A DNA stretch of 64,000 nt from an uncultured Verrucomicrobia subdivision 3 bacterium. GTDB lineage: Bacteria > Verrucomicrobiota > Verrucomicrobiia > Limisphaerales > UBA8199. The stretch covers positions 1-64,000 of the forward strand of contig CAIWMU010000093.1 of NCBI GenBank assembly GCA_903913865.1, read 5' to 3'. The notes below the pieces were generated by a model. The model had not been told where the DNA came from. It worked only from the letters and a program-made list of their open reading frames with translations, and did not search any database. Shown piece after piece: positions 1-64,000 of the stretch (position 1 is the first letter of the stretch; each line of letters opens with the position of its first letter). A program made the position numbers and the translations under genes.

Positions 1-127
1 CCTCCGCCAGCGTCCTGAGAAAATCGTGCCGATCGACATCGTTTACGAAGATGGCTTCGCACCGATCTCCCCGGCTGACCACATGGTAAATCGCTCCAGG
101 ATATTGCACTCGCGGTTTGCGCGGCAT
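1..127 (-). CDS. IS200-like / REP-associated tyrosine transposase (N-terminal fragment)
   Basis: The minus strand from an ATG at 125-127 reads open to the left edge (42 codons). It starts MPRKPRVQYPGAIYHVVSRG and continues with a D-R-x-D-F-L-R-T-L segment. This is the typical start of the Y1_Tnp / RAYT family: a YHV-x-SRG strand followed by the 'F..D.DR..F' helix. The HUH histidines and catalytic tyrosine lie beyond the edge, so integrity cannot be judged. Such proteins nick single-stranded DNA at palindromes, and an inverted repeat lies just upstream at 157-194. Confidence 0.8.
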   Translation of the reverse strand, partial: MPRKPRVQYPGAIYHVVSRGDRCEAIFVNDVDRHDFLRTLAE

Positions 128-156
128 GGTCCAAACCTGCCACCATTCCCCAGCTT

Positions 157-194
157 GAGTCAAATATTAAATGCCCAATGCTATGGTTTGACTC
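157..194. repeat. 8-bp inverted repeat between the transposase start and the next gene
   Basis: GAGTCAAA (157-164) and TTTGACTC (187-194) are perfect reverse complements with a 22-nt AT-rich loop. The repeat lies upstream of the transposase ATG and downstream of the stop of the minus-strand gene at 219-791. It could be a RAYT-associated palindrome or a weak terminator for that gene; there is no T-run on either strand strong enough to decide. Confidence 0.4.
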
Positions 195-218
195 TTTTAC
201 TTTTAAGGTTCAAATCTC

Positions 219-791
219 TTATTCAGGCAGCTTGATTTCGTAGGACACATTGCTGGCTGCGAAGCTTTGAAGCCAACGTGCACCTGCATCCCAGAGAACC
301 GTTCCATTAACCTTCATGACATAAACACCCCTCCCTCCGTGGTTGCTGAGTCGTTTGTCATAGAGCATGGGGTAATCTCCACTCATCACAGCACCATTCG
401 TCACTCGGGTCTGCCAGTTAAGATAGACGTAGTCGCTCTTGCTCGCATCAATATTGCCTTGTGACACATCCTGTTCCGATCCGGGGCATAGCAACGGGTG
501 CAGCCGAGCCCGTCTTCTTTCGGGTGTCATGTTCTCGAACGCCAGGACAACAGGGCCTAGATCGCTTGGATATGCGTTACCCGCACCCAAAGCCCAAGTT
601 TGCATGAATCCTCTGACTTCCTCTAGCCGCATTGGGCATTCATGCGTGTAACGTTCTTTGGTTTCGTGAAGCTGTTTCTCGAAATGAAATCCCGTAAGGA
701 GGGCACCGACTAAGCCTGCGATACATAACCCCATCACGAGTGCGACACCCTTATAAGCTGATTTCATCATATGAGCAGATGGGATCTTCAA
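219..791 (-). CDS. Small membrane-anchored protein with pseudopilin-like C-terminal motif, coupled to RHS tip
   Basis: 190 residues. The ATG at 789-791 overlaps the TGA of the RHS gene (ATGA), so it is probably translationally coupled. A second possible start is the ATG at 767. An N-terminal hydrophobic segment (about residues 12-34) predicts one membrane anchor. The rest carries 'YPSDLG', 'LLCPGSE' and, near the end, an 'NHGG-x5-V-x-G-x-V-x-W' stretch. That order is typical of verrucomicrobial and planctomycetal pseudopilin-type proteins that end in a variant of an H-x9-DG motif, although a classical prepilin cleavage site is absent. Position directly after an RHS C-terminus is where immunity proteins are often encoded, so an immunity role is an alternative. 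No function is established. Confidence 0.6.
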   Translation of the reverse strand: MKIPSAHMMKSAYKGVALVMGLCIAGLVGALLTGFHFEKQLHETKERYTHECPMRLEEVRGFMQTWALGAGNAYPSDLGPVVLAFENMTPERRRARLHPLLCPGSEQDVSQGNIDASKSDYVYLNWQTRVTNGAVMSGDYPMLYDKRLSNHGGRGVYVMKVNGTVLWDAGARWLQSFAASNVSYEIKLPE

Positions 792-1879
792 TCACATACC
801 CATGTGCCGCCAAGAGGGCCCCAAATCCGGTGGCAGTTCAATCCTAACATGATCTGCGGACCGGGGACGAATTTGCCTCCTTTGCAAGTCAGGTAGCGGA
901 TAAAGATACCAAGTTCCCATGACCCGTTCCCGGTTCTAGGTGAGTTGTGGCGAAAAGTGCAATCCGTACTATCGGTGCATTCGTCAAGGATTCCATACCC
1001 GTCCGAGCGGTAGCAGGTTGTCCAGAGTATTTGAAGATTCGGGCAACACCCTTCACGGGTAAGGTCGAGATGGATTTTGAAAGCAGTATGGGTGCTACCG
1101 CTGTCGCGGGCACTTGCCGTTATCTTGCACGGGTGCTGCTCACATTTGCAGCAAGGCTTATTGAGAGTGGGCGGATTATATGGCTCTCTACCCTTTTGAG
1201 CGGGCCTCCTTGGACCAATCAAACCATTGACGTCGAAACGAGTGACTGGATTGTTGGCGACTAGTGTATACTCCTTGCGATCGGGATCTCCGTCTGGTAA
1301 TTCGTGACCAACAGTATCCCTGAAGGCCAGGTCGAAATACGGATCCCGGGAAAGCCAGCTCCCCGCGCTCGCGTTGTAGTAGCGATACCCGTAATAAAGC
1401 AGGTCCGTCTCATCATCCTGATATTTGGTAGAGAACCGAAACGGATTGGCCTTGGCCATGGGCCCGGTGGCGCGAAGGACCTCCCCGAAGGGCCCGTATT
1501 CATAGCGGACCGAATCAGTGCCATCCGCAGCGTTGACCAACATCGTCAAATTGCCATTGCCGTCGTGCGCGACGAAGTGGGTTGAAGGCTGGTTGTTGAT
1601 GGTGGAAGTGTCGCGAAGCCACAACAGCCCCCCGACTCCCCCTGCACCCTGGAGCGAGCCACTCAAGTCCAGACCCCAAACATAGGAGCGGACCACCGTG
1701 TTGTTCGTTGCGTTCAGCTCCGCAACGAGGTTCCAGCCGTCGTAAAGGAACTTTTGGTCCACCGCCAACGCACCTGTCCCTGCGGTGTTGTTCCATACGC
1801 GCTTGGTGATGCGCCGGCCCTGGTGGTCATACGCGAAGTCCAACCGCTGCTGTGGACCCACGACCGTGTTGGCCACCAT
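788..1879 (-). CDS. Orphan RHS repeat-associated core / C-terminal tip (5'-truncated)
   Basis: 363 residues from the ATG at 1879. It contains YD-repeat sequence ('FAYDHQGRRITKRVW', 'HFVAHDGNGNLT', 'YEYGPFGEVLR') and the conserved RHS core ending 'YYGYRYYNASAGSWLSRDP', about residues 20-185. A variable cysteine-rich tail of about 140 residues follows. Intact RHS proteins exceed 1000 residues; this one lacks the signal peptide and most of the barrel. RHS-like codons continue a little upstream of the ATG (NHLVRM), but a TGA at about 1941 closes the frame. It is therefore either a displaced tip or the remnant of a decayed larger gene. The tail has at least ten cysteines and is not a toxin domain I recognise. 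The downstream gene overlaps its stop. Confidence 0.75.
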   Translation of the reverse strand: MVANTVVGPQQRLDFAYDHQGRRITKRVWNNTAGTGALAVDQKFLYDGWNLVAELNATNNTVVRSYVWGLDLSGSLQGAGGVGGLLWLRDTSTINNQPSTHFVAHDGNGNLTMLVNAADGTDSVRYEYGPFGEVLRATGPMAKANPFRFSTKYQDDETDLLYYGYRYYNASAGSWLSRDPYFDLAFRDTVGHELPDGDPDRKEYTLVANNPVTRFDVNGLIGPRRPAQKGREPYNPPTLNKPCCKCEQHPCKITASARDSGSTHTAFKIHLDLTREGCCPNLQILWTTCYRSDGYGILDECTDSTDCTFRHNSPRTGNGSWELGIFIRYLTCKGGKFVPGPQIMLGLNCHRIWGPLGGTWVCD

Positions 1880-2262
1880 CCGGACAAGGTGGTTAGCCGA
1901 GGTCCCGGTTCGGGTGTGCGGAGCAGGGATTGGGGCGGATATTCAAGCGGCAATATCTTCGGAAGTTTGAGCGATTTCATTGTTCCCTTCACGATTTCAT
2001 GTTGCACCCAGCGACCTGAGAAAGCGTCACCATGACTTAAACAGACACCCGACCCGCCGGTTTGTCACGCAAAAAGTGCGTCATGCCAAAAGAATTCCAG
2101 GTCAGAATATTATCCACAGATTTCGCGGATTGCCGCAGATGGGTGAGGGGACTCCTGGCGGAATCTGTCTTCATCTGCGGCATCCGGGGGGCTCCCGGCG
2201 GTGCTTTGCCGGGTGCAGGGAATCAGGTTGGCGTTCTGCTTTGAATCGCGCAGACTTGGGGC
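1880..2262. other. Intergenic region with two palindromes, no gene seen
   Basis: No convincing reading frame. A short stretch next to 1879 is a relic of the RHS frame. The rest carries an imperfect 15-bp inverted repeat (2126-2186) and a GC-rich hairpin (2194-2213), described separately. Divergent promoters for the RHS fragment and the S46 peptidase would lie here, but no clear -35/-10 pair was found. Confidence 0.6.
2126..2186. repeat. Long inverted repeat with 11-bp perfect core
   Basis: TGCCGCAGATG (2131-2141) pairs with CATCTGCGGCA (2172-2182). After a one-base bulge, CGGA (2126-2129) pairs with TCCG (2183-2186), giving about 15 bp of stem around a 30-nt loop. The words 'CCACAGATT' and 'CATCTGCGG' resemble dispersed intergenic repeats seen in verrucomicrobial genomes; that link is from memory. 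A second hairpin, CCCGGC/GCCGGG at 2194-2199 and 2208-2213, follows. Confidence 0.5.
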
Positions 2263-4401
2263 ATGATTGTTGTGATTCCGGTCACGAGACCCCGGTGGAT
2301 GCGGCTGCCGATTTTGGCGGTGGGCGCCGCCATGCTTTTTTTATCGATTATGCACAGTTCATCCAATGAGGGCATGTGGCTCTACAACGAGCCGCCTGTG
2401 AAGCGGCTGAAGGACCTCCATGGTTTTGATGCGGATGCCCGCTGGCTGGAGCACATCCAAAAATCGTCCGTCCGGTTCAACAGCGGAGGGTCGGGTTCCT
2501 TTGTTTCCGAGGATGGGTTGATCATTTCGAACCACCATGTCGGGTCGGATGATCTGCAGAAGCTGAGCGATCCCACCCACAACCTGCTGCGGGACGGGTT
2601 CCATGCCCGGACCCGTGCCGAGGAAAAGCGGTGCCTGGATCTGGAGTTGAACGTGCTGATGAGCATCGAGGATGTGACAGCGCGGGTGAACGCGGCGGTG
2701 AAACCGGGCATGGCCTCCGAGGCGGCCTTCCTGGCGCGACGTTCCATCACAGCCAGCATCGAGAAGGAGTCGCTGGAGAAGACGGGGCTCCGGAGTGATG
2801 TGGTCCCGCTCCACCAGGGGGGTGCCTACCACCTCTACCGGTATAAGCGCTACACGGATGTCCGCCTGGTGTTTGCGCCGGAGCAGCAGATCGCCTTTTT
2901 TGGAGGGGATCCGGACAACTTTGAGTATCCGCGGTTCAACCTGGATATCTGCCTGTTCCGCGCCTATGAGAACGGGAAACCGGCCAGGGTGGAGCATTAC
3001 CTGAAATGGAGCACGACCGGGGTGCGGGATGGGGATCTCGTCTTTGTCTCCGGTCATCCGGGGCGGACCTATCGGCAGTTGACGATGGATGAGTTGGGCT
3101 ATCTGCGGGACTGGAACTTCCCCTACATGCTCTCCCGCCTTTACAGGCAGGAGGTTGTGCTGACTGCCTGGAGTGCCCGTAGTGATGAAAATGCACGCCG
3201 GGCGCGGGACCTGCTTTACGGCATTCAGAACAGCCGCAAGGCCCGGGTGGGAATGCAGGCGGGGCTGCTGGATCCCGAATTGGTGGAGGGGAAACGGGAT
3301 GCCGAAAAGCGGCTCCGCGCCGCCGTGGCTGCGGATCCCGGACTGGCACTGCCGGAAACCGTGGGCGCGTGGGATGCCATTGCCGCTGCGCAGAAGATCA
3401 TCGCCTCCAACGCCCTTGCCTACTTGCAGCTTGAGGGGGGCCATGGGTTTGATTCCACCCTGTTCGGGATTGCCCGCAGATTGGTGCGGGCTGCTGATGA
3501 GAAGGGCAAGCCCAATGGCGGCCGTCTGCCCGAGTATCGGGATTCCAACCGGGAATCCCTTGAACTCGAGCTTTTTTCCGAGGAACCGATCCACGATGAT
3601 CTCGAAACCCTCCGGCTGACGGAAAGCCTATCCTCGCTGGCGGAAAATCTGGGATCACCCAATCCGATCGTCCAGAAGGTTCTGGCCGGAAAATCCCCCC
3701 GGGCCAGGGCCGGGGAACTCATCACGGGCACGAAGCTGAAGGATGTGGCTTTGCGCAAAAAGCTCTATGCGGCCAGTCCTGCAGAGGTGGAGGCGGCCGG
3801 GGATCCGCTGATTGAGCTGGCACGACTGGTGGATGCCGAGTCCCGGCGCCTGCGGCATATGGTTGAGGAACAGGAGGAGGTGAAGCGCCAGGCCCATGCG
3901 AAAATCGCCGCTGCGCGGTTCAAGGTGGAGCATGGGTCCACCTATCCCGATGCGACCTTCACACTCCGTCTTGCCTACGGGATTGTCAGTGGTTACGAGG
4001 AGGATGGGCACAAGATCCCCTTCCAGACCACCTATGCGGGGCTCTATGAGCGGGCGGCGGAGCACCACGAGGTGCCGCCCTTTGATCTGCATCCCCGTTG
4101 GATGGAGCGGAAATCCAGGCTGGATCTGGCGACCCCCTTCAATTTTGTCTGCACTGCGGACATCATCGGCGGCAACTCCGGCAGCCCGGTGGTGAACCGG
4201 GCGGGTGAATTCGTGGGGATCATTTTCGATGGGAACATCCAATCGCTTGTTCTGGATTTTGTCTATACCGAAAAACAGGCCCGGGCGGTTTCGGTGAACT
4301 GCCAATCCATTCTGGAGGCGCTCAACAAAGTGTATGACGCTCCGGAGGTGGCCGCAGAACTGGTTTCCGGCAGGCTGGCCGGAGAGGTCGAAAAACGGTG
4401 A
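2263..4401 (+). CDS. S46 family dipeptidyl-peptidase, DPP7-like
   Basis: 712 residues. An N-terminal hydrophobic segment (about 14-31) predicts export; ATG at 2263 is used, with a second in-frame ATG 36 bases later giving a more typical signal peptide. The mature region starts NEGMWL-x-NEPP, the S46 hallmark. The chymotrypsin-like triad is visible: His92 in SNHHV, Asp228 in YPRFNLD, Ser639 in GGNSGSP. The 'FDGN' after the nucleophile has Gly at the position that is Arg in acidic-specific DPP11, so preference for non-acidic P1 residues (DPP7 type) is inferred. The length matches the family (about 700-720). S46 enzymes act in the periplasm, releasing dipeptides from N-termini. It is a stand-alone gene facing the secreted protein at 4428-5417. 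Confidence 0.93.
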   Translation: MIVVIPVTRPRWMRLPILAVGAAMLFLSIMHSSSNEGMWLYNEPPVKRLKDLHGFDADARWLEHIQKSSVRFNSGGSGSFVSEDGLIISNHHVGSDDLQKLSDPTHNLLRDGFHARTRAEEKRCLDLELNVLMSIEDVTARVNAAVKPGMASEAAFLARRSITASIEKESLEKTGLRSDVVPLHQGGAYHLYRYKRYTDVRLVFAPEQQIAFFGGDPDNFEYPRFNLDICLFRAYENGKPARVEHYLKWSTTGVRDGDLVFVSGHPGRTYRQLTMDELGYLRDWNFPYMLSRLYRQEVVLTAWSARSDENARRARDLLYGIQNSRKARVGMQAGLLDPELVEGKRDAEKRLRAAVAADPGLALPETVGAWDAIAAAQKIIASNALAYLQLEGGHGFDSTLFGIARRLVRAADEKGKPNGGRLPEYRDSNRESLELELFSEEPIHDDLETLRLTESLSSLAENLGSPNPIVQKVLAGKSPRARAGELITGTKLKDVALRKKLYAASPAEVEAAGDPLIELARLVDAESRRLRHMVEEQEEVKRQAHAKIAAARFKVEHGSTYPDATFTLRLAYGIVSGYEEDGHKIPFQTTYAGLYERAAEHHEVPPFDLHPRWMERKSRLDLATPFNFVCTADIIGGNSGSPVVNRAGEFVGIIFDGNIQSLVLDFVYTEKQARAVSVNCQSILEALNKVYDAPEVAAELVSGRLAGEVEKR

Positions 4402-4427
4402 GGAGGGTTCCCGCAGCCGGTTACCCG

Positions 4428-5417
4428 CTATGGGGCTGAGATCACTTCCAGGCTCAGATCGCGCACCTGCACCGCCACATCGAACAACCCCGGGACTTCC
4501 CAGCCCATGTTCATGCCGGTGAGGCCGTAATCCGCCAGGTCGTGCGATTCGTTGAGGAATCCACGCTGCCAGGCAGTTTGGAGGGCCTCAAGGAACAGCG
4601 GGCGGAGGTCCTTGTCGATGGTGATCCATTCCCTGTCATGCGTGCTGCGGTCGTAATAGGCCTGGCCGCCCGGGGTGAAGATGAACATGTCGGTGCCGCC
4701 GAAGTCCTGCGATTTGTATTCGGCCGGGAAACGGGAGCGGTCATCGTAGATTGGGATGCCGAACCAGACCAGTCTGCCGAAACCGGCTGATTGCCTGTTG
4801 CGGTTCTGGATCGTCAGGAAGATCTGGAACTGGGCCGCGTGGAGTCCGGGGGAATGGTCCGGGGTGCGGTGGAGCAGGCTATCCTGCAACCGGGCCTTGA
4901 TCCGGAGCCGGGCAGACGTCAGATCCTTGATGGCGGGTGGATCGGTGAAGGTCTGTTCCACCAGAAGGTGGACCCAGGGCTCACCGGACTTCCGGGCCAG
5001 CCCTTTGTATTCCACACCCGCATTGACCCGGAGGGAGAGGTCCGCCTCCGGGCGGCCAGATGCACCGAGAACCACAGCCTTTCCCGCATTGGTCCAGCAC
5101 CGCACCCCTGATGCCGGGATGGAGGGTGCCTCTGCTGCGAGCGGGTAGCGGCTCGACCACTGGTCGAGATCCCAGACCGGTTCGGCCCGGTCGGTCTCGC
5201 CAGCGAGGCGGCCATAGGGGACACGTTGACCGGGCTTTGGCTCGATCAAGTGGAACCCGGAGCGGAAATGCGGATCACGGATCAGTTCCCGGGCACGGTT
5301 TGTCTGCCCGGGCTGGACGGACGGCTTTCCGTTGGGGGCATCCATTGCGTGGGGGCAGATTGCGGGCCAAATCGTGGCCAGCACGGTTGCGATGAGGGCT
5401 ATCGACCTTCGTCTCAT
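4428..5417 (-). CDS. Secreted protein of unknown function
   Basis: 329 residues starting MRRRSIALIATVLATIWPAI, a signal peptide ending near PHA. The remainder is soluble and rich in beta-type sequence, with aromatic clusters ('VWFGIPIYDD', 'DMFIFTPGGQAYYD', 'EWITIDKDLRP') that suggest a jelly-roll or carbohydrate-binding-like fold. No catalytic motif is recognised. It converges with the S46 gene (27 bp between stops) and lies upstream of the large repeat protein on the other side. The periplasm or cell exterior is the likely location; no family assignment is made. Confidence 0.7.
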   Translation of the reverse strand: MRRRSIALIATVLATIWPAICPHAMDAPNGKPSVQPGQTNRARELIRDPHFRSGFHLIEPKPGQRVPYGRLAGETDRAEPVWDLDQWSSRYPLAAEAPSIPASGVRCWTNAGKAVVLGASGRPEADLSLRVNAGVEYKGLARKSGEPWVHLLVEQTFTDPPAIKDLTSARLRIKARLQDSLLHRTPDHSPGLHAAQFQIFLTIQNRNRQSAGFGRLVWFGIPIYDDRSRFPAEYKSQDFGGTDMFIFTPGGQAYYDRSTHDREWITIDKDLRPLFLEALQTAWQRGFLNESHDLADYGLTGMNMGWEVPGLFDVAVQVRDLSLEVISAP

Positions 5418-5532
5418 GAGTTTGCGGCCACTCTGGACGCAACCGGTCGAAATGGGAAGGATGTTCTCCCCGATTTTGAAACATCCATCCCCGGATTTTC
5501 GGCTACCCTCCGGCAGGGGTTGTGGCGGATGG

Positions 5533-7992
5533 CTACTCCCTCATCCATGCCCGGACACGGTAGAACTGCTGCGGCTTGGACGGCAAAACGACCGGGATGG
5601 ATAGCATCTTCGAGGTGCCATCCCCCGCCACCTCGGCAGATGTGGCATTCCAACTCATGGGGGAGGTCAAAGCGTCAGCACATTCCAGGGCGTAGGAGAA
5701 CCCGTCCATGGTCGCGATCGTGACGCTGAGGGTGTCGGATGTCACGACAGGCTTGGTTGCCACAGGCTTGAGCGGGGTGTAGGTGACCTGATCAACCCAG
5801 CCAGCATCGGCCCCCTGGGCGATGCTCCCGTCCTTCTGGTAGCGCCAATTCAAGGTGTGGGTCCCGGGGCTGATGTTGTAAACACAGCGGCTCCACCCCA
5901 CATCTCCCCCAATGCGGGTGCGTTCGGCATCATCGACCAGAAAGATCAGAGGATCAGAATATTCCGAAGACACCTTCCACCAGTATGAAAGTTGGCCGGG
6001 ACCGGTGACCGTTGCGCTGAGGGTGGTGGACTGACTGTGGCCGATGTCGCCGCTGTGTGCGGAGGCCGATCCGTCGTGCGTGGTGATCATCTCAGGAAAC
6101 CACATGCCATCCCCACCGGAACCCCAGCTCAGCTCAGGGGCGTTCAACGCAACGGGCAGGGGTGGGGCAGGCACAAAGGCGACAGCGTCCAGCATGCCGG
6201 AGTCAGTTCCGATGCTGATGGCGTAGTCTTTGGAATATTGCCAGCGGAGCTGGTGCGCGCCGGGGCGGACCACATTTGTCACCGAGGTCCAGTCAACATC
6301 CCCCGCGATGCGGTTTTGTTCGATGGCATCGACGAGGAACTGGAGCGGGTCGGAGTATTCCGAAGAAACTTTCCAGCGGAAGGTCAACGTCCCCGGTCCG
6401 TTGAGCGATGTGGACAGGAAAGAGGTTTGGTTATGGGAGATGGGCCCACTCTGAAGCGCATCCGTTCCGTCGGAGGTGTATTCATTCTGACCGAACCAGG
6501 GCAGGGAACCGCCACTCGTCCAGGGGGATGATAGGAGATCGGATGATTGGGCAAGATCTGACAGGACCACCGGCGTGTAGCTGATTTCGTCCAGCCAGGC
6601 CGCATCGCTTCCGACGTCTTTCGAGTAGTCCTTGGAATAGCGCCAGGCCAATGTGTGGACTCCCCATGGAATGTGAAACGTGCGGTTCGTCCAATCCACT
6701 TCACCCGCGATGGTGTCCCATGCCGCGCCATCCACAAGAAATTGGAGCGGGTCCGCGTATTCTGCCGAAACCTTCCAGGAGAAGGAAATCCAACCCGGGC
6801 CGGTGACCGTGTCCTCCAAGGTTGTGGACTGGTTGTGGGTGATATAACCGCTGCGTGCAGCGCTGATGCCATCGTGGTGCACAGCCGTCTGGCCAAACCA
6901 GCTCGCACTGCCATAGGTTCGAACCGGCAGGGGGATGCCTGTGACGGCAGCCTCCAGACTGACCACGGTCGCCGGGACAAACGTCACCTGATCCAGAAAG
7001 CCGGCGTCGAGGTTGCCGGGTTTGTTGTGATCCACACTAAACACCCAGCGGACCTTGTGGGGGCCCCATCCCACTGCGAAGGTTTGGCGTGTAAAGTCCG
7101 GCACCAGTTCGCCACTGATACTGGCCATTTCAACACCATCCAACTGGCAACTCAAGGGGTCATAACCAAGCTCCGAGGACACGGTCCAGTAATAGGAAAG
7201 CTGTCCGGGGCCATACACCGTTGTTTCGATGTAGGTGCTGCTGCTGAATGGGATCGGCGGGCTCCGCAGGCCGTTGGTCCCATCCTGTGTGATCGCGGCC
7301 TGGGGGACCCACGACCCGCCTGAACCTCCCGTTGTCCATTCCCCCTGGGGATACTCCAAGGCAGCCCCCAGTTCCCCGGGTGTCTCTATCGACAAACGGG
7401 CGGGATTGCAGGCCACGACACCGGCAGCGTTGCTGGCCACCAGCCAATACCAACCGGTGTTCGTTCCAGAAACGCCGGCGATCTGGAGACTGGGGGTGGT
7501 TGCCCCGCTGAAGATCCCGTTGTCTGATACCGGTTCACCGTAGCGAACCCACTGGTAGCTGATGGGGCCGGTGCCGGTGGCTTCGGCGCTAAAACTCACG
7601 GTGGCCCCGGCCAAGTTGGTCCGGGAGAGTGGCAGAGACGTAAACGAGGGGAGATCCAAATCCATGAAGAGATATGCCGGAGTGCTGATCGTGATGCCAT
7701 CAGAATTGGATGCGACCAGGGTGTAAGCTCCGGCATCCGCACCGATCGCCGGGCTGATGGAGAGAACGCTATTGTTCACCCCGCTGACCCGTTCAGTAAG
7801 CGCCAGATTCGTTCCGTTCCTGCACCATTGGTAGCTCAAGGCATTCGTGGATGCGCCCTGAAAAACAGCCACCTGGCCGCTGTGGAGGGCAAGCGGGGCC
7901 GGGTGCTGGGTGATAACGGGGATCTGGGCACTCACGGTGGCCAGATTCAACAGCAGGAGGGACGCCGCAGGAGCTAAACGTGGGTATTTCAT
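5533..7992 (-). CDS. Large secreted protein with Ig-like domains and four tandem beta-sandwich repeats
   Basis: 819 residues from the ATG at 7992, which opens a clear signal peptide (MKYPRLAPAASLLLLNLATV, cut after SAQ). An in-frame ATG at 8046 would add 18 non-signal residues and is less likely. About residues 25-200 form two Ig-like domains of the 'SYQW-x3-G' / 'DAGxYTLVASN' type. Four tandem repeats of about 135 residues follow, each with 'W.....HDG..A..SG.I.HNQST.L...V.GPG.LSF.WKVSSEYSDPL.FLVD', then 'GxHTLxWRYxKD' and 'DAGWLDxVxYTP'. These look like MAM/jelly-roll type carbohydrate- or surface-binding modules. The C-terminus 'FYRVRAW' resembles the end of many verrucomicrobial secreted proteins. 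A surface adhesin or binding role is inferred. Confidence 0.8.
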   Translation of the reverse strand: MKYPRLAPAASLLLLNLATVSAQIPVITQHPAPLALHSGQVAVFQGASTNALSYQWCRNGTNLALTERVSGVNNSVLSISPAIGADAGAYTLVASNSDGITISTPAYLFMDLDLPSFTSLPLSRTNLAGATVSFSAEATGTGPISYQWVRYGEPVSDNGIFSGATTPSLQIAGVSGTNTGWYWLVASNAAGVVACNPARLSIETPGELGAALEYPQGEWTTGGSGGSWVPQAAITQDGTNGLRSPPIPFSSSTYIETTVYGPGQLSYYWTVSSELGYDPLSCQLDGVEMASISGELVPDFTRQTFAVGWGPHKVRWVFSVDHNKPGNLDAGFLDQVTFVPATVVSLEAAVTGIPLPVRTYGSASWFGQTAVHHDGISAARSGYITHNQSTTLEDTVTGPGWISFSWKVSAEYADPLQFLVDGAAWDTIAGEVDWTNRTFHIPWGVHTLAWRYSKDYSKDVGSDAAWLDEISYTPVVLSDLAQSSDLLSSPWTSGGSLPWFGQNEYTSDGTDALQSGPISHNQTSFLSTSLNGPGTLTFRWKVSSEYSDPLQFLVDAIEQNRIAGDVDWTSVTNVVRPGAHQLRWQYSKDYAISIGTDSGMLDAVAFVPAPPLPVALNAPELSWGSGGDGMWFPEMITTHDGSASAHSGDIGHSQSTTLSATVTGPGQLSYWWKVSSEYSDPLIFLVDDAERTRIGGDVGWSRCVYNISPGTHTLNWRYQKDGSIAQGADAGWVDQVTYTPLKPVATKPVVTSDTLSVTIATMDGFSYALECADALTSPMSWNATSAEVAGDGTSKMLSIPVVLPSKPQQFYRVRAWMRE

Positions 7993-8312
7993 AAACCTGA
8001 TTTTTGGAATGATGTCGATGTCGGGTGATGGTGTCTGAACGCTCATTTGAAAGTGACTTCACCTGAAGGAGCCAACCCCGGGTCTTGTCCACAAAGAAAT
8101 CCAACCGGTGACTTCCAGGAGAATACATCCATGCATTCACTATACGGAAGTGGCTGTCGGGTGCAACCAAAAAAGTTATGGAATAGCTTTGGATGATTAG
8201 CCTGGATGCTTTTTTGCGGCGTTCTGTTTCGGAGTGGGGGTGCCACGCGGTGGGAAGTGAATTCTCCCATCCGCTTGACAACCGCGGGGGCTTGCAGAAT
8301 CTGGTGGGAACG
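7993..8312. other. Intergenic region between divergent genes, nothing specific seen
   Basis: About 320 bp separate the repeat protein (leftward) from the TPR gene (rightward). The TPR frame is open back to 8193, but the sequence before 8313 lacks TPR character. No convincing promoter, hairpin or small gene could be identified. Confidence 0.4.
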
Positions 8313-8852
8313 ATGGAACCATTGGAACCGCCTGATACACATTATTTGTCCGCCGCGCTGGGTTGGCTTGAGCTTGGAAATGCAGCCGAGTCGATCTGCG
8401 AGTTGGGGCAGATCCGGCCAGAGAATGTCAACCACCCCGATGTGCTGGAGGTGAGGTGGATGGTTTTGGCCCGATTGGAGGATTGGAATGGGGCGTTGCT
8501 GGCGGCGCGGGAGCTGGTGCAGCAGGCACCGACCAGGGCTTCGGGCTGGCTGCACCATTCGTATGCGTTGCGCCGGGTGGCCACCGGTGGTTTGCAGGCT
8601 GCATGGGAGGCGCTGCTCCCGGCCTGGGAGCAGTTCCCGAAAGAGCCGATCATCGCCTACAACCTGGCCTGCTACGCCTGCCAGTTGGGGGAGGGACGCC
8701 ATGCGATGGTGTGGCTGAGGCGGGCCATGGATGTGGGGGAGAAAATGCATATCCGCGCCATGGCGCTGGCGGATGAGGATCTCAAGCCGCTCTGGCCAAG
8801 CATCCGGAGGTTTTCATCCCGCGGAAAGCCGCGTCCCAGATCAGGTCAGTAG
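8313..8852 (+). CDS. Tetratricopeptide-repeat protein
   Basis: 179 residues from the ATG at 8313, chosen because homologous sequence begins there ('HYLSAALGWLELGNA') and a GTGGGA stretch lies just upstream; an ATG at 8193 in the same frame would add 40 dissimilar residues. Helical TPR pairs are visible: LGNAAESICELGQI, HPDVLEVRWMVLARLEDWNG, ASGWLHHSYALRR, YNLACYACQLGEG. This is a conserved verrucomicrobial TPR family from memory; its role is unknown, probably protein-protein interaction in the cytoplasm since no signal is present. The stop overlaps that of the CAP-domain gene on the opposite strand. Confidence 0.82.
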   Translation: MEPLEPPDTHYLSAALGWLELGNAAESICELGQIRPENVNHPDVLEVRWMVLARLEDWNGALLAARELVQQAPTRASGWLHHSYALRRVATGGLQAAWEALLPAWEQFPKEPIIAYNLACYACQLGEGRHAMVWLRRAMDVGEKMHIRAMALADEDLKPLWPSIRRFSSRGKPRPRSGQ

Positions 8853-10927
8853 GTGGCTTTGATTCTATAGATCCAGCGGTTTGTTCCGGCGGATGTCGTG
8901 GTCTCCCGGTATCTGACACCCGAGGTGATCGTGGAGAGGGTTGCCGAGGAATCCTGGGTCCATGTTCCGGTCGGGCTTGTCGTTTTCCAAAGCTGGAAGC
9001 TCATTCCGGCCCGGTAGTTGGCCACCGTGAAATCAACCTGGATTTGGCTGGCGTTGATCACGGGCGGGAGAAGCTGTATGAACGGGGGCGGGGCAACCAC
9101 CGGAACCACAAGCAAGGGACCCCAATCCAGTGTGCGTCCGCTGATGCGGGGCCGGACGTTCATCGCGATACTGTTTGTGGCGGAGGGGAGAATCGGGAAG
9201 CTGCAGCCGGAGGCGGTGGTGTTTGTGGTGAACCCGACCGTCTGCTCGGCATTTGAGATGGAAATGCTGTCGATGTAGAGCCCGACTCCCGCAGTAGTCT
9301 GGGGGAAGTAACCGCCGCCGCCGGTGATGTCATAGACGAACCGCACCTGGGCCAGGGATCCGGCGTAAGGTGCCAGACTGACATTTGTGGTGGTGAAGGA
9401 GGTTTCGCCGCTGCCATTCGTGCCGGACTGGCACCAGAGATTGATCCAGCCGACTCCGTTGTTGGTGGTGATCTGGGCGCGGGCAGTCTGGATGGTGCTG
9501 GCGTAGCCGAGGCGTTTGGCAAAGGTGAGCCTGCTTGTGGCCCCCGGGCGGATGACGGGTTTTAGCGTCAGGGACTGGGAGGCGGCGACCGGGTGGGCCA
9601 GATGGAAGGAGTAGGTTCCCGCTGCCGCCACACCGTTGGTGATCGGATTATACCCGGCGGTGGTGCAGGCGGTGATATTCGTGAGGCCGTATTCGGCCCC
9701 CTCGGTCAGCGTGCAGGGGCTCAGAAGGCTGTAGCGGTAATCGTAGTTTGTGGCACCACCTATGGCGCAGAAGCTGTAGGCGTTGGTGTAGTTCAGCCAT
9801 GCGGGGCTGGGGCCTGTGATGGCGGGGGGGGCGTAGCGGGGAACAAAGTCCACCTTCACGTTGTTCGACGAGGAGACGGTTGCCACAAGCTGTGTGCTCA
9901 GACCCGGGGCTGTGAAAGCGATGGTGTAGCAGCCATTTGTCGGCACCGGGATGGCGTAACCGCCGGAAACGGGAGTCACAGCGTAAAAACTGGCGTTGGA
10001 GACACTGACGGTGACCCCTCCCAGGCCTTCGCCTACGTCATAAAAGCCGTTAGTATTCAGGTCGTAGTAGGCCACGCCTGTAATTAGCGGTTGCTGGGCC
10101 TGCAGAGTGCCGAAGTTTTGTGTGATGAACTGGGGGCCAAAGCCGCCGTTTGTGCCATTCACCACACCCATGCCCACCTCGCGGAAGCTGGCGGTGTGGA
10201 TGTTGACCCGGTGTCCCGCCGGATCCTGCATTCCACCGACCGAGGTGCTGTTTGTGCCCCAGTCCACATTGAAACCGGCATGGCCGTGGAGGACCGATTT
10301 GGCGGCGGCATACACATTCTCCCCGCCCGTGCGGTAGGTATAGCCTGCAGCGTTCAGGCGGTCGCCAAGGGTTGAGCCGGTGGATCCGGTGTGGCCTTGA
10401 AACTTGTTTGTGAACATGTCCCCGCTGTGCAGCCGGGCGCAGTTGAGCAACTGCTCGTTCATCGCGAGCGGAGGGACGGGGGGATTGGTCGAGAATTCGG
10501 CTTGCAGGAGGGCCAGATTCACGCCGAAGTAGGCGAGGGCGGACTGGATATCCGAATCGGTAGTGGTGGCAAGCCGAAGTCCCTCGGCAGTGGGATTTGC
10601 GCGGGAGCGGTTGGCCAGTTCGAGGTAGAGTTGCTCTTCATCCGTTGGGTTGCCGATCGAATAGCGGGTCGGTCCGAAGCCTAAGAGGGTTGGGCCTACC
10701 CGTGGGGATTTGGTGTTCTGAGTCGAGATGGTCGGGGGCGCGGTTGGGGGTTCTGTGGGGTCCGGTAGAGTTGACAATGGAAGGTCCCAGCCCAAAGCGG
10801 AGAAGGTTGACAGGGAGAAAACCAAAATGAGGGCCCGGAGGTTCTCCGGGCCGGAAATGTAGCCTTCGCACAACCGAAAGCCTGCTCTTGCGCCTTTCAT
10901 TACTTTACAGGAGTAAGCTAATCTCAT
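8846..10927 (-). CDS. Secreted CAP (SCP/PR1-like) domain protein with C-terminal beta domains
   Basis: 693 residues. A hydrophobic segment at about residues 31-46 is the export signal; a start at the internal ATG at 10900 is possible. A CAP domain spans about residues 95-280, with NCARLHSGDM, FQGHTGS, GENVYAA and DPAGHRVNI supplying the usual His/Glu pairs of the CAP cavity. A 'GVAYYDLNTNGFYDVGEGL' segment then marks an SdrD_B-like or carboxypeptidase-regulatory-like beta domain (about 290-365). The remainder is beta-rich and ends 'WIYRIKATY', like other secreted proteins here. CAP proteins bind lipids or peptides, and some are proteases; the exact activity is unknown. Confidence 0.85.
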   Translation of the reverse strand: MRLAYSCKVMKGARAGFRLCEGYISGPENLRALILVFSLSTFSALGWDLPLSTLPDPTEPPTAPPTISTQNTKSPRVGPTLLGFGPTRYSIGNPTDEEQLYLELANRSRANPTAEGLRLATTTDSDIQSALAYFGVNLALLQAEFSTNPPVPPLAMNEQLLNCARLHSGDMFTNKFQGHTGSTGSTLGDRLNAAGYTYRTGGENVYAAAKSVLHGHAGFNVDWGTNSTSVGGMQDPAGHRVNIHTASFREVGMGVVNGTNGGFGPQFITQNFGTLQAQQPLITGVAYYDLNTNGFYDVGEGLGGVTVSVSNASFYAVTPVSGGYAIPVPTNGCYTIAFTAPGLSTQLVATVSSSNNVKVDFVPRYAPPAITGPSPAWLNYTNAYSFCAIGGATNYDYRYSLLSPCTLTEGAEYGLTNITACTTAGYNPITNGVAAAGTYSFHLAHPVAASQSLTLKPVIRPGATSRLTFAKRLGYASTIQTARAQITTNNGVGWINLWCQSGTNGSGETSFTTTNVSLAPYAGSLAQVRFVYDITGGGGYFPQTTAGVGLYIDSISISNAEQTVGFTTNTTASGCSFPILPSATNSIAMNVRPRISGRTLDWGPLLVVPVVAPPPFIQLLPPVINASQIQVDFTVANYRAGMSFQLWKTTSPTGTWTQDSSATLSTITSGVRYRETTTSAGTNRWIYRIKATY

Positions 10928-10956
10928 GCCACGTCAACCAACTTGGCTGTAAGGGT

Positions 10957-10977
10957 CCCTTCCCGGGGCGGGAAGGG
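10957..10977. terminator. Strong GC hairpin in the divergent intergenic region
   Basis: CCCTTCCCG (10957-10965) pairs perfectly with CGGGAAGGG (10969-10977) around a GGG loop, followed by GGCCTTTTG. It has the form of a terminator but sits between two divergent genes, with no rightward gene immediately upstream. It may instead be a leader structure or the relic of a lost gene's terminator. Confidence 0.35.
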
Positions 10978-11124
10978 GGCCTTTTGTGGTCTATTCTGAG
11001 TGGGCTTGTGAAAATGAGACAGTCCGGGTGTATCAGATTCGGACGCGGTATGGGCGGGGACGTTTCTGGGGGTGGCAACGTGCATGCGCTCGACTTGTGG
11101 GCGCGACTCGGTTAGGAAAGGGTT

Positions 11125-11700
11125 GTGCGCAAACGACGCGGCAAGGGATGGTTGGTGCTGCTCGCCGGGATGGCGGGCGGGATGGCTCTTTTGTGGTGGT
11201 GGCAGGGGAGGTTGGAGCGGAGCCAGGATGAACCGATCCGAGCAGCGGCGAACCGATACAGGATTGATCCGGCCCTGATCAAAGCCATCGTTTGGAAGGA
11301 GAGCCGGTTTCATCCCGAGGCCCGGGGCAGGGTTGGGGAGTTGGGCTTGATGCAGTTGAGGGAGGATGCGGCCTTTGAATGGGCAGATGCCGAGCGGGTG
11401 GAGGGATTTGGCCATACCCACTGTCTGGATCCCCGGACAAACACCATGGCGGGGACTTTTTACCTCGTGCGCCTGCTGAAGCGTTACGTGCGAACGGATG
11501 ACCCGGTGCCGTATGCGCTGGCCGATTACAACGCGGGCCGGGCAAATGTTCTGAAGTGGATCCGGGGCGAGGCTTCCACGAACAGCAGGGTTTTCATCGA
11601 GGGCATCGGATTTCCGTCCACCCGGGAGTATGTGAAGGGGGTGATGCAACGGCGGCAGCGGTATGAGGGGCAGCTGGGGCCTGTGCCTGGGGCCAAATAG
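11125..11700 (+). CDS. Lytic murein transglycosylase (SLT domain)
   Basis: 191 residues from a GTG preceded by a good AGGAAAGG Shine-Dalgarno. An N-terminal anchor (about 9-25, LVLLAGMAGGMALLWWW) is followed by an SLT domain: 'YRIDPALIKAIVWKESRFHP' places the catalytic glutamate at residue 59, then 'GELGLMQL' and 'ALADYNAG' with the conserved substrate-groove residues. The family cleaves the MurNAc-GlcNAc bond of peptidoglycan to form 1,6-anhydro ends. The protein is short and single-domain, resembling membrane-anchored minimal SLT enzymes. It is followed after 53 bp by a methyltransferase gene on the same strand. Confidence 0.9.
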   Translation: MRKRRGKGWLVLLAGMAGGMALLWWWQGRLERSQDEPIRAAANRYRIDPALIKAIVWKESRFHPEARGRVGELGLMQLREDAAFEWADAERVEGFGHTHCLDPRTNTMAGTFYLVRLLKRYVRTDDPVPYALADYNAGRANVLKWIRGEASTNSRVFIEGIGFPSTREYVKGVMQRRQRYEGQLGPVPGAK

Positions 11701-11753
11701 CCCCCAAAACGGCATTGCTGAGGGCCCTGTGGGTTTCGCATGATGTGGGAAGC

Positions 11754-12509
11754 ATGGCCAAGCCGAATATTTCAGACCAAGTGACCCGTGAGCGCTGGGA
11801 ACAGGCGCAGAACTGGGAGCGCGATTTTTGGGTTGAGACCCAGCGGAAGCGCTCGAAGTATGGCAAGAACCTGATCTGGAAGGTGCTTTCCAAGCTGGGC
11901 ATGGTATCCCGCTACCGGGGGGATGACTGGAATGAATGGTGGAAGGAGCAGTTCGATGGCTACCGATTTCTGCCGGAGCGGATCCACAATGTCCTGGAGG
12001 TCGGCTGTGGTCCCTATACCAACGTCCGCCTGATGCTGGACCGCTGCCGTTTTGATCACCTGGTGCTTTCCGATCCTTTGATCCGCACCTATGTGAAGTT
12101 CAAGCTCACCTTCGTTTCCGAGATGTATCAGCAGGCGGCGTGTGCGCTGGATGACCATCCATTGGAGGAACTGCCGTTCGCTTCGGACAACTTCGATCTC
12201 GTTGTCATGATCAACGTGCTGGATCACGTTCAGGATGCCCACCAGTGCATGAAGAATTTGATCCGGGTGACCCGGCCCGGAGGATACCTGATCATTGGCC
12301 AGGATCTGACAAACGAGGAGGATTTGAAGGCCCACCATGGCAGTGAGGGGGAGGTGGGGCATCCGATCACGCTCGACAAGGAATGGTTTGATCCCTACCT
12401 GAAGGAGGGCTTTGAACCGGTGTTGAACAAGTTTTTGACCCGCGAACAGGTTCGGGGCGGGGGGAAGTTCCATTACGGCATGCTGCTTTTCGCCGGGCGC
12501 AAGCGGTAG
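11754..12509 (+). CDS. SAM-dependent class I methyltransferase
   Basis: 251 residues from the ATG at 11754 (GTGGGAAGC upstream); an in-frame start at 11715 adds 13 residues without family character. Motif I 'VLEVGCGPYTN' (SAM binding), an acidic strand end 'LVLSDPL', 'FDLVVMINVLDHVQDA' and 'RVTRPGGYLIIGQD' define a Methyltransf_11-type fold. The N-terminus is helical and charged. The substrate is not evident. Its stop lies 30 bp from the converging radical SAM gene. Confidence 0.85.
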   Translation: MAKPNISDQVTRERWEQAQNWERDFWVETQRKRSKYGKNLIWKVLSKLGMVSRYRGDDWNEWWKEQFDGYRFLPERIHNVLEVGCGPYTNVRLMLDRCRFDHLVLSDPLIRTYVKFKLTFVSEMYQQAACALDDHPLEELPFASDNFDLVVMINVLDHVQDAHQCMKNLIRVTRPGGYLIIGQDLTNEEDLKAHHGSEGEVGHPITLDKEWFDPYLKEGFEPVLNKFLTREQVRGGGKFHYGMLLFAGRKR

Positions 12510-12538
12510 AGCTTTGGTCCGGGCGGCAGGATTGCGGA

Positions 12539-14077
12539 TCAGGATTCATACCACGCAGGGAACACCATCCCTGCGGGATCCCGGGATTCTGAGATTCCCC
12601 TGATGAAGGAGGATGCCTGGAACCTGATCCCCCGTGCAAACAGGCGTCCCGTCACCCGCCGTCTCCGATCGTGTGGGGACCACAGGAGTTCCAGGGTGGC
12701 CCGGATGCGGCTAAGGGGCCAGTGGAATGCCAGGGATTTGAGCAGGGCACGCTCCAGCGCGCGCTGGTGGGGCCAGAGGTCTGTCCCCGGCAGAAAGTTG
12801 TGTTTTCTGAAATATTCACCCCGATCATCCCAGAATTCATCGCGCCAGCCATTGGTGCCCGGCATGGGGGTCCACGGGATGAAAAAGAACTGATCCAGAC
12901 CGAGTTCGCAAATCAAGTGGTGGAGGGCCTGTATTGTGGCGGGGGTGTCGCCGGGAAGGCCGTAGATAAAGGAGCCTACCGTGAGGACGTGCGGGTGCTC
13001 GCGATGCAACAGGTCAAGGGCGGTCCTCGCATCACCCGTGTGGGAGGTCTTCCCCAAACCGGCAAGCCCGGCATCATCCGGCCGTTCAATGCCAATATAT
13101 ACCTCATTCAGGCCTGCCATCACACAGGAACCCAGGGCGCCGCTGGCGGAGTCCCGGACAAGTGCGTCGGCGCGCACCCAGGCGCTTTGTCCCGGGCACA
13201 GGTTTTCCCGCAGGAGCAGTTCGGAGAGCTGGCCGGGGATTGCGGGGTGCGCGTTGTAGCAGGGGTCCACCCATCCGAGGTAGCGGCGTCCATGGCGGGT
13301 GGAGAGGATCCGGATCTCCTCCAGCAGACGTTCCGGAGATTTGGCGCGATAATGGGCCACCGGCTGCCCTCCCACGAAACGGCCCATCTGGCGCCAGAGG
13401 ATGCAGAAATCGCAACTTCCGACACAGCCGCGTCCCAGTTCGATGGATGCAAGGTCCGGGTGGTTGCGGCTCCCCCGGCCGTAACGCTCCATCGGGAGCA
13501 GGTCGTAGGCTGGAAAGGGCAGGGTGTCCAGATCGGAGATTAATGGCGCGGCGGGAGTCGAAACGACCTTCCCATCCTCGAGATAAGAAATGCCGTGGAC
13601 TCCGGCGAGGCTGGATGCGGTTCCATCCCTGAGAGCGGGCACCAGCTCGCATAAGGTGCGCTCCCCTTCGCCATGAACAATCACATCCACGAGCCCGGTC
13701 CCCAGAGTTTGTGCGGCGGCATGACCGAAGAAACAGCCGCCCGCGATGACCCGGGTGCGCCCGACTGGATCAGCCCCGGCAAAATCGGGCCGGAGTCCAC
13801 GGGCCAGGCGGGCGAGCCGGAAGGCTTCAACACAACTCACCGCCTCCTCCCCCATCCCGATGTAGGCGGGGCGCAACCGGTGAAGCTCGGCCTCCAATGT
13901 TCGCCAGCCCATCTGAAGCGCGGGAGCATCCAGAATGGCCACTCGCAAATCCGGCAGGCGTTCGCGGAGGGCGGCGGCCATCGAGGCAAAGGCCAGGGGG
14001 GGCCAGAATGCGGAGGATGGGCCACTGAAGGGCCAGAGCGGGCGTGGTGGCCGGACGAACAGGAACAACTCCTTCAT
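12539..14077 (-). CDS. B12-binding-type radical SAM protein
   Basis: 512 residues from the ATG at 14077, which lies 5 bases after the stop of the upstream gene; upstream in-frame codons read through that gene and are not used. About residues 1-150 resemble a cobalamin-binding domain ('PAYIGMGEEAVSCVEAFRLA' and a 'GG-x-FFGHAA' stretch), but no clear D-x-H-x-x-G motif is seen. The radical SAM core follows, with 'ELGRGCVGSCDFCI' (CxxxCxxC for the 4Fe-4S cluster). This is the BchE/hopanoid-type arrangement whose members methylate or rearrange lipids, cofactors or natural products. It is the third gene of a leftward operon. The substrate is unknown. Confidence 0.85.
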   Translation of the reverse strand: MKELFLFVRPPRPLWPFSGPSSAFWPPLAFASMAAALRERLPDLRVAILDAPALQMGWRTLEAELHRLRPAYIGMGEEAVSCVEAFRLARLARGLRPDFAGADPVGRTRVIAGGCFFGHAAAQTLGTGLVDVIVHGEGERTLCELVPALRDGTASSLAGVHGISYLEDGKVVSTPAAPLISDLDTLPFPAYDLLPMERYGRGSRNHPDLASIELGRGCVGSCDFCILWRQMGRFVGGQPVAHYRAKSPERLLEEIRILSTRHGRRYLGWVDPCYNAHPAIPGQLSELLLRENLCPGQSAWVRADALVRDSASGALGSCVMAGLNEVYIGIERPDDAGLAGLGKTSHTGDARTALDLLHREHPHVLTVGSFIYGLPGDTPATIQALHHLICELGLDQFFFIPWTPMPGTNGWRDEFWDDRGEYFRKHNFLPGTDLWPHQRALERALLKSLAFHWPLSRIRATLELLWSPHDRRRRVTGRLFARGIRFQASSFIRGISESRDPAGMVFPAWYES

Positions 14078-14081
14078 GGGA

Positions 14082-14609
14082 TCAGGATGCCGGAGCCTCG
14101 CAACGGACTGCAGAGCGGAGAAGATCTCCAGCCAACCCGCAGACCGAAAAGAGGAGAGCCGCGGCACCACCCATCCCAAGCAGGGTGAGCAACCAGAAAG
14201 CGGGTGCCGTGTTTGATTGGGCTGCCAGAGGGATAAGCACAAGCGAGGATAGGAAGGCGATCCAGTAGCGCTGGGCCGGCAGCGGATTCGGGGATGGGCG
14301 ATGGATGTTCAGAAGAACCACCAGTCCGAAAGCGAACCAGGCTCCCGAGAGGGTCCGAAGGAGTGGGCCCTGTTCCACAGCGTGAAATCCGAAGGGGCCC
14401 ATCAGGACGAGCAGCCCGGCGTGGCTCCAGAGGAAAGCCGGGGTCATTCCTGGACGAAGGAAGCGCAGGGCAAGCCAGGCAAGGCAGGCACCCGCATACA
14501 GGCCGGTGCACCGTTCACAGAAAGGCAGGGGCACGCCGCCCAGAACCCAGATATGATCAGGATTCTGGCCGCAAACAAGCCCGAAACCATGCGTCAACAA
14601 GGGATGCAT
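14082..14609 (-). CDS. DUF2085 membrane protein
   Basis: 175 residues with four to five hydrophobic helices. The N-terminal part has 'HPLLTHGFGLVCGQNPDH' and the marker 'PFCERCTGLYAG', in which paired cysteines sit at a membrane boundary, as in the DUF2085 family. Function is unknown; the cysteine pattern suggests metal or redox chemistry. It lies between a lipoprotein gene (14-bp gap) and the radical SAM gene (4-bp gap), so all three are probably co-transcribed. Confidence 0.8.
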   Translation of the reverse strand: MHPLLTHGFGLVCGQNPDHIWVLGGVPLPFCERCTGLYAGACLAWLALRFLRPGMTPAFLWSHAGLLVLMGPFGFHAVEQGPLLRTLSGAWFAFGLVVLLNIHRPSPNPLPAQRYWIAFLSSLVLIPLAAQSNTAPAFWLLTLLGMGGAAALLFSVCGLAGDLLRSAVRCEAPAS

Positions 14610-14623
14610 CAGACTTGGCAGGT

Positions 14624-15781
14624 TCAGAACAGGTCTGAGAGCAGGTTTCTGGGGCCCTGAGGGATGGCAACCCGTTTAATCGTTCGTTTCGGTGAGGACA
14701 AATCGATGAAATAGAGAGCGCAATCCTTGGGGTTGGCCCCCTTTTTCCCTGAAAGGTAGGTGGTGCTGACCGCCAATGTTTTGCCATCGTTTGAGATGGA
14801 GGGCTGAAAGAAGAAGGTGGTGTCCTCCTTGTCGAACTCTGCTTTCGTTTCAAATAACACCGTGCGGATGGGGGGTGATCCATCCAGAGGGATCTCCAGA
14901 AATCCGAGGATGCTCGATTTGTCATCCTTCGACCGGTCGATGTAGGGGGCGTAGAGGCGCTTTTGTGACATGGAATAAGTGAGGAGTCCCAGTTTTTCGG
15001 TTTCTTTGAGGGTTGCCTGAAGAGGCAGAACCCGCACTGGTTTTCCAGATTCGAAGAGGTTCAGGACCAGGGTCGGGCCGTTGGTGGTGAGGTAGCCGTA
15101 TTGACCTCCATCGATGGAAACGAGCACCTGCTGCTCCCCTTGCTGCTCCGATTCAGGAATGGTCACCTGCTTGCTCCGTTCGAAGGTCCTGGGGTTCATG
15201 ATCCCCATTTCAGTGGTCGTGAAGTAGAGGATGTCCCGTCCGGATCGTGTGGGCAGGACACAACTATCATCATCCCATCCGTCATTGTAGGACATCAGTC
15301 CGGTATCAAGATCGAGCCTTGCAAGCCGATTGGTCTTTGCCGGGAAGAACAGATGGGAACCGGAAACGGCCAGCGGCAGCATGAGCCGCGAGGCAGCTTC
15401 CTTCGCCGCTATCATGTAGATACGGGTCGGACCCTTGTGGAGGAACGGGACGACCGCCAGATGGAGGCTATCGTCGCTGTTCTTGGGGGAAGCCCAACTG
15501 ACCAGCACATCCTTCCCATTGTGCAGCCACTGGGCCCGCACCATCACCGGCAGGGTGGACTCCCCGCCATCTTCAACCATTGATGGAACGAAGAGGAGTT
15601 CGGATTTTTCGGTCTGCCGGTCGTAAACAGAGATGCCGACCAGACCCGAGGCCGGATCCAAAGCCGTGTAGAGGACTTTCTTGTCATCCGGGCTGAACGA
15701 GGTGCAGGCCAGGACGTAGATGAGAAGGGACGCAAGCCCGAACAGGGCGAGTGAACTGTTCCGCAGATTCCGGCATTTCAT
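14624..15781 (-). CDS. Lipoprotein, probable beta-propeller
   Basis: 385 residues from the ATG at 15781, preceded by a GGGAGGA Shine-Dalgarno; an in-frame ATG at 15886 is less likely. It begins with a lipoprotein signal (ALFGLASLLIYVLAC; lipobox VLAC). The rest consists of repeated strands such as 'SPDDKKVLYTALDP', 'LAVSGSHLFFPAKTNRLARLD' and 'SISNDGKTLAVSTTYLS', which recall TolB/WD40-like propellers that report stored values. It would be anchored in the periplasm or outer membrane. It heads the operon with the DUF2085 and radical SAM genes; its role there is unknown. Confidence 0.75.
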   Translation of the reverse strand: MKCRNLRNSSLALFGLASLLIYVLACTSFSPDDKKVLYTALDPASGLVGISVYDRQTEKSELLFVPSMVEDGGESTLPVMVRAQWLHNGKDVLVSWASPKNSDDSLHLAVVPFLHKGPTRIYMIAAKEAASRLMLPLAVSGSHLFFPAKTNRLARLDLDTGLMSYNDGWDDDSCVLPTRSGRDILYFTTTEMGIMNPRTFERSKQVTIPESEQQGEQQVLVSIDGGQYGYLTTNGPTLVLNLFESGKPVRVLPLQATLKETEKLGLLTYSMSQKRLYAPYIDRSKDDKSSILGFLEIPLDGSPPIRTVLFETKAEFDKEDTTFFFQPSISNDGKTLAVSTTYLSGKKGANPKDCALYFIDLSSPKRTIKRVAIPQGPRNLLSDLF

Positions 15782-15994
15782 AATCGTGTATTCCTCCCGC
15801 TCCATGCTTTTGAAAGGGTGCACAGGTGGGACCTTGCATGTGGAGATTACACCTGCCGGGCGGTTTTGTTGCATCGAAAAAATCAATAGGCTTGTTCCGG
15901 GGCCTGAAATCGATGAAGTGCCCGGCTCTTCCCGGCCCGATGCGACCGGAAAAAGGGCTGACCAATTCCTGCGGGGTGTGTAGGGTGGGGCACC

Positions 15995-17254
15995 ATGCTG
16001 AAAGACCGGTCAATGAAGCGACGTGATTTCATGAAGTGGATGGCGGGTTCTGCGGTTTTTGCGCCCGGAGCCAGCCTCCTGCAGGCTGCGAATCCGGCAT
16101 CACCCTCCGCCATCCCGGACCTGCGAGGCTATGGTTCGGATGTAGGTTCCTTGCTTCCCCTGATTGAGGGTCAGGCGAGAAAAGGGGACTTTCCCCTGTC
16201 GTTCCTCCGTCCGCAGGTTCGGAGCCACAGCGCCTGGCGGCGGCGGGCCCGTGCCCGGCTGCTCGACTTGTTGCACTACTCCCCTCCACCCTGCGATCCC
16301 CGCCCGGAGGTTGTGCAGCGGGAGGATTGCGGCGATTATTTTCAGGAGAAGGTGTTTTTCAACACCACTCCGGATGTGCGGGTGCCGGCCTTTGTGCTGA
16401 TTCCAAAACGGGGCAAATTCCCCGCCCCGGCGATCGTGGCCCTGCATGACCACGGGGCCTTTTACCTGTGGGGCAAGGAAAAGCTGGTTGAGAACAGGTC
16501 GGAACACCCCTCACTCACGCAGTTCAAACGGCAATTGTATGAGGGGAAAAGCACTGCCAGTGAACTTGCCCGCCAGGGATATGTGGTGGTTGTGATCGAC
16601 ATGTTCTACTGGGGGGAGAGGCGCATGCTCCTTGAGAAGGATGCGGCGGACTGGCGGGAGCGCACTCCCGGAATCACCCCGGAACGGGTTCTGGCGTTCA
16701 ACCAGCGGGCGAGCACCAGTGAGCCGGTGGTGGGGAGATCAATATATGCGGCCGGGTTCACCTGGCCGGGAGTGATTTTCTGGGATGACATCCGGACGGT
16801 GGACTATCTGGTGACACGGCCCGAAGTGGACAGGCACCGGATCGGGTGTGTCGGCCTTTCCGTGGGCGGGTTTCGTTCCTGCCATTTGGCGGCGTTGGAT
16901 GATCGAATCAAGTGCGCGGTGGTCGTGGGGTGGATGACATCCTTTCCATACCAGTTGAAGCGGAAAGTGCTGCACACGATCGGCCATTCGATGATTGTGC
17001 CCGGACTTTACCGCGACCTTGATTATCCTGATGTGGCTGCCATGGCTGCTCCTGCGGCTTTGATGGTGATCAACGGAACGCAGGACAAGCTTTTTGATGC
17101 GGAGGGGGTACGTGTGTCGCACGAAAAGCTGGCCGCCTGCTATAAAAAGGCGGGGGTGGGGGAGAAACTATGCCTGCGGATGTATGACACCCCCCACGAA
17201 TTCAATATCGCGATGCAAAAGGAGGCGTGGGCGTGGTTGAAACACTGGGTCTGA
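15995..17254 (+). CDS. Tat-exported alpha/beta hydrolase (acetyl xylan esterase / dienelactone hydrolase type)
   Basis: 419 residues; an alternative ATG at 16013 gives a textbook Tat signal (KRRDFMKWMAGSAVFAPGAS). The alpha/beta-hydrolase core has 'IVALHDHGAFYLWGKEKL', a nucleophile elbow 'GCVGLSVGGFRS' (Ser in GLSVGG), the acid in 'NGTQDKLFD' and the base in 'DTPHEFN'. Large family relatives include acetyl xylan and other carbohydrate esterases. It is followed 21 bp later by a glycoside hydrolase and then an aldolase, so a role in releasing acyl groups from plant or algal polysaccharide is inferred. Confidence 0.85.
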   Translation: MLKDRSMKRRDFMKWMAGSAVFAPGASLLQAANPASPSAIPDLRGYGSDVGSLLPLIEGQARKGDFPLSFLRPQVRSHSAWRRRARARLLDLLHYSPPPCDPRPEVVQREDCGDYFQEKVFFNTTPDVRVPAFVLIPKRGKFPAPAIVALHDHGAFYLWGKEKLVENRSEHPSLTQFKRQLYEGKSTASELARQGYVVVVIDMFYWGERRMLLEKDAADWRERTPGITPERVLAFNQRASTSEPVVGRSIYAAGFTWPGVIFWDDIRTVDYLVTRPEVDRHRIGCVGLSVGGFRSCHLAALDDRIKCAVVVGWMTSFPYQLKRKVLHTIGHSMIVPGLYRDLDYPDVAAMAAPAALMVINGTQDKLFDAEGVRVSHEKLAACYKKAGVGEKLCLRMYDTPHEFNIAMQKEAWAWLKHWV

Positions 17255-17275
17255 TTGGTGTAGAGTGTCGTCCAA

Positions 17276-19786
17276 ATGCACAACAGAAACGAACACAACG
17301 CCGGGTGGCCCGTCCTGCACGGTCATCGATTCCTTGCCACTCCTCTTTTTGTTCTATGTCTGCTGGGGGCATGGGCTGGCATGCCCGGTCCTGCAGGTGC
17401 CATGGATTTGAGCCGCGCGATGATCGTGACGCCTCCCCACATGCTTGCCAGGGAGAAAAAGGCGGTGATGATGCTGGTCGAGGAGGTGCAAAAGCGGACG
17501 GGCATCCGTTGGGAGGAGACCAACGGATGGCCAGAGGGAGGCAAGACGGTGATATTGGCCGGGACAAAGTCGGAAGTGGCCGGCTTGGCCGGTCCACACC
17601 AGGCGGAGGTGGCGGGGTTGGAAATGCCTGTGGGTGCGGAGGGTTTCCGGCTCTGTGCGCGGCCGACCTGGGGGCAGTCGCCCGTGCTCCTCGTGGTGGG
17701 CAATGATGCGCGGGGAGTGTTGTTCGGGGTCGGGCGGCTCTTGAGGGAAATGCATCTGGGTCGCGGGATGGCAGAGGTTCAGAGCCCTCTTGATATTTCA
17801 ACGGCCCCCAGGTATTCGCTGCGCGGTCACCAGCTGGGCTACAGGCCCAAGTGCAATTCCTATGATGCATGGGATCTGCCGGTCTGGGAGCAGTATTTCC
17901 GGGACCTTGCCGTCTTTGGTTGCAACGCGATTGAACTGATTCCCCCGCGCTCCGATGACGATGCGACGAGCCCCCACTTCCCACGCCCTCCCATGGAGAT
18001 GATGCAGGGGATGTCCCGGGTGGCCGATTCCTACGGGCTGGATGTGTGGGTGTGGTATCCGGCGATGGACAAGGATTACTCTGATGCGGCAACGGTTGAG
18101 GCGGCTCTGAAGGAGTGGGAGGAGGTCTATAGCAAACTGAGCCGGATTGATGCGGTCTTTGTGCCCGGGGGAGATCCCGGCCACACACAACCCAGGTATC
18201 TGATGGCGCTTCTGGAGAAACAGGTGAAGAACCTTCACCGCCATCATCCCGCAGCGCAGATGTGGGTCTCCCCGCAGGGTTTCACGCGGGAATGGATGGA
18301 TGAATTTTTGGCGATTCTTCAGCGGGATCAGCCGGTGTGGTTGAGTGGCATTGTGACCGGACCCCAAGTGCGGATGAGCCCGCAGCGCCTCCGGGAATTG
18401 GTTCCCGCGAGGTATCCCATCCGGACCTACCCTGACATTACGCACTCCCGCCAATGCCAGTATCCGGTTCCCTCCTGGGACCGCGCCCTCGCAGTCACTG
18501 AGGGGCGGGAATGCATCAACCCCAGGCCTGAGGATGAGGCGACCATCTTCAGGTATTCCCAACCGGGCACTGTTGGGTTTATCACCTACTCTGAGGGGTG
18601 CAATGATGACTTCAACAAGGCGGTCTGGAGCGTCCTGGGATGGGATCCCGAGGTGCCGGTTCGCGAAATCGCGAGGCAATATAGCCGCTATTTTGTCGGC
18701 GACCGCTACACCGAGAATCTTGCCGATGGGGTGCTGGGGTTGGAGCGCAACTGGCGCGGTCCATTGAAGGAGAACAGGGGAGTGGAGCAAACTCTGGAGA
18801 ACTTCAGGCGGATGGAGCGTGAAGCCTCGCCCGGGGATCTCAAGAACTGGAGGTTCCAGCAACTTCTCTTCCGGGCCTATTTTGATGCATATACCCAACA
18901 CCGCCTCAAGGTTGAGGAGGAACGTGAGGCGGATGCGATGGAAATCCTGGGGAAGGCTCGGAAGGCTGGAGCGTTGGACTCGATGGACAAGGCGGAACGG
19001 ATTCTTTCAAATCTCAATGGTTCCGAGTCGGATCCGCTTAGGACGCGCATTTTTCAACTTGCTGAAGCCATGTTCCAGAGCATCGGGATGCAGTTGAGCA
19101 CGGGGCTTTATCGTGCCATCAGCATGGGGCGGGGAAACAGTCTGGATACGGTTGATTTTCCGCTCAACAACCGGGTCTGGCTGAAAGCGCAGTTCGAGCG
19201 GATCCGCAAGCTTGGAGGGGAATCTGAACGGTTGGCCGCAATCAACCGGATCGCGCATTGGACCGATCCGGGTCCCGGCGGTTTTTACGATGATCTCGGA
19301 AACAGTGCGTTGCAGCCGCACCTGGTAACCGGGGCCGGTTTTGGGATTGATCCCGCGAGCTTCAGTTGCCCAAGGGTCAATTTTGCTGATGAACCGCTCA
19401 CCACCCAACCCGGCGGGGTGGCCGCATCGACGAGACGGAACTCATGGTGGGATCATGCCGAGGCGCTTTATGATGCTCCATTGGAACTGCGCTACACGGG
19501 GCTGGATTCCGCAGCCCGCTACCGTGTGCGTGTCGTTTATGGAGGGGACAATTACAAGCGGAACATAAAGCTCACCGCCAACCAGACCATCACCATCCAT
19601 CCCCTGATCGAGAAACAACTTCCCATTGAGCCGATGGAATTTGCCATCCCCCCTGAGGCGACCCGGGGCGGATATCTCAGCCTGTCCTGGACCGCCGAGC
19701 CGGGTCTAGGCGGGAATGGCCGTGCGTGCCAGATATCGGAGGTCTGGCTCATCAGGGAGTCCAAAAAGACGGGCAGCGGCCGCTGA
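17276..19786 (+). CDS. Secreted glycoside hydrolase with GH20/GH67-type N-terminal domain
   Basis: 836 residues with a signal peptide ending near PAGA (about 42). An N-terminal alpha/beta domain (about 45-175) has 'VILAGTKSE...GFRL...VLLVVGNDARGVLFGVGRLLREM', the layout of the small domain of alpha-glucuronidases and hexosaminidases. A TIM-barrel-like middle follows ('YRPKCNSYDAWDLPVWEQYF', 'DAVFVPGGDPGH', 'FITYSEGCNDDF'); the acidic residues in the last two are catalytic candidates. A C-terminal beta domain (about 690-820) may bind carbohydrate. The closest match in my memory is GH67-like, but the exact family is not certain. It is the second gene of a three-gene carbohydrate run. Confidence 0.72.
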   Translation: MHNRNEHNAGWPVLHGHRFLATPLFVLCLLGAWAGMPGPAGAMDLSRAMIVTPPHMLAREKKAVMMLVEEVQKRTGIRWEETNGWPEGGKTVILAGTKSEVAGLAGPHQAEVAGLEMPVGAEGFRLCARPTWGQSPVLLVVGNDARGVLFGVGRLLREMHLGRGMAEVQSPLDISTAPRYSLRGHQLGYRPKCNSYDAWDLPVWEQYFRDLAVFGCNAIELIPPRSDDDATSPHFPRPPMEMMQGMSRVADSYGLDVWVWYPAMDKDYSDAATVEAALKEWEEVYSKLSRIDAVFVPGGDPGHTQPRYLMALLEKQVKNLHRHHPAAQMWVSPQGFTREWMDEFLAILQRDQPVWLSGIVTGPQVRMSPQRLRELVPARYPIRTYPDITHSRQCQYPVPSWDRALAVTEGRECINPRPEDEATIFRYSQPGTVGFITYSEGCNDDFNKAVWSVLGWDPEVPVREIARQYSRYFVGDRYTENLADGVLGLERNWRGPLKENRGVEQTLENFRRMEREASPGDLKNWRFQQLLFRAYFDAYTQHRLKVEEEREADAMEILGKARKAGALDSMDKAERILSNLNGSESDPLRTRIFQLAEAMFQSIGMQLSTGLYRAISMGRGNSLDTVDFPLNNRVWLKAQFERIRKLGGESERLAAINRIAHWTDPGPGGFYDDLGNSALQPHLVTGAGFGIDPASFSCPRVNFADEPLTTQPGGVAASTRRNSWWDHAEALYDAPLELRYTGLDSAARYRVRVVYGGDNYKRNIKLTANQTITIHPLIEKQLPIEPMEFAIPPEATRGGYLSLSWTAEPGLGGNGRACQISEVWLIRESKKTGSGR

Positions 19787-19823
19787 ACAATTGAACTAAA
19801 TCAATCAAGGATATAACAAAAAT

Positions 19824-20633
19824 ATGACAAATCAAAATGACAACCGGTCAGGCAACCCAGTGAGGGATCTGCTCAAGGCGGGGAAGCCCGCCGTGGGTAT
19901 TACGATCAGCGTCAACAATGTGGAACTGGCGGCCCAGGCTGCGGCCTTGGGGTTTGATTTTCTATGGTTGGAGATGGAGCACACCGCCCTCAGCCTTGAG
20001 AGTGTCAGGAATATTGTGCTGGCGACGCGGGGGTTGCCGGCCATTCCGTTTGCCAGGCCTGCGGTCAACGCACTCTGGACGGCCAAGCGGATCTTGGACG
20101 CAGGGGTGTTGGGGGTCATTTTTCCCTTCACCAGCACGCCGGAGCTGGCCCGGCAGGCGGTTTCAGCCTGCCGTTACCCCCCTGCCGGCAAGCGTGGCTC
20201 GGGTGCCGCGATGGCACAGTTCCGCTGGAATGCACCGGATGGCTACTACGACTTCGCGGATGAGAATGTGATGGTGGTTGCGGTTGTGGAGGATGCCGAG
20301 GGGCTTTCCCACATTGATGAGATTGCCGCCACGCCCGGGATTGATGTCATTTTCATCGGCACGAGCGATCTCTCCTTTTCACTCGGTTTGCGTGGGGATC
20401 AGGAGCATCCCGAACTGGCGCGGGCGATCGGGAAGATTGTGGCTGCAGCGCAACGGAATGGGAAGGTGCTGGGTCGCCCGGCGGGAAGCCCGGAGCAGAT
20501 CCAGAAGCTTCAATCGGAGGGGTTCTTGTTCTTTCAGGCCGCCACCGACACGGAGTTCATGGCGGCGGGAGCGGCTCAGTTTTTGAAGCCGCTCGGCAAA
20601 AAGCGGTTTTTCGACTGGCGCAGCGGACTGTGA
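19824..20633 (+). CDS. HpcH/HpaI family aldolase
   Basis: 269 residues after an AAGGA Shine-Dalgarno. It has the HpcH/HpaI (beta/alpha)8 signatures: 'FDFLWLEMEHTALS' (metal-binding Glu region), 'PAIPFARPAVNALWTAKRIL', 'VVEDAEGLSHIDEI' and 'GIDVIFIGTSDLSFSLG'. Characterised members cleave 2-keto-3-deoxy or 4-hydroxy-2-oxo acids to pyruvate plus an aldehyde using Mg or Co. Its place after an esterase and a glycoside hydrolase fits breakdown of a sugar acid (for example 2-keto-3-deoxy sugar acids), which is inference. A strong hairpin follows. Confidence 0.9.
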   Translation: MTNQNDNRSGNPVRDLLKAGKPAVGITISVNNVELAAQAAALGFDFLWLEMEHTALSLESVRNIVLATRGLPAIPFARPAVNALWTAKRILDAGVLGVIFPFTSTPELARQAVSACRYPPAGKRGSGAAMAQFRWNAPDGYYDFADENVMVVAVVEDAEGLSHIDEIAATPGIDVIFIGTSDLSFSLGLRGDQEHPELARAIGKIVAAAQRNGKVLGRPAGSPEQIQKLQSEGFLFFQAATDTEFMAAGAAQFLKPLGKKRFFDWRSGL

Positions 20634-20652
20634 ATTCGCACCGGATATGAAA

Positions 20653-20686
20653 AAGGCATCTCCCCCGGCAAAGGGGGAGATGCCTT
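20653..20686. terminator. Bidirectional rho-independent terminator
   Basis: A perfect 14-bp stem, AAGGCATCTCCCCC (20653-20666) with GGGGGAGATGCCTT (20673-20686), encloses a 6-nt loop. It sits between the converging aldolase and oxidoreductase genes. An A-run just left of it supplies the T-run for leftward transcripts. Confidence 0.9.
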
Positions 20687-20705
20687 GCGACATCCATGCG
20701 GATGG

Positions 20706-22106
20706 TTACAAGGTCCAGCCCTGGCGGTAAGTGCGCTTGACGTAGGCGTTGGCCTCGTCGTCGTTTGTCACGCGCATGTTTGCCCCGTCCCACAGCAACC
20801 GCTGGTCCGGGTAGCGCACGGCGAGGTTCCCCAGCAGGACCATCTCGGTCAGGGGACCGGAATAATCAAAATTAGAGCTGGCAGGTTTGCCACCCTTGCA
20901 GGCCCGCACCCAGTCCAGTTCATGCCCGTCGATCCCCCCGGGGACCCGTTCAAGGGTGGCGGGTGGCATGCCAATTTCCTTGGCCTTCTTGTCGGAGACG
21001 ATGCGTGGATCCTTGCCGTAGCAGCCGCACATCAGAGTGGCTTTTTCACCGATGAACAGCACGCCGCCATCGGCATCCCCCATCCTGCGGCCCTCTTCGA
21101 GTTCCTCCGGGCGGGGGGGCATGAGGCCGCCGTCCCACCAGGTCAGTTTTACAGGCGGGAGGGACCCGCGCTGTGGGAATTTGTAGCGGACGATGGAGGA
21201 TCGGGGATAGGTTTCGTTCTTGGGTTCGGTCTTCTTCCAGAAGCCTTCCCAGTAAGTGGAGATGCACCCTTCGATGCTGTCAGGGTGCTTTAGGTCCAGT
21301 CCGTAGAAAACGCAATCGAGCACATGGCAGCCGAGATCGCCGAGGGAACCGGTTCCAAAATCCCACCAGGCGCGCCACTTGTTCGGGGCATATTCCGGGT
21401 GGTAGGGGCGGTAGGGCGCGGGGCCGATCCATTTATCCCAATCCATGCCTTCAGGCAGGGCAGGGGTGTCCTTGGGCCTTTCCACCTCAATACCCTGGGG
21501 CCAGACGGGGCGGTTGGTCCAGGCATGCACTTCGCGCACCGCGCCGAGGGAACCGCTCTGGATCCATTCGCGAATCTGGCGGGTGCCATCCCCGGAGTGG
21601 CCCTGGTTCCCCATCTGAGTGACCACCTTGTGCTCCCTGGCTGCTTCTGTGAGCTTTCGGGCCTCAAAGACAGAATGGGTCATGGGCTTCTGCACGTAAA
21701 CATGCTTTCCTGCTTTGATGGCCGCCATTGCGATGACAGCATGGGAATGATCGGGGGTCGCGATGATGATGGCATCGATGTCCTTCTGTTTCTCGAGCAT
21801 CTCGCGGTAATCCATGTAGGTCCTGGCCTTGGGATACTCTGCAAAGACCTTGGCCGCATAGGTGGGGGTCACGTCGCAAAGAGCCACAATATTCTCGCCA
21901 GCGCATTTGCGGATGTTGTTTTTCCCCATGCCACCCACTCCGATGGCGGCAATGTTCAGCTTGTTATTCGGGCTGGTCTGGCCGCGGGCGCCGACCACGT
22001 AGCTGGGTACAATGCTGATGGTCGCAAGGGTGCCGGCGGTTCGGGCGAGGAAACTGCGGCGGGGCATTCCACCACTGGAACTATTCGTTGGGGTTTTGGC
22101 GCTCAT
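20706..22106 (-). CDS. Tat-exported Gfo/Idh/MocA family oxidoreductase
   Basis: 466 residues. Twin-arginine signal 'MPRRSFLARTAGTLATISI', then the Rossmann fold 'NIAAIGVGGMGKNNI' and 'AIIIATPDHSHAVIAM', and 'VQKPMTH' where many family members have EKP. C-terminal dimerisation/substrate domain includes 'GSLGDLGCHVLDC'. Exported members of this size are very abundant in Verrucomicrobia and Planctomycetes and are thought to oxidise sugars or sugar derivatives with tightly bound NAD(P). It converges with the sugar-related run, so a related role is plausible but not shown. Confidence 0.9.
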   Translation of the reverse strand: MSAKTPTNSSSGGMPRRSFLARTAGTLATISIVPSYVVGARGQTSPNNKLNIAAIGVGGMGKNNIRKCAGENIVALCDVTPTYAAKVFAEYPKARTYMDYREMLEKQKDIDAIIIATPDHSHAVIAMAAIKAGKHVYVQKPMTHSVFEARKLTEAAREHKVVTQMGNQGHSGDGTRQIREWIQSGSLGAVREVHAWTNRPVWPQGIEVERPKDTPALPEGMDWDKWIGPAPYRPYHPEYAPNKWRAWWDFGTGSLGDLGCHVLDCVFYGLDLKHPDSIEGCISTYWEGFWKKTEPKNETYPRSSIVRYKFPQRGSLPPVKLTWWDGGLMPPRPEELEEGRRMGDADGGVLFIGEKATLMCGCYGKDPRIVSDKKAKEIGMPPATLERVPGGIDGHELDWVRACKGGKPASSNFDYSGPLTEMVLLGNLAVRYPDQRLLWDGANMRVTNDDEANAYVKRTYRQGWTL

Positions 22107-22194
22107 AGATATTTTGTACGGGTATTATGGCAATAGAATGCCGGATTTGAGGCTTTTGAAAACTTTTTTCCGCAGGGTGGGGGCCGGATGGAGA

Positions 22195-22569
22195 TCAGTC
22201 GTGGATGGGGACCGGGTGCCCGTTTGAATCCACCGCCACGTAAACAACCTCCGCCTGCGTCACACGGACCGTTTCATGCGGGGTATTGCCACGCTTGGCA
22301 TCCACGATGACCCGGACGGTGATGGATGTGTGGCCCGACCGGACCCATTCGGTGTAGAAGCTGACGAGATCGCCGACGAAGACCGGGGCGATGAATTTGA
22401 CCTCATGCATGGCCACCGTGACGAGACGCTTTGAGCATCGCTTGCGGCCCTCCACGGTTCCGGCCTGATCAATATAGCTGAGGATGATGCCGCCGAAGAT
22501 GGTGCCGAGCGGATTGGTATCCGCCGGCATCATCACGACCCGGATTGCGGGTTGGTAGTCGTCATTCAT
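22195..22569 (-). CDS. Acyl-CoA thioesterase, hotdog fold
   Basis: 124 residues, the usual length of the YciA/Acot-like single-hotdog group. '[19 protein letters not shown]' contains the conserved GG and the catalytic Asp of the hotdog helix, followed by '[20 protein letters not shown]' and '[12 protein letters not shown]'. It hydrolyses short- to long-chain acyl-CoAs in the cytoplasm. It is a single gene, separated by 88 bp from the oxidoreductase. Confidence 0.88.
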
Positions 22570-22676
22570 GTAGTGATCATGGGATTTTTGGTTCCTGTTG
22601 GCGAGGGAGTCTTTGTCCGGATATTGGGGTCATGGTTCCGCTTGAGAAGCGGGATCCCATCAACTAAGCTGGGGGC

Positions 22677-22910
22677 ATGCCGATTTACGAATTTCATTGT
22701 CAAAAATGCCAGAAGGACAGCGAGATCCTGGTGCGCTCGACCGAATGGAAGGGGGCCAAGTGTCCGCACTGCGGTTCCGCGCGGATCGCCAAGAAGCTTT
22801 CCGTGTTTGCCTCCTCCGTGGCAGGGGCGAATCAAGCGAGTGCTCCTGCGTGCGAAGGTGGGAGCGGATCCTGTGGCAGTTGCTGCGGTGGCGGTCCACA
22901 CAGGCACTGA
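22677..22910 (+). CDS. FmdB-family zinc-ribbon protein
   Basis: 77 residues: 'MPIYEFHCQKCQKDSEIL' then 'CPHCGSARIAKKLSVFAS' and a Gly/Ser/Cys-rich tail ending 'CGSCCGGGPHRH'. This is the FmdB/CxxC_CXXC_SSSS family, small proteins with one zinc ribbon and unknown exact function, often proposed as regulators. It is divergent from the thioesterase gene. Confidence 0.92.
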   Translation: MPIYEFHCQKCQKDSEILVRSTEWKGAKCPHCGSARIAKKLSVFASSVAGANQASAPACEGGSGSCGSCCGGGPHRH

Positions 22911-22963
22911 TCAGGTTGGCCGGGACTGTCAGTTGCCATGCGTGGTTTGAAAACTAATCTCAT

Positions 22964-23971
22964 ATGAAGAAAATGACGGGAAGCAGCCGGTGGTGGGTGG
23001 CGATTGCCGCCGTGTGTGTTCTTTTGGGCTTTGGCCCCAACCTCCTCGCGGGCGGTTCATCGGCACACAGGACTCCCGTCATTTTGGATACGGACATCGG
23101 GGATGACATCGACGACACTTGGGCGCTGGAGCTTGTTTTGCAGAGCCCGGAACTGGATTTGAAGCTCGTGGTTGGGGACTACGGCAGGCCCGTTTACCGG
23201 GCGAGACTGCTGGCGAAGTTGCTGGAGCGGGCCGGCCGGACTGATGTGCCTGTGGGATTGGGGGTTGAATTCGAGAAGGTCGGTGGTCAGATGTCCCAGG
23301 CGGCCTGGCTTGGAGATTACGATCTTGCGAAGTATCCCGGGAAGGTTCATCTGAACGGTGTTCGTGCGATGGTTGATCTGATCATGAAGTCGAGGGAACC
23401 AGTGACCGTGCTGGCGATCGGGCCGATGCCGAACCTGGCTGCGGCACTGGTCCTTGAACCGCGAATCGCGCAGAAGGCGGTCTTTGTCGGCATGCACGGC
23501 AGCGTGCGGGTGGGTTACGGTGGCAGCACAAACGTCGCTGCCGAATGGAATGTGGTTGCCGCACCCAAGGCCGCCCAGGCTGTATTCGCCGCCTCATGGA
23601 AGAAGACGATCACACCGTTGGACACCTGTGGACTGGTCGGCTTAAAGGGGGATTACCATCGGCGCGTGGTGGAAAGCAACCAACGGGCTGCGGTGGATGT
23701 GGTGGCGAACTACCGTGTTTGGGCGGCCTGCCATCCTGAGATGAAGGCCGGGGATGTGGATGTCAAGTCCAGCACCCTGTTTGATTGCGTGGCTGTTTAC
23801 CTCGCCGTGAATCAGGATTTGTGTGTGATGGAGGATCTCAACCTGCGGGTGACGGATGATGGGTTCACACGCATTGATCCAGCAGGCTCACCCTGCCGGG
23901 TTGCAACAGCCTGGAAGGATCTGCCCGGTTTTGAGAAATGGATCGCTGACCGGTTGACACGGCCCCGGTGA
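22964..23971 (+). CDS. Exported nucleoside hydrolase
   Basis: 335 residues with an N-terminal signal (about 8-30, WVAIAAVCVLLGFGPNLLAG). The calcium-binding motif 'VILDTDIGDDIDDTWAL' identifies the inosine/uridine-preferring nucleoside hydrolase fold; 'VTVLAIGPMPNLAAAL' and 'EWNVVAAPKAAQAVF' follow in family order. The enzymes split N-glycosidic bonds of ribonucleosides to base and ribose. Export suggests use of extracellular nucleosides. Confidence 0.88.
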   Translation: MKKMTGSSRWWVAIAAVCVLLGFGPNLLAGGSSAHRTPVILDTDIGDDIDDTWALELVLQSPELDLKLVVGDYGRPVYRARLLAKLLERAGRTDVPVGLGVEFEKVGGQMSQAAWLGDYDLAKYPGKVHLNGVRAMVDLIMKSREPVTVLAIGPMPNLAAALVLEPRIAQKAVFVGMHGSVRVGYGGSTNVAAEWNVVAAPKAAQAVFAASWKKTITPLDTCGLVGLKGDYHRRVVESNQRAAVDVVANYRVWAACHPEMKAGDVDVKSSTLFDCVAVYLAVNQDLCVMEDLNLRVTDDGFTRIDPAGSPCRVATAWKDLPGFEKWIADRLTRPR

Positions 23972-23985
23972 GGGTTTGCAAGGAC

Positions 23986-24028
23986 GTTGCCGGAGAGAGC
24001 AGGGAGCAGCCCCGGTCGGGGCGGCAAC
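23986..24028. terminator. Nested hairpin between convergent genes
   Basis: GTTGCC (23986-23991) pairs with GGCAAC (24023-24028), enclosing GCCCCG/CGGGGC (24009-24014, 24017-24022). It lies between the converging nucleoside hydrolase and radical SAM genes and is followed by TAAAAAACC, so it could terminate both; its T-run is good only in the leftward direction. Confidence 0.45.
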
Positions 24029-24948
24029 TAAAAAACCTCGGCCTTGAGGCCTGTGGTCTTGCGCACGATTTGCGCGATACGGGAGAGGACTTTCAGGGGG
24101 AGATGGCCGCTATCCGGATTGCTTGCAGGCCTGGTTGCGGAATAGATCTGCACCAGAGAAATCTGTGCGCCAGCCCGCTTCAAATCGGTGAGCCTCCGGG
24201 CGTAATCCTCGATCTCCTCCATCGCCGGTTCTTCGCCATTGATGGAGGGGAACAGGCTCTGGATGACGATGGGATGGACGCGGGAATAATTGACGATGTT
24301 CTCAAGAACGCGATGGAAGGGGACTTCGGGGCGGTTCACCTTCTCAATGTATGCCTGGGATCCGCCGTCGAGTTTGGCCCAGACCTCATCGTTACGGGTG
24401 AGGAACTTCATCCCCTGCTGGACGTTCGGAAGGTCCAACCCGGTGCCATTGGTGATCAGGACGACCTTGAAGAACGGGGAATCGGAGAGGGCCCGGACGT
24501 GGATGACAGCCTGGAGGGCTTCCGTAAAGCGAGGGGAGAGGGTGGGTTCACCATCGCCGCTGATGGCAACGTGACGCAACTGGAGAACATCCTCGGGAAG
24601 GTTGCGATACCAGGGGCGCTCGCGGAGCCTGCCAGCCTTGACATATGCCAGAGTCCGCCGCAGCTCCTCCTCCATGACATCGACATCCAGCACCTGAGGC
24701 ACCTCGCTACCCCGTTGAACTTCACAGTAGATGCAGCGAAAATTGCAATATTTGTCGGGATTCATATTGATCCCGACAGAAAGCCCACGTGCCCGCGCGG
24801 AGACAACCACATAAACGTAGCGATTGTCCAGGAAGTCCCTCGGCGATCCGAAGGCGGTCTCCTGCGAGCCGTCCAGTTTGGTGGGACCCCACTTCCTTCG
24901 GTCCGCATCCTGAACGTGCCCATTCGACTTGGCAGTTACTTCTTCCAC
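24028..24948 (-). CDS. Radical SAM protein
   Basis: 306 residues. 'INMNPDKYCNFRCIYCEVQRG' holds the CxxxCxxC cluster ligands, followed by 'HVAISGDGEPTLSPRF' and 'VVLITNGTG', typical of the COG0731-like group of radical SAM enzymes. A C-terminal 'VQIYSATRPASNPDSGHLPL' stretch is conserved in that group. The reaction is unknown. It is divergent from the Crp/Fnr-type regulator (131 bp to its preferred start). Confidence 0.85.
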   Translation of the reverse strand: MEEVTAKSNGHVQDADRRKWGPTKLDGSQETAFGSPRDFLDNRYVYVVVSARARGLSVGINMNPDKYCNFRCIYCEVQRGSEVPQVLDVDVMEEELRRTLAYVKAGRLRERPWYRNLPEDVLQLRHVAISGDGEPTLSPRFTEALQAVIHVRALSDSPFFKVVLITNGTGLDLPNVQQGMKFLTRNDEVWAKLDGGSQAYIEKVNRPEVPFHRVLENIVNYSRVHPIVIQSLFPSINGEEPAMEEIEDYARRLTDLKRAGAQISLVQIYSATRPASNPDSGHLPLKVLSRIAQIVRKTTGLKAEVF

Positions 24949-25008
24949 AGTTACACTACGAAATTAGATTTGATTCCCTTACAGGACTACACGGTGTTTG
25001 CTAAAAAT

Positions 25009-25025
25009 TGCACATTTTTTGTGCA
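25009..25025. promoter_or_regulatory. Palindrome upstream of the Crp/Fnr-type gene
   Basis: TGCACA (25009-25014) and TGTGCA (25020-25025) form a perfect dyad with a 5-nt T-rich spacer, in the divergent promoter region about 55 bp before the regulator's ATG. The size and symmetry fit a dimeric helix-turn-helix operator, possibly for autoregulation. It is not an FNR consensus (TTGAT-N4-ATCAA). Confidence 0.4.
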
Positions 25026-25079
25026 GCTTAACCTGTGGACGGATGAGGTTCTCTTTTGAACGACCCAACACGAAGCCAA

Positions 25080-25799
25080 ATGAAGACAGTAATCGATGAA
25101 CTGAGGCGTGCTGCTCTGATCAATACACTCCGATCCTGCCAGCTCTTCAGGGGGTTGCCTGCGAGTGATTTGGGAGCCATCGCAGGAATCTCCCTGCTCA
25201 AATCCCTTCGCAAGGGTGAATATCTCTTTCGGGAGGGGGATCCGGCAAACGGCTTCTATGTCGTGCAGAAGGGGGCAATAAACGTGCATCGCGTCAACGC
25301 CTTGGGGAAGGAGCAGGTGATCCACATCTTCAGACCCGGGGAATCCCTTGCGGAGGCAACCCTGGCAACGGCCTCCGGATATCCAGCCGACGCCTTGGCG
25401 GTGGAGTCAACCCAGGTGTTTCTGGTGCAGAAGGCGGGGTTCATTGAACTGCTGAAGCACCATCCCGATCTCGGGTTGAGGATGCTGGCATCCATGAGCG
25501 TTCATCTGCGGATGCTTTTGGGACAGTTGGAGGACCTGACACTCAAGGATGTGGAGACCCGCCTCGCAAACTGGCTTATGCGGCGATGCCCTGAACCGCA
25601 TGCGGAGACTCCGGTCGAGGTGGAGTTGAACACCACGAAACGCCTGCTTGCGGCGGAATTGGGGACGGTGAGCGAAACTCTGTCCAGAACTCTGGCGAAG
25701 TTCCGGGAGCAGGGGCTGGTCCGGGTTAAGGCAAAGTCCGTTATGATCCTCTCCCCGAAGCGCTTGGAACAGTTGCTGAAGCGAAATTTGGGGGAGTGA
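25080..25799 (+). CDS. Crp/Fnr-family transcriptional regulator (Dnr-like)
   Basis: 239 residues from the ATG at 25080; a TTG at 25056 with GGATGAGG upstream is a credible alternative. A cNMP-binding-type beta-roll (about 20-130: 'LFRGLPASDLGAIAG', 'FREGDPANGFYVVQKGAINV', 'FRPGESLAEATL') is followed by a long dimer helix and an HTH domain ('LLAAELGTVSETLSRTLAKFREQGLV'). FNR N-terminal cluster cysteines are missing, so oxygen sensing by [4Fe-4S] is unlikely; Dnr/NnrR-like sensing (NO or redox, via heme) is possible. Immediately downstream begins the cytochrome region, which makes respiratory control plausible. Confidence 0.88.
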   Translation: MKTVIDELRRAALINTLRSCQLFRGLPASDLGAIAGISLLKSLRKGEYLFREGDPANGFYVVQKGAINVHRVNALGKEQVIHIFRPGESLAEATLATASGYPADALAVESTQVFLVQKAGFIELLKHHPDLGLRMLASMSVHLRMLLGQLEDLTLKDVETRLANWLMRRCPEPHAETPVEVELNTTKRLLAAELGTVSETLSRTLAKFREQGLVRVKAKSVMILSPKRLEQLLKRNLGE

Positions 25800-25809
25800 A
25801 ATCCCCCAA
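25788..25809. terminator. Hairpin across the stop codon of the regulator gene
   Basis: TTGGGGGA (25788-25795) pairs with TCCCCCAA (25802-25809) with a 6-nt loop containing the TGA. Only a short CTTTT follows, so termination may be weak. Confidence 0.5.
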
Positions 25810-26027
25810 CCTGCGGCTTTTGGTGGACGATATTAGTTCGGGCTCGCTGCTGGTTTAAAAAAATGAATTGCGTCACCCATGCAGTTTGACAGAATAAGTG
25901 GCAGTGACGTTACGTCCAATGTTTGTGCGTGCGCTCCGGCCCGAGTCGGCCCCGGGCTTCCGGTAGGAAGGCGGGGACTGTGGCGGGAGTTGCGCCTGAT
26001 GTCCGTTGAAACTAATAAGAAACCAAT

Positions 26028-26357
26028 ATGAAAAAGCTAACATTACTCACCATCGCCCTGCTTGCCGCTGGCGTTGTTTCGATGCCCGCCGCCGATGCGA
26101 AGGCGATCTGGGAAAAGGATTGCACCAAGTGCCATGGCGCTGATGGCAAGGGCGAAACCAAGATGGGCCAGAAGGTCGGCGTGAAGAACATGGCCGATGC
26201 CAAGGTTCAGGCTGACATGAAGGATGCTGAAATGACAAAGGCCATCAAGGAAGGCGTCAAGGACAAGGAAGACAAGACCAAGATGAAGGCGTTTCCCGAC
26301 CTGACGGACGAGGAAATCAAGTCGCTGGTTGCGATGATTCGCGAGTTCAAGAAGTAA
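26028..26357 (+). CDS. Small periplasmic monoheme cytochrome c
   Basis: 109 residues. Signal peptide MKKLTLLTIALLAAGVVSMP cut after ADA, then 'CTKCHGADGKGETKMGQKVG' (one CxxCH heme site) and a distal 'KTKMKAFPDLTDEEI', where Met is the likely sixth ligand. This is the cytochrome c-551/c5 class of soluble electron carriers. It has the same length and layout as the protein at 35792-36121. A strong terminator follows, so it is transcribed alone, 3 kb from the main cytochrome operon. Confidence 0.93.
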   Translation: MKKLTLLTIALLAAGVVSMPAADAKAIWEKDCTKCHGADGKGETKMGQKVGVKNMADAKVQADMKDAEMTKAIKEGVKDKEDKTKMKAFPDLTDEEIKSLVAMIREFKK

Positions 26358-26384
26358 GCTCGGAGAGACAGCGTGTTTTCACGG

Positions 26385-26413
26385 GGGGGGCCTTTTGGGC
26401 TCCCCTTTTTTTT
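26385..26413 (+). terminator. Rho-independent terminator of the cytochrome gene
   Basis: GGGGGGCC (26385-26392) pairs with GGCTCCCC (26398-26405, one G-T pair) around TTTTG, followed by eight T residues (26406-26413). Confidence 0.88.
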
Positions 26414-26459
26414 GAGGACGGCCTTTCAGTCCCACCCGTTTACAGGATCAGTCCAACCT

Positions 26460-29024
<2,565 letters not shown>

Positions 29025-29334
29025 TTTATCAACGGATCGCGCACGCAGGGAGCATGGTGTGAAGGCAGGTCGGGTTCAACGTGGAAATCTTGGATTGAGG
29101 AGGATCGGTGGAAGGAAGGGCAACGGACCATGTCGTGAGTGGCTCATTATTAACAGGACACCAGCTGCCGGATCAAATTACATTAGATTAAATTCAGGTC
29201 TGAGTAAGGGGACAACAAAATAGGGGTGATATTTGGCAAAAGAAGGGAAGCTTACGGGGGTGGTCTCAGTGATGCTTTCCCGAAGCGCAACTGAAGTGGT
29301 TGCGCCGGTTTGCAGTATTTTATTTTATTGCGTT
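29025..29334. other. Promoter region between S9 peptidase and cytochrome operon
   Basis: About 310 bp. A frame from a TTG at 29233 (AGGGGTGAT upstream) is open into the cytochrome gene, but the AT-rich stretch at 29300-29330 looks more like a promoter (TTGCGC at 29300-29305, TTTTAT at 29323-29328) than coding sequence. No FNR-type dyad was found. Confidence 0.4.
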
Positions 29335-29790
29335 ATGCGCCTCTTTAACATGCCTCCGCAGATTGTGCGCCTCTGCCTGGTGACCATCGGCATCGTGGGC
29401 AGCTACCTGGTGGCCAGGGCCGTTCTCACGCCGCCCTCATTCAGGGAGTATGGATTTTTCCGCGGGGACGCCCTGAAGGACATCATGGCCCTCCCTCCCC
29501 AGTATGGGGGGAAGGTGTCGTGTGACGAGTGCCACAGCGACCAGTTCACAAAGCTCAACAAGGGTGGGCACAAGCGGCTTTCCTGCGAAGTCTGCCACGG
29601 ACCGGGATATGCCCATACACAGAGTCCTGATGCAGGGATGCACAAGCCTACTTTCACGGTTTGCAGCAAGTGCCACGAGGCAAATCCGTCCAGACCCAAG
29701 ACACACAAGCAGATTGTTCTGAAAGAGCATTATGCGGGGGGTAAATGCATGGAATGCCATGTTCCCCATTCCCCAGCGGAGGTTCCATGA
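29335..29790 (+). CDS. Membrane-anchored tetraheme cytochrome c (first module)
   Basis: 151 residues from the ATG at 29335; ATG 29350 and TTG 29233 are alternatives. One N-terminal helix (VRLCLVTIGIVGSYLVARAV) anchors a periplasmic domain with four CxxCH sites: CDECH, CEVCH, CSKCH, CMECH, plus extra histidines (GGHKRL, KTHKQI, KEHYAGG) that can serve as distal ligands. It heads an apparent operon: the stop overlaps the FeS gene start (ATGA). The order tetraheme cytochrome, four-cluster FeS protein, NrfD protein matches the CbcS-CbcT-CbcU arrangement known from Geobacter. The predicted role is to pass electrons between the FeS subunit and periplasmic cytochromes. Confidence 0.88.
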   Translation: MRLFNMPPQIVRLCLVTIGIVGSYLVARAVLTPPSFREYGFFRGDALKDIMALPPQYGGKVSCDECHSDQFTKLNKGGHKRLSCEVCHGPGYAHTQSPDAGMHKPTFTVCSKCHEANPSRPKTHKQIVLKEHYAGGKCMECHVPHSPAEVP

Positions 29791-30596
29791 GCCAGAAACT
29801 GAGTCGAAGAAACGTTCTTGCAAAAATCAGCGCCGCTTTGGCGGCGGCTTGTGCCGCTCCGGCTGCTCAGGCGGCGAAAGCCACTGTTCAGAAGGTGCTT
29901 GTAGAGTCCGGCGGAGCCAAAGGGTATGACCCCACCAAGCACAAGTGGGCGATGGCGATTGATGCATCGAGATGCATCGGCTGCGGCTCCTGTGCGGATG
30001 CCTGCAAAAAGGAAAACCATGTTCCTGAAGGTCACTACTACAGGACATGGATTGAGCGGTATGTCATCACGAAGCCCAAGCCGGGCAGTGACGAAGCGCG
30101 CGGGGAGGTGCTGGTTGATTCGCCCGAGGGGGGAATGCACGGGTTTGGCCCGTGCCCTGTGCCGAAGGAAGAACTCCTCCAATCATTTTTTGTGCCGAAG
30201 TTGTGCAACCTGTGCCTGCACTCCCCGTGCGCCCAGGTTTGTCCAGTGGGTGCCACGTTCGATTCTCCGGATGGTGCGGTTCTGGTGGACCGCAAATACT
30301 GCATCGGCTGCGGTTTCTGCATCCAGGCCTGCCCTTACGGCTGCCGGTTCATGAGCCCGGTGACGCATACGGCTGAGAAGTGCACCCTCTGCTATCATCG
30401 CATTACCCGCGGGTTGAAGCCCGCGTGCGTGGAGGTGTGCCCTGTGCAGGCGCGTATTTTTGGCGATCTGAAGAACCCTGTCCCTGATGATCCGTTGCAG
30501 ACGTTCTACAAGAACAACCGTGTGCAAACGCTCAAGCCGCATCTGGGAACCGAGCCGCGCGTGATGTATGCCGGCATAGATAAGGAGGTCCGGTAA
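29787..30596 (+). CDS. Tat-exported four-cluster [4Fe-4S] protein, NrfC-like (first module)
   Basis: 269 residues from the ATG at 29787, overlapping the upstream stop; a longer frame from 29745 is not used. Twin-arginine signal 'SRRNVLAKISAALAAACA'. Sixteen cysteines in four groups: CIGCGSCADAC, CNLCLHSPCAQVC, CIGCGFCIQAC and CTLC-x11-CVEVC. This is the DmsB/NrfC/PsrB pattern of an electron-wire subunit facing the periplasm. The NrfD-type gene follows with one base between. No molybdopterin catalytic subunit is encoded nearby, so the module probably links quinone and cytochromes rather than reducing DMSO or polysulfide. Confidence 0.92.
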   Translation: MSQKLSRRNVLAKISAALAAACAAPAAQAAKATVQKVLVESGGAKGYDPTKHKWAMAIDASRCIGCGSCADACKKENHVPEGHYYRTWIERYVITKPKPGSDEARGEVLVDSPEGGMHGFGPCPVPKEELLQSFFVPKLCNLCLHSPCAQVCPVGATFDSPDGAVLVDRKYCIGCGFCIQACPYGCRFMSPVTHTAEKCTLCYHRITRGLKPACVEVCPVQARIFGDLKNPVPDDPLQTFYKNNRVQTLKPHLGTEPRVMYAGIDKEVR

Positions 30597-30597
30597 T

Positions 30598-31869
30598 ATG
30601 GATGTCACCAATGTCATGGCCCATGTGGCCTCGAGCGTCGATGTGACCAACATTCTGGTGGAAGTTGCCCCCCGATTCGAGGGGTATGTCTATCCGAATG
30701 AGGCTTCACCCGAGCCCTTGTGGGGAATCCTAATCGTCATTTATCCCTACATCACGGGACTAGTGGCCGGCGCCTTCATCATGGCTTCGCTGGTTCGGGT
30801 ATTCCGGGTGCAGGCACTGGAGCCCGTTTATCGGTTGTCCCTCCTGACGGCGCTTTCGTTCATGCTTTGCGCCACCATGCCGCTGCTCCTGCATTTGGGC
30901 CATCCGGAGCGCTGCTACGAGATCATGATGACCCCCCATCTGACCTCGCCCATGGCGATTTTCGGATTTGTTTATGCGTGGTATTTGATGGCGGTTCTAT
31001 TGCTGGAATTGTGGTTTGATTACCGGCAGGACTTTGTCGAATGGTCACAGACGGAACCCGGCTTCAGAGGGATGCTATACAGGGCACTGATGCTTGGTGT
31101 GACCGATGAATCGGAAGCGGCAGTGAAGTTGGACATGAAACTTGGGTGGATCATCTCGATCATCGGTATTCCCTCTGCGTTTCTGCTGCACGGATATGTC
31201 GGTTTCATCTTCGGCTCGATCAAGGCGAATCCCTGGTGGGGCAACGTGTTGATGCCAATCATCTTCATTCTATCAGCGATGGTCTCCGGTATCGCCCTGT
31301 GTGTGTTGAACTACATGGTGCTGACGTGGGTCCGGCGCAAGAAGATCGACATGCGTTGTCTGGATATGATGGCCATGTTCCTGTTTTATGCCTTGGTGAT
31401 TGATGCTGCGGTCGAGGGGTTGGACTGGATCCACCGCATTTACTCCGCGGAGGAGGATTTTTCCGTCATCCGCTACGTGGCCACCGAGAAGCTGTTCTAT
31501 ACGCTCAACATCGGCCAGGCGCTCATGGGGACAGTTCTGCCTCTGCTGATGCTTGGGCTGAATCAAGTCGTCCGCAAGCGGTTGTCGGATATGGCTCGCA
31601 AACGCATGTATTTTGCCAGTGCGCTGATGATTGTGCTGGGTGTGTTCGCGATGCGTTGGAATGTCGTGATTGGCGGGCAGCTCTTCTCAAAGAGCCTGCG
31701 CGGATTCATGAGCTACAAGATGCAGTTTATCGGAATGGAGGGATGGTTGCTCGGGCTTGTAGTTTTGTCGATCCCGTTCATCATTTTGACGGTGATGATC
31801 AAGCTATTCCTGTCGGAACGGTTGCCAACTGCCGGCCATACTCCGCACCCAACTCCCCCGTCGAACTGA
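30598..31869 (+). CDS. NrfD/PsrC-type quinone-interacting membrane protein (first module)
   Basis: 423 residues with about nine to ten hydrophobic helices. It has family marks: 'GILIVIYPYITGLVAGAFI' in the first helix and 'LLHLGHPERCYEIM', the L-x-R/H-P-x-R type element. It lacks heme or FeS ligands. NrfD proteins bind menaquinone or ubiquinone at the periplasmic side and pass electrons to the FeS subunit; some relatives may also pump protons. The N-terminus has an unusual repeated 'DVTN' (residues 2-5 and 15-18). It is followed after 19 bp by the second module. Confidence 0.9.
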   Translation: MDVTNVMAHVASSVDVTNILVEVAPRFEGYVYPNEASPEPLWGILIVIYPYITGLVAGAFIMASLVRVFRVQALEPVYRLSLLTALSFMLCATMPLLLHLGHPERCYEIMMTPHLTSPMAIFGFVYAWYLMAVLLLELWFDYRQDFVEWSQTEPGFRGMLYRALMLGVTDESEAAVKLDMKLGWIISIIGIPSAFLLHGYVGFIFGSIKANPWWGNVLMPIIFILSAMVSGIALCVLNYMVLTWVRRKKIDMRCLDMMAMFLFYALVIDAAVEGLDWIHRIYSAEEDFSVIRYVATEKLFYTLNIGQALMGTVLPLLMLGLNQVVRKRLSDMARKRMYFASALMIVLGVFAMRWNVVIGGQLFSKSLRGFMSYKMQFIGMEGWLLGLVVLSIPFIILTVMIKLFLSERLPTAGHTPHPTPPSN

Positions 31870-31888
31870 ACTCCTGCATGGCCCTGTG

Positions 31889-32533
31889 ATGAACCAAAAC
31901 ACAAAAATAACAGTCGTTGTCGGGGCGCTTGCGGTGGCTTTCCTTTCGTTGGCCGCTGGTTTCTGGGCAAATGCCTGGGGGCATCAGGAGGCGCGTGAGG
32001 AAATCCCCCTGGTGGATTCCCAGTTCAACACCCCCGACACGTTTCGCCAATCCTACGCGGAGTTGATGCGGATCAAGGCCGATCTGTCCGATTTCGATTG
32101 CTATGCCTGCCATGACAAGGGCAAGCCGCCACCCATCCGTTATGACAAGAACCATAACATCGTGGTTCCACAGGAGCATGCCGGATCCATCGTGATGGCT
32201 CACGGGTCCCACGACCGGAACAATCTTTGTTTCAACTGCCATGACGAGCAGAACCTTGAACTGTTGCAGACACGTGATGGCAAGCAGTTGAAGCTGTTTG
32301 AGAGCACCCGCTTATGTGGAAGCTGCCACGGTCCGACTTACCGCGATTGGGATGCGGGTGTACATGGACGAACGGGCGGCTTCTGGGATGCCAAACCGAA
32401 TCAGGAGAGGACACGCCTGAACTGCGTGGACTGTCACAATCCGCACAAACCGAAAATTCCCGGACGTCACCCGGCCCCGCCGCCCCACATGCTCCATCCT
32501 GTTCGTCAGGTTGAGCACGCAACCACACACTGA
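31889..32533 (+). CDS. Membrane-anchored tetraheme cytochrome c (second module)
   Basis: 214 residues from ATG 31889 (a GTG sits directly before it). An N-terminal helix (ITVVVGALAVAFLSLAAGFW) anchors the protein. Four heme sites are CYACH, CFNCH, CGSCH and CVDCH; spacing is longer than in the first tetraheme protein (29335-29790), which it resembles only in heme number and topology. It precedes another FeS/NrfD pair and so repeats the same gene order. Predicted periplasmic electron acceptor or donor for that pair. Confidence 0.88.
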   Translation: MNQNTKITVVVGALAVAFLSLAAGFWANAWGHQEAREEIPLVDSQFNTPDTFRQSYAELMRIKADLSDFDCYACHDKGKPPPIRYDKNHNIVVPQEHAGSIVMAHGSHDRNNLCFNCHDEQNLELLQTRDGKQLKLFESTRLCGSCHGPTYRDWDAGVHGRTGGFWDAKPNQERTRLNCVDCHNPHKPKIPGRHPAPPPHMLHPVRQVEHATTH

Positions 32534-32534
32534 C

Positions 32535-33485
32535 ATGAACAGTTCAAATTCCGCTTCTGGTGCCGTCCAGACGGGCGATGGAATGAATCGGCGCAGTTTC
32601 CTGAGAGCTTCCGCAGTCCTGACAACCGGGTTGGCCGCACTAGCCGCCAGCCTGAAGCCCCTGATGGAGCTTGAGGATTTTCCGACCGCCGAGCGGTTCA
32701 TGCAGAAGTATTACACGGAACTGACTCCCACCGAGATGGACAAGGTTCTCAAGCGGATCGCTGACGAGACCGAGGCCCAATATGGAAAGAGACCCCATGT
32801 GCGGGATCTCAAGCCGATGGATGGGGTCGAGTTTGCCTACTGCCTCAACCTGACCCGCTGCATCGGTTGCCGGAAGTGCGTCCACGCCTGCGTGAAGGAA
32901 AACAACCAGTCGCGCAACCCGGAAATCCAATATATTCGTGTTCTGCGTCTGCCTCACGGCTCGATGGACATGGAAAAGGCGGAGCATCATTACAACCCTG
33001 AGAAGGTTCCCGAGCCCGGATTTTTCAACATGCCGGTTCAGTGCCAGCAGTGCAAGAACCCGCCCTGCGTGAAGGTGTGCCCTGTCCATGCCACGTGGAC
33101 CGATACAGACGGAATTACGGTCATTGATTACGACTGGTGCATCGGCTGTCGCTATTGCGAAGCCGCCTGCCCCTATTGGGCGCGACGTTTCAATTTTACC
33201 AAGCCGTTCATTCCGAAGGATAAGCTCAACCCTGAGATGGCCTATCTTGGCAACCGTCCCCGTCGGCAGGGTGTGATGGAGAAGTGTCACTTTTGCATCC
33301 AGCGCACCCGTGATGGCCGCTATCCCGCCTGCCTTGAAGTATGTCCGGTCGGCGCGCGCAAGTTTGGCAATGTCTTGGATCCGAGCAGCGAAGTCGGAAC
33401 CATCCTGAGAACCAAGCGCGTGTTCATCCAACTCAAGGAAGAGTTGGGGACATCACCCCGATTCTTCTACTATTTCGACGTATGA
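32535..33485 (+). CDS. Tat-exported four-cluster [4Fe-4S] protein (second module)
   Basis: 316 residues from the ATG at 32535, directly after the upstream TGA; the GTG at 32511 would overlap and is less likely. Twin-arginine 'NRRSFLRASAVLTTGLAALA'. Cluster motifs CIGCRKCVHAC, CQQCKNPPCVKVC, CIGCRYCEAAC and CHFC-x11-CLEVC. Compared with the first FeS protein it has a longer N-terminal insert before the first cluster ('EMDKVLKRIADETEAQYGKR') and a longer loop between clusters one and two, so the two modules are not a recent duplication. The stop overlaps the NrfD-type start. Confidence 0.92.
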   Translation: MNSSNSASGAVQTGDGMNRRSFLRASAVLTTGLAALAASLKPLMELEDFPTAERFMQKYYTELTPTEMDKVLKRIADETEAQYGKRPHVRDLKPMDGVEFAYCLNLTRCIGCRKCVHACVKENNQSRNPEIQYIRVLRLPHGSMDMEKAEHHYNPEKVPEPGFFNMPVQCQQCKNPPCVKVCPVHATWTDTDGITVIDYDWCIGCRYCEAACPYWARRFNFTKPFIPKDKLNPEMAYLGNRPRRQGVMEKCHFCIQRTRDGRYPACLEVCPVGARKFGNVLDPSSEVGTILRTKRVFIQLKEELGTSPRFFYYFDV

Positions 33486-34741
33486 TTCAAGGAGTCCGAA
33501 ACTACCTGGTGTTTCTCTTTCGCTGTGGTCGCATCGCGTTCGTTGGCGATTGGCGTTACTATGCCTGGATGGGGATTCTCACGGTCCTTATCCTGCTGGG
33601 CATCAACGCCTATGCCAAGCAGTTCGTTCACGGCTTGATCACGACAGGGATGAGTGATCAGGTGTCCTGGGGGGTCTATATCTCGAACTTCACATTCCTC
33701 GTCGGCGTGGCCGCTGCGGCCGTGATGTTGGTGATCCCTGTTTACATCTATAATAACGAGGAATTGCACGATCTGGTGATCTTCGGTGAGTTGCTGGCTG
33801 TGGCGGCGATTCTGATGTGCCTTGCGTTTGTGACGGTGGATTTGGGAAGGCCTGACCGCTTCTGGCATTTGATACCGGGGATCGGGCAGTTCAACTTTCC
33901 GGCCTCCATGCTCAGTTGGGACGTCTTGGTGCTCAATGGCTATCTGCTTTTGAACGTCCACATCTGCGGTTACCTGATTTACTGCCGCTACAAGGGAGAA
34001 AAGCCTGCAAAGTGGTTCTACATCCCCTTCGTATTCGTCGCGATTTTTTGGGCCGTTTCCATTCATACCGTCACCGCCTTCCTCTACGTTGGGCTTGGTG
34101 GCCGGCCGTTCTGGAATTCAGCGATAGTCGGACCCCGGTTCCTTGCCTCCGCATTCACGGCAGGTCCCGCGTTGATCATTCTGGCCCTGCAGATCATCCG
34201 GCGGGTCACGGACTATCGGATCACTGACAAGGCGTTGCTCACCCTTCGGAGCATTGTTCAGGTTTCGATGCTCATCAACGTGTTCCTGCTCGCAAACGAA
34301 ATTTTCAAGGAATTTTACTCCGGCAATCTGCACGTCGCGTCTTCGAAGTATCTGTTCCTCGGATTGCACGGGCATCATGCCTTGGTCCCGTGGATCTGGA
34401 CCGCCATCACCTTCAACATGATCGCCATGGTGCTGCTGATTCTGCCTGTCAGCCGGAGCTTGCGGTGGTTGAACCTCACCTGCGTTCTTGCCATTGTCGG
34501 TATCTGGATCGAGAAGGGGATGGGACTGGTGATTCCCGGCTTCATCCCGACGCCGCTGGGCGAGATGGTGGAATATTCCCCCTCGTTGAACGAGACCCTG
34601 ATCTGCACCGGCATCTGGGCGTTTGGACTCCTCTGCTACACGATCTTTTTGCGGATGTCCGTGCCCATCCTGCAGGGGCGTCTCTCCAAGGCCAACGAAT
34701 CGCAAGGCCCCGGGGAAGCCCCCGGTGCCCCAGCTCATTGA
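33482..34741 (+). CDS. NrfD/DsrP-type quinone-interacting membrane protein (second module)
   Basis: 419 residues from the ATG at 33482 (ATGA overlap). About ten hydrophobic helices; 'DQVSWGVYISNFTFLVGVAAAAVM' and 'VTVDLGRPDRFWHL' are typical of the larger HmcC/DsrP-like branch of the NrfD family, while the first-module paralogue belongs to a different branch. 'GLHGHHALVPWIWT' carries histidines near a membrane boundary. Predicted to exchange electrons with the quinone pool for the second FeS/tetraheme pair. Confidence 0.9.
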   Translation: MIQGVRNYLVFLFRCGRIAFVGDWRYYAWMGILTVLILLGINAYAKQFVHGLITTGMSDQVSWGVYISNFTFLVGVAAAAVMLVIPVYIYNNEELHDLVIFGELLAVAAILMCLAFVTVDLGRPDRFWHLIPGIGQFNFPASMLSWDVLVLNGYLLLNVHICGYLIYCRYKGEKPAKWFYIPFVFVAIFWAVSIHTVTAFLYVGLGGRPFWNSAIVGPRFLASAFTAGPALIILALQIIRRVTDYRITDKALLTLRSIVQVSMLINVFLLANEIFKEFYSGNLHVASSKYLFLGLHGHHALVPWIWTAITFNMIAMVLLILPVSRSLRWLNLTCVLAIVGIWIEKGMGLVIPGFIPTPLGEMVEYSPSLNETLICTGIWAFGLLCYTIFLRMSVPILQGRLSKANESQGPGEAPGAPAH

Positions 34742-34758
34742 GCATTTCACCACACTCT

Positions 34759-35193
34759 GTGCAACTCACCGGACAGGACGCACGTGAATCCTTGAACTCT
34801 CATGTGCAGCGCAGGGGGGCTGAGATCCATGAAAAACACGGTCCCCGCATCGGGTGGAATGAGTTGCTCCTGATTCTTGCGGACCGCGCCTGTGTCCGTT
34901 ATCCGTGCGACATTGTTTTCGACAGCACTCCTCTTCAAGCCGGGGAACTGGCCCATCCGGTTCCCAAAGGGGAACGCCCGGAGGATGGATTCCTCATGCA
35001 TGTCCATCCGTTTTTCAGCACACAGCCGGAGCAGGTTCCGCTGCTGGTTCTCTACCAGATCGTTGTCGTGAATTACGGTATGTTCGCATCCTCCGAGGAT
35101 GCCGAGGCGTTTGGGTCGAGCGTGCTGGGGATTTCGCAGGACGACTATTATGCGGCGCTCTGCCGTCTGGCGGACCAGTTGGCATCCGCCTGA
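34759..35193 (+). CDS. Conserved-looking cytoplasmic protein of unknown function
   Basis: 144 residues if the GTG at 34759 is used (TTG at 34792 is possible); the frame is open further upstream through the previous gene, but that part has no coding character. No signal or membrane helix. Notable segments are 'RRGAEIHEKHGPRIGWNELLLILADR', 'DGFLMHVHPFF' and 'VVNYGMFASSEDAEAFGSSV'. The codon usage matches neighbours and it is the last gene of the two-module operon (17 bp after the NrfD gene). I do not recognise the family; an assembly or regulatory role for the complex is possible only by position. Confidence 0.6.
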   Translation: MQLTGQDARESLNSHVQRRGAEIHEKHGPRIGWNELLLILADRACVRYPCDIVFDSTPLQAGELAHPVPKGERPEDGFLMHVHPFFSTQPEQVPLLVLYQIVVVNYGMFASSEDAEAFGSSVLGISQDDYYAALCRLADQLASA

Positions 35194-35791
35194 CTGTTCC
35201 CGCCCTCCCCGGTTGTCAGTCGCGGTATCAGATCTGGTTTCTCTCCCGCTGCTTTCTCCCATCCCCGATTTTGTTGTGCTGCGAGCATTTTTTGGCGGAT
35301 TACACCTGTGGTCGTTGAAGAATTTCGCTGGACGCATAGTAACAATAAGTGAATGTGGTGGTGCCACCAAGTACTAAGCCAGACAATTCACAGGCTGCAT
35401 ATTAGAACATAGCAGCCGCAAATCATGTCCATTTGCCAATGATTTGGCAGGTGTTGAGATTTTCGTGGTGTTACAGGAGTTGGGAACTTCAGGGATGAAC
35501 CCTCGGACCCGGTTTTTGTGGTGGTGAAGGGTGTGTGGGGATTGCAAAAAATGGTGACAAAATAGCAAGGAAAGAGAAGTGAATGCCAAGGTTATGCTTT
35601 ATTAGTTTTCTGTGTGAGGGCATAAAACCGATGTTTGATCACGGGGGGGATTACCCCCGGATGAGCGGGATACCACTGCGGTGTCAATCGGATGCCAATT
35701 GAATTTCGAAGGGGAAATGATCGGTCGTGTTATTGGATCCGCCGATGCGGTTCCCGGTTCGGAAACCAGGACAAACAGAAAGTTGAGAATT
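35194..35791. other. 600-bp intergenic region, no gene seen
   Basis: No reading frame with coding character. The region becomes AT-rich around 35330-35620. It contains a GC hairpin, CGGGGG (35642-35647) with CCCCCG (35654-35659), about 130 bp before the cytochrome ATG, and a TCAAT-N9-ATTGA dyad near 35686-35704. Both could be regulatory. The cytochrome frame is open back to 35681, but the signal peptide fixes the start at 35792. Confidence 0.5.
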
Positions 35792-36121
35792 ATGAAAAAG
35801 CTAGCAGCATTGATCGTGGCCGGTTTGGCGTTCTCTGCCCTGACGGCCGGTGCAGCCGATGGCAAGACCATCTATGAGGAACAATGTGCCAAGTGCCATG
35901 GCAAGGACGGCAAGGGCCAGACGACCATGGGTAAAAAGTACGAGGCCAAGGATTACAGCGATGCTAAGGTTCAGGAAAAACTGACTGACGCCGCCGGAAT
36001 CAAGGCTGTGAAGGAAGGCTACAAAAACGCCGAAGGCAAGGTGGTTATGAAGCCCGCGGAAAGCCTTACAGATGATGATATCAAGGCGGTGATCGCCCAC
36101 CTGCGCACCCTCAAGAAGTAA
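35792..36121 (+). CDS. Small periplasmic monoheme cytochrome c, paralogue of 26028-26357
   Basis: 109 residues from ATG 35792. Signal peptide MKKLAALIVAGLAFSALTAG, then 'CAKCHGKDGKGQTTMGKKYE' and the distal 'VVMKPAESLTDDDIKAVIAH'. It is closely related in layout to the cytochrome at 26028 (same length, similar KxYxAKD/KVGVKN region). It precedes the heptaheme and undecaheme cytochrome genes and is a good candidate for their soluble redox partner. Confidence 0.93.
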   Translation: MKKLAALIVAGLAFSALTAGAADGKTIYEEQCAKCHGKDGKGQTTMGKKYEAKDYSDAKVQEKLTDAAGIKAVKEGYKNAEGKVVMKPAESLTDDDIKAVIAHLRTLKK

Positions 36122-36161
36122 TTGTCACACACGCTGGAATGTTGAGTTCCGGCGATACCCG

Positions 36162-36198
36162 GCCTGGGTCGGGGCGAGTCGTTCGCCTCGGCCCAGGC
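36162..36198. terminator. Long GC hairpin after the monoheme cytochrome gene
   Basis: GCCTGGG (36162-36168) pairs with CCCAGGC (36192-36198), and the stem continues inward through TCGGGGCG / CGCCTCGG with two G-T pairs, giving about 15 bp and a 7-nt loop. There is no T-run, so it may attenuate or protect the 3' end rather than fully terminate before the heptaheme gene. Confidence 0.5.
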
Positions 36199-36257
36199 GG
36201 TAGCCAAATCAGATCTCAGCTTCATCCAAGCCAACAGAATTATCATTTCAGCATCCC

Positions 36258-37739
36258 ATGTCGAATCCATCTCCCGAACCGCCCCCCTCCAGCAGCCAGT
36301 CCGCATCCCTCGTCCGCAATTGGATAACCAGTTTGGGTGTTATCATCGCCGTCGGCGGGTTATTCTCGTTTTTCCTCCTGTTGGTGATGGATGCGATTTC
36401 TACGAACTCAAATCCGTACCTGGGCATCCTGGCTTACATGATAGCGCCAGGGTTTGTGGTGATTGGATTGGGACTCGGGTTGGCTGGAATTCTGATTCGC
36501 CGTCGCCAGGCGATGAAGAGGACCGGTCTGAGGCCACCGCTTAAGATTGATTTCAGCCTGCCGCAGAGTCGGAAGGCGTTTGGCGCGTTCCTGATCTGCG
36601 CCACCTTCGTACTGTTGCTGTCGGCGGTGGGCAGTTACAAGACCTACCACTTCACAGAATCTGTGCAGTTTTGCGGCGAATCCTGCCATAAGGTGATGGG
36701 GCCCGAATTGATCACCTATCGACAAGGTTCCCATGCCCGCGTCCTTTGTGCCGAGTGTCACATTGGCAAGGGTGCTGGGTGGTATGTGAAGTCAAAACTT
36801 TCGGGCACCTATCAGGTGTATGCCACCACTCTGGACAAGTATCCACGTCCGATTCCCACGCCCATCAAGAACCTGCGCCCCGCACAGGAGACCTGCGAGC
36901 AGTGCCACTGGCCGGCCAAGTTCGTGGGGAATCTGGAACGGACCTATAATTATTACCTTACAGACGAGACCAACACACAATTCTCGGTTCGGATGCTGAT
37001 GAAGGTCGGTGGCGCGGACCCCACACATGGTCCGGTTGGTGGCATTCACTACCACATGAATGTCGCAAACAAAATTGAATACGTAGCCAGCGACGAAGCC
37101 CGCCAGAAGATTCCCTGGGTTCGGTTGACCGATCCGCAGGGTGTGGTCACGGAGTTTCGGACATCTAAATTTACGAATGCTGTGGATACCGCCGACATGC
37201 GGCGGATGGACTGCATGGATTGCCATAACCGGCCGGCGCACCGCTACAAGACGCCGAACAATGCCGTCAACCTGGCGATGACGCTCGGGAACATCGATCC
37301 GTCGATCCACTGGGTGAAGAGCAACTCCGTGTTCATCCTCACAAGACCTTACACGAACGAGACCCAGGCGCTGCAAAGCATAGCGACTTATCTGGAGTCG
37401 AAATACACGGGTGATGCACGTGTGAAGAAGGTGATTTCCGAGGTGCAGAAGATTTATCAGGGGAATTTCTTCCCTGAGATGAAGGCCAGCTGGGCCGCCT
37501 ATCCCGATAACATCGGGCACAAGGACTGGCCGGGCTGTTTCCGCTGTCACGACGGTCAGCACAAGACAGCCGATGGCAAGAAGTCCATCACGGCGAGCGA
37601 TTGCAGCGCCTGTCATACCATTCTGGCTCAGGGCAACGGCCCTGATCTGCTGCAACTGACTCCCACGAATCAGAAATTCAAACATCCGGGAGACGACGTA
37701 GATGGAGGCTGTAATGATTGTCATACTGGCGGACTATAA
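36258..37739 (+). CDS. Three-TM heptaheme cytochrome c
   Basis: 493 residues. Three predicted helices (about 22-47, 54-82, 107-128) precede a large periplasmic domain. The first heme site is unusual: CGESCH (Cys139, Cys143, His144), a CX3CH motif, in 'FCGESCHKVMGPEL'. Six normal sites follow: CAECH, CEQCH, CMDCH, CFRCH, CSACH, CNDCH. The 'C..CHKVM..E...Y..GSHA...CAECHIG.G' start resembles NapC/NrfH-type quinol dehydrogenases, but those have one helix and four or five hemes. A quinol-oxidising or electron-hub role is inferred. The following gene overlaps its 3' end. Confidence 0.85.
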   Translation: MSNPSPEPPPSSSQSASLVRNWITSLGVIIAVGGLFSFFLLLVMDAISTNSNPYLGILAYMIAPGFVVIGLGLGLAGILIRRRQAMKRTGLRPPLKIDFSLPQSRKAFGAFLICATFVLLLSAVGSYKTYHFTESVQFCGESCHKVMGPELITYRQGSHARVLCAECHIGKGAGWYVKSKLSGTYQVYATTLDKYPRPIPTPIKNLRPAQETCEQCHWPAKFVGNLERTYNYYLTDETNTQFSVRMLMKVGGADPTHGPVGGIHYHMNVANKIEYVASDEARQKIPWVRLTDPQGVVTEFRTSKFTNAVDTADMRRMDCMDCHNRPAHRYKTPNNAVNLAMTLGNIDPSIHWVKSNSVFILTRPYTNETQALQSIATYLESKYTGDARVKKVISEVQKIYQGNFFPEMKASWAAYPDNIGHKDWPGCFRCHDGQHKTADGKKSITASDCSACHTILAQGNGPDLLQLTPTNQKFKHPGDDVDGGCNDCHTGGL

Positions 37740-39927
37740 TCGGAACGGGGCAGGGGTCCGGCGGGTGGCGTCTACAGCGCCGACGCGGACTCCGGCTACT
37801 GGATGGCTGCGAGGCCTGTTCCTCGCGATCCTGACCATGGGATTCATGGTTTCTGCTTTGGCGGCAGAGCCCAAGAATCCGAATGCGTCATGTCTTGAGT
37901 GTCACGGGGACAAGGACCTGTGGAAGACGAACGCGGCAGGCAAGGGAGTGTCCCTGTTTGTCGAGGAGGCCAAGTATGCGGCCGGGGTCCACAGGACCAA
38001 CAGTTGCGCCAGCTGCCATTCCAGCATAACCAGCCAGCACCCTGACGACAATGTGCCGGTGAAGCCGGTGAATTGTGCATCGTGTCATGAGGAAGCAGGC
38101 AAGGTTTACGCCAACAGTATTCACGGCGTCAGCCACACGATGGGGGCTTCCGGCGCTGCCAGTTGTTCGGATTGCCACGGCAAGCATGACATTCTTCCAA
38201 ACAAGAATCCGGCCTCACGCATTTTCAAGCTGAACCTGCCGGGAACGTGCGCCGCCTGCCATAGCAACGCCGGGTTGACGAAGGAATATGAGATGAAGCG
38301 TCCGGAAGCGGCTTCCCATTACATGGACAGCATCCATGGCCAGAAGCTGCTGAAGCAGGGATTGCTCGTCGCACCTTCCTGCAACGATTGTCATGGGGGA
38401 CACGGGATCAAGCGCGCGGTGGACCGGGATTCACCGATCAACTCGTTGAACGTGGCAAAAACCTGCGGCAAGTGCCATCATGGGGTGGAGGAGACTTACC
38501 TTAAGAGTGTGCACGGCCAGTTGCTCCTCAAGGGGGACAAGCGGGGACCTGTGTGCACGGATTGCCATAGCGCGCATGAAGTCGAGGCTCCTCGCAACGG
38601 GCACTTCAAGATGGCGAGTGATCAACGCTGCGGCAGGTGCCATGAGGACAAACTGACCCACTATCGCGAAACCTACCATGGCAAGGCGATGGCCCTTGGG
38701 AAGCCCAATGTCGCCTCAGATGTCGCGGCCTGCTATGATTGTCATGGTCACCACGACGTGTTGCCTCCCTCGAATCCTCTTTCCAGGCTGTCCAGCACGA
38801 ACATTGTGGCTACTTGCAAGACCTGCCATCCCAAGGCGAATGCCGGATTCGCCGGATACAAGCCGCACGCCAACCCGTTGGATGGCCAAAACTTCCCCTC
38901 ATTGCACGCGACCTTCATCTTCATGACGGCGCTGCTGGTCGGGGTGTTTGTATTCTTTGGGGCTCATACAGGTGCCTGGCTGGTTCGGGCGGGCTACCTT
39001 TATTGGACCGACTCCAAGAAGTTCCGGGAGGCGAAGATCAGTTCCCAGGAGGGGGGCGAGTGGTTCACCCGGTTTGCGCCGTTTGAGAGGTTTCTCCACT
39101 TTTTGGTGGTCACGAGCTTCCTGTTGCTGGTCATCACCGGCATGCCGTTGAAGTTTTACTACACCGATTGGGCGAAGGCGCTCTTCCACTTCATTGGCGG
39201 TGCTGAGACGGCCAGAGCGCTACACCGTATTGGGGCGATCGTCACCTTCCTATACTTCGGCCTGCATGTGGTATCCGTCGCCGTGAGGTGCTGGGTGGGA
39301 CGCGGGAAGATGCGCGACCCGAAGACCGGCAAGATACAGTTGAGCCGGATCATCACCATCCTGTTTGGGCCTGACTCAATGATCCCGACACTGCAGGACG
39401 GGAAGGACTTTGTGGCCCATAACAAGTGGTTCTTTGGCAGGGGACCGAAGCCGGATTTTGACCGCTGGACCTATTGGGAGAAGTTTGATTACTTCGCCGT
39501 GTTCTGGGGTGTGTTCATCATCGGTTCATCCGGGTTGATCATGTGGTATCCGGAGTTTTTCACCCAGTTCATGCCTGGTTGGATCATCAACATCGCCTTG
39601 ATCATCCATTCGGATGAAGCCCTCCTTGCGGCTGGCTTCATATTCTCGATCCACTTCTTCAATACGCACTTCCGGATTGAGAAGTTCCCGATGGATACAG
39701 TCATCTTCTCGGGACGCGTCTCCAAGAACGAGATGTTGCACGAGCGAAAGCGGTGGTATGATCGGCTTGTTGCCGAGGGGCGGTTGGACGATTACCGCGT
39801 GCGGGATGAATGGTTGCGATGGAAGAGTATCGCCCGGACCTTCGGCTACATCTTCTTCGGTCTGGGGGTGGTGTTGCTGATCCTCATCATCTACGCCATG
39901 GCCACCCGTCTTTTGACGGGGCATTGA
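37702..39927 (+). CDS. Undecaheme cytochrome c fused to a membrane cytochrome b domain (CbcL-like architecture)
   Basis: 741 residues from ATG 37702; ATG 37714 and GTG 37765 (just after the upstream stop) are alternatives. A signal peptide near residues 38-55 leads to a domain with eleven CxxCH sites: CLECH, CASCH twice, CSDCH, CAACH, CNDCH, CGKCH, CTDCH, CGRCH, CYDCH, CKTCH (to about residue 375). The C-terminal half has five to six membrane helices with histidines suited to heme b ('FERFLHFLVV', 'ALHRIGAI', 'FGLHVVSV', 'IIHSDEALLAAGF', 'FSIHFFNTHF'), like FdnI/HydC cytochrome b. This fusion matches Geobacter CbcL, an inner-membrane quinol oxidoreductase used for low-potential electron export. 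Orthology is not proven. Confidence 0.85.
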   Translation: MEAVMIVILADYNRNGAGVRRVASTAPTRTPATGWLRGLFLAILTMGFMVSALAAEPKNPNASCLECHGDKDLWKTNAAGKGVSLFVEEAKYAAGVHRTNSCASCHSSITSQHPDDNVPVKPVNCASCHEEAGKVYANSIHGVSHTMGASGAASCSDCHGKHDILPNKNPASRIFKLNLPGTCAACHSNAGLTKEYEMKRPEAASHYMDSIHGQKLLKQGLLVAPSCNDCHGGHGIKRAVDRDSPINSLNVAKTCGKCHHGVEETYLKSVHGQLLLKGDKRGPVCTDCHSAHEVEAPRNGHFKMASDQRCGRCHEDKLTHYRETYHGKAMALGKPNVASDVAACYDCHGHHDVLPPSNPLSRLSSTNIVATCKTCHPKANAGFAGYKPHANPLDGQNFPSLHATFIFMTALLVGVFVFFGAHTGAWLVRAGYLYWTDSKKFREAKISSQEGGEWFTRFAPFERFLHFLVVTSFLLLVITGMPLKFYYTDWAKALFHFIGGAETARALHRIGAIVTFLYFGLHVVSVAVRCWVGRGKMRDPKTGKIQLSRIITILFGPDSMIPTLQDGKDFVAHNKWFFGRGPKPDFDRWTYWEKFDYFAVFWGVFIIGSSGLIMWYPEFFTQFMPGWIINIALIIHSDEALLAAGFIFSIHFFNTHFRIEKFPMDTVIFSGRVSKNEMLHERKRWYDRLVAEGRLDDYRVRDEWLRWKSIARTFGYIFFGLGVVLLILIIYAMATRLLTGH

Positions 39928-39954
39928 GGCGGTTTTTTGGGTTGGGTTGTTGCC

Positions 39955-39986
39955 GGGGCAGTGGTTGGTTCATCAACCACTGCCCC
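39955..39986. terminator. Bidirectional terminator
   Basis: A perfect 13-bp stem, GGGGCAGTGGTTG (39955-39967) with CAACCACTGCCCC (39974-39986), and loop GTTCAT separate the cytochrome genes from the converging MFS gene. TCCGCTTTT follows on the right. Confidence 0.85.
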
Positions 39987-39999
39987 TCCGCTTTTGTGG

Positions 40000-41253
40000 C
40001 TATTCCCGGTCGGGTGAGGTTTCCACTGCGGGTGGGTGTCCGGGCTTTGAACCTGGGGCGAGGGCAATCTCTGAGATGAGAAACGCGGACCCTGTGGTGA
40101 TGAGCCCGACGCTGATCCATCCCAGAGTGTGGGGCGAGAGGCTTGCCACGCTTGAGAAGGCGACCAGCGGTGCGACCACCCCGCGAACCCCAGTGAAGAA
40201 GGTGTGGACGGACATATAATCCGCGACCCGCCCGGGTGGGGCGAATTTCGTAACCCACAGGCCCCAGGCCACATCAGCACCGGCGTTGGAAATGCCAAAG
40301 AGCAGGGCGCCGACCACCAATCCCTGCATGCTCCCTGTGGTGAAAAAAGAGAGGATTCCGAGGGAAAATCCGAGATTCAGCAAAAGCCTGAGTTTGAAAA
40401 AGTTCATGTGGTCAAACAGCCAGCCCCAGACGGGGTTGAGAACCAGACGTGCCAGATTCGGAATCACGCCTGTCAGCAGCGCGATGGTGGTGGCGGTGAG
40501 CATCCGGCCATCCACAGTGATTCCATATTTTGGGTTGGCGAGGTATTCCACCCGGAGCGGGGACATCATCAGCATGGCGAAGCCAATGAACATCCAGGCG
40601 ATCAGGGTCTGCCGGAAAACCCGGTCATCCCGGGCAAACCGAAGCGCACGGAACGGGTGCGTTCCGGCTGATGCCGAGAGTGGGTTGGATGGGCACCGTG
40701 AGAGGCAGTAGGAGGCTGCCCCGCATCCGGCCGCAAAAACCAGCAGCAGCCAGCGGAACAGTCCGATATGGCTGGTGAGCAGGCGCCCACCGAGTTCACA
40801 GCACAGGGCGGCAGTGCCAATGCGGATGATCATGGTCCGGGCAAAGAGCCTGCCCCGCTCGCCTGCAGGGTAATTGTCCTGATAAATCTGTGTGAGGAGG
40901 GGAATGGTGGCTGAGGCTGTTGCCATTGCGATGGCCGAGCCGGCCACAAAAACCGGAAGGGTGGGGACCATGGCCATCAGGAGAAAGCTGAAGCCACCCA
41001 AGGCGCTCAGCCGGGCTGCGGCCCGGGCCACGGGGAGTTGGGCAGCTTCAACACGCGACACCAGCCAGGGGCTGAGCAGGAGGCCAATGCTGCCTCCCCC
41101 TGCGACCAGTGCCTTGGCCAGAGGTCCGGCCCCATACCAGCGGACGGCTATCAGCAGCAGAAAGAGCACACCGGCGGACTCGTTGATGCCCCCCGACAAG
41201 GCGCGCCAGCGTTCCCACCGGTAGGTCGTTGATGTTCTTTCTTCTGCCGTCAT
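40000..41253 (-). CDS. MFS transporter
   Basis: 417 residues from ATG 41253; the frame is open to 41385 but the added 44 residues have no membrane character. Twelve hydrophobic segments in two groups of six, split by a loop at about residues 205-225 ('RALRFARDDRVF'). Elements such as 'GVIPNLARLVLNPVWGWLFDHMNFF' and 'VADYMSVHTFFTGVRGVVAP' place it in the general major-facilitator group. The substrate is unknown. Confidence 0.85.
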   Translation of the reverse strand: MTAEERTSTTYRWERWRALSGGINESAGVLFLLLIAVRWYGAGPLAKALVAGGGSIGLLLSPWLVSRVEAAQLPVARAAARLSALGGFSFLLMAMVPTLPVFVAGSAIAMATASATIPLLTQIYQDNYPAGERGRLFARTMIIRIGTAALCCELGGRLLTSHIGLFRWLLLVFAAGCGAASYCLSRCPSNPLSASAGTHPFRALRFARDDRVFRQTLIAWMFIGFAMLMMSPLRVEYLANPKYGITVDGRMLTATTIALLTGVIPNLARLVLNPVWGWLFDHMNFFKLRLLLNLGFSLGILSFFTTGSMQGLVVGALLFGISNAGADVAWGLWVTKFAPPGRVADYMSVHTFFTGVRGVVAPLVAFSSVASLSPHTLGWISVGLITTGSAFLISEIALAPGSKPGHPPAVETSPDRE

Positions 41254-41415
41254 TTCCGTGGAGCAGGATAACGGTGGCGGTGGCTCAAAGCCATCCCGGT
41301 GTGATGCCCGGAGGCAACGATGAACGCGTGATCCGGCGTCAGTTTTGATGCGGAATATGGCGATTGATTCAGGTTCCGGGTGCACAAACCCCGTTTTTTG
41401 CCGCTCAGGCGCTCA

Positions 41416-41443
41416 TTGACAATCTTCCTCAGTTTCCTAAAGT
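41416..41443 (+). promoter_or_regulatory. Sigma-70-type promoter of the kup leader
   Basis: TTGACA (41416-41421), a 16-bp spacer and TAAAGT (41438-41443). The predicted start near 41450 lies just upstream of the riboswitch aptamer. Confidence 0.65.
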
Positions 41444-41465
41444 AGGCCCAGCAGCCTAGTTCCGG

Positions 41466-41590
41466 GCCGCCGCTCGGTTCCGGAAACGGGGGACCCATCG
41501 TCCGGTGTGGAGCCGGACCGGGGCGAACGGCTTTTTTGCCGGGGCCACTTTCAAGGCCCAGCCCGTCAGCTAACCTCGTAGGCGAATGAA
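41466..41590 (+). promoter_or_regulatory. ydaO/yuaA-type c-di-AMP riboswitch
   Basis: The leader contains the hallmark ydaO aptamer blocks in the right order: CGGGGGACCCA (41487-41497), a GGGGCGAA block (41519-41526) with its flanking stem, and GTCAGCTAACCTCGTA (41565-41580), which is nearly invariant in the class. CGCC/GGCG sequences at the ends can close P1. It sits about 60 bp before a Kup potassium transporter, the classical target: c-di-AMP is made when K+ is high and turns uptake off. Downstream CGGCCGT/ACGGCCG (41604-41610, 41615-41621) may form the expression platform; without a T-run, control of translation is more likely than termination. Confidence 0.93.
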
Positions 41591-41650
41591 AGGGCAATCT
41601 TCCCGGCCGTCAGCACGGCCGTCGTAAGCGCGTCCCGGGTGCGGCTTTTG

Positions 41651-43561
41651 ATGGTCATGGAACAGGCTAATACGGATTCACAGGATCAGAATCAGAGCCC
41701 CCGTTGGGCACTGATGCTAGGCTCATTGGGGGTTGTCTATGGGGATATCGGGACAAGCCCGCTCTACGCTCTGCGCGAGTGCTTTTCCGGCGCCCACGGT
41801 GTTCCACTCAATCCTTCGAATATTCTGGGTGTCATTTCGCTCATCGTCTGGACTTTGACGGTTCTTGTATCCGTCAAGTATCTGACGTTCGTGATGCGTG
41901 CAAACAATCGCGGGGAGGGCGGGATTCTGGCGTTGATCTCACTCATGCAACGGTCTGCCGGCGATGCTGCGGCGAACCGAAGGAGGGATTGGGTTCTGGT
42001 GATGGGGGTTTTCGGGGCATCCCTCCTCTATGGGGATGGCATGATCACACCGGCCATCACCGTGCTTGGGGCGATTGAGGGTCTGGGGGTGGCTGCCCCC
42101 CAGTTGCATTATTTCGTGGTCCCGATCTCGGTCGTTGTGCTGATCGGCCTTTTTTACTTTCAGCGGCACGGCACGGAGAAGATCGGCAATATCTTCGGGC
42201 CGGTCATGCTGGTCTGGTTTATGGTGTTGGCCCTGCTTGGGATTCGTGGGGTGTTCATGGCCCCGGAGGTTCTCAAGGCCCTGAGTCCCCACTATGCGAT
42301 CCTCTTTCTGGCGGAGAACACCAAGATCGCATTCGTCGTTCTGGGTGCGGTGTTCCTGGTGGTCACTGGTGCCGAGGCACTCTATGCAGACATGGGTCAC
42401 TTTGGGTTGCGCCCGATCAGGATGGCATGGTTTTCCGTGGCTTTTCCTGCGCTTGTGCTCAATTACTTCGGGCAGGGGGCTCTGCTCCTGTCGAACCCGG
42501 CCGCAGTGCAGAATCCGTTTTACATGCTGGCCCCCTCCTGGGCTGTGTATGGGTTGGTTGCTCTTTCCACTGCGGCTGCGGTGATTGCATCCCAGGCGTT
42601 GATTACTGGGGCCTATTCACTCACCATGCAGGCAATCCAGTTGGGTTTGCTGCCACGGTTGCGGATCCTCCACACCTCACATTCCACACGAGGCCAGATT
42701 TACATGCCGCAGGTGAACTGGTTTTTGATGATATCCTGTCTGGGGTTGGTGCTTAGCTTTCGATCCTCAAGTAGTCTGGCGGCGGCGTATGGGATTGCTG
42801 TATCGTTAACGATGTTGATCACCACCTGTCTTTTTTATTGGGCCGCCCGGAATCTTTGGAAATGGCCGGTCTGGTTGTCGCTTCTGGTTTGCAGTGTTTT
42901 CATGGTGGTTGAGGTGGCATTTGTCGCGGCCAACAGTCTCAAGTTCTTCCAGGGAGGGTGGTTTCCTGTCGTTGTGGGTGGAATCCTTTGTGTTTGCATG
43001 ACCACATGGCGCACGGGGCGCAAGATCCTGCGGGAAAGGCTTGCGGGCAGCAACATGCCCTTTGACCTTTTCCTGGAGGATCTGGCTGCCAATCCGCCAA
43101 GGCGTGTCCCCGGTACCGCCATCTTCCTTTCAGGCAGCGGGGCAGGAACACCACTCGCCCTGTTGCACAACCTCAAACACAATCAGGTGCTTCATGAGCA
43201 GGTGATCATCCTGACCATCCTGACGGATGATGGCCCCTATGTGCGAGATGCCCGGCGTCTGGAGATCGAGCATCCCCAACCCGACATTCACCGGCTGATT
43301 GCGAGGTTCGGATTCATGGAGCAGCCGGATATTCCGCTCCTCCTGGATCAAGCGGTGCGGGAGAAGGGGTTGAAGCTGAACATGCAGCGGACAACCTTCT
43401 TTCTCAGTCGGGAGACCATCCGGTCCGGAAGGGCGCGGGACATGTCGCTGTGGCGTCGGCAGATCTTTGCCACTCTTTCCCGAAATGCACAGTCCGCCAC
43501 GGCATTCTTCAACCTCCCTGCCAACCGGGTGGTGGAATTGGGAATGCAGGTAGAACTTTGA
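41651..43561 (+). CDS. kup: Kup-family low-affinity potassium transporter
   Basis: 636 residues from ATG 41651 (ATG 41657 and GTG 41639 are close alternatives). The start of helix one, 'LGSLGVVYGDIGTSPLYALRE', is the KUP/HAK/KT signature, followed by 'ANNRGEGGILALISLM' and 'SLLYGDGMITPAITVL'. About twelve helices occupy residues 15-450; the rest is the cytoplasmic domain with 'GTAIFLSGSGAGTPLALLHNLKHN'. The length is normal for the family. It is an H+/K+ symporter. Expression is expected to be controlled by the c-di-AMP riboswitch in the leader. Confidence 0.96.
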   Translation: MVMEQANTDSQDQNQSPRWALMLGSLGVVYGDIGTSPLYALRECFSGAHGVPLNPSNILGVISLIVWTLTVLVSVKYLTFVMRANNRGEGGILALISLMQRSAGDAAANRRRDWVLVMGVFGASLLYGDGMITPAITVLGAIEGLGVAAPQLHYFVVPISVVVLIGLFYFQRHGTEKIGNIFGPVMLVWFMVLALLGIRGVFMAPEVLKALSPHYAILFLAENTKIAFVVLGAVFLVVTGAEALYADMGHFGLRPIRMAWFSVAFPALVLNYFGQGALLLSNPAAVQNPFYMLAPSWAVYGLVALSTAAAVIASQALITGAYSLTMQAIQLGLLPRLRILHTSHSTRGQIYMPQVNWFLMISCLGLVLSFRSSSSLAAAYGIAVSLTMLITTCLFYWAARNLWKWPVWLSLLVCSVFMVVEVAFVAANSLKFFQGGWFPVVVGGILCVCMTTWRTGRKILRERLAGSNMPFDLFLEDLAANPPRRVPGTAIFLSGSGAGTPLALLHNLKHNQVLHEQVIILTILTDDGPYVRDARRLEIEHPQPDIHRLIARFGFMEQPDIPLLLDQAVREKGLKLNMQRTTFFLSRETIRSGRARDMSLWRRQIFATLSRNAQSATAFFNLPANRVVELGMQVEL

Positions 43562-43623
43562 GCTGGAATTGGGCCAAAAGGGGTGGTGGCGGGAAAATAC
43601 TTTCACGGTTCTGCGGACGCGCA

Positions 43624-43651
43624 TTGACAAGCGCGTTTGCGCCGGTAGTTT
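43624..43651 (+). promoter_or_regulatory. Possible promoter before the pilus ATPase genes
   Basis: A perfect TTGACA (43624-43629) is followed after 16 bp by a weak TAGTTT (43646-43651). A TATACA at 43654 is too far away (24 bp). The position, about 45 bp before the GTG start, is right for a promoter of the pil operon. Confidence 0.35.
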
Positions 43652-43697
43652 CATATACAGCCTTTCACGACAAACGTGTGTAGAGCGAAAGCAATTT

Positions 43698-45413
43698 GTG
43701 GCTGAAAAAGACGATTATCTCGTAGATATCCTGGTTGATCTGGGGTTTGTGAGCTCCGATAAGGTCGCTGAGCTGAAGCCTGAAGCGCAATCGGCTGGGG
43801 TGGGCTTGGTGGACCTGATGGTTGCCAACAAGCTGATCCGGCCCGCCGATGTGACTCAGGCGAAGGCTGCTCATTTTGGGGCCGAAGTGGTGAACTTGTC
43901 CGAGATCAAGATTGAGGATGATGTCATCAGCGCTGTACCCCGGCATATCGCGCGCAAATTCCGCATCGTTCCCGTCTTCAAGCACGATACCAATCTGACG
44001 GTTGCCATCTCCGATCCCTCCGATCTGGCCACGATTGACAGCCTTGGGCATTTGCTCCGGGCCGATATCAGCATTCAGGTCGCATCAGAATCCGACATTG
44101 AGGCAGCGCTCTCCAAGTATTATGCCGACCGTGGGGGCAACAAGGTTGCCGACCCCCGCCTTAAGGAGGCGATGGAGGAGTTGACCCGGGAGCATGTCGC
44201 CATTGAAGCCGGCGGGGCGCAGGACGGTGGAACGGTTGAAGCGGATGCCCCGCTCATCAAACTGGTCAATTCTCTGATCGTCGAGGCATTTAAGTTGAGA
44301 GCCTCCGATATTCATCTGGAGCCGCTGGCGAAGAAATTCAGGGTCAGATACCGCATCGACGGTATGCTGCACGAGATGAAGGCTCCACCCAAGCGGCTGC
44401 AACCGGCCATCATCAGCCGGTTGAAGATCCAGTCGAACATGTCGATTTCGGAGCACCGCATCCCTCAGGATGGACGTATTCAAACCGCCGCAGGTGGCAA
44501 GCTCATCGATCTTCGTGTATCCTGTCTGCCGACGAATCATGGCGAAAGCATCGTCATGCGTATTCTCGACAAGGAAGGTCTGCGGCTCGGTCTTGCCGAG
44601 TTGGGCTTCTTCACGGATGATCAGCAGACATTCGAGCGGTTGATCGGTCTGCCGGATGGTATTCTGCTCGTGACCGGCCCCACCGGTTCCGGCAAGACGA
44701 CGACGCTTTATTCCTGTCTCCACTTCATCAACCGTCCTGACCGCAAGATCATCACGGTGGAGGACCCCGTTGAATATTTGCTGTCGGGCATCAACCAGGT
44801 GCAGGTGAATGAGCCGGTCGGGCTCACCTTCAGTATGGCACTCAGGTCGATTCTGCGTCAGGCCCCGAACGTGATCATGATCGGGGAAATTCGCGATCTT
44901 GAGACCGCCTCCATCGCAATCAACGCATCCCTGACGGGACACCTTGTCTTCTCCACCCTGCACACGAACGACGCTCCAAGCGCCGTCACCCGTTTGATTG
45001 ACATCGGGGTGAAGCCATTCCTTGTGGCATCCTCCACGCGGGCGTTGATGGCCCAGCGGCTCGTGCGCAAAATCTGCAAACAATGCGCAGCGCCGAAGAC
45101 GCCGACGGATGCGGAGTTGAGGGCCTTGAACCTCGACTCCAGCAACACCAAGGGGGCAAACTTCCTGGCTGGCCGGGGTTGCAGCAACTGTTCCAACACA
45201 GGCTACCGTGGGCGGTTTGGAATTTTCGAGGTGTTCGTCATCGATGACGATTCACGGAAGCTGATCTACGAGAAAGTGCCTTCCTCCGTCCTGCGTGCCC
45301 GTGCCCGCGAGGCCGGCATGCGCAGCCTGCGCGAGGATGGCATCCGCAAGGTGCTGGCGGGGATGACATCCCCCGAGGAAGTCATTCGCGCCACGGTGGG
45401 GGATAGCGAGTGA
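43698..45413 (+). CDS. pilB: PilB/GspE-type secretion ATPase (first copy)
   Basis: 571 residues from a GTG at 43698; the frame is open to 43569, but homology starts at 'VAEKDDYLVDILVDLGFV'. An N-terminal MshEN/GspE-N domain (about 1-150) precedes the ATPase with Walker A '[10 protein letters not shown]', an Asp box 'IITVEDPVEY', Walker B 'NVIMIGEIRD', and a His box 'GHLVFSTLHTNDAP'. A zinc tetracysteine site, CKQC and CSNC, is typical of extension ATPases. It powers pseudopilus or pilus assembly from the cytoplasm. It is a paralogue of the protein at 46645-48366, with pilT between them. Confidence 0.93.
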   Translation: MAEKDDYLVDILVDLGFVSSDKVAELKPEAQSAGVGLVDLMVANKLIRPADVTQAKAAHFGAEVVNLSEIKIEDDVISAVPRHIARKFRIVPVFKHDTNLTVAISDPSDLATIDSLGHLLRADISIQVASESDIEAALSKYYADRGGNKVADPRLKEAMEELTREHVAIEAGGAQDGGTVEADAPLIKLVNSLIVEAFKLRASDIHLEPLAKKFRVRYRIDGMLHEMKAPPKRLQPAIISRLKIQSNMSISEHRIPQDGRIQTAAGGKLIDLRVSCLPTNHGESIVMRILDKEGLRLGLAELGFFTDDQQTFERLIGLPDGILLVTGPTGSGKTTTLYSCLHFINRPDRKIITVEDPVEYLLSGINQVQVNEPVGLTFSMALRSILRQAPNVIMIGEIRDLETASIAINASLTGHLVFSTLHTNDAPSAVTRLIDIGVKPFLVASSTRALMAQRLVRKICKQCAAPKTPTDAELRALNLDSSNTKGANFLAGRGCSNCSNTGYRGRFGIFEVFVIDDDSRKLIYEKVPSSVLRARAREAGMRSLREDGIRKVLAGMTSPEEVIRATVGDSE

Positions 45414-45505
45414 TCACGGGTGGAGAGTTTACCACCGTGACGAAACCCTGAAACCTCTGTCGAATGGTTTAAGATGTCTCTCTGATTTAATTGAGGATTT
45501 GAAGC

Positions 45506-46633
45506 ATGTCGTATTCGATGTCAGATTTGTTGCAGCTGGTGGTCTCGGAAGGGTCTTCCGACCTCCATATCCGTGTGGGAGCCCCGCCCGTCATCCGGGT
45601 TCACGGCATCCTGCACCGTGTTGAGGGTCCGTCTCTCACACCGGAGGCCACTGAGGAGTTGATGCGGAGCATCACCTCCGAGGATCATATTCAGCACGTT
45701 CGTGAGCGGGGTGGCGCCGACTTCGGTTTTGCCTTCGGCGATATGGCACGGTTCCGTGTCAGCGTGTTCAAGGAAAAAGGAAACTTCGGGATGGTTCTGC
45801 GTCAGATTCCGAGCAAGCTGCTGACGATGGAGCAGATTGGCATCCCCATGTCCGCCAGAGAGTTGCTCTACAAGCCGCGCGGACTTGTTCTGGTAACAGG
45901 CCCCACCGGCTCTGGTAAGACAACCACTCTGGCCTCGATGATCAACATCATCAATGAGGAGCGGGATGAGGCTCACATTATCACCATTGAGGATCCCATC
46001 GAATATTACCACAAGCACAAGAAGGCGCTTGTGACGCAGCGTGAGATCGGAGTCGATGTTCCGAATTTCGCCGAGGCTCTCCGCCGCGCTCTCCGTCAGG
46101 ATCCTGATGTTGTTCTGGTTGGTGAAATGCGCGATTTGGAGACGATTGATGCTGCCATCACGGCTGCTGAAACGGGTCACTTGGTCTTCGGAACCCTGCA
46201 CACCACGGGTGCCGCGAAAACCATTGATCGTATCGTCAACGCATTCCCGACAAACCAGCAGGAGCAGATCCGGATCCAGCTGTCCACGGTGATGCAGGCG
46301 GTCATCTCGCAGTTGCTCGTTCCACGGGTGGACAAGCCCGGGCGCGTGGCTATTTTTGAAATCATGGTTAACACCCCCTCCATCGCCGCCCTGATCCGCG
46401 ACAACAAGACCTTCCGGATCCAATCGGACATCCAGACCGGTGCCAAATACGGGATGGTGACGTTGGATGGATTCCTCATGGAGAAGTATCTGGCGGGGAT
46501 GATTTCCCGGGATGAGGTTGTCACGAAGGCGCAGGATCCGATCACCATTCAAGCCAAGCTTCAGGAAATGGAGCTGGCGCAATCTGTCGGGGCAGACGCC
46601 GGGGCGGTTGCCCAAGGCAAATCCCAGAAGTAA
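45506..46633 (+). CDS. pilT: PilT-type retraction ATPase
   Basis: 375 residues after TTGAGGATTTGAAGC. It is compact, without the long N-terminal domain or zinc site. '[21 protein letters not shown]' starts it as in PilT; Walker A '[10 protein letters not shown]', '[19 protein letters not shown]', '[15 protein letters not shown]' and '[20 protein letters not shown]' are all present. A C-terminal '[15 protein letters not shown]' stands where classical PilT has AIRNLIRE. It depolymerises pili in twitching systems, which suggests that the locus makes a dynamic filament rather than only a static secretion pseudopilus. Confidence 0.94.
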
Positions 46634-46644
46634 CGCTTTAAGTT

Positions 46645-48366
46645 ATGGCGGACGATGTCTCAAATCCACTGCTCGCGCTGGTCAAAGATCAGGGGCTGAT
46701 CGACGACCTCCAATTCGAGGAGGTTCATGCCGAGTTCAAGCGAAGCGGGAAGCCCGTATCCCTTATCCTGCAGGACTTTGGCATCATGGCCATGGAGGAC
46801 ATCCTTCAGGCGATGGCCAACCACCTGAGCACGGATGTGGTGACCATCCGGGAGCGGGACATGACACCGCAACTCATCCAGAGTGTGCCGGGCAAAACGG
46901 CACGCACCTATCAGTGCATCCCCGTCGCACTGGTGGGCACCACGCTCCAGATTGCCCTGATGGAGCCGCTTGATCCGGGTCGGATCGATGAACTGGGTTA
47001 CATCCTCAAGGGTAAGGAACTCCAGATTGTCGTTGCAGATCCTGCTGCAATCCAGAAGGTTCTGGAGAAGTTTTATTCGGATGGCGGGGATGATGGCGAA
47101 AGCATGTCCGAACTCCTCAAGGAACTTGGGGGGGATGAGACGATTGCAAAAGAGGTTGAGGTTCTAGAGGAAACGGACGATGCAAGGGTCATGGAGAATC
47201 TGGCCAACGGGGCGCCGATCGTGCGTTTCGTGAACCTTGTGGTCTTCCAGGCGGTGCAGGATCGTGCGAGCGATATTCATTTCGAGCCTTTTGAAACTGA
47301 ATTCAGGATCAGGTATCGTGTGGACGGTGCCCTGTATGAGATGTCCCCGCCGCCGAAGCACCTTGCTTTGCCTGTGGTGTCGCGCATCAAGGTCATGGCG
47401 AACCTGAATATTTCCGAGCGCCGTGTTCCTCAGGACGGTCGTATCAACATGCGCCTCGGCGGCAATCGTTCAGTCGATTTGCGTGTGTCCACGCTCCCAA
47501 CCCAGTTCGGCGAATCGGTCGTGCTTCGCGTGCTGGATCGTTCCGCCGTCAATCTTGAGATCGAATCCCTCGGGTTGCCCAAGTTCATTCACGAGTATGT
47601 GAATGACGTCATCCTGCGTCCAAACGGGATTTTCGTTGTCACCGGGCCCACGGGTTGCGGCAAGACGACGACGCTCTACTCCTGCCTGCGCCGGGTGAAT
47701 ACGATTGATTCCAAACTGCTCACCGCCGAGGATCCCGTCGAATATGATATCGAGGGCATCATGCAGGTGGCCATTCACGAAAGCGTGGGGCTGACCTTCA
47801 GCAAGGCACTCCGGTCCTTCCTGCGTCAGGATCCCGACATTATCATGGTCGGTGAAATGCGCGATCTTGAGACGGCGCAGATTTCCATTCAGGCCTCGCT
47901 GACCGGTCACTTGGTGCTCAGCACGCTTCACACCAACGATGCTCCCGGTGCCGTCACCCGTTTGATTGATATGGGTGTGGAGCCGTTCCTGATTTCATCC
48001 ACCCTGATGGGTGTGCTCGGCCAGCGGTTGGTTCGCCGTGTGTGCAGGGATTGCCGCACGCCGTTCGAACCCACGGAAAGCCAGTTGAACACGCTCAACC
48101 TCTCCCCGCACGATCTTGGCGACAAGGTCTTTTATTACGGGCGAGGGTGCGGCACCTGCAATGATACCGGCTACAAGGGCCGGAAAGGAATCTTTGAACT
48201 GATGGTCATTGCCGAGGCGCTCCGCACCTTGATCAATGAGCGCGCGCCGACAGTCGTGCTGCGCCAGAAGGCGGTCGAACTCGGGATGGTCACCCTCCGC
48301 GAGGACGGTCTGCGAAGCATTTTTGATGGAGACACATCCATCGAGGAAGTCGTCAAATATACATAA
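46645..48366 (+). CDS. pilB: PilB/GspE-type secretion ATPase (second copy)
   Basis: 573 residues, 11 bp after pilT. It has the same domains as the first copy: MshEN-like N-terminus, Walker A 'GPTGCGKTTT' (Cys instead of Ser), 'LLTAEDPVEYDIEGIMQVA', '[15 protein letters not shown]', 'GHLVLSTLHTNDAPGAVTRL', and the zinc site CRDC / CGTC. Clear divergence from the copy at 43698 points to distinct roles, or partnership in a mixed hexamer. It lies directly before pilC and so is the most likely extension ATPase for that platform protein. Confidence 0.93.
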   Translation: MADDVSNPLLALVKDQGLIDDLQFEEVHAEFKRSGKPVSLILQDFGIMAMEDILQAMANHLSTDVVTIRERDMTPQLIQSVPGKTARTYQCIPVALVGTTLQIALMEPLDPGRIDELGYILKGKELQIVVADPAAIQKVLEKFYSDGGDDGESMSELLKELGGDETIAKEVEVLEETDDARVMENLANGAPIVRFVNLVVFQAVQDRASDIHFEPFETEFRIRYRVDGALYEMSPPPKHLALPVVSRIKVMANLNISERRVPQDGRINMRLGGNRSVDLRVSTLPTQFGESVVLRVLDRSAVNLEIESLGLPKFIHEYVNDVILRPNGIFVVTGPTGCGKTTTLYSCLRRVNTIDSKLLTAEDPVEYDIEGIMQVAIHESVGLTFSKALRSFLRQDPDIIMVGEMRDLETAQISIQASLTGHLVLSTLHTNDAPGAVTRLIDMGVEPFLISSTLMGVLGQRLVRRVCRDCRTPFEPTESQLNTLNLSPHDLGDKVFYYGRGCGTCNDTGYKGRKGIFELMVIAEALRTLINERAPTVVLRQKAVELGMVTLREDGLRSIFDGDTSIEEVVKYT

Positions 48367-48380
48367 CCGAAGGATCCGGT

Positions 48381-49700
48381 ATGCCTACATTCAACTATGT
48401 TGCCATGGATGCCAATGGCAAGGAGACCAAAGGTACGCTCGAAGTGGCGAGCCAGAACGAGGCCATCGCCCGGGTGAAGGACATGAACCTGTTCCCCACG
48501 AAGATCGTGGAGGCGGGGAAGCCCAAGTCCGGGAAGGATGACAAGAAGTCAGCCCCGGCCAGGGCGGGTGCCAAGCCCAAAAAGAAGGGCCAGATCAACC
48601 TCAACATCAAGATTCCCGGTCTTGGGGGTGGTGTTAAATCCAAAGTTCTCACCACATTCACACGGCAGCTGGCCACGCTGGTGGATGCCGGTTTGCCGCT
48701 GCTGCGCGGTTTGCGGGTGCTTGAGAAACAGGAGCGTAATGCGACTTTGAAGGGAATCATCGCCGAGCTGGCGCTTTCGATCGAGGGTGGCAGCACCTTT
48801 TCCGAAGGCTTGGCCCAGCATCCCAAGGTGTTCAACCGCCTGTTCGTCAACATGGTGAAGGCCGGCGAGCTGGGTGGTGTGCTTGAAGTCGTTCTGAACC
48901 GTCTTTCCGAGTTCATGGAAAAGGCGCAGAAGATCAAAGGCAAGGTCATCGCCGCGATGTTCTACCCGGTGGCGGTGCTCGTGGTTGCGACCGCGATTCT
49001 GCTGATCCTGATGGTGAAGGTCGTTCCTTCCTTCAAATCAGTGTTCGAGGGCATGTTGGAAGGATCCCAACTTCCCGCCTTCACACGGTTGGTTCTGGGC
49101 ATTTCCGAGATGATCAAGGATCACATCGTGATCACCTCCGGCATCATCTTCACGATCTGGGTGATTTTCATGCTGTGCATCAAGACAAAGCTCGGTCGGC
49201 ATCTCTGGGATAAGTTCAAGCTCAAGGTCCCCGCCGTGGGACCCGTTGTGAGCAAGGTTTCCATCGCCCGGTTTACCCGGACGTTGGGCACTCTGGTGAG
49301 CAGCGGTGTGCCGATTTTGCAGGCCCTGACGATCGTCAAGGAAACGGCCGGAAACGTCATCATCAGTAATGCCGTTAACGCCGTCCATGAAAGCGTGAAG
49401 GAGGGTGAAACCATTACCGCCCCCTTGGAAGCCTCCGGAGTGTTTCCCCCGATGGTCATCAGCATGGTGGACGTCGGTGAGCAAACCGGCGCACTGCCTG
49501 AAATGTTGCTGAAGATCGCGGACAACTACGATGAAGAAGTGGACAACGCCGTGTCCGCGATGACATCCCTCCTGGAACCGATCATGATCGTGTTTCTGGC
49601 CGTGGTCGTCGGCAGTATCGTCATCGCGATGTTCCTGCCCCTGATCGAACTCATGAACCGTGTCGGTGATTCCGGCGGTGGCGGCAAGAAGGACGAGTAA
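48381..49700 (+). CDS. pilC: PilC/GspF inner-membrane platform protein
   Basis: 439 residues. It starts 'MPTFNYVAMDANGKETKGTL', the usual N-terminus, then a Lys/Pro/Ala-rich linker (about 50-75) before two GspF domains, each with 'FTRQLATLVDAGLPLLRGL' or 'FTRTLGTLVSSGVPILQAL', and three membrane helices (VAVLVVATAILLILMVKVV; VITSGIIFTIWVIFMLCI; near the end LLEPIMIVFLAVVVGSIVIA). It couples ATPase motion to pilin insertion. A terminator follows. Confidence 0.95.
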   Translation: MPTFNYVAMDANGKETKGTLEVASQNEAIARVKDMNLFPTKIVEAGKPKSGKDDKKSAPARAGAKPKKKGQINLNIKIPGLGGGVKSKVLTTFTRQLATLVDAGLPLLRGLRVLEKQERNATLKGIIAELALSIEGGSTFSEGLAQHPKVFNRLFVNMVKAGELGGVLEVVLNRLSEFMEKAQKIKGKVIAAMFYPVAVLVVATAILLILMVKVVPSFKSVFEGMLEGSQLPAFTRLVLGISEMIKDHIVITSGIIFTIWVIFMLCIKTKLGRHLWDKFKLKVPAVGPVVSKVSIARFTRTLGTLVSSGVPILQALTIVKETAGNVIISNAVNAVHESVKEGETITAPLEASGVFPPMVISMVDVGEQTGALPEMLLKIADNYDEEVDNAVSAMTSLLEPIMIVFLAVVVGSIVIAMFLPLIELMNRVGDSGGGGKKDE

Positions 49701-49719
49701 CCGCTCCTGTGGATTTTCA

Positions 49720-49752
49720 AACCCCTTCTCCGGATCTTCCGGGGGAGGGGTT
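49720..49752 (+). terminator. Rho-independent-like terminator after pilC
   Basis: ACCCCTTCTCCGG (about 49721-49733) pairs with CCGGGGGAGGGGT (49739-49751), one A-T pair more on the outside and some G-T pairs, with a 5-nt loop, followed by TCTTTATT. It separates the ATPase/platform operon from the toxin-antitoxin and pseudopilin genes. Confidence 0.8.
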
Positions 49753-49826
49753 CTTTATTGGGGGGGGAAGCCGTGCACCGATGACGGGCCGGAATGAAAA
49801 AAGGTTCAAAACCGGCAAAAAGCCTG

Positions 49827-49856
49827 TTGACAGTTGGAGGGCTGTGGATGTAAATA
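49827..49856 (+). promoter_or_regulatory. Strong sigma-70-type promoter of the BrnT/BrnA-pseudopilin operon
   Basis: TTGACA (49827-49832), an 18-bp spacer and TAAATA (49851-49856), about 87 bp before the BrnT start. Being the only good promoter seen between the pilC terminator and the pseudopilins, it may drive both the toxin-antitoxin pair and the pseudopilin genes. Confidence 0.65.
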
Positions 49857-49942
49857 CAACGTAGTGACAAAGCATGGGCAAATAAAAACCGTCATGGAGG
49901 TGGGGGTTTTGGTTAAGTCAGGAATTTTGACTCGATTGCACT

Positions 49943-50230
49943 ATGGAGTTTGACTGGAATAATCCGCCGTTTAATCTCGATAGTTCTCTGACGTTGCAGG
50001 AGATAGAAGAGTCGTTTGAGGATCCGTTTGCGGTGAAGTTGTTGCCGGATTCTCCGAGGTTCGCTGTTCAGGCGCGATTTTTCAATCTGGGCCTTTCCGC
50101 AAACGGGGCCGGGATTTTCAGCGTTTACCGGACGAACGGCAGGCAGGTCCGGGTGATTTTTGCCCGGCCATTCCAGCCGGAAGAGAGATTTTTTTACCAG
50201 CGCAAGTCGGATCAGATGTTGAGCCATTAA
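49943..50230 (+). CDS. brnT: BrnT-family ribonuclease toxin
   Basis: 95 residues, the usual BrnT size. 'MEFDWN-x8-SLTLQEIEESFEDPFAV' corresponds to the BrnT start 'FEWD....N..KHG.SFEEA..VF.DP', and 'ARFFNLGLSANGAGIFSVYRTNGRQVRVIFARPFQPEERFFYQ' style strands follow (split here only for description), ending in the R-x-x-x-A-R-x6-ER-x-x-Y pattern. The family is RelE-like and cleaves RNA, blocking growth until neutralised by the partner. The usual 'RIISAR' reads 'RVIFAR', and the KHG motif is lost, so activity may be altered. The antitoxin gene follows 13 bp later. Confidence 0.75.
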   Translation: MEFDWNNPPFNLDSSLTLQEIEESFEDPFAVKLLPDSPRFAVQARFFNLGLSANGAGIFSVYRTNGRQVRVIFARPFQPEERFFYQRKSDQMLSH

Positions 50231-50243
50231 AGCCGAACGTATC

Positions 50244-50543
50244 ATGCGAACCATATCCAGATGGGAAGATGTGCCGATCTTCGACAGCGAGGGATCGGAG
50301 GCGGACTTTTGGGTTGAGAACAGGCCTGATCTGCGTTTGATGGAGAGTGCAGTAGTTGGCGCGTCAGAGTCGTCGGAAAGCACGACCATCACGTTGCGGA
50401 TGGATCCGCGGATGCTGGCCCGGATCAAGCGTGTGGCCCGCTCGAGGTATATCAATTACCAGAGCATGATCAAGCAGTGGCTCAGCGAGCGCATGGAACA
50501 GGAATTGAGGCAGAGCGGCAACATCAGGAGCATGAATTCATGA
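50244..50543 (+). CDS. brnA: BrnA/CopG-type antitoxin
   Basis: 99 residues. The C-terminal half, 'STTITLRMDPRMLARIKRVA' plus 'YINYQSMIKQWLSERMEQE', is a ribbon-helix-helix DNA-binding domain like those of BrnA and CopG antitoxins; the N-terminal half would wrap the toxin. Antitoxins of this kind dimerise, bind the operon promoter and repress it. Its stop overlaps the start codon of the first pseudopilin gene (ATGA at 50540-50543), an unusual coupling of a toxin-antitoxin unit to a structural gene. Confidence 0.8.
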   Translation: MRTISRWEDVPIFDSEGSEADFWVENRPDLRLMESAVVGASESSESTTITLRMDPRMLARIKRVARSRYINYQSMIKQWLSERMEQELRQSGNIRSMNS

Positions 50544-51241
50544 AGGCAGATATTTTTCAGAGCGCCCCCGGGAGGAACCGCCGGGACGGGTTTACGTTGA
50601 TTGAACTGCTGGTGGTGATCGCGGTCATTTCGCTGCTCGCCGGGATGCTTTTCCCCGTTACCGCTGCTGTGAACCGGGCCAAGATCAAGGCCAAGGCACA
50701 GGGGGAACTCGCGAAAGTTGAGGCCGCGATTCAGGATTACAAGATGAAGCTCGGCCACTATCCTCCCGACAATCCGGGCAAATACCGTTTGAACCAGCTT
50801 TACTACGAGCTTTCGGGAGTGTCTGCGGGTGCCGGTTTTTTCCGGACGCTCAGTGGCAGTTCACAGCTGGCCACCGCCGATCTGGCGTCGATTTTCGGGC
50901 CGGATGTTGGCGGGTTTGTAAATGCGAGTGCTGCTGCGGGCGGGGATGAGGTTTCAAAGGCCAGGAGCTTCCTGAGTGATTTGAAGGGAGACCAGTTTCT
51001 GCTGGCGACCCAGGCGGGTGGGCTGACCGTTCTACCCAGAATGGTGCTCGGCACATCGTTGGATGGCCCTTTTGTCTGTGAGGGAACGGGGGGCAAAAAG
51101 CTGAATCCCTGGCGCTACAACTCCTCCAGCCCGACCAATAATCCGAATTCATACGATCTCTGGGTCGATGTCCTGATCGGCGGGAAGACCAACCGCTTCA
51201 GCAATTGGAGCCGTCAGCCGACCATCGTGAACACGCCGTGA
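50540..51241 (+). CDS. Type II secretion/type IV pilus pseudopilin (GspG-like)
   Basis: 233 residues from ATG 50540. Class III signal: 'GRNRRDG|FTLIELLVVIAVISLLAGM' style, with Glu at position +5 after the cleavage Gly, then a long hydrophobic helix and 'KAQGELAKVEAAIQDYKMKLGHYPPDNP', as in GspG. The C-terminal globular part has 'YDLWVDVLIGGKTNRFSNW', similar to the verrucomicrobial pseudopilins that replace the calcium loop. A prepilin peptidase must process it; none is in the window. Confidence 0.9.
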   Translation: MKADIFQSAPGRNRRDGFTLIELLVVIAVISLLAGMLFPVTAAVNRAKIKAKAQGELAKVEAAIQDYKMKLGHYPPDNPGKYRLNQLYYELSGVSAGAGFFRTLSGSSQLATADLASIFGPDVGGFVNASAAAGGDEVSKARSFLSDLKGDQFLLATQAGGLTVLPRMVLGTSLDGPFVCEGTGGKKLNPWRYNSSSPTNNPNSYDLWVDVLIGGKTNRFSNWSRQPTIVNTP

Positions 51242-51264
51242 GTCCTGCACCAAAAATTCATACT

Positions 51265-52089
51265 ATGAAAACCCTGAATTCAGCCGGTCGCCGTGAAGGG
51301 CGGGGCTTTACCCTGATTGAGTTGCTGGTCGTAATCAGCATCATCGCGATTCTCGCGGCCATGCTTTTGCCTGCGTTGTCGAGGGCGAAGAGGCAGGCAC
51401 AGATCAACAAGGCCAGGACTGAAATTGGCAGCATTGTGAACGCCATCCGGGATTACGAAGCGGCCTACAGCCGGTTCCCGGTTTCGAAGTCCGCAGCGGA
51501 TGCCAGCGCGTCTGAGTTTGTTAAGAAGGGGCTGACCTTGAAGCAGGATTACACCTACGGCACGAGTGGGATCAAGCAGATCAAGACCCCGGCGGGATCC
51601 ATCGCCATTGATCCGTTCAACCCTAGTAACGGCGGTGCCTACAGCACCAATAACGCCGAGGTGATGGCCATCATCATGGATATGGAGAGCTACGGGAACG
51701 GGGCGGCGACGGTGAACAAGGGGCATGTGAAGAATCCCAATCGCACCAAGTTCCTGAATGCCACTGTTGTGAGTGATGCCGTCCGGCCCGGGGTGGGTTC
51801 GGATGGGGTTTACCGCGATCCCTGGGGCAACCCCTACATCATCACCATCGACCTGAACAACGATGACAAGGTTCGTGATTCCTTTTATTGCCAGTCCGCT
51901 GTTTCCAAGAAGAACAACGAGACCGGCCACGACGGCCTGTTCAACCCGAACTTCGGGAAGCTTACCGACGATTACGAGATCAATGCCCCCGTGGCGGTCT
52001 GGTCTGCAGGGCCTGACGGCATGGTGGATGCGAACACTCCGGCCAACATCGGGGCGAACAAGGACAACGTGGCGAGCTGGAAACCATAG
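51265..52089 (+). CDS. Pseudopilin (GspG-like), second
   Basis: 274 residues from ATG 51265; the frame is open to 51205 but the prepilin leader fixes the start. 'EGRG|FTLIELLVVISIIAILAAM' is a canonical cleavage and helix region. 'ARTEIGSIVNAIRDYEAAYSRFP' and, near the end, 'DPWGNPYIITIDLNNDD' are GspG-type elements. The globular domain is larger than in GspG of proteobacteria. It follows the first pseudopilin by 23 bp and precedes the cassette by 7 bp. Confidence 0.9.
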   Translation: MKTLNSAGRREGRGFTLIELLVVISIIAILAAMLLPALSRAKRQAQINKARTEIGSIVNAIRDYEAAYSRFPVSKSAADASASEFVKKGLTLKQDYTYGTSGIKQIKTPAGSIAIDPFNPSNGGAYSTNNAEVMAIIMDMESYGNGAATVNKGHVKNPNRTKFLNATVVSDAVRPGVGSDGVYRDPWGNPYIITIDLNNDDKVRDSFYCQSAVSKKNNETGHDGLFNPNFGKLTDDYEINAPVAVWSAGPDGMVDANTPANIGANKDNVASWKP

Positions 52090-52096
52090 CAACCAA

Positions 52097-52939
52097 GTGA
52101 AAAACGTGATTCCAACATTCGGCACCGGAAGGGGGGCACGGGGGTTCACGTTGCTGGAACTGCTGGTGGTCATTTCCATCATCGGCATTCTGGCGGCGAT
52201 CGCCCTGCCGAACATTGGCAAGTTCAAGCCCAGTGTCACAGCGGCCGGGAGTCGTCAGTTGCTGGATGCCATCGCAAGGGGCAGGCAGTTGGCAATCAGC
52301 CAGCGGACAGTGGTTTACATGGTGTTCGTTCCGACCAATTTCTGGCTTCATCCCGCTTATCAAGCCCTTCCAACTGTCGAGAAGGAAAAGGCGCTCAAGC
52401 TCCTTGATAAGCAGTGCATTGGCTACAATTTCGTTTCGCTCCGCAGCATGGGAGATCAGCCGGGGGCACCCACCGCCAGATACCTCGACAGTTGGAAGAC
52501 CCTGCCTGATGGGGTGTTCATCCCGAGGGAGAAGTTCGGACTTCGGAATGCCAACCAGCCGGTGATGAAGATTTACACGAACGGCCCGCTGCCGGGGCTG
52601 ACCCGGTTGCTCGCCTTCAATGTTCTCGGGTTCAGCATCTCCAGTTCCATCCCGTTTCCTTCGGAATCAGCCCCCTCTGCGGGAGGGCAGGAACCCTGGG
52701 TGCCTCTCCGTTATATTGCATTCAACCATCTCGGCCAGTTGGCCACAGGGGTGGATGAGGATATTCCCCTGGCTTTGGGTAACGTGAGCTTTTCCAGAAA
52801 TCAGTCCACGAAGGAGCCGACCCTCCTTCCCCCCGTGTTCAATGAGTCGCCGCCGGGAAATGCCACGAACATGTTCCATCTGGTGCACATTGATTGGCTT
52901 ACCGGCCGCGCCCGGGTTGAACGTCAGGAGATTCAATGA
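52097..52939 (+). CDS. Pseudopilin, Verru_Chthon cassette protein D-like (GspH-like)
   Basis: 280 residues from GTG 52097 (a second GTG three codons later). 'GARG|FTLLELLVVISIIGILAAI' is the processing site; 'SRQLLDAIARGRQLAISQRTVVYMVF' is the GspH/FimT-like segment that follows. Large beta-rich C-terminus ending 'LVHIDWLTGRARVE'. It is the first of four tightly coupled genes (the next start overlaps its stop, ATGA). The order and sizes match from memory the verrucomicrobial 'Verru_Chthon cassette' (D, B, C, A), whose role is unknown. Confidence 0.78.
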   Translation: MKNVIPTFGTGRGARGFTLLELLVVISIIGILAAIALPNIGKFKPSVTAAGSRQLLDAIARGRQLAISQRTVVYMVFVPTNFWLHPAYQALPTVEKEKALKLLDKQCIGYNFVSLRSMGDQPGAPTARYLDSWKTLPDGVFIPREKFGLRNANQPVMKIYTNGPLPGLTRLLAFNVLGFSISSSIPFPSESAPSAGGQEPWVPLRYIAFNHLGQLATGVDEDIPLALGNVSFSRNQSTKEPTLLPPVFNESPPGNATNMFHLVHIDWLTGRARVERQEIQ

Positions 52940-53832
52940 ACCTACCGACACACATTTTTCGTTCATTCAGGCCGGATTGGGTTCGGGCAGGTGCCGTCCA
53001 GGGGCGAGGGCAATCGGCTTTCACCCTGATCGAAATCGCGATCAGTCTTGCGATCATCGCCTTTGCCATGGTGGCCATCATCGGCGTGTTGCCCGTGGGC
53101 ATGTCGGCACAGCGGGAGAATCGTGAAGAGACGATCATCAATCAGGATGCAAGCATCTTCATGGAGGCGATCCGCAGCGGTGCCCGGGGGGTGGATGATC
53201 TGACCAATTACGTGGTTGCCATCACAAACATCATCACGGAATTTGACGAGAACCAGAAATTTGTCCGGGATCTCCGGGTCTGGCACACATTCAACGATTC
53301 ATCCGTCAGGCCGAAATATCTTCTGACAAACGGATTCCGCATCATCGGGCTGCTTTCAACGCCTAAGATCATCCCGATTGATCCTACCCCGCCCGCGACA
53401 GCAGGGGGACACTACAGCAACTATGTGGTGGGAATCTTTCGCTCGCTCAGTGGTCCGGCAAGTGACAAATACCCCCAGACCAACGCTGAGGTGCATGATC
53501 TGAGCTTCGCCTACCGGATGATTGCCGATGTCCTCCCCTATTCCGAGTTCGACACCAACTGGGCGTGGTCCGGTGATCCCTCGATTTCCGCCGACACGGT
53601 CGAGATCGCGTCCCGCTCCAATTACTGGCGGGAGGTCAAGAATCTCCAGACCAACCTGTGGGATGTGCGGTTGACCTTCCGGTGGCCCATCAAGCCGAAT
53701 GGCCAGCCTGGCAACGGGCGTCAGGTCTATCGATCCATGGTGAGCGGGCATCTCATCAAGACCAACGATTCTGTCCTGACGGCTTATCCGCTCTTTTTCT
53801 TTGAACCCCGTAACTACGTGAAGGCGCCGTGA
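52936..53832 (+). CDS. Pseudopilin, Verru_Chthon cassette protein B-like (PilV/GspI-like)
   Basis: 298 residues. The prepilin helix is 'QSAFTLIEIAISLAIIAFAM', with Ala rather than Gly before the Phe, then 'VGMSAQRENREETIINQDAS', typical of PilV/GspI-type minor pilins. The globular part contains 'YVVGIFRSLSG' and 'WDVRLTFRWP'. Start and stop both overlap neighbouring genes by four bases (ATGA; GTGA), so the four cassette genes are translated in a chain. Confidence 0.78.
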   Translation: MNLPTHIFRSFRPDWVRAGAVQGRGQSAFTLIEIAISLAIIAFAMVAIIGVLPVGMSAQRENREETIINQDASIFMEAIRSGARGVDDLTNYVVAITNIITEFDENQKFVRDLRVWHTFNDSSVRPKYLLTNGFRIIGLLSTPKIIPIDPTPPATAGGHYSNYVVGIFRSLSGPASDKYPQTNAEVHDLSFAYRMIADVLPYSEFDTNWAWSGDPSISADTVEIASRSNYWREVKNLQTNLWDVRLTFRWPIKPNGQPGNGRQVYRSMVSGHLIKTNDSVLTAYPLFFFEPRNYVKAP

Positions 53833-54749
53833 GATCAAACACATACCATACCGGTTCCGGCGGTTCGGACAGTCAGATGCATGGGCGGCGCGCCGCCTTT
53901 TCTCTGATTGAGATCATGATCACGTCGGCCCTGCTGTCGTTCATTGTTCTGGGCCTGCTCGCCATGTTCAACCAGACCCAGCGCGCCTTCCGCAGTGGCA
54001 TGACGCAGACTGATGTGCTGGAATCCGGCCGTGCCGCGCTGGACATGCTCTCCCGGGAGTTGGAGCAAATCACCCCCTCACAGGAACCCTACACGACCAA
54101 CTTTTTTGCGGAACCCACCGTGCTGTTCAGCCGACCCATGGTGCAGGATTTGGCGGGGTCGAGTCTTGCCCGGACGAACATGGTTCAGAAGTTCTATTTC
54201 CTCACCCGGTTCAACACCGAATACGATGGGATCGGTTATCAGGTGATTCCGGAGTATCCCAACGCCGGAGTCGGTTCCCTGTGCAGGTTCTCGGAGGGGT
54301 TGCCAACGCGTTTCGGAGCTCTTTACCTCAGCCGCGACTTCTACAACGCCCCGCTTACTAATTTGAACAGGATTGTGGATGGGGTGGTTCACCTGCGTGT
54401 GCGAGCGTTCGACACGGCCGGCCGGTTGATCGCCGAGGAGTTGAGCCGTTATCAGGATCCCAAGACACTGCGGGGCGGGGTGCCCGAAAACACGATTGTT
54501 TCGACCAACATCTTTGTGGGCGGGGACCGGATTCAGTGCGATCAAGCGGCCATCTACATGATGAGCAACGCGGTTCCTGCATTTGTGGAGTTGGAAATGG
54601 GGGTGTTGGAACCGCAGATCCTGCGCCGTTGGCGCTCGATATCAGCCCCTGAGGCACAGTTGGAATTTCTGGCCCGCTACGCGCCCAACGTTCACATTTT
54701 CCGCCAGCGGATTCCCGTTCGTAACGTCGATTTCTCCGCATACCAATGA
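53829..54749 (+). CDS. Pseudopilin, Verru_Chthon cassette protein C-like (PilW/GspJ-like)
   Basis: 306 residues from GTG 53829 (GTGA overlap). 'RRAAFSLIEIMITSALLSFI' is a prepilin helix with Ala at -1 and Glu at +5; 'TQTDVLESGRAALDMLSREL' is the PilW/GspJ-type continuation. The C-terminal part ends in 'APNVHIFRQRIPVRNVDF'. Probably a minor subunit at the tip of the pseudopilus together with the B- and A-like proteins. Confidence 0.78.
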   Translation: MRSNTYHTGSGGSDSQMHGRRAAFSLIEIMITSALLSFIVLGLLAMFNQTQRAFRSGMTQTDVLESGRAALDMLSRELEQITPSQEPYTTNFFAEPTVLFSRPMVQDLAGSSLARTNMVQKFYFLTRFNTEYDGIGYQVIPEYPNAGVGSLCRFSEGLPTRFGALYLSRDFYNAPLTNLNRIVDGVVHLRVRAFDTAGRLIAEELSRYQDPKTLRGGVPENTIVSTNIFVGGDRIQCDQAAIYMMSNAVPAFVELEMGVLEPQILRRWRSISAPEAQLEFLARYAPNVHIFRQRIPVRNVDFSAYQ

Positions 54750-57700
54750 AAGTTAACAGTCTCAGCGTGTCCCGGCGCGGGGTGGCTCTGGTCATCACCC
54801 TGGTCCTGCTCTCGGTCATCACCTTCATGGCGATCGCCTTTTTGGTGTTGAGCCGTGGTGAGAAGAGCAGCGTCACCACCACGACCGAGCAGATGATGGC
54901 CAAGCTGGCTGCCGATACAGGAGTCGAGCGTGCCAAGGCTTCTGTCATGGCCCCGATCATCACATGGGGAAATGAGTATCGTTACGACCTCATGGTCTCC
55001 ACGAACTACATTCGTCGTGGCGGCTATAATCCGGCGACAGCGGCCAACCGTCTCAATTACGACAACGTCAGCTACGCCTATGCCAATGGAACTCCCGTGA
55101 CCGGGAACGATTTCCTGAGTGTGCTGACCAATCTGCTCTACAGTCCCCGCGTTCCTGTGTTCGTCTCCACGAACCGCGCATTCGCCCCGGATTTCCGTTA
55201 CTACCTCGATTTGAACCGCAATCGTCGCTACGACACGAACGGCTACCTTCCCGCAATGAGTGGTGACCCTGCAGCCGCTTATTATGACACCAACGGGGTG
55301 AAGACCACCACAACCCTCGCCGGGAACACTTGGACCAACTTTTACGTTGGGGATCCGGAATGGATCGGTGTTCTTGAGCGTCCCGGTTTTCCCCACTCCT
55401 CAAGCAACCGGTTCGTCTCGAGATACGCCTACATTGTGGTTCCAGAGGGGAAGACTCTGGATTTAAATGCGATCCACAATTATGCAAAGGGAATTTCCCC
55501 CCAGACCATGAGCGGCTCGGATGGGGATGGGTTCCTCCGCAATCAGGGAGTTGGCCCCTGGGAAATCAATCTGGCGGCATTTCTGGTTGATCTCAACACC
55601 AACCTCTGGCCGTTCCCGGCGAACAACAACACCGGCTCCCGTTATTTTTACGGATCCTCCGGCATTGATCTTCAGAGGGGCAACACGGGTGTGGCCTTTG
55701 AGGATTCCCTCTTTCTGCTGCGATATCGTTACGGAGTGAACATGGAGCAGAATCTCCTTCCTGTGCAGACCCTGTTTGGTCCCCGGGGGGCGGTCGCATT
55801 CCAGACTGATTTTGTGGATGGTTACACGGGCGGCCCGCTGATGACGAATAATTGGTGGCCCACCGGTTCAAATGATCGGGATGCGTCGAAGGTTCGCCGC
55901 CGTCCGTGGTCCGGTGCGGAGTCCCCCAACCGGTTTTTCACCACACAGGAACTTTTTGACGATACCCGGATTCTTTCGGGGACTCCCCGTCCACAGGTCA
56001 CCTTCAGCGACCGGTTGCGCTTTGCGGGCACAAACGACAATTCCTACGAGCGCTACACCTTCTACCGCATGCTCGCGCAGTTGGGAAATGATTCAGCCCC
56101 GGAGCCGCCCGGCAGGATGAATCTAAACTACGACAATCTGACCAAGTATGACACGAAGGGGATTGCCGACACCTCGGGTCGCGCCAGTGTCACAAATTAT
56201 GTGCCTTGGGATTCCACTGGCATCACCTTTTTCACCAACGCCGCTTCTCGCTTGCTTGCGAGCGCCGGTTTCACTTTCGGGATCACCAACATTCAGATTT
56301 ACCCGACCAATTACTACACGCCGAGCGTCCACCGGTTGCTGCAGTTGGCGGCGAACATGTTTGATGCGACAACCAATCGGATTTACGGGAGCAGCACGAA
56401 CGAACCGGGATTACCCTCCGTATTCCGGCCGGTGTTTGGCCGTGGGGTTTATGGCGGGGATGACATTTCCATTGTTGGCTATGAGCCGGTGAGGGATGCA
56501 CTGATCGTCACCGCTCCCCCGCCCATGCTGGATGTCTTTAAGGCGGAAGACAGACAAGTCATCAACTCCTGGGATAATAACAGCATGGTTTACGGTGTTC
56601 CGCTGGTGGTGGGAGCGAAGAAAGGCCTTCCCAACTTCAATGAGTTTGCGTCGCAGACCATCATGCAGGTGACCCGCAAGCTGGAGTTCATTCCTGATAC
56701 GGATGGCAAGGTGGTCCGGACGAACCAGATGTATGAGATGGGGATCTCGAACGTGTTCGGGTTGGAGGCTTGGAACTCCTACAGCAATCCGTTCCCGCAC
56801 GGGCTTCAATTGTTTGCCCGGGCGGAGGTGTTTGCTTACATGACGAACAACCAGACCGGCCAGATTCTGGTCAATCAGGTTCACCGTCAGGGATACACGA
56901 ACTTTATCGCCGCCAACACTTGGACCGGATACAGGGATCTCAGCCGGGAGCAGTATTCCTTCCAGGTGCCGCTCGATCCCAAGACCAATATTCAAGCCTT
57001 TCTACCCTACAGCACATGGATCAACGCTCAGCAGATCTTTGTGCCGTTGACTGGGATTTTTGAGCAGAGCGCTGGATTTCCCACTCCCCAATTATCCCTC
57101 AAACTGCGGACCCGGGTATGGTTTGCGCTCAGGGATATGGCGGCCAACCGGATCATTGATTATGTGATGCTGGATGGGGTCGAGAATGCCGTGGATGTGG
57201 CTTCCCTGCTGTCGGCAGGAGGGGAGTGCGGGGCGAATTTTGTCGTGAGCGCGAAGCCGGGGAGCATGTGGTGCACAAACACCGTGCCCGCCGGAAACCC
57301 GATGGTGCCCCACTTCGGGATGCGCAATCAGATTGCGGCCGGGATAGGGCAGGTTTTGCTTTCTGAGGATCAGTGGAAGCAATCCACCCCCTATCTCCCC
57401 GGGGGGAATCTCCGGAGTGCGGCCCAGAACTCATTCCGGAACAAGCTTATCAATCCGGCCTATGCCAAGGGAGGCGGCCGGTTCTATGCCCCTTACAACC
57501 CGGTTCGCACCGTCTATCTGAACACCTCCTGGCAGGCCAATGATCCGCTGGTTCACTATACCATCGGGGATCTGGTCGTGATGCTGACGACCAACAAGTA
57601 TGAATGGGATCATACCATCAATCCCCCCATCGCGAACATTCGCCATGTGAATGGACGTTACGAGCCGTGGACCGAGCAACTTGCGGCCGGGAGCACGAGC

Positions 57701-58651
57701 CCCACCCGCTTCATGCTGGAATTGAAGGACCCGCTCGTCACCCGTTCCGATGACTGGGATTTTCCGACCAACAAGTTCCCGAATGTCGGGTGGTTGGGTC
57801 GGGTGCATCGCGGGACGCCATGGCAGACGGTCTATTTGAAGTCGCTGCATGTTGGGGCCGGGATGTGGAAGCAGTGGACTGGAAACCCGTTTCAACCCAT
57901 CAATTATGGGCAGTTACCGACGAACGTCTTTGCTTTGAACAAGCTCTATGACGACAGCGTGCTGACGTTGCCGGCCCGGGATCGGGAGCTTTTTGACCAG
58001 TTCACGACCTCATTCAGTGAATCGGCCTCCCGGGGGCAGCTCTCGATCAATCAGACCAATCTGGCCGCCTGGAGTGCGGTTTTGTCCGGGGTGCTGGTGC
58101 TTTCCAATACGGTCACCGATGCGCAATTGTCCAACGATCCGTTCCTGCGCCCGACGAATACATGGTTCCCGGTTCAGCCAGTGGGGACTTATGACTGGAC
58201 AAAGAATTCGACCAACTGGCCTGCGGTCGCGCGGATTGTAAAGGGGATCAACGAAAACCGGGCCAATCTGACCAATTTCAACCGGGGTGTTTTTAGCAGG
58301 CTCGGGGACATCCTGATAACGCCCGAGTTGACTGTGGCATCGCCCTTCCTGAACACCTCGTCGGCGGTCCAGAGGCAAAGGGCTGTGAGCGATGCGGCCT
58401 ACGAACGCATTCCGCAGCAGGTGCTGGGTCTGTTGAGGGTGGATCCGGAACCGAGATTTGTCATTTACTCCTACGGACAGTCGTTGAAGCCGGCCGACCG
58501 TTCGGTTGTGACGAGTGGAAGGTTCCTGGGAGTGTGCACCAATTACCAGGTGACGGCCGAGGTGGCGACTCGGGCGGTGGTGCGGGTTCAGAATCCAACC
58601 ACGCAACCGAAGGTTGTGATCGAGAAATACAACGTCCTGCCGCCTGACTAG
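54746..58651 (+). CDS. Giant PilX/GspK-like protein, Verru_Chthon cassette protein A-like
   Basis: 1301 residues. It starts with a pilin-like helix, 'RRGVALVITLVLLSVITFMA', without Glu at +5, as in GspK, the tip pseudopilin. 'KLAADTGVERAKASV' corresponds to the helix after it. The rest, more than 1200 residues, has no membrane helix and is rich in Asn, Thr, Tyr and Phe with many 'TNxxxY' strands ('VTGNDFLSVL', 'NPVRTVYLNTSWQAND'), suggesting a beta-type extracellular body. Usual GspK proteins have about 320 residues. It would form a very large head on the pseudopilus, possibly an adhesin or receptor. The start overlaps the previous stop. Confidence 0.8.
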   Translation: MKVNSLSVSRRGVALVITLVLLSVITFMAIAFLVLSRGEKSSVTTTTEQMMAKLAADTGVERAKASVMAPIITWGNEYRYDLMVSTNYIRRGGYNPATAANRLNYDNVSYAYANGTPVTGNDFLSVLTNLLYSPRVPVFVSTNRAFAPDFRYYLDLNRNRRYDTNGYLPAMSGDPAAAYYDTNGVKTTTTLAGNTWTNFYVGDPEWIGVLERPGFPHSSSNRFVSRYAYIVVPEGKTLDLNAIHNYAKGISPQTMSGSDGDGFLRNQGVGPWEINLAAFLVDLNTNLWPFPANNNTGSRYFYGSSGIDLQRGNTGVAFEDSLFLLRYRYGVNMEQNLLPVQTLFGPRGAVAFQTDFVDGYTGGPLMTNNWWPTGSNDRDASKVRRRPWSGAESPNRFFTTQELFDDTRILSGTPRPQVTFSDRLRFAGTNDNSYERYTFYRMLAQLGNDSAPEPPGRMNLNYDNLTKYDTKGIADTSGRASVTNYVPWDSTGITFFTNAASRLLASAGFTFGITNIQIYPTNYYTPSVHRLLQLAANMFDATTNRIYGSSTNEPGLPSVFRPVFGRGVYGGDDISIVGYEPVRDALIVTAPPPMLDVFKAEDRQVINSWDNNSMVYGVPLVVGAKKGLPNFNEFASQTIMQVTRKLEFIPDTDGKVVRTNQMYEMGISNVFGLEAWNSYSNPFPHGLQLFARAEVFAYMTNNQTGQILVNQVHRQGYTNFIAANTWTGYRDLSREQYSFQVPLDPKTNIQAFLPYSTWINAQQIFVPLTGIFEQSAGFPTPQLSLKLRTRVWFALRDMAANRIIDYVMLDGVENAVDVASLLSAGGECGANFVVSAKPGSMWCTNTVPAGNPMVPHFGMRNQIAAGIGQVLLSEDQWKQSTPYLPGGNLRSAAQNSFRNKLINPAYAKGGGRFYAPYNPVRTVYLNTSWQANDPLVHYTIGDLVVMLTTNKYEWDHTINPPIANIRHVNGRYEPWTEQLAAGSTSPTRFMLELKDPLVTRSDDWDFPTNKFPNVGWLGRVHRGTPWQTVYLKSLHVGAGMWKQWTGNPFQPINYGQLPTNVFALNKLYDDSVLTLPARDRELFDQFTTSFSESASRGQLSINQTNLAAWSAVLSGVLVLSNTVTDAQLSNDPFLRPTNTWFPVQPVGTYDWTKNSTNWPAVARIVKGINENRANLTNFNRGVFSRLGDILITPELTVASPFLNTSSAVQRQRAVSDAAYERIPQQVLGLLRVDPEPRFVIYSYGQSLKPADRSVVTSGRFLGVCTNYQVTAEVATRAVVRVQNPTTQPKVVIEKYNVLPPD

Positions 58652-58847
58652 CGGCGGGGTTGAGCAATTTACCCTGACCCGATGCACCCATTTGAAGATC
58701 AGTTTGTGGAACCTGCGAACCGTTGCGAGTCTTCCGGGGGCTCGCGGGCTCGCTGTGTTGGCATCGTTGAAGTCGGGCCCGGATTCGGAAGTCCCTTCAG
58801 GATGGCTGAGGGTGTGTTGATTAATTTGGAAACACGGCACTAATTTT

Positions 58848-61800
58848 ATGCGCTGGCGATCATTGATCTGGTTGTTTGTGAGCGTGGCCTGCTTATGCGG
58901 TGCGCTCTATTTCTGGCAGTTGGGTAACCAGTGGTCCAACCGTGCGGGCGGTGCTGGCACAGAAAAGGGGAGGGTGGCAGCGACACGTGGGCCATCGGGG
59001 CTTTCCCTCACAGGGGGGCAGCCGGTCCGTTTGTTGACCGGGCCGGGCAACCTGAACGCCCCGAAGCCCGAAGCCCAGTCGAAGAAGATCCGCGATTCGC
59101 GTCTGGCTTTTCGCCTGAGCAACACCACCCGGACGATGAAGGAACTGGTGCGGAGCGATAGTGCGCTGCTCCTTGAGAATGCCTTGATCGATACAGCAAA
59201 CCCGGCAGAGCTGGCCATCCCGTCTCATTTGAAGGCCCAGGGCGATCCCGGCAGTTATATCGTTCAGTCCCGGGGAGTCACAACCCCGGCGTTCCGGGAG
59301 AAAATTGCACAGGCCGGTGCCACCATCGTTTCCTACATTCCCAACAACGCCTTTCTGGTGAGGGCATCCGCAGACGCGGCAAAGCAACTTGCGGCCGATG
59401 CCGGGACTCTCGCGGTCGTGGCCTACGAGCCGTTTTTCAAGCTCAAGCCATCCCTGCTCAAGCTTGCGGCCCAGAATCAGCCGCTCCCTGAGGGCTCTGA
59501 ACTCAACCTGCTGCTGTTTCCGGGAACACGGGATGCGGCGGTGGGACAGCTGCAGAAGTTGACCTCCAGCCTTACCGGGCCTGCGGTTGTGTCAAAGGGC
59601 TCCTCCGTTCTGGAGGTTGTGAGTGAGGATCAGACCCCGTTTGGACCGATGTTGAAGGTGCGGGTTCCTGTGGACAGTCTGCCGAAGCTTGCGGCAATGA
59701 GTGTCGTGCAGAGCATCGAATGGTCCCGCCGCAGGGTTCCGGCCAATGACGTGAGCCGCACAACCATTGGTGTCTCCTCGGATTCGATCGTATCGACCAA
59801 CTATCTGGGTTTGACCGGTGAAAAAGTGCTGGTGGGGGTGACAGATACAGGCGTGGATACGAACCATCCGGGGTTGGTGGGGCGCGTGAGCTTTGATGTG
59901 CCGACCAGTGGTGTGGATTCCAACGGGCACGGAACGCATGTGGCCGGAATCATCGCTGGAAACGGCACGAACTCCCTGACTGTCTCGAATGCACTGGGAT
60001 CCCTGATGCCTCCCACTGAGGGACAATTCAGAGGTATGGCACCCGCCGCCAAGCTGTTCTCCATGTCCTCAGACCTGATCTTTGGCCCCGGCTCGGATAC
60101 ATATCTGCAGGAGACAGCGAGCAGGACAAATGCATTCATTTCAAACAACAGCTGGCACTATGAATTCGACAGCGAGTATGACCTTGCGGCTGCAAGCTAT
60201 GATGCCGCCGTGCGGGATGCACAGCCGGGGGTGACCGGGTCTCAACCACTCCTGCTGGTCTTTTCGGCTGGCAACAGTGGCGGCGGGGATGACGTGGGGC
60301 TGGGGGGCGAGCCGGAAACCATCCATTCACCGGGCACCGCGAAAAACGTGATCACGGTGGGGACCGTGGAGCAACTCCGGGGAATCACGAACGAGGTGAT
60401 CAACCACTGTGTGACATCGGATGTGGTGACGAATACAGCGGATGCAACGAACGTGACGGTCACCGTCACTGTTTGTGACACCAACACCCCGTGGGCCGGG
60501 AGCACCGATTCGACGAACGAGATCGCTTCGTTTTCAAGCCGGGGCAACGTTGGTGTGGGAATCGAGGGGGAATTTGGCCGATTCAAGCCGGATGTTGTCG
60601 CACCGGGCACCTTCATCATCTCGGCCCGTTCGACCACTTGGGATGAAGGCGCTTACTACAACCCGACCAACTACCACTACAATTTCTACACGGACGAGGA
60701 GGTTGCGCAGGGAGCGATGAACCTTTATGGCATCTGGGTGCCGATCAATGCGGTCGCGGTGGACATCTGGACCCGGCCGACTGTCAAGAACCCGTCTCTC
60801 GATCAGTTTGCCATTTATGTGAGGCAGCCGGACGCCCCGACGACCAACACCTACGATTTCGTTCGCACGAACCACGTCTCCATGCCCCCCGATGGCGGGG
60901 CGAATCTGAATCCCCGGGATGCCGCCTGGTTTTACGGGGTGGGCACCAGCTACACCCAGGCTGTGGCGTATAACATCACCGAGCGGATCACCACCACGAA
61001 CGACAACGGAAATTACTTTCAGGTGCTGAGCAACATGAACTGTCAGCTCGGATCCTGTTACCGGTATGAATCGGGTTCGAGCATGTCTGCGGCATCGGTG
61101 TCCGGGACACTGGCGCTGATGCAGGAGTTCTTTGAGCAGCGGTTGCACGTGACCAACAGTCCCGCGCTGATGAAGGCCCTTCTCATCAATGGCGCGCGGT
61201 CCGCCGGCCGGATCTACAGCCTTTATCCGAAGACGGAGATGAACTTCCAGGGTTGGGGCAAGGTGAGCCTTCCGAACAGCCTGCAGGGGTCGCTTTCAAA
61301 CCGGAATCTGAAGGCCAGTTCCATGCTGGCCTTTGACCAGTCCCCCACGAACGCTCTCGCAACCGGGGAGTCGTTCACCTTCAAGGTGAAGGTGGACTAC
61401 AAGGCGCTGACCACACCGTTGAGGTTCACCCTCGTTTGGACCGATCCCCCGGGTAATCCGGTGGCCAGCACAAAACTGGTCAACGATCTGGATCTGGTCG
61501 TGACCAATCTCGACTCCGGGGATGTCTTCTACGGGAACGACATCTACACAGGAAACGACTTCAATCTGGCCTGGGACACAAACTCGGTGCCGAACCGGGA
61601 TGTCGTCAACAACGTCGAGAATGTGTATCTGCCACCCATCGTCGGGACGAACTATTCCGTGACGGTGCGGGGAGCCCGGGTGAATGTGAATGCCGTCACC
61701 GGACACACCAACGATGTGGTTCAGGACTATGCGCTGGTGGTTTCCAGCGGGAACGGGGATGTCGTGGACGCGTTGACACTGGTTTCTGTGGATCCACTGG

Positions 61801-64000
61801 TGACGTTGATTGAACCACTGGTGACAATCATTACCAACAGCATGCCCCAGGGAGGCGCTCACAAGGTGACAGGTGGCGTTCTCAACCAGCAACGGGTGGG
61901 TGCGCACGCCCCCATTCTCGGCACGAATACAGCCCTGCTGGACATGCCGACCAACGCAGTCCTGACCATCGGAATGACCAACCAATGGCACTTCTACGCC
62001 ATAACAAATGAGGGGTCGTTCACGAATGCTGCTTTCGGGACTTTCTTCCCGCCCACCCTTTCGCTTCCGAGAGTGGGGGTTCGGGAGCCGACAAAAGCCA
62101 ACTCGACGCGCACAGAGTCCGATATTGACCTGTATGTCTCGCAGGATGCCGGACTCACAAATCTGGACGGGGCGGTTCTAGGCAGTGCCTTCAAGAGCCT
62201 GGGACGGGATGGCACGGAGACGATTGTCCTGACGAACGCGGAACCGGGCGTTTACTACATCGGTGTTAAGAGTGAGTCCCAGTTGGCAGGTGAGTATGGC
62301 CTGCTGAGTGTTTTCAGCGAGGAGCCGTTCAGCAAGGATGGAGCGTTGCTGACCTTCCCCAACCCGGTGGAGATCCCCGATGGGACTACGGCAAAACCGG
62401 GTGGTGTTCAGATTTTTGGCATTCAGCCTGAAGGGTATCTGGTCCGACGGGTGATGGTCACCAACATCCTCTCCCATGAGATGATGGGGGACCTGATGGG
62501 GAACCTGAATCATTCCGGAAAATCGGCATGGCTCAACAATCATTCCCCTGAGAGTGCCGTCACGAACCGGATGTATATCTACGACGACTCGGACGAGAAA
62601 GATCATGAGGGGTCCATTCGTTCTGATGGCCCGGGGCACCTGACCGAGTTTGGCGGTGCAAAGGGTCAGGGGCAGTGGATTTTCACCCAGTTTGACAGCG
62701 CACTGACCCACCGGGGGACGAACGAGCTTCTTAATATTTACCTCGAAAAGCAGGAGGACCTTGAGAAGGGGTTTCTTGCAACGATCAATGGCCACAGTTG
62801 CAGGGAGGATTTTCTGTATGTGGCGCCTGAGGCAACGAACCTCACAGTCCGGGTGCGGATGGAGGAGGGGGATGGGCCTGTTTCTGTTCAGGTTTGCCGG
62901 CAGGGGGACATCACCTGCCACAGCATCCTGATCACAGGGATCACCAGTTCCAACGATTATACGGTTCTGATCATCAACGGGACGACCGATCCGCCGTTGA
63001 ATGCGGGCATGTATGTGATCCGGATGTGCAACCAGGGTGGCGCACAGGCAAAGGTCTTTGTGCAGGCCACGATTGAGTATGACTACAGCGGCCTGATCCC
63101 GGTGAAGTTCACATCCACGGAGCCTGTGCCGATTTTGGATGATGCCGTGACCTATTCAACGATCACGATTCCGAACAAGGATCGGCTTATATCAGTTGAG
63201 GCAGGCATCCGGGTGGATCACCCACGGGTCTCCGATCTGGCATTCACCCTGATCAGCCCAACAGGGACGCGGGTGCTCCTGCAGGAAAACCGTGGTGGAG
63301 ATAGTGCCTCGCAGATGGGTGGGGACATGTTCGCCACCAACATCATACCCGTCTCCTCTTCAGGCGGGGCAGCAGCAAGCACGAACACCGTGAACACGGG
63401 GCTTATCGCCGGGAACCTGACCATCGACTGGACCTTCTATTCCATTCCGGACCGGATGGTGGTTTATTACGAATCCAACGTTCTCTTCGATACCGGGATG
63501 GTGAGTGGCAACGGGACAACCAACCTGACCTTCGGTCCCGGGGCATCCACATTCCTGACCGTCGTCATGAATCCGGGGAACAATCCGGATCAGAACACGG
63601 CCTGGGATTACACGCTGACCTCCACGATGGCGGAGTATCTCTATACGATCTTCACAGAGGACACGAACAAGACCTTGATGCCGATCAAGTTTGCCGAGGT
63701 TCCCTATACCAACGCCAATTACATCGGGACGAATCTTTTGTTCACAAACGGCATCTATTATCTGCCTGAGGAGAGCCTGGCAAAGTTGCAGGCTGAGCAG
63801 GCGCAGGGGGACTGGCGCCTGGAGATTGAGGACCGCCGGGTCGGTGCGTTGGCCCCGAAGCCAAATCTGATCTCCTGGGAGCTCCTGATGCGGTTCGAGA
63901 ACCCGGTGCCTGCTCCGACGGTTGTTTCGGCCGGGACAGCCATGACAAACACCGTGGGGTCGGGTCAGATCAAATACCTCATTGTGAACGTTCCTGACTG
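58848..64000 (+). CDS. Giant secreted S8 (subtilisin-like) protease with P-type domain, cut by the right edge
   Basis: At least 1717 residues from ATG 58848, open to the edge. A signal anchor (MRWRSLIWLFVSVACLCGAL) is followed by a propeptide-like region (about 85-300). The catalytic residues are Asp333 ('VGVTDTGVD'), His361 ('SNGHGTHVAG'), Asn in 'FSAGNSGGG' and Ser745 ('GSSMSAASVSG'), with long insertions between His and Ser. After the catalytic domain come beta domains, including 'FTLVWTDPPGNPVAST' (pro-convertase-like beta-sandwich next to the catalytic unit) and, at about residue 1425 onward, 'ISVEAGIRVDHPRVSDLAFT' with 'LISPTGTRVLLQENRGG', a P/Homo B domain. It lies 196 bp after the pseudopilin cassette and may be exported or displayed with it. 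Confidence 0.9.
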   Translation, partial: MRWRSLIWLFVSVACLCGALYFWQLGNQWSNRAGGAGTEKGRVAATRGPSGLSLTGGQPVRLLTGPGNLNAPKPEAQSKKIRDSRLAFRLSNTTRTMKELVRSDSALLLENALIDTANPAELAIPSHLKAQGDPGSYIVQSRGVTTPAFREKIAQAGATIVSYIPNNAFLVRASADAAKQLAADAGTLAVVAYEPFFKLKPSLLKLAAQNQPLPEGSELNLLLFPGTRDAAVGQLQKLTSSLTGPAVVSKGSSVLEVVSEDQTPFGPMLKVRVPVDSLPKLAAMSVVQSIEWSRRRVPANDVSRTTIGVSSDSIVSTNYLGLTGEKVLVGVTDTGVDTNHPGLVGRVSFDVPTSGVDSNGHGTHVAGIIAGNGTNSLTVSNALGSLMPPTEGQFRGMAPAAKLFSMSSDLIFGPGSDTYLQETASRTNAFISNNSWHYEFDSEYDLAAASYDAAVRDAQPGVTGSQPLLLVFSAGNSGGGDDVGLGGEPETIHSPGTAKNVITVGTVEQLRGITNEVINHCVTSDVVTNTADATNVTVTVTVCDTNTPWAGSTDSTNEIASFSSRGNVGVGIEGEFGRFKPDVVAPGTFIISARSTTWDEGAYYNPTNYHYNFYTDEEVAQGAMNLYGIWVPINAVAVDIWTRPTVKNPSLDQFAIYVRQPDAPTTNTYDFVRTNHVSMPPDGGANLNPRDAAWFYGVGTSYTQAVAYNITERITTTNDNGNYFQVLSNMNCQLGSCYRYESGSSMSAASVSGTLALMQEFFEQRLHVTNSPALMKALLINGARSAGRIYSLYPKTEMNFQGWGKVSLPNSLQGSLSNRNLKASSMLAFDQSPTNALATGESFTFKVKVDYKALTTPLRFTLVWTDPPGNPVASTKLVNDLDLVVTNLDSGDVFYGNDIYTGNDFNLAWDTNSVPNRDVVNNVENVYLPPIVGTNYSVTVRGARVNVNAVTGHTNDVVQDYALVVSSGNGDVVDALTLVSVDPLVTLIEPLVTIITNSMPQGGAHKVTGGVLNQQRVGAHAPILGTNTALLDMPTNAVLTIGMTNQWHFYAITNEGSFTNAAFGTFFPPTLSLPRVGVREPTKANSTRTESDIDLYVSQDAGLTNLDGAVLGSAFKSLGRDGTETIVLTNAEPGVYYIGVKSESQLAGEYGLLSVFSEEPFSKDGALLTFPNPVEIPDGTTAKPGGVQIFGIQPEGYLVRRVMVTNILSHEMMGDLMGNLNHSGKSAWLNNHSPESAVTNRMYIYDDSDEKDHEGSIRSDGPGHLTEFGGAKGQGQWIFTQFDSALTHRGTNELLNIYLEKQEDLEKGFLATINGHSCREDFLYVAPEATNLTVRVRMEEGDGPVSVQVCRQGDITCHSILITGITSSNDYTVLIINGTTDPPLNAGMYVIRMCNQGGAQAKVFVQATIEYDYSGLIPVKFTSTEPVPILDDAVTYSTITIPNKDRLISVEAGIRVDHPRVSDLAFTLISPTGTRVLLQENRGGDSASQMGGDMFATNIIPVSSSGGAAASTNTVNTGLIAGNLTIDWTFYSIPDRMVVYYESNVLFDTGMVSGNGTTNLTFGPGASTFLTVVMNPGNNPDQNTAWDYTLTSTMAEYLYTIFTEDTNKTLMPIKFAEVPYTNANYIGTNLLFTNGIYYLPEESLAKLQAEQAQGDWRLEIEDRRVGALAPKPNLISWELLMRFENPVPAPTVVSAGTAMTNTVGSGQIKYLIVNVPD

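Follow-up and report, generated by a model that had tools for sequence, protein, structure and literature searches.

Two unlike tetraheme cytochrome/FeS/NrfD modules, M1 and M2, lie head to tail at positions 29335-34741 of the window, the 64,000-nucleotide stretch of DNA analysed here. The reading we favor, with modest confidence, is that each encodes an inner-membrane quinol:periplasmic-cytochrome c oxidoreductase, that the two evolve independently and feed a multiheme network, and that in about half of the relatives the M2 unit is probably switched by cAMP or cGMP. We read the genes from the sequence (Table 1) and confirmed that the order tetraheme cytochrome, Tat-type FeS protein, NrfD occurs twice in a row, as an earlier note on this DNA had stated. 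The starts that it called coupled or near-coupled are indeed so: gene junctions overlap or nearly touch at 29787/29790, 30596/30598, and 33482/33485. The earlier reader overlooked the fourth M2 gene and the flanking locus, which holds a Crp-type regulator, cytochromes c, a NapC-type protein, and a CbcL-type protein. These flanking genes have the same order in L046, a second species of the genus, and a class I cytochrome gene lies upstream of M1 or M2 in most loci compared.

Table 1. Genes of the M1/M2 locus, in window coordinates.
Feature	Coordinates	Strand	Evidence
Crp/Fnr-family regulator, upstream	25056..25799	+	cNMP_binding + HTH_Crp_2; orthologue in L046
Class I monoheme cytochrome c	26028..26357	+	CxxCH
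M1 tetraheme c-type cytochrome, 151 aa	29335..29790	+	4 CxxCH; Pfam Cytochrome_C7
M1 Tat-type 4x[4Fe-4S] protein	29787..30596	+	twin-Arg start, four Cys clusters; Fer4_11 85 bits
M1 NrfD membrane subunit	30598..31869	+	Pfam PF03916 125 bits
M2 tetraheme c-type cytochrome, 214 aa	31889..32533	+	4 CxxCH
M2 Tat-type 4x[4Fe-4S] protein, DsrO-like	32535..33485	+	RRSFLRAS Tat motif, four Cys clusters
M2 NrfD membrane subunit, DsrP type	33482..34741	+	NrfD 138 bits; NCBIfam DsrP 427.5 bits
Fourth gene of M2 unit, conserved ~144-aa protein	34759..35193	+	directly 3' of M2 NrfD
Class I monoheme cytochrome c	35792..36121	+	PF00034 53 bits
Hexaheme NapC/NrfH-type quinol-interacting protein	36258..37739	+	6 CxxCH; Cytochrom_NNT 43 bits; NrfH 54 bits, below cut-off
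11-heme cytochrome c fused to b561-type membrane domain	37702..39927	+	11 CxxCH; Ni_hydr_CYTB 31.0 bits

The two NrfD copies are 19% identical over 226 aa and the two FeS copies 34%, so a recent duplication can be rejected, in agreement with the earlier note. Judged by these identities, M1 and M2 are old, distant relatives that would have come to lie side by side from separate evolutionary histories. The M1 FeS protein scored best against the NCBIfam models for TtrB (187), DsrO (158), and NrfC (147), all under their cut-offs. M1 NrfD reached 49 bits against NCBIfam NrfD, where the cut-off is 348, and its branch is unassigned. With this score and no NrfA in the genome (PF02335 gave only weak stray matches in other multiheme proteins), the module does not qualify as NrfABCD. 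M2 NrfD scored above the cut-off of 350 for DsrP (NF045798), and the M2 FeS protein matched DsrO over nearly its full length with 161.5 bits, under the cut-off of 200. This resemblance to DsrJOP could mean that M2 is what remains of a DsrMKJOP complex that once served sulfur metabolism, a reading that we consider the least probable of the alternatives. DsrM and DsrK are not nearby, the M2 cytochrome is tetraheme rather than triheme like DsrJ, the genome (95% complete) gave no match to DsrA and encodes aerobic oxidases, and the four-gene unit is strongly conserved rather than decaying. We rejected DsrMKJOP membership on the heme count, the DsrO score, and the lack of DsrA.

We surveyed 196 genomes of the order and found M1 in 36, M2 in 71, and both in 21. 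M1 loci away from M2 in most cases still adjoin a NapC-type and/or CbcL-type protein. M1 is thus part of a separate core unit with the hexaheme NapC-like and 11-heme CbcL-like proteins, and this unit also occurs without M2. The CbcL likeness of 37702..39927 is one of architecture, a multiheme c domain fused to a b561-type domain; the membrane domain scored just above the Ni_hydr_CYTB cut-off of 30.1 bits. M2 is a four-gene DsrP-type unit present in many settings. The fourth gene directly follows M2 NrfD in most M2 loci, and its product in the window had no Pfam or NCBIfam match.

The earlier note had described the modules as lacking a Mo catalytic subunit, and this was borne out: the window's contig contains no molybdopterin subunit, as PF00384 matched only on contigs C128 and C57. 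The note had also allowed that such a subunit might lie elsewhere in the genome, in which case the modules would supply the membrane subunits of a dedicated terminal reductase. This arrangement would fit the M2-like paralogs that lie within a few kb of the nitrate reductase NapA in about 17 other genomes, and C128 does encode one DMSO-reductase type II Mo enzyme. We nevertheless regard it as improbable. The C128 enzyme already comes with a heme b subunit and a chaperone of its own, and no member of the window's M2 branch has a strong NapA match on the same contig; the NapA linkage belongs to sister paralogs. The genome encodes no NapA (the best TIGR01706 match, E 4e-7, is far from the NapA score), NrfA, or DsrA, and a dedicated NapA or NrfA partner was rejected on these grounds.

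We also examined the proposal in the earlier note that the modules take the place of a bc1 complex or of alternative complex III (ACIII). The genome has no bc1-type cytochrome b, but a complete ACIII operon (ActA-F; L010) adjoins an oxidase on contig C71, contradicting this proposal. The third NrfD of the genome is the ActC of this operon, and the genome also encodes aa3 and cbb3 oxidases and complex I. Since a complete ACIII and both oxidases are present, the modules replace nothing. That they stand in for complex III is therefore highly improbable, even with a quinol:cytochrome c architecture and no bc1 cytochrome b. Against this respiratory background, M1 and M2 would instead be extra quinol outlets. 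They share with ACIII an NrfD-fold quinol site, FeS centers, and a multiheme cytochrome, and in Foldseek the membrane part of M2 matched ACIII subunit C better than any other structure. In contrast to ACIII, no ActB FeS/Mo-like fusion, ActD, ActE, or ActF surrounds M1 or M2; these are found only on C71.

The subunit set supports the quinol/cytochrome c oxidoreductase architecture suggested earlier. In each module, the NrfD subunit would oxidize quinol near the periplasmic face, and the Tat-exported 4x[4Fe-4S] protein would carry electrons from NrfD to the tetraheme cytochrome. From there, electrons may pass to monoheme cytochromes c and to the neighboring NapC-type and CbcL-type multiheme proteins. 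The final acceptors likely differ between species, being oxidases here and probably a multiheme/porin conduit in relatives. The Sir proteins of Shewanella are part of a sulfite respiration system. By description, our modules resemble SirCD, an FeS plus NrfD quinol dehydrogenase that can replace CymA and feed several periplasmic acceptors (PMC11434368). The likeness to Geobacter CbcSTU drawn in the earlier note is supported for subunit order, a c-type cytochrome, FeS protein, and NrfD without a catalytic subunit, as compared by description. CbcSTU (Cbc4) has been described as a menaquinol:ferricytochrome c oxidoreductase, and CbcT and DsrO are reported to be orthologous (PMC11434368). The locus differs from CbcSTU in its two unlike copies, the fourth gene after M2, and a cyclic-nucleotide-binding (cNMP) domain in relatives.

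Flow in the opposite direction, with cytochrome c as the donor and quinone as the acceptor, is conceivable. Both modules would then work in reverse, like Qrc of sulfate reducers, passing electrons from periplasmic multiheme cytochromes to quinone (electrons that could stem, for example, from reduced humics or from Fe(II) outside the cell), with the aerobic oxidases available as an electron drain. We think this unlikely, though less so than the other alternatives. In its favor, M2 FeS matched QrcC with 131 bits and M2 NrfD matched QrcD with 51 bits, both weak and below cut-offs. Against it, the subunit set is nearer to DsrOP than to Qrc, the cluster lacks a QrcB-like subunit, and M2 paralogs at the 55-66% level in other genomes often adjoin NapA, a reductase that requires quinol oxidation. 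The cytochrome/barrel pairs found close to M2 in relatives are compatible with either direction.

These pairs, seen in selected M2 loci of relatives, consist of an MtrA/DmsE-like 7-heme cytochrome and a ~720-aa barrel-like protein. Of 86 loci in relatives, 35 (about 40%) have a barrel homologue close to M2. We could not place the barrel in the MtrB family, as it matched neither PF11854/NCBIfam nor a solved structure. The window contains no porin conduit, and about 20% of the genome was covered in looking for a multiheme/barrel pair; a Pfam MtrB search was negative, with a model that also misses the barrels of relatives. The pairs near relatives' M2 are similar in design to a Verrucomicrobia porin-multiheme cytochrome complex whose inner-membrane donor was left unnamed (PMC5615132). 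Verrucomicrobia from soils and humic waters are reported to have such porin-cytochrome systems, and the M2 unit is a candidate for their unnamed donor.

The M2 NrfD of 46 of the 87 relatives compared, same genus included, contains a ~155-residue insert at one exact position, between residues 243 and 244. The insert is a PKA-like cNMP-binding domain. It scored 59-72 bits against PF00027 (cut-off 27.5), the FGE...R pocket with the Glu and Arg of the phosphate-binding cassette is invariant in all 46 inserts, and the best solved-structure matches were to PKA RI-alpha. In an AlphaFold model, pLDDT was mostly 85-92 within the domain, and Foldseek matched one and the same chain to both ACIII subunit C and PKG CNB-B (TM 0.80, 1.8 A). 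This identity rules out an intein as the source of the insert. A heme- or FeS-sensing CRP-type domain was also rejected, with no broadly conserved Cys and one His in only 26 of 46. The domain is predicted to face the cytoplasm, in the loop that joins TM5 to TM6, because the loops follow the positive-inside pattern. Cyclic-nucleotide-gated channels and SLC9C1 exchangers, which were among the Foldseek matches, likewise carry a cNMP-binding domain on a membrane transport protein, but in relatives' M2 the domain interrupts a respiratory subunit of the NrfD type. We found no description of this combination in the literature searched.

Class III cyclases were present in all 30 genomes checked. Binding of cAMP or cGMP at the NrfD loop of relatives would probably switch quinol oxidation or ion movement. 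Our broader proposal is more tentative: in many Verrucomicrobiota, cytoplasmic cAMP/cGMP may gate M2 quinol oxidation (or coupled ion transfer), and hence electron flow to periplasmic or extracellular acceptors, with the domain swapped between lineages by within-gene recombination. Gating does not apply to the window's own M2 NrfD, which lacks the domain. Respiratory quinol dehydrogenases are usually considered to be controlled through gene expression and substrate supply. If the proposal is true, a cNMP domain within the membrane subunit would mean direct second-messenger control of electron flow. Insert-bearing and plain versions are about 85% identical outside the domain, and such natural pairs provide an ideal comparison. 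The insert has a patchy distribution, and a single clade for the insert forms was rejected (AU p=2e-111). The plain copies are unlikely to be simple deletions, because Tyr245 and Ile239 are kept in 33 of 33 ingroup plain rows and the association of residues with the insert has mostly disappeared within about 10 positions.

Our reading of the sequence bears out the earlier note's gene calls for M1 and M2, the two side-by-side tetraheme cytochrome/FeS/NrfD modules of the window. Gene starts overlap or nearly touch within each module. M1 and M2 are distantly related, with 19% identity over 226 aa for NrfD and 34% for the FeS protein. The gene directly 3' of M2 NrfD occupies this position in most relatives, and we therefore count it as part of the M2 unit. 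Homologues with 30-41% identity also lie no more than a few kb from several more distant M2-like modules.

Gene content of the M1-M2 locus
Feature	Position	Product
M1	29335-31869	tetraheme cytochrome + Tat-type four-[4Fe-4S]-cysteine-cluster protein + NrfD membrane protein
M2	31889-34741	tetraheme cytochrome + Tat-type four-[4Fe-4S]-cysteine-cluster protein + NrfD membrane protein
Fourth gene	34759-35193	~144-aa protein, no known family, immediately 3' of M2

The locus further contains a Crp-type regulator, two class I cytochromes c, a hexaheme NapC/NrfH-type protein and an 11-heme/b561 CbcL-type protein, and another species of the genus (L046) has these locus genes in identical order. A prolyl oligopeptidase/DPP-IV-type peptidase of the window (26460-29024, minus strand) has an N-terminal match to the VHL beta domain (PF01847, 37.5 bits, cut-off 21). 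VHL is best known from animals. A plus-strand cluster at 45506-58651 resembles type IV pilus/type II secretion genes; among its products are several that are pseudopilin-like and one of 1301 aa with no Pfam match.

M2 NrfD scored above the NCBIfam DsrP cut-off (427.5 vs 350), and its FeS protein is DsrO-like, below cut-off. We rejected M2 as a Dsr complex because DsrJMK and DsrA are absent. M1 had no match to a subunit family over cut-off.

We examined the respiratory setting in the 6.27 Mb draft genome (95% complete), in which searches for bc1 cytochrome b, NapA, NrfA and DsrA found none. The sole further NrfD match, ActC, belongs to a complete alternative complex III (ACIII) operon, which encodes a pentaheme ActA, a 1085-aa ActB, ActC, ActD, ActE and ActF (named by gene order, heme counts and family matches) and adjoins a divergent oxidase. 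The genome also encodes complex I, an oxidase of the aa3 type and a cbb3 oxidase that scored over the NF011053 cut-off. The earlier note had proposed that the modules replace bc1 or ACIII; the absence of bc1 agrees with this, but terminal oxidases and a complete ACIII operon in the same genome contradict it. Thus, M1 and M2 would be extra quinol outlets and do not substitute for complex III. Directly after the ACIII operon (L010 7078-10003, minus strand) lie a divergent COX1-like subunit and two small CcoO/CcoP-like heme proteins, a putative oxidase or NO reductase. The only other Mo enzyme is of DMSO-reductase type II (L011 4040-11807, minus strand). It has a heme b subunit of its own, which appears fused to cytochrome c domains.

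M2 was found in 71 and M1 in 36 of the 196 genomes sampled from the order; 21 genomes have both. M1 mostly lies beside a NapC-type and/or CbcL-type protein even where M2 is missing or elsewhere; the pair therefore consists of two separate units that lie side by side. M2-like paralogs with 55-66% identity adjoin NapA in about 17 genomes, as does a 71% identical module from one Planctomycetota genome. This last cluster (Sedimentisphaerales, L145 10213-15333) combines the M2-like module with an octaheme cytochrome, NapA, a NapB-like 4-heme protein and a fourth-gene homologue. No NapA link was seen for the window's M2 branch in the Verrucomicrobiota loci compared, and in genomes holding both forms (e.g. 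G005, G114, G167) NapA lies beside the distant paralog. The M2 family would thus be a general quinol dehydrogenase wired to different acceptors; we infer the direction of electron flow and the acceptors of both modules.

Relatives in named records are nearly all Verrucomicrobiota. M2 genes with 76-84% identity to those of the window also occur in records titled Proteobacteria, Klebsiella pneumoniae or Akkermansia muciniphila (L097, L098, L118, L131), titles that probably reflect mislabelled bins. In other genomes, the counterpart of the window's cluster adjoins a third set of multiheme (10-11 hemes)/FeS/NrfD type, at L055 (14936-18202) and in L224 (reverse strand, following the CbcL-type gene). 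L104 (312-6829) and L053 (4945-7389) have, near M2, a GltD-like FAD/FeS oxidoreductase accompanied by what may be a Rieske-type or six-heme protein.

In relatives, each of three pairs that we examined joins a 7-heme cytochrome with a ~720-aa barrel-like protein; the cytochrome resembles the DmsE/GSU2203 (MtrA) type, with scores below cut-off. Barrel homologues lie near M2, mostly 3-6 kb away, in 22/46 loci whose M2 NrfD carries the insert described below and in 13/40 plain loci. Novel porin-multiheme clusters of Verrucomicrobia have been described by He et al., who did not name the inner-membrane step (PMC5615132). We consider M2 a candidate for this step. Roughly 20% of the window's genome was searched for the cytochrome/barrel pair without a match, so we do not claim it for this organism.

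A whole-genome search returned the M2 NrfD of relatives as two matches ~450 bp apart in a single open frame. Located after the motif RRVT (residue 243 of the window's M2 NrfD; a few variants occur), the 150-161 extra residues make up a cyclic-nucleotide-binding domain, with PF00027 scores of 59-72 bits and PKA RI-alpha as the best match in the PDB. We compared 87 relatives, picked by similarity rather than randomly. All 46 inserts keep the FGE and Arg of the phosphate-binding cassette, despite an average divergence of 47% in the insert vs 19% in the rest of the protein. For an insert form of the same genus, an AlphaFold model (pLDDT 76 on average, mostly 85-92 in the domain) matches both ACIII subunit C and the cyclic-nucleotide domains of PKG/PKA. 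Class III cyclases are encoded in 30/30 genomes checked. The insert may bind a cyclic nucleotide and could gate the module. No description of an NrfD-type protein with such a domain was found in the literature searched, which was largely outside subscription journals. The longest M2 NrfD match (L144 9001-11453) spans ~2.4 kb, a possible frameshift or larger insert.

In the order sample, at least 26 genomes have the insert vs 14 close plain ones; in a phylum-wide sample it occurs in 4/388 genomes, all four 97-100% complete and from a different family of the class. Insert and plain forms are intermingled on trees built without the insert columns. The NrfD-alone tree requires at least 9 insert/plain changes and the FeS+NrfD tree 14, 6 of them forced by well-supported branches; a single clade of insert forms was rejected (AU p=2e-111). 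Ile239 and Tyr245 are kept in 33/33 ingroup plain rows, and residue association with the insert is mostly gone beyond about 10 residues (few exceptions, e.g. position 189). These alignment patterns argue against repeated clean deletion and favor a segment that may have been exchanged between alleles by recombination. Insert carriers are among the nearest relatives of the window's plain M2 on the tree.
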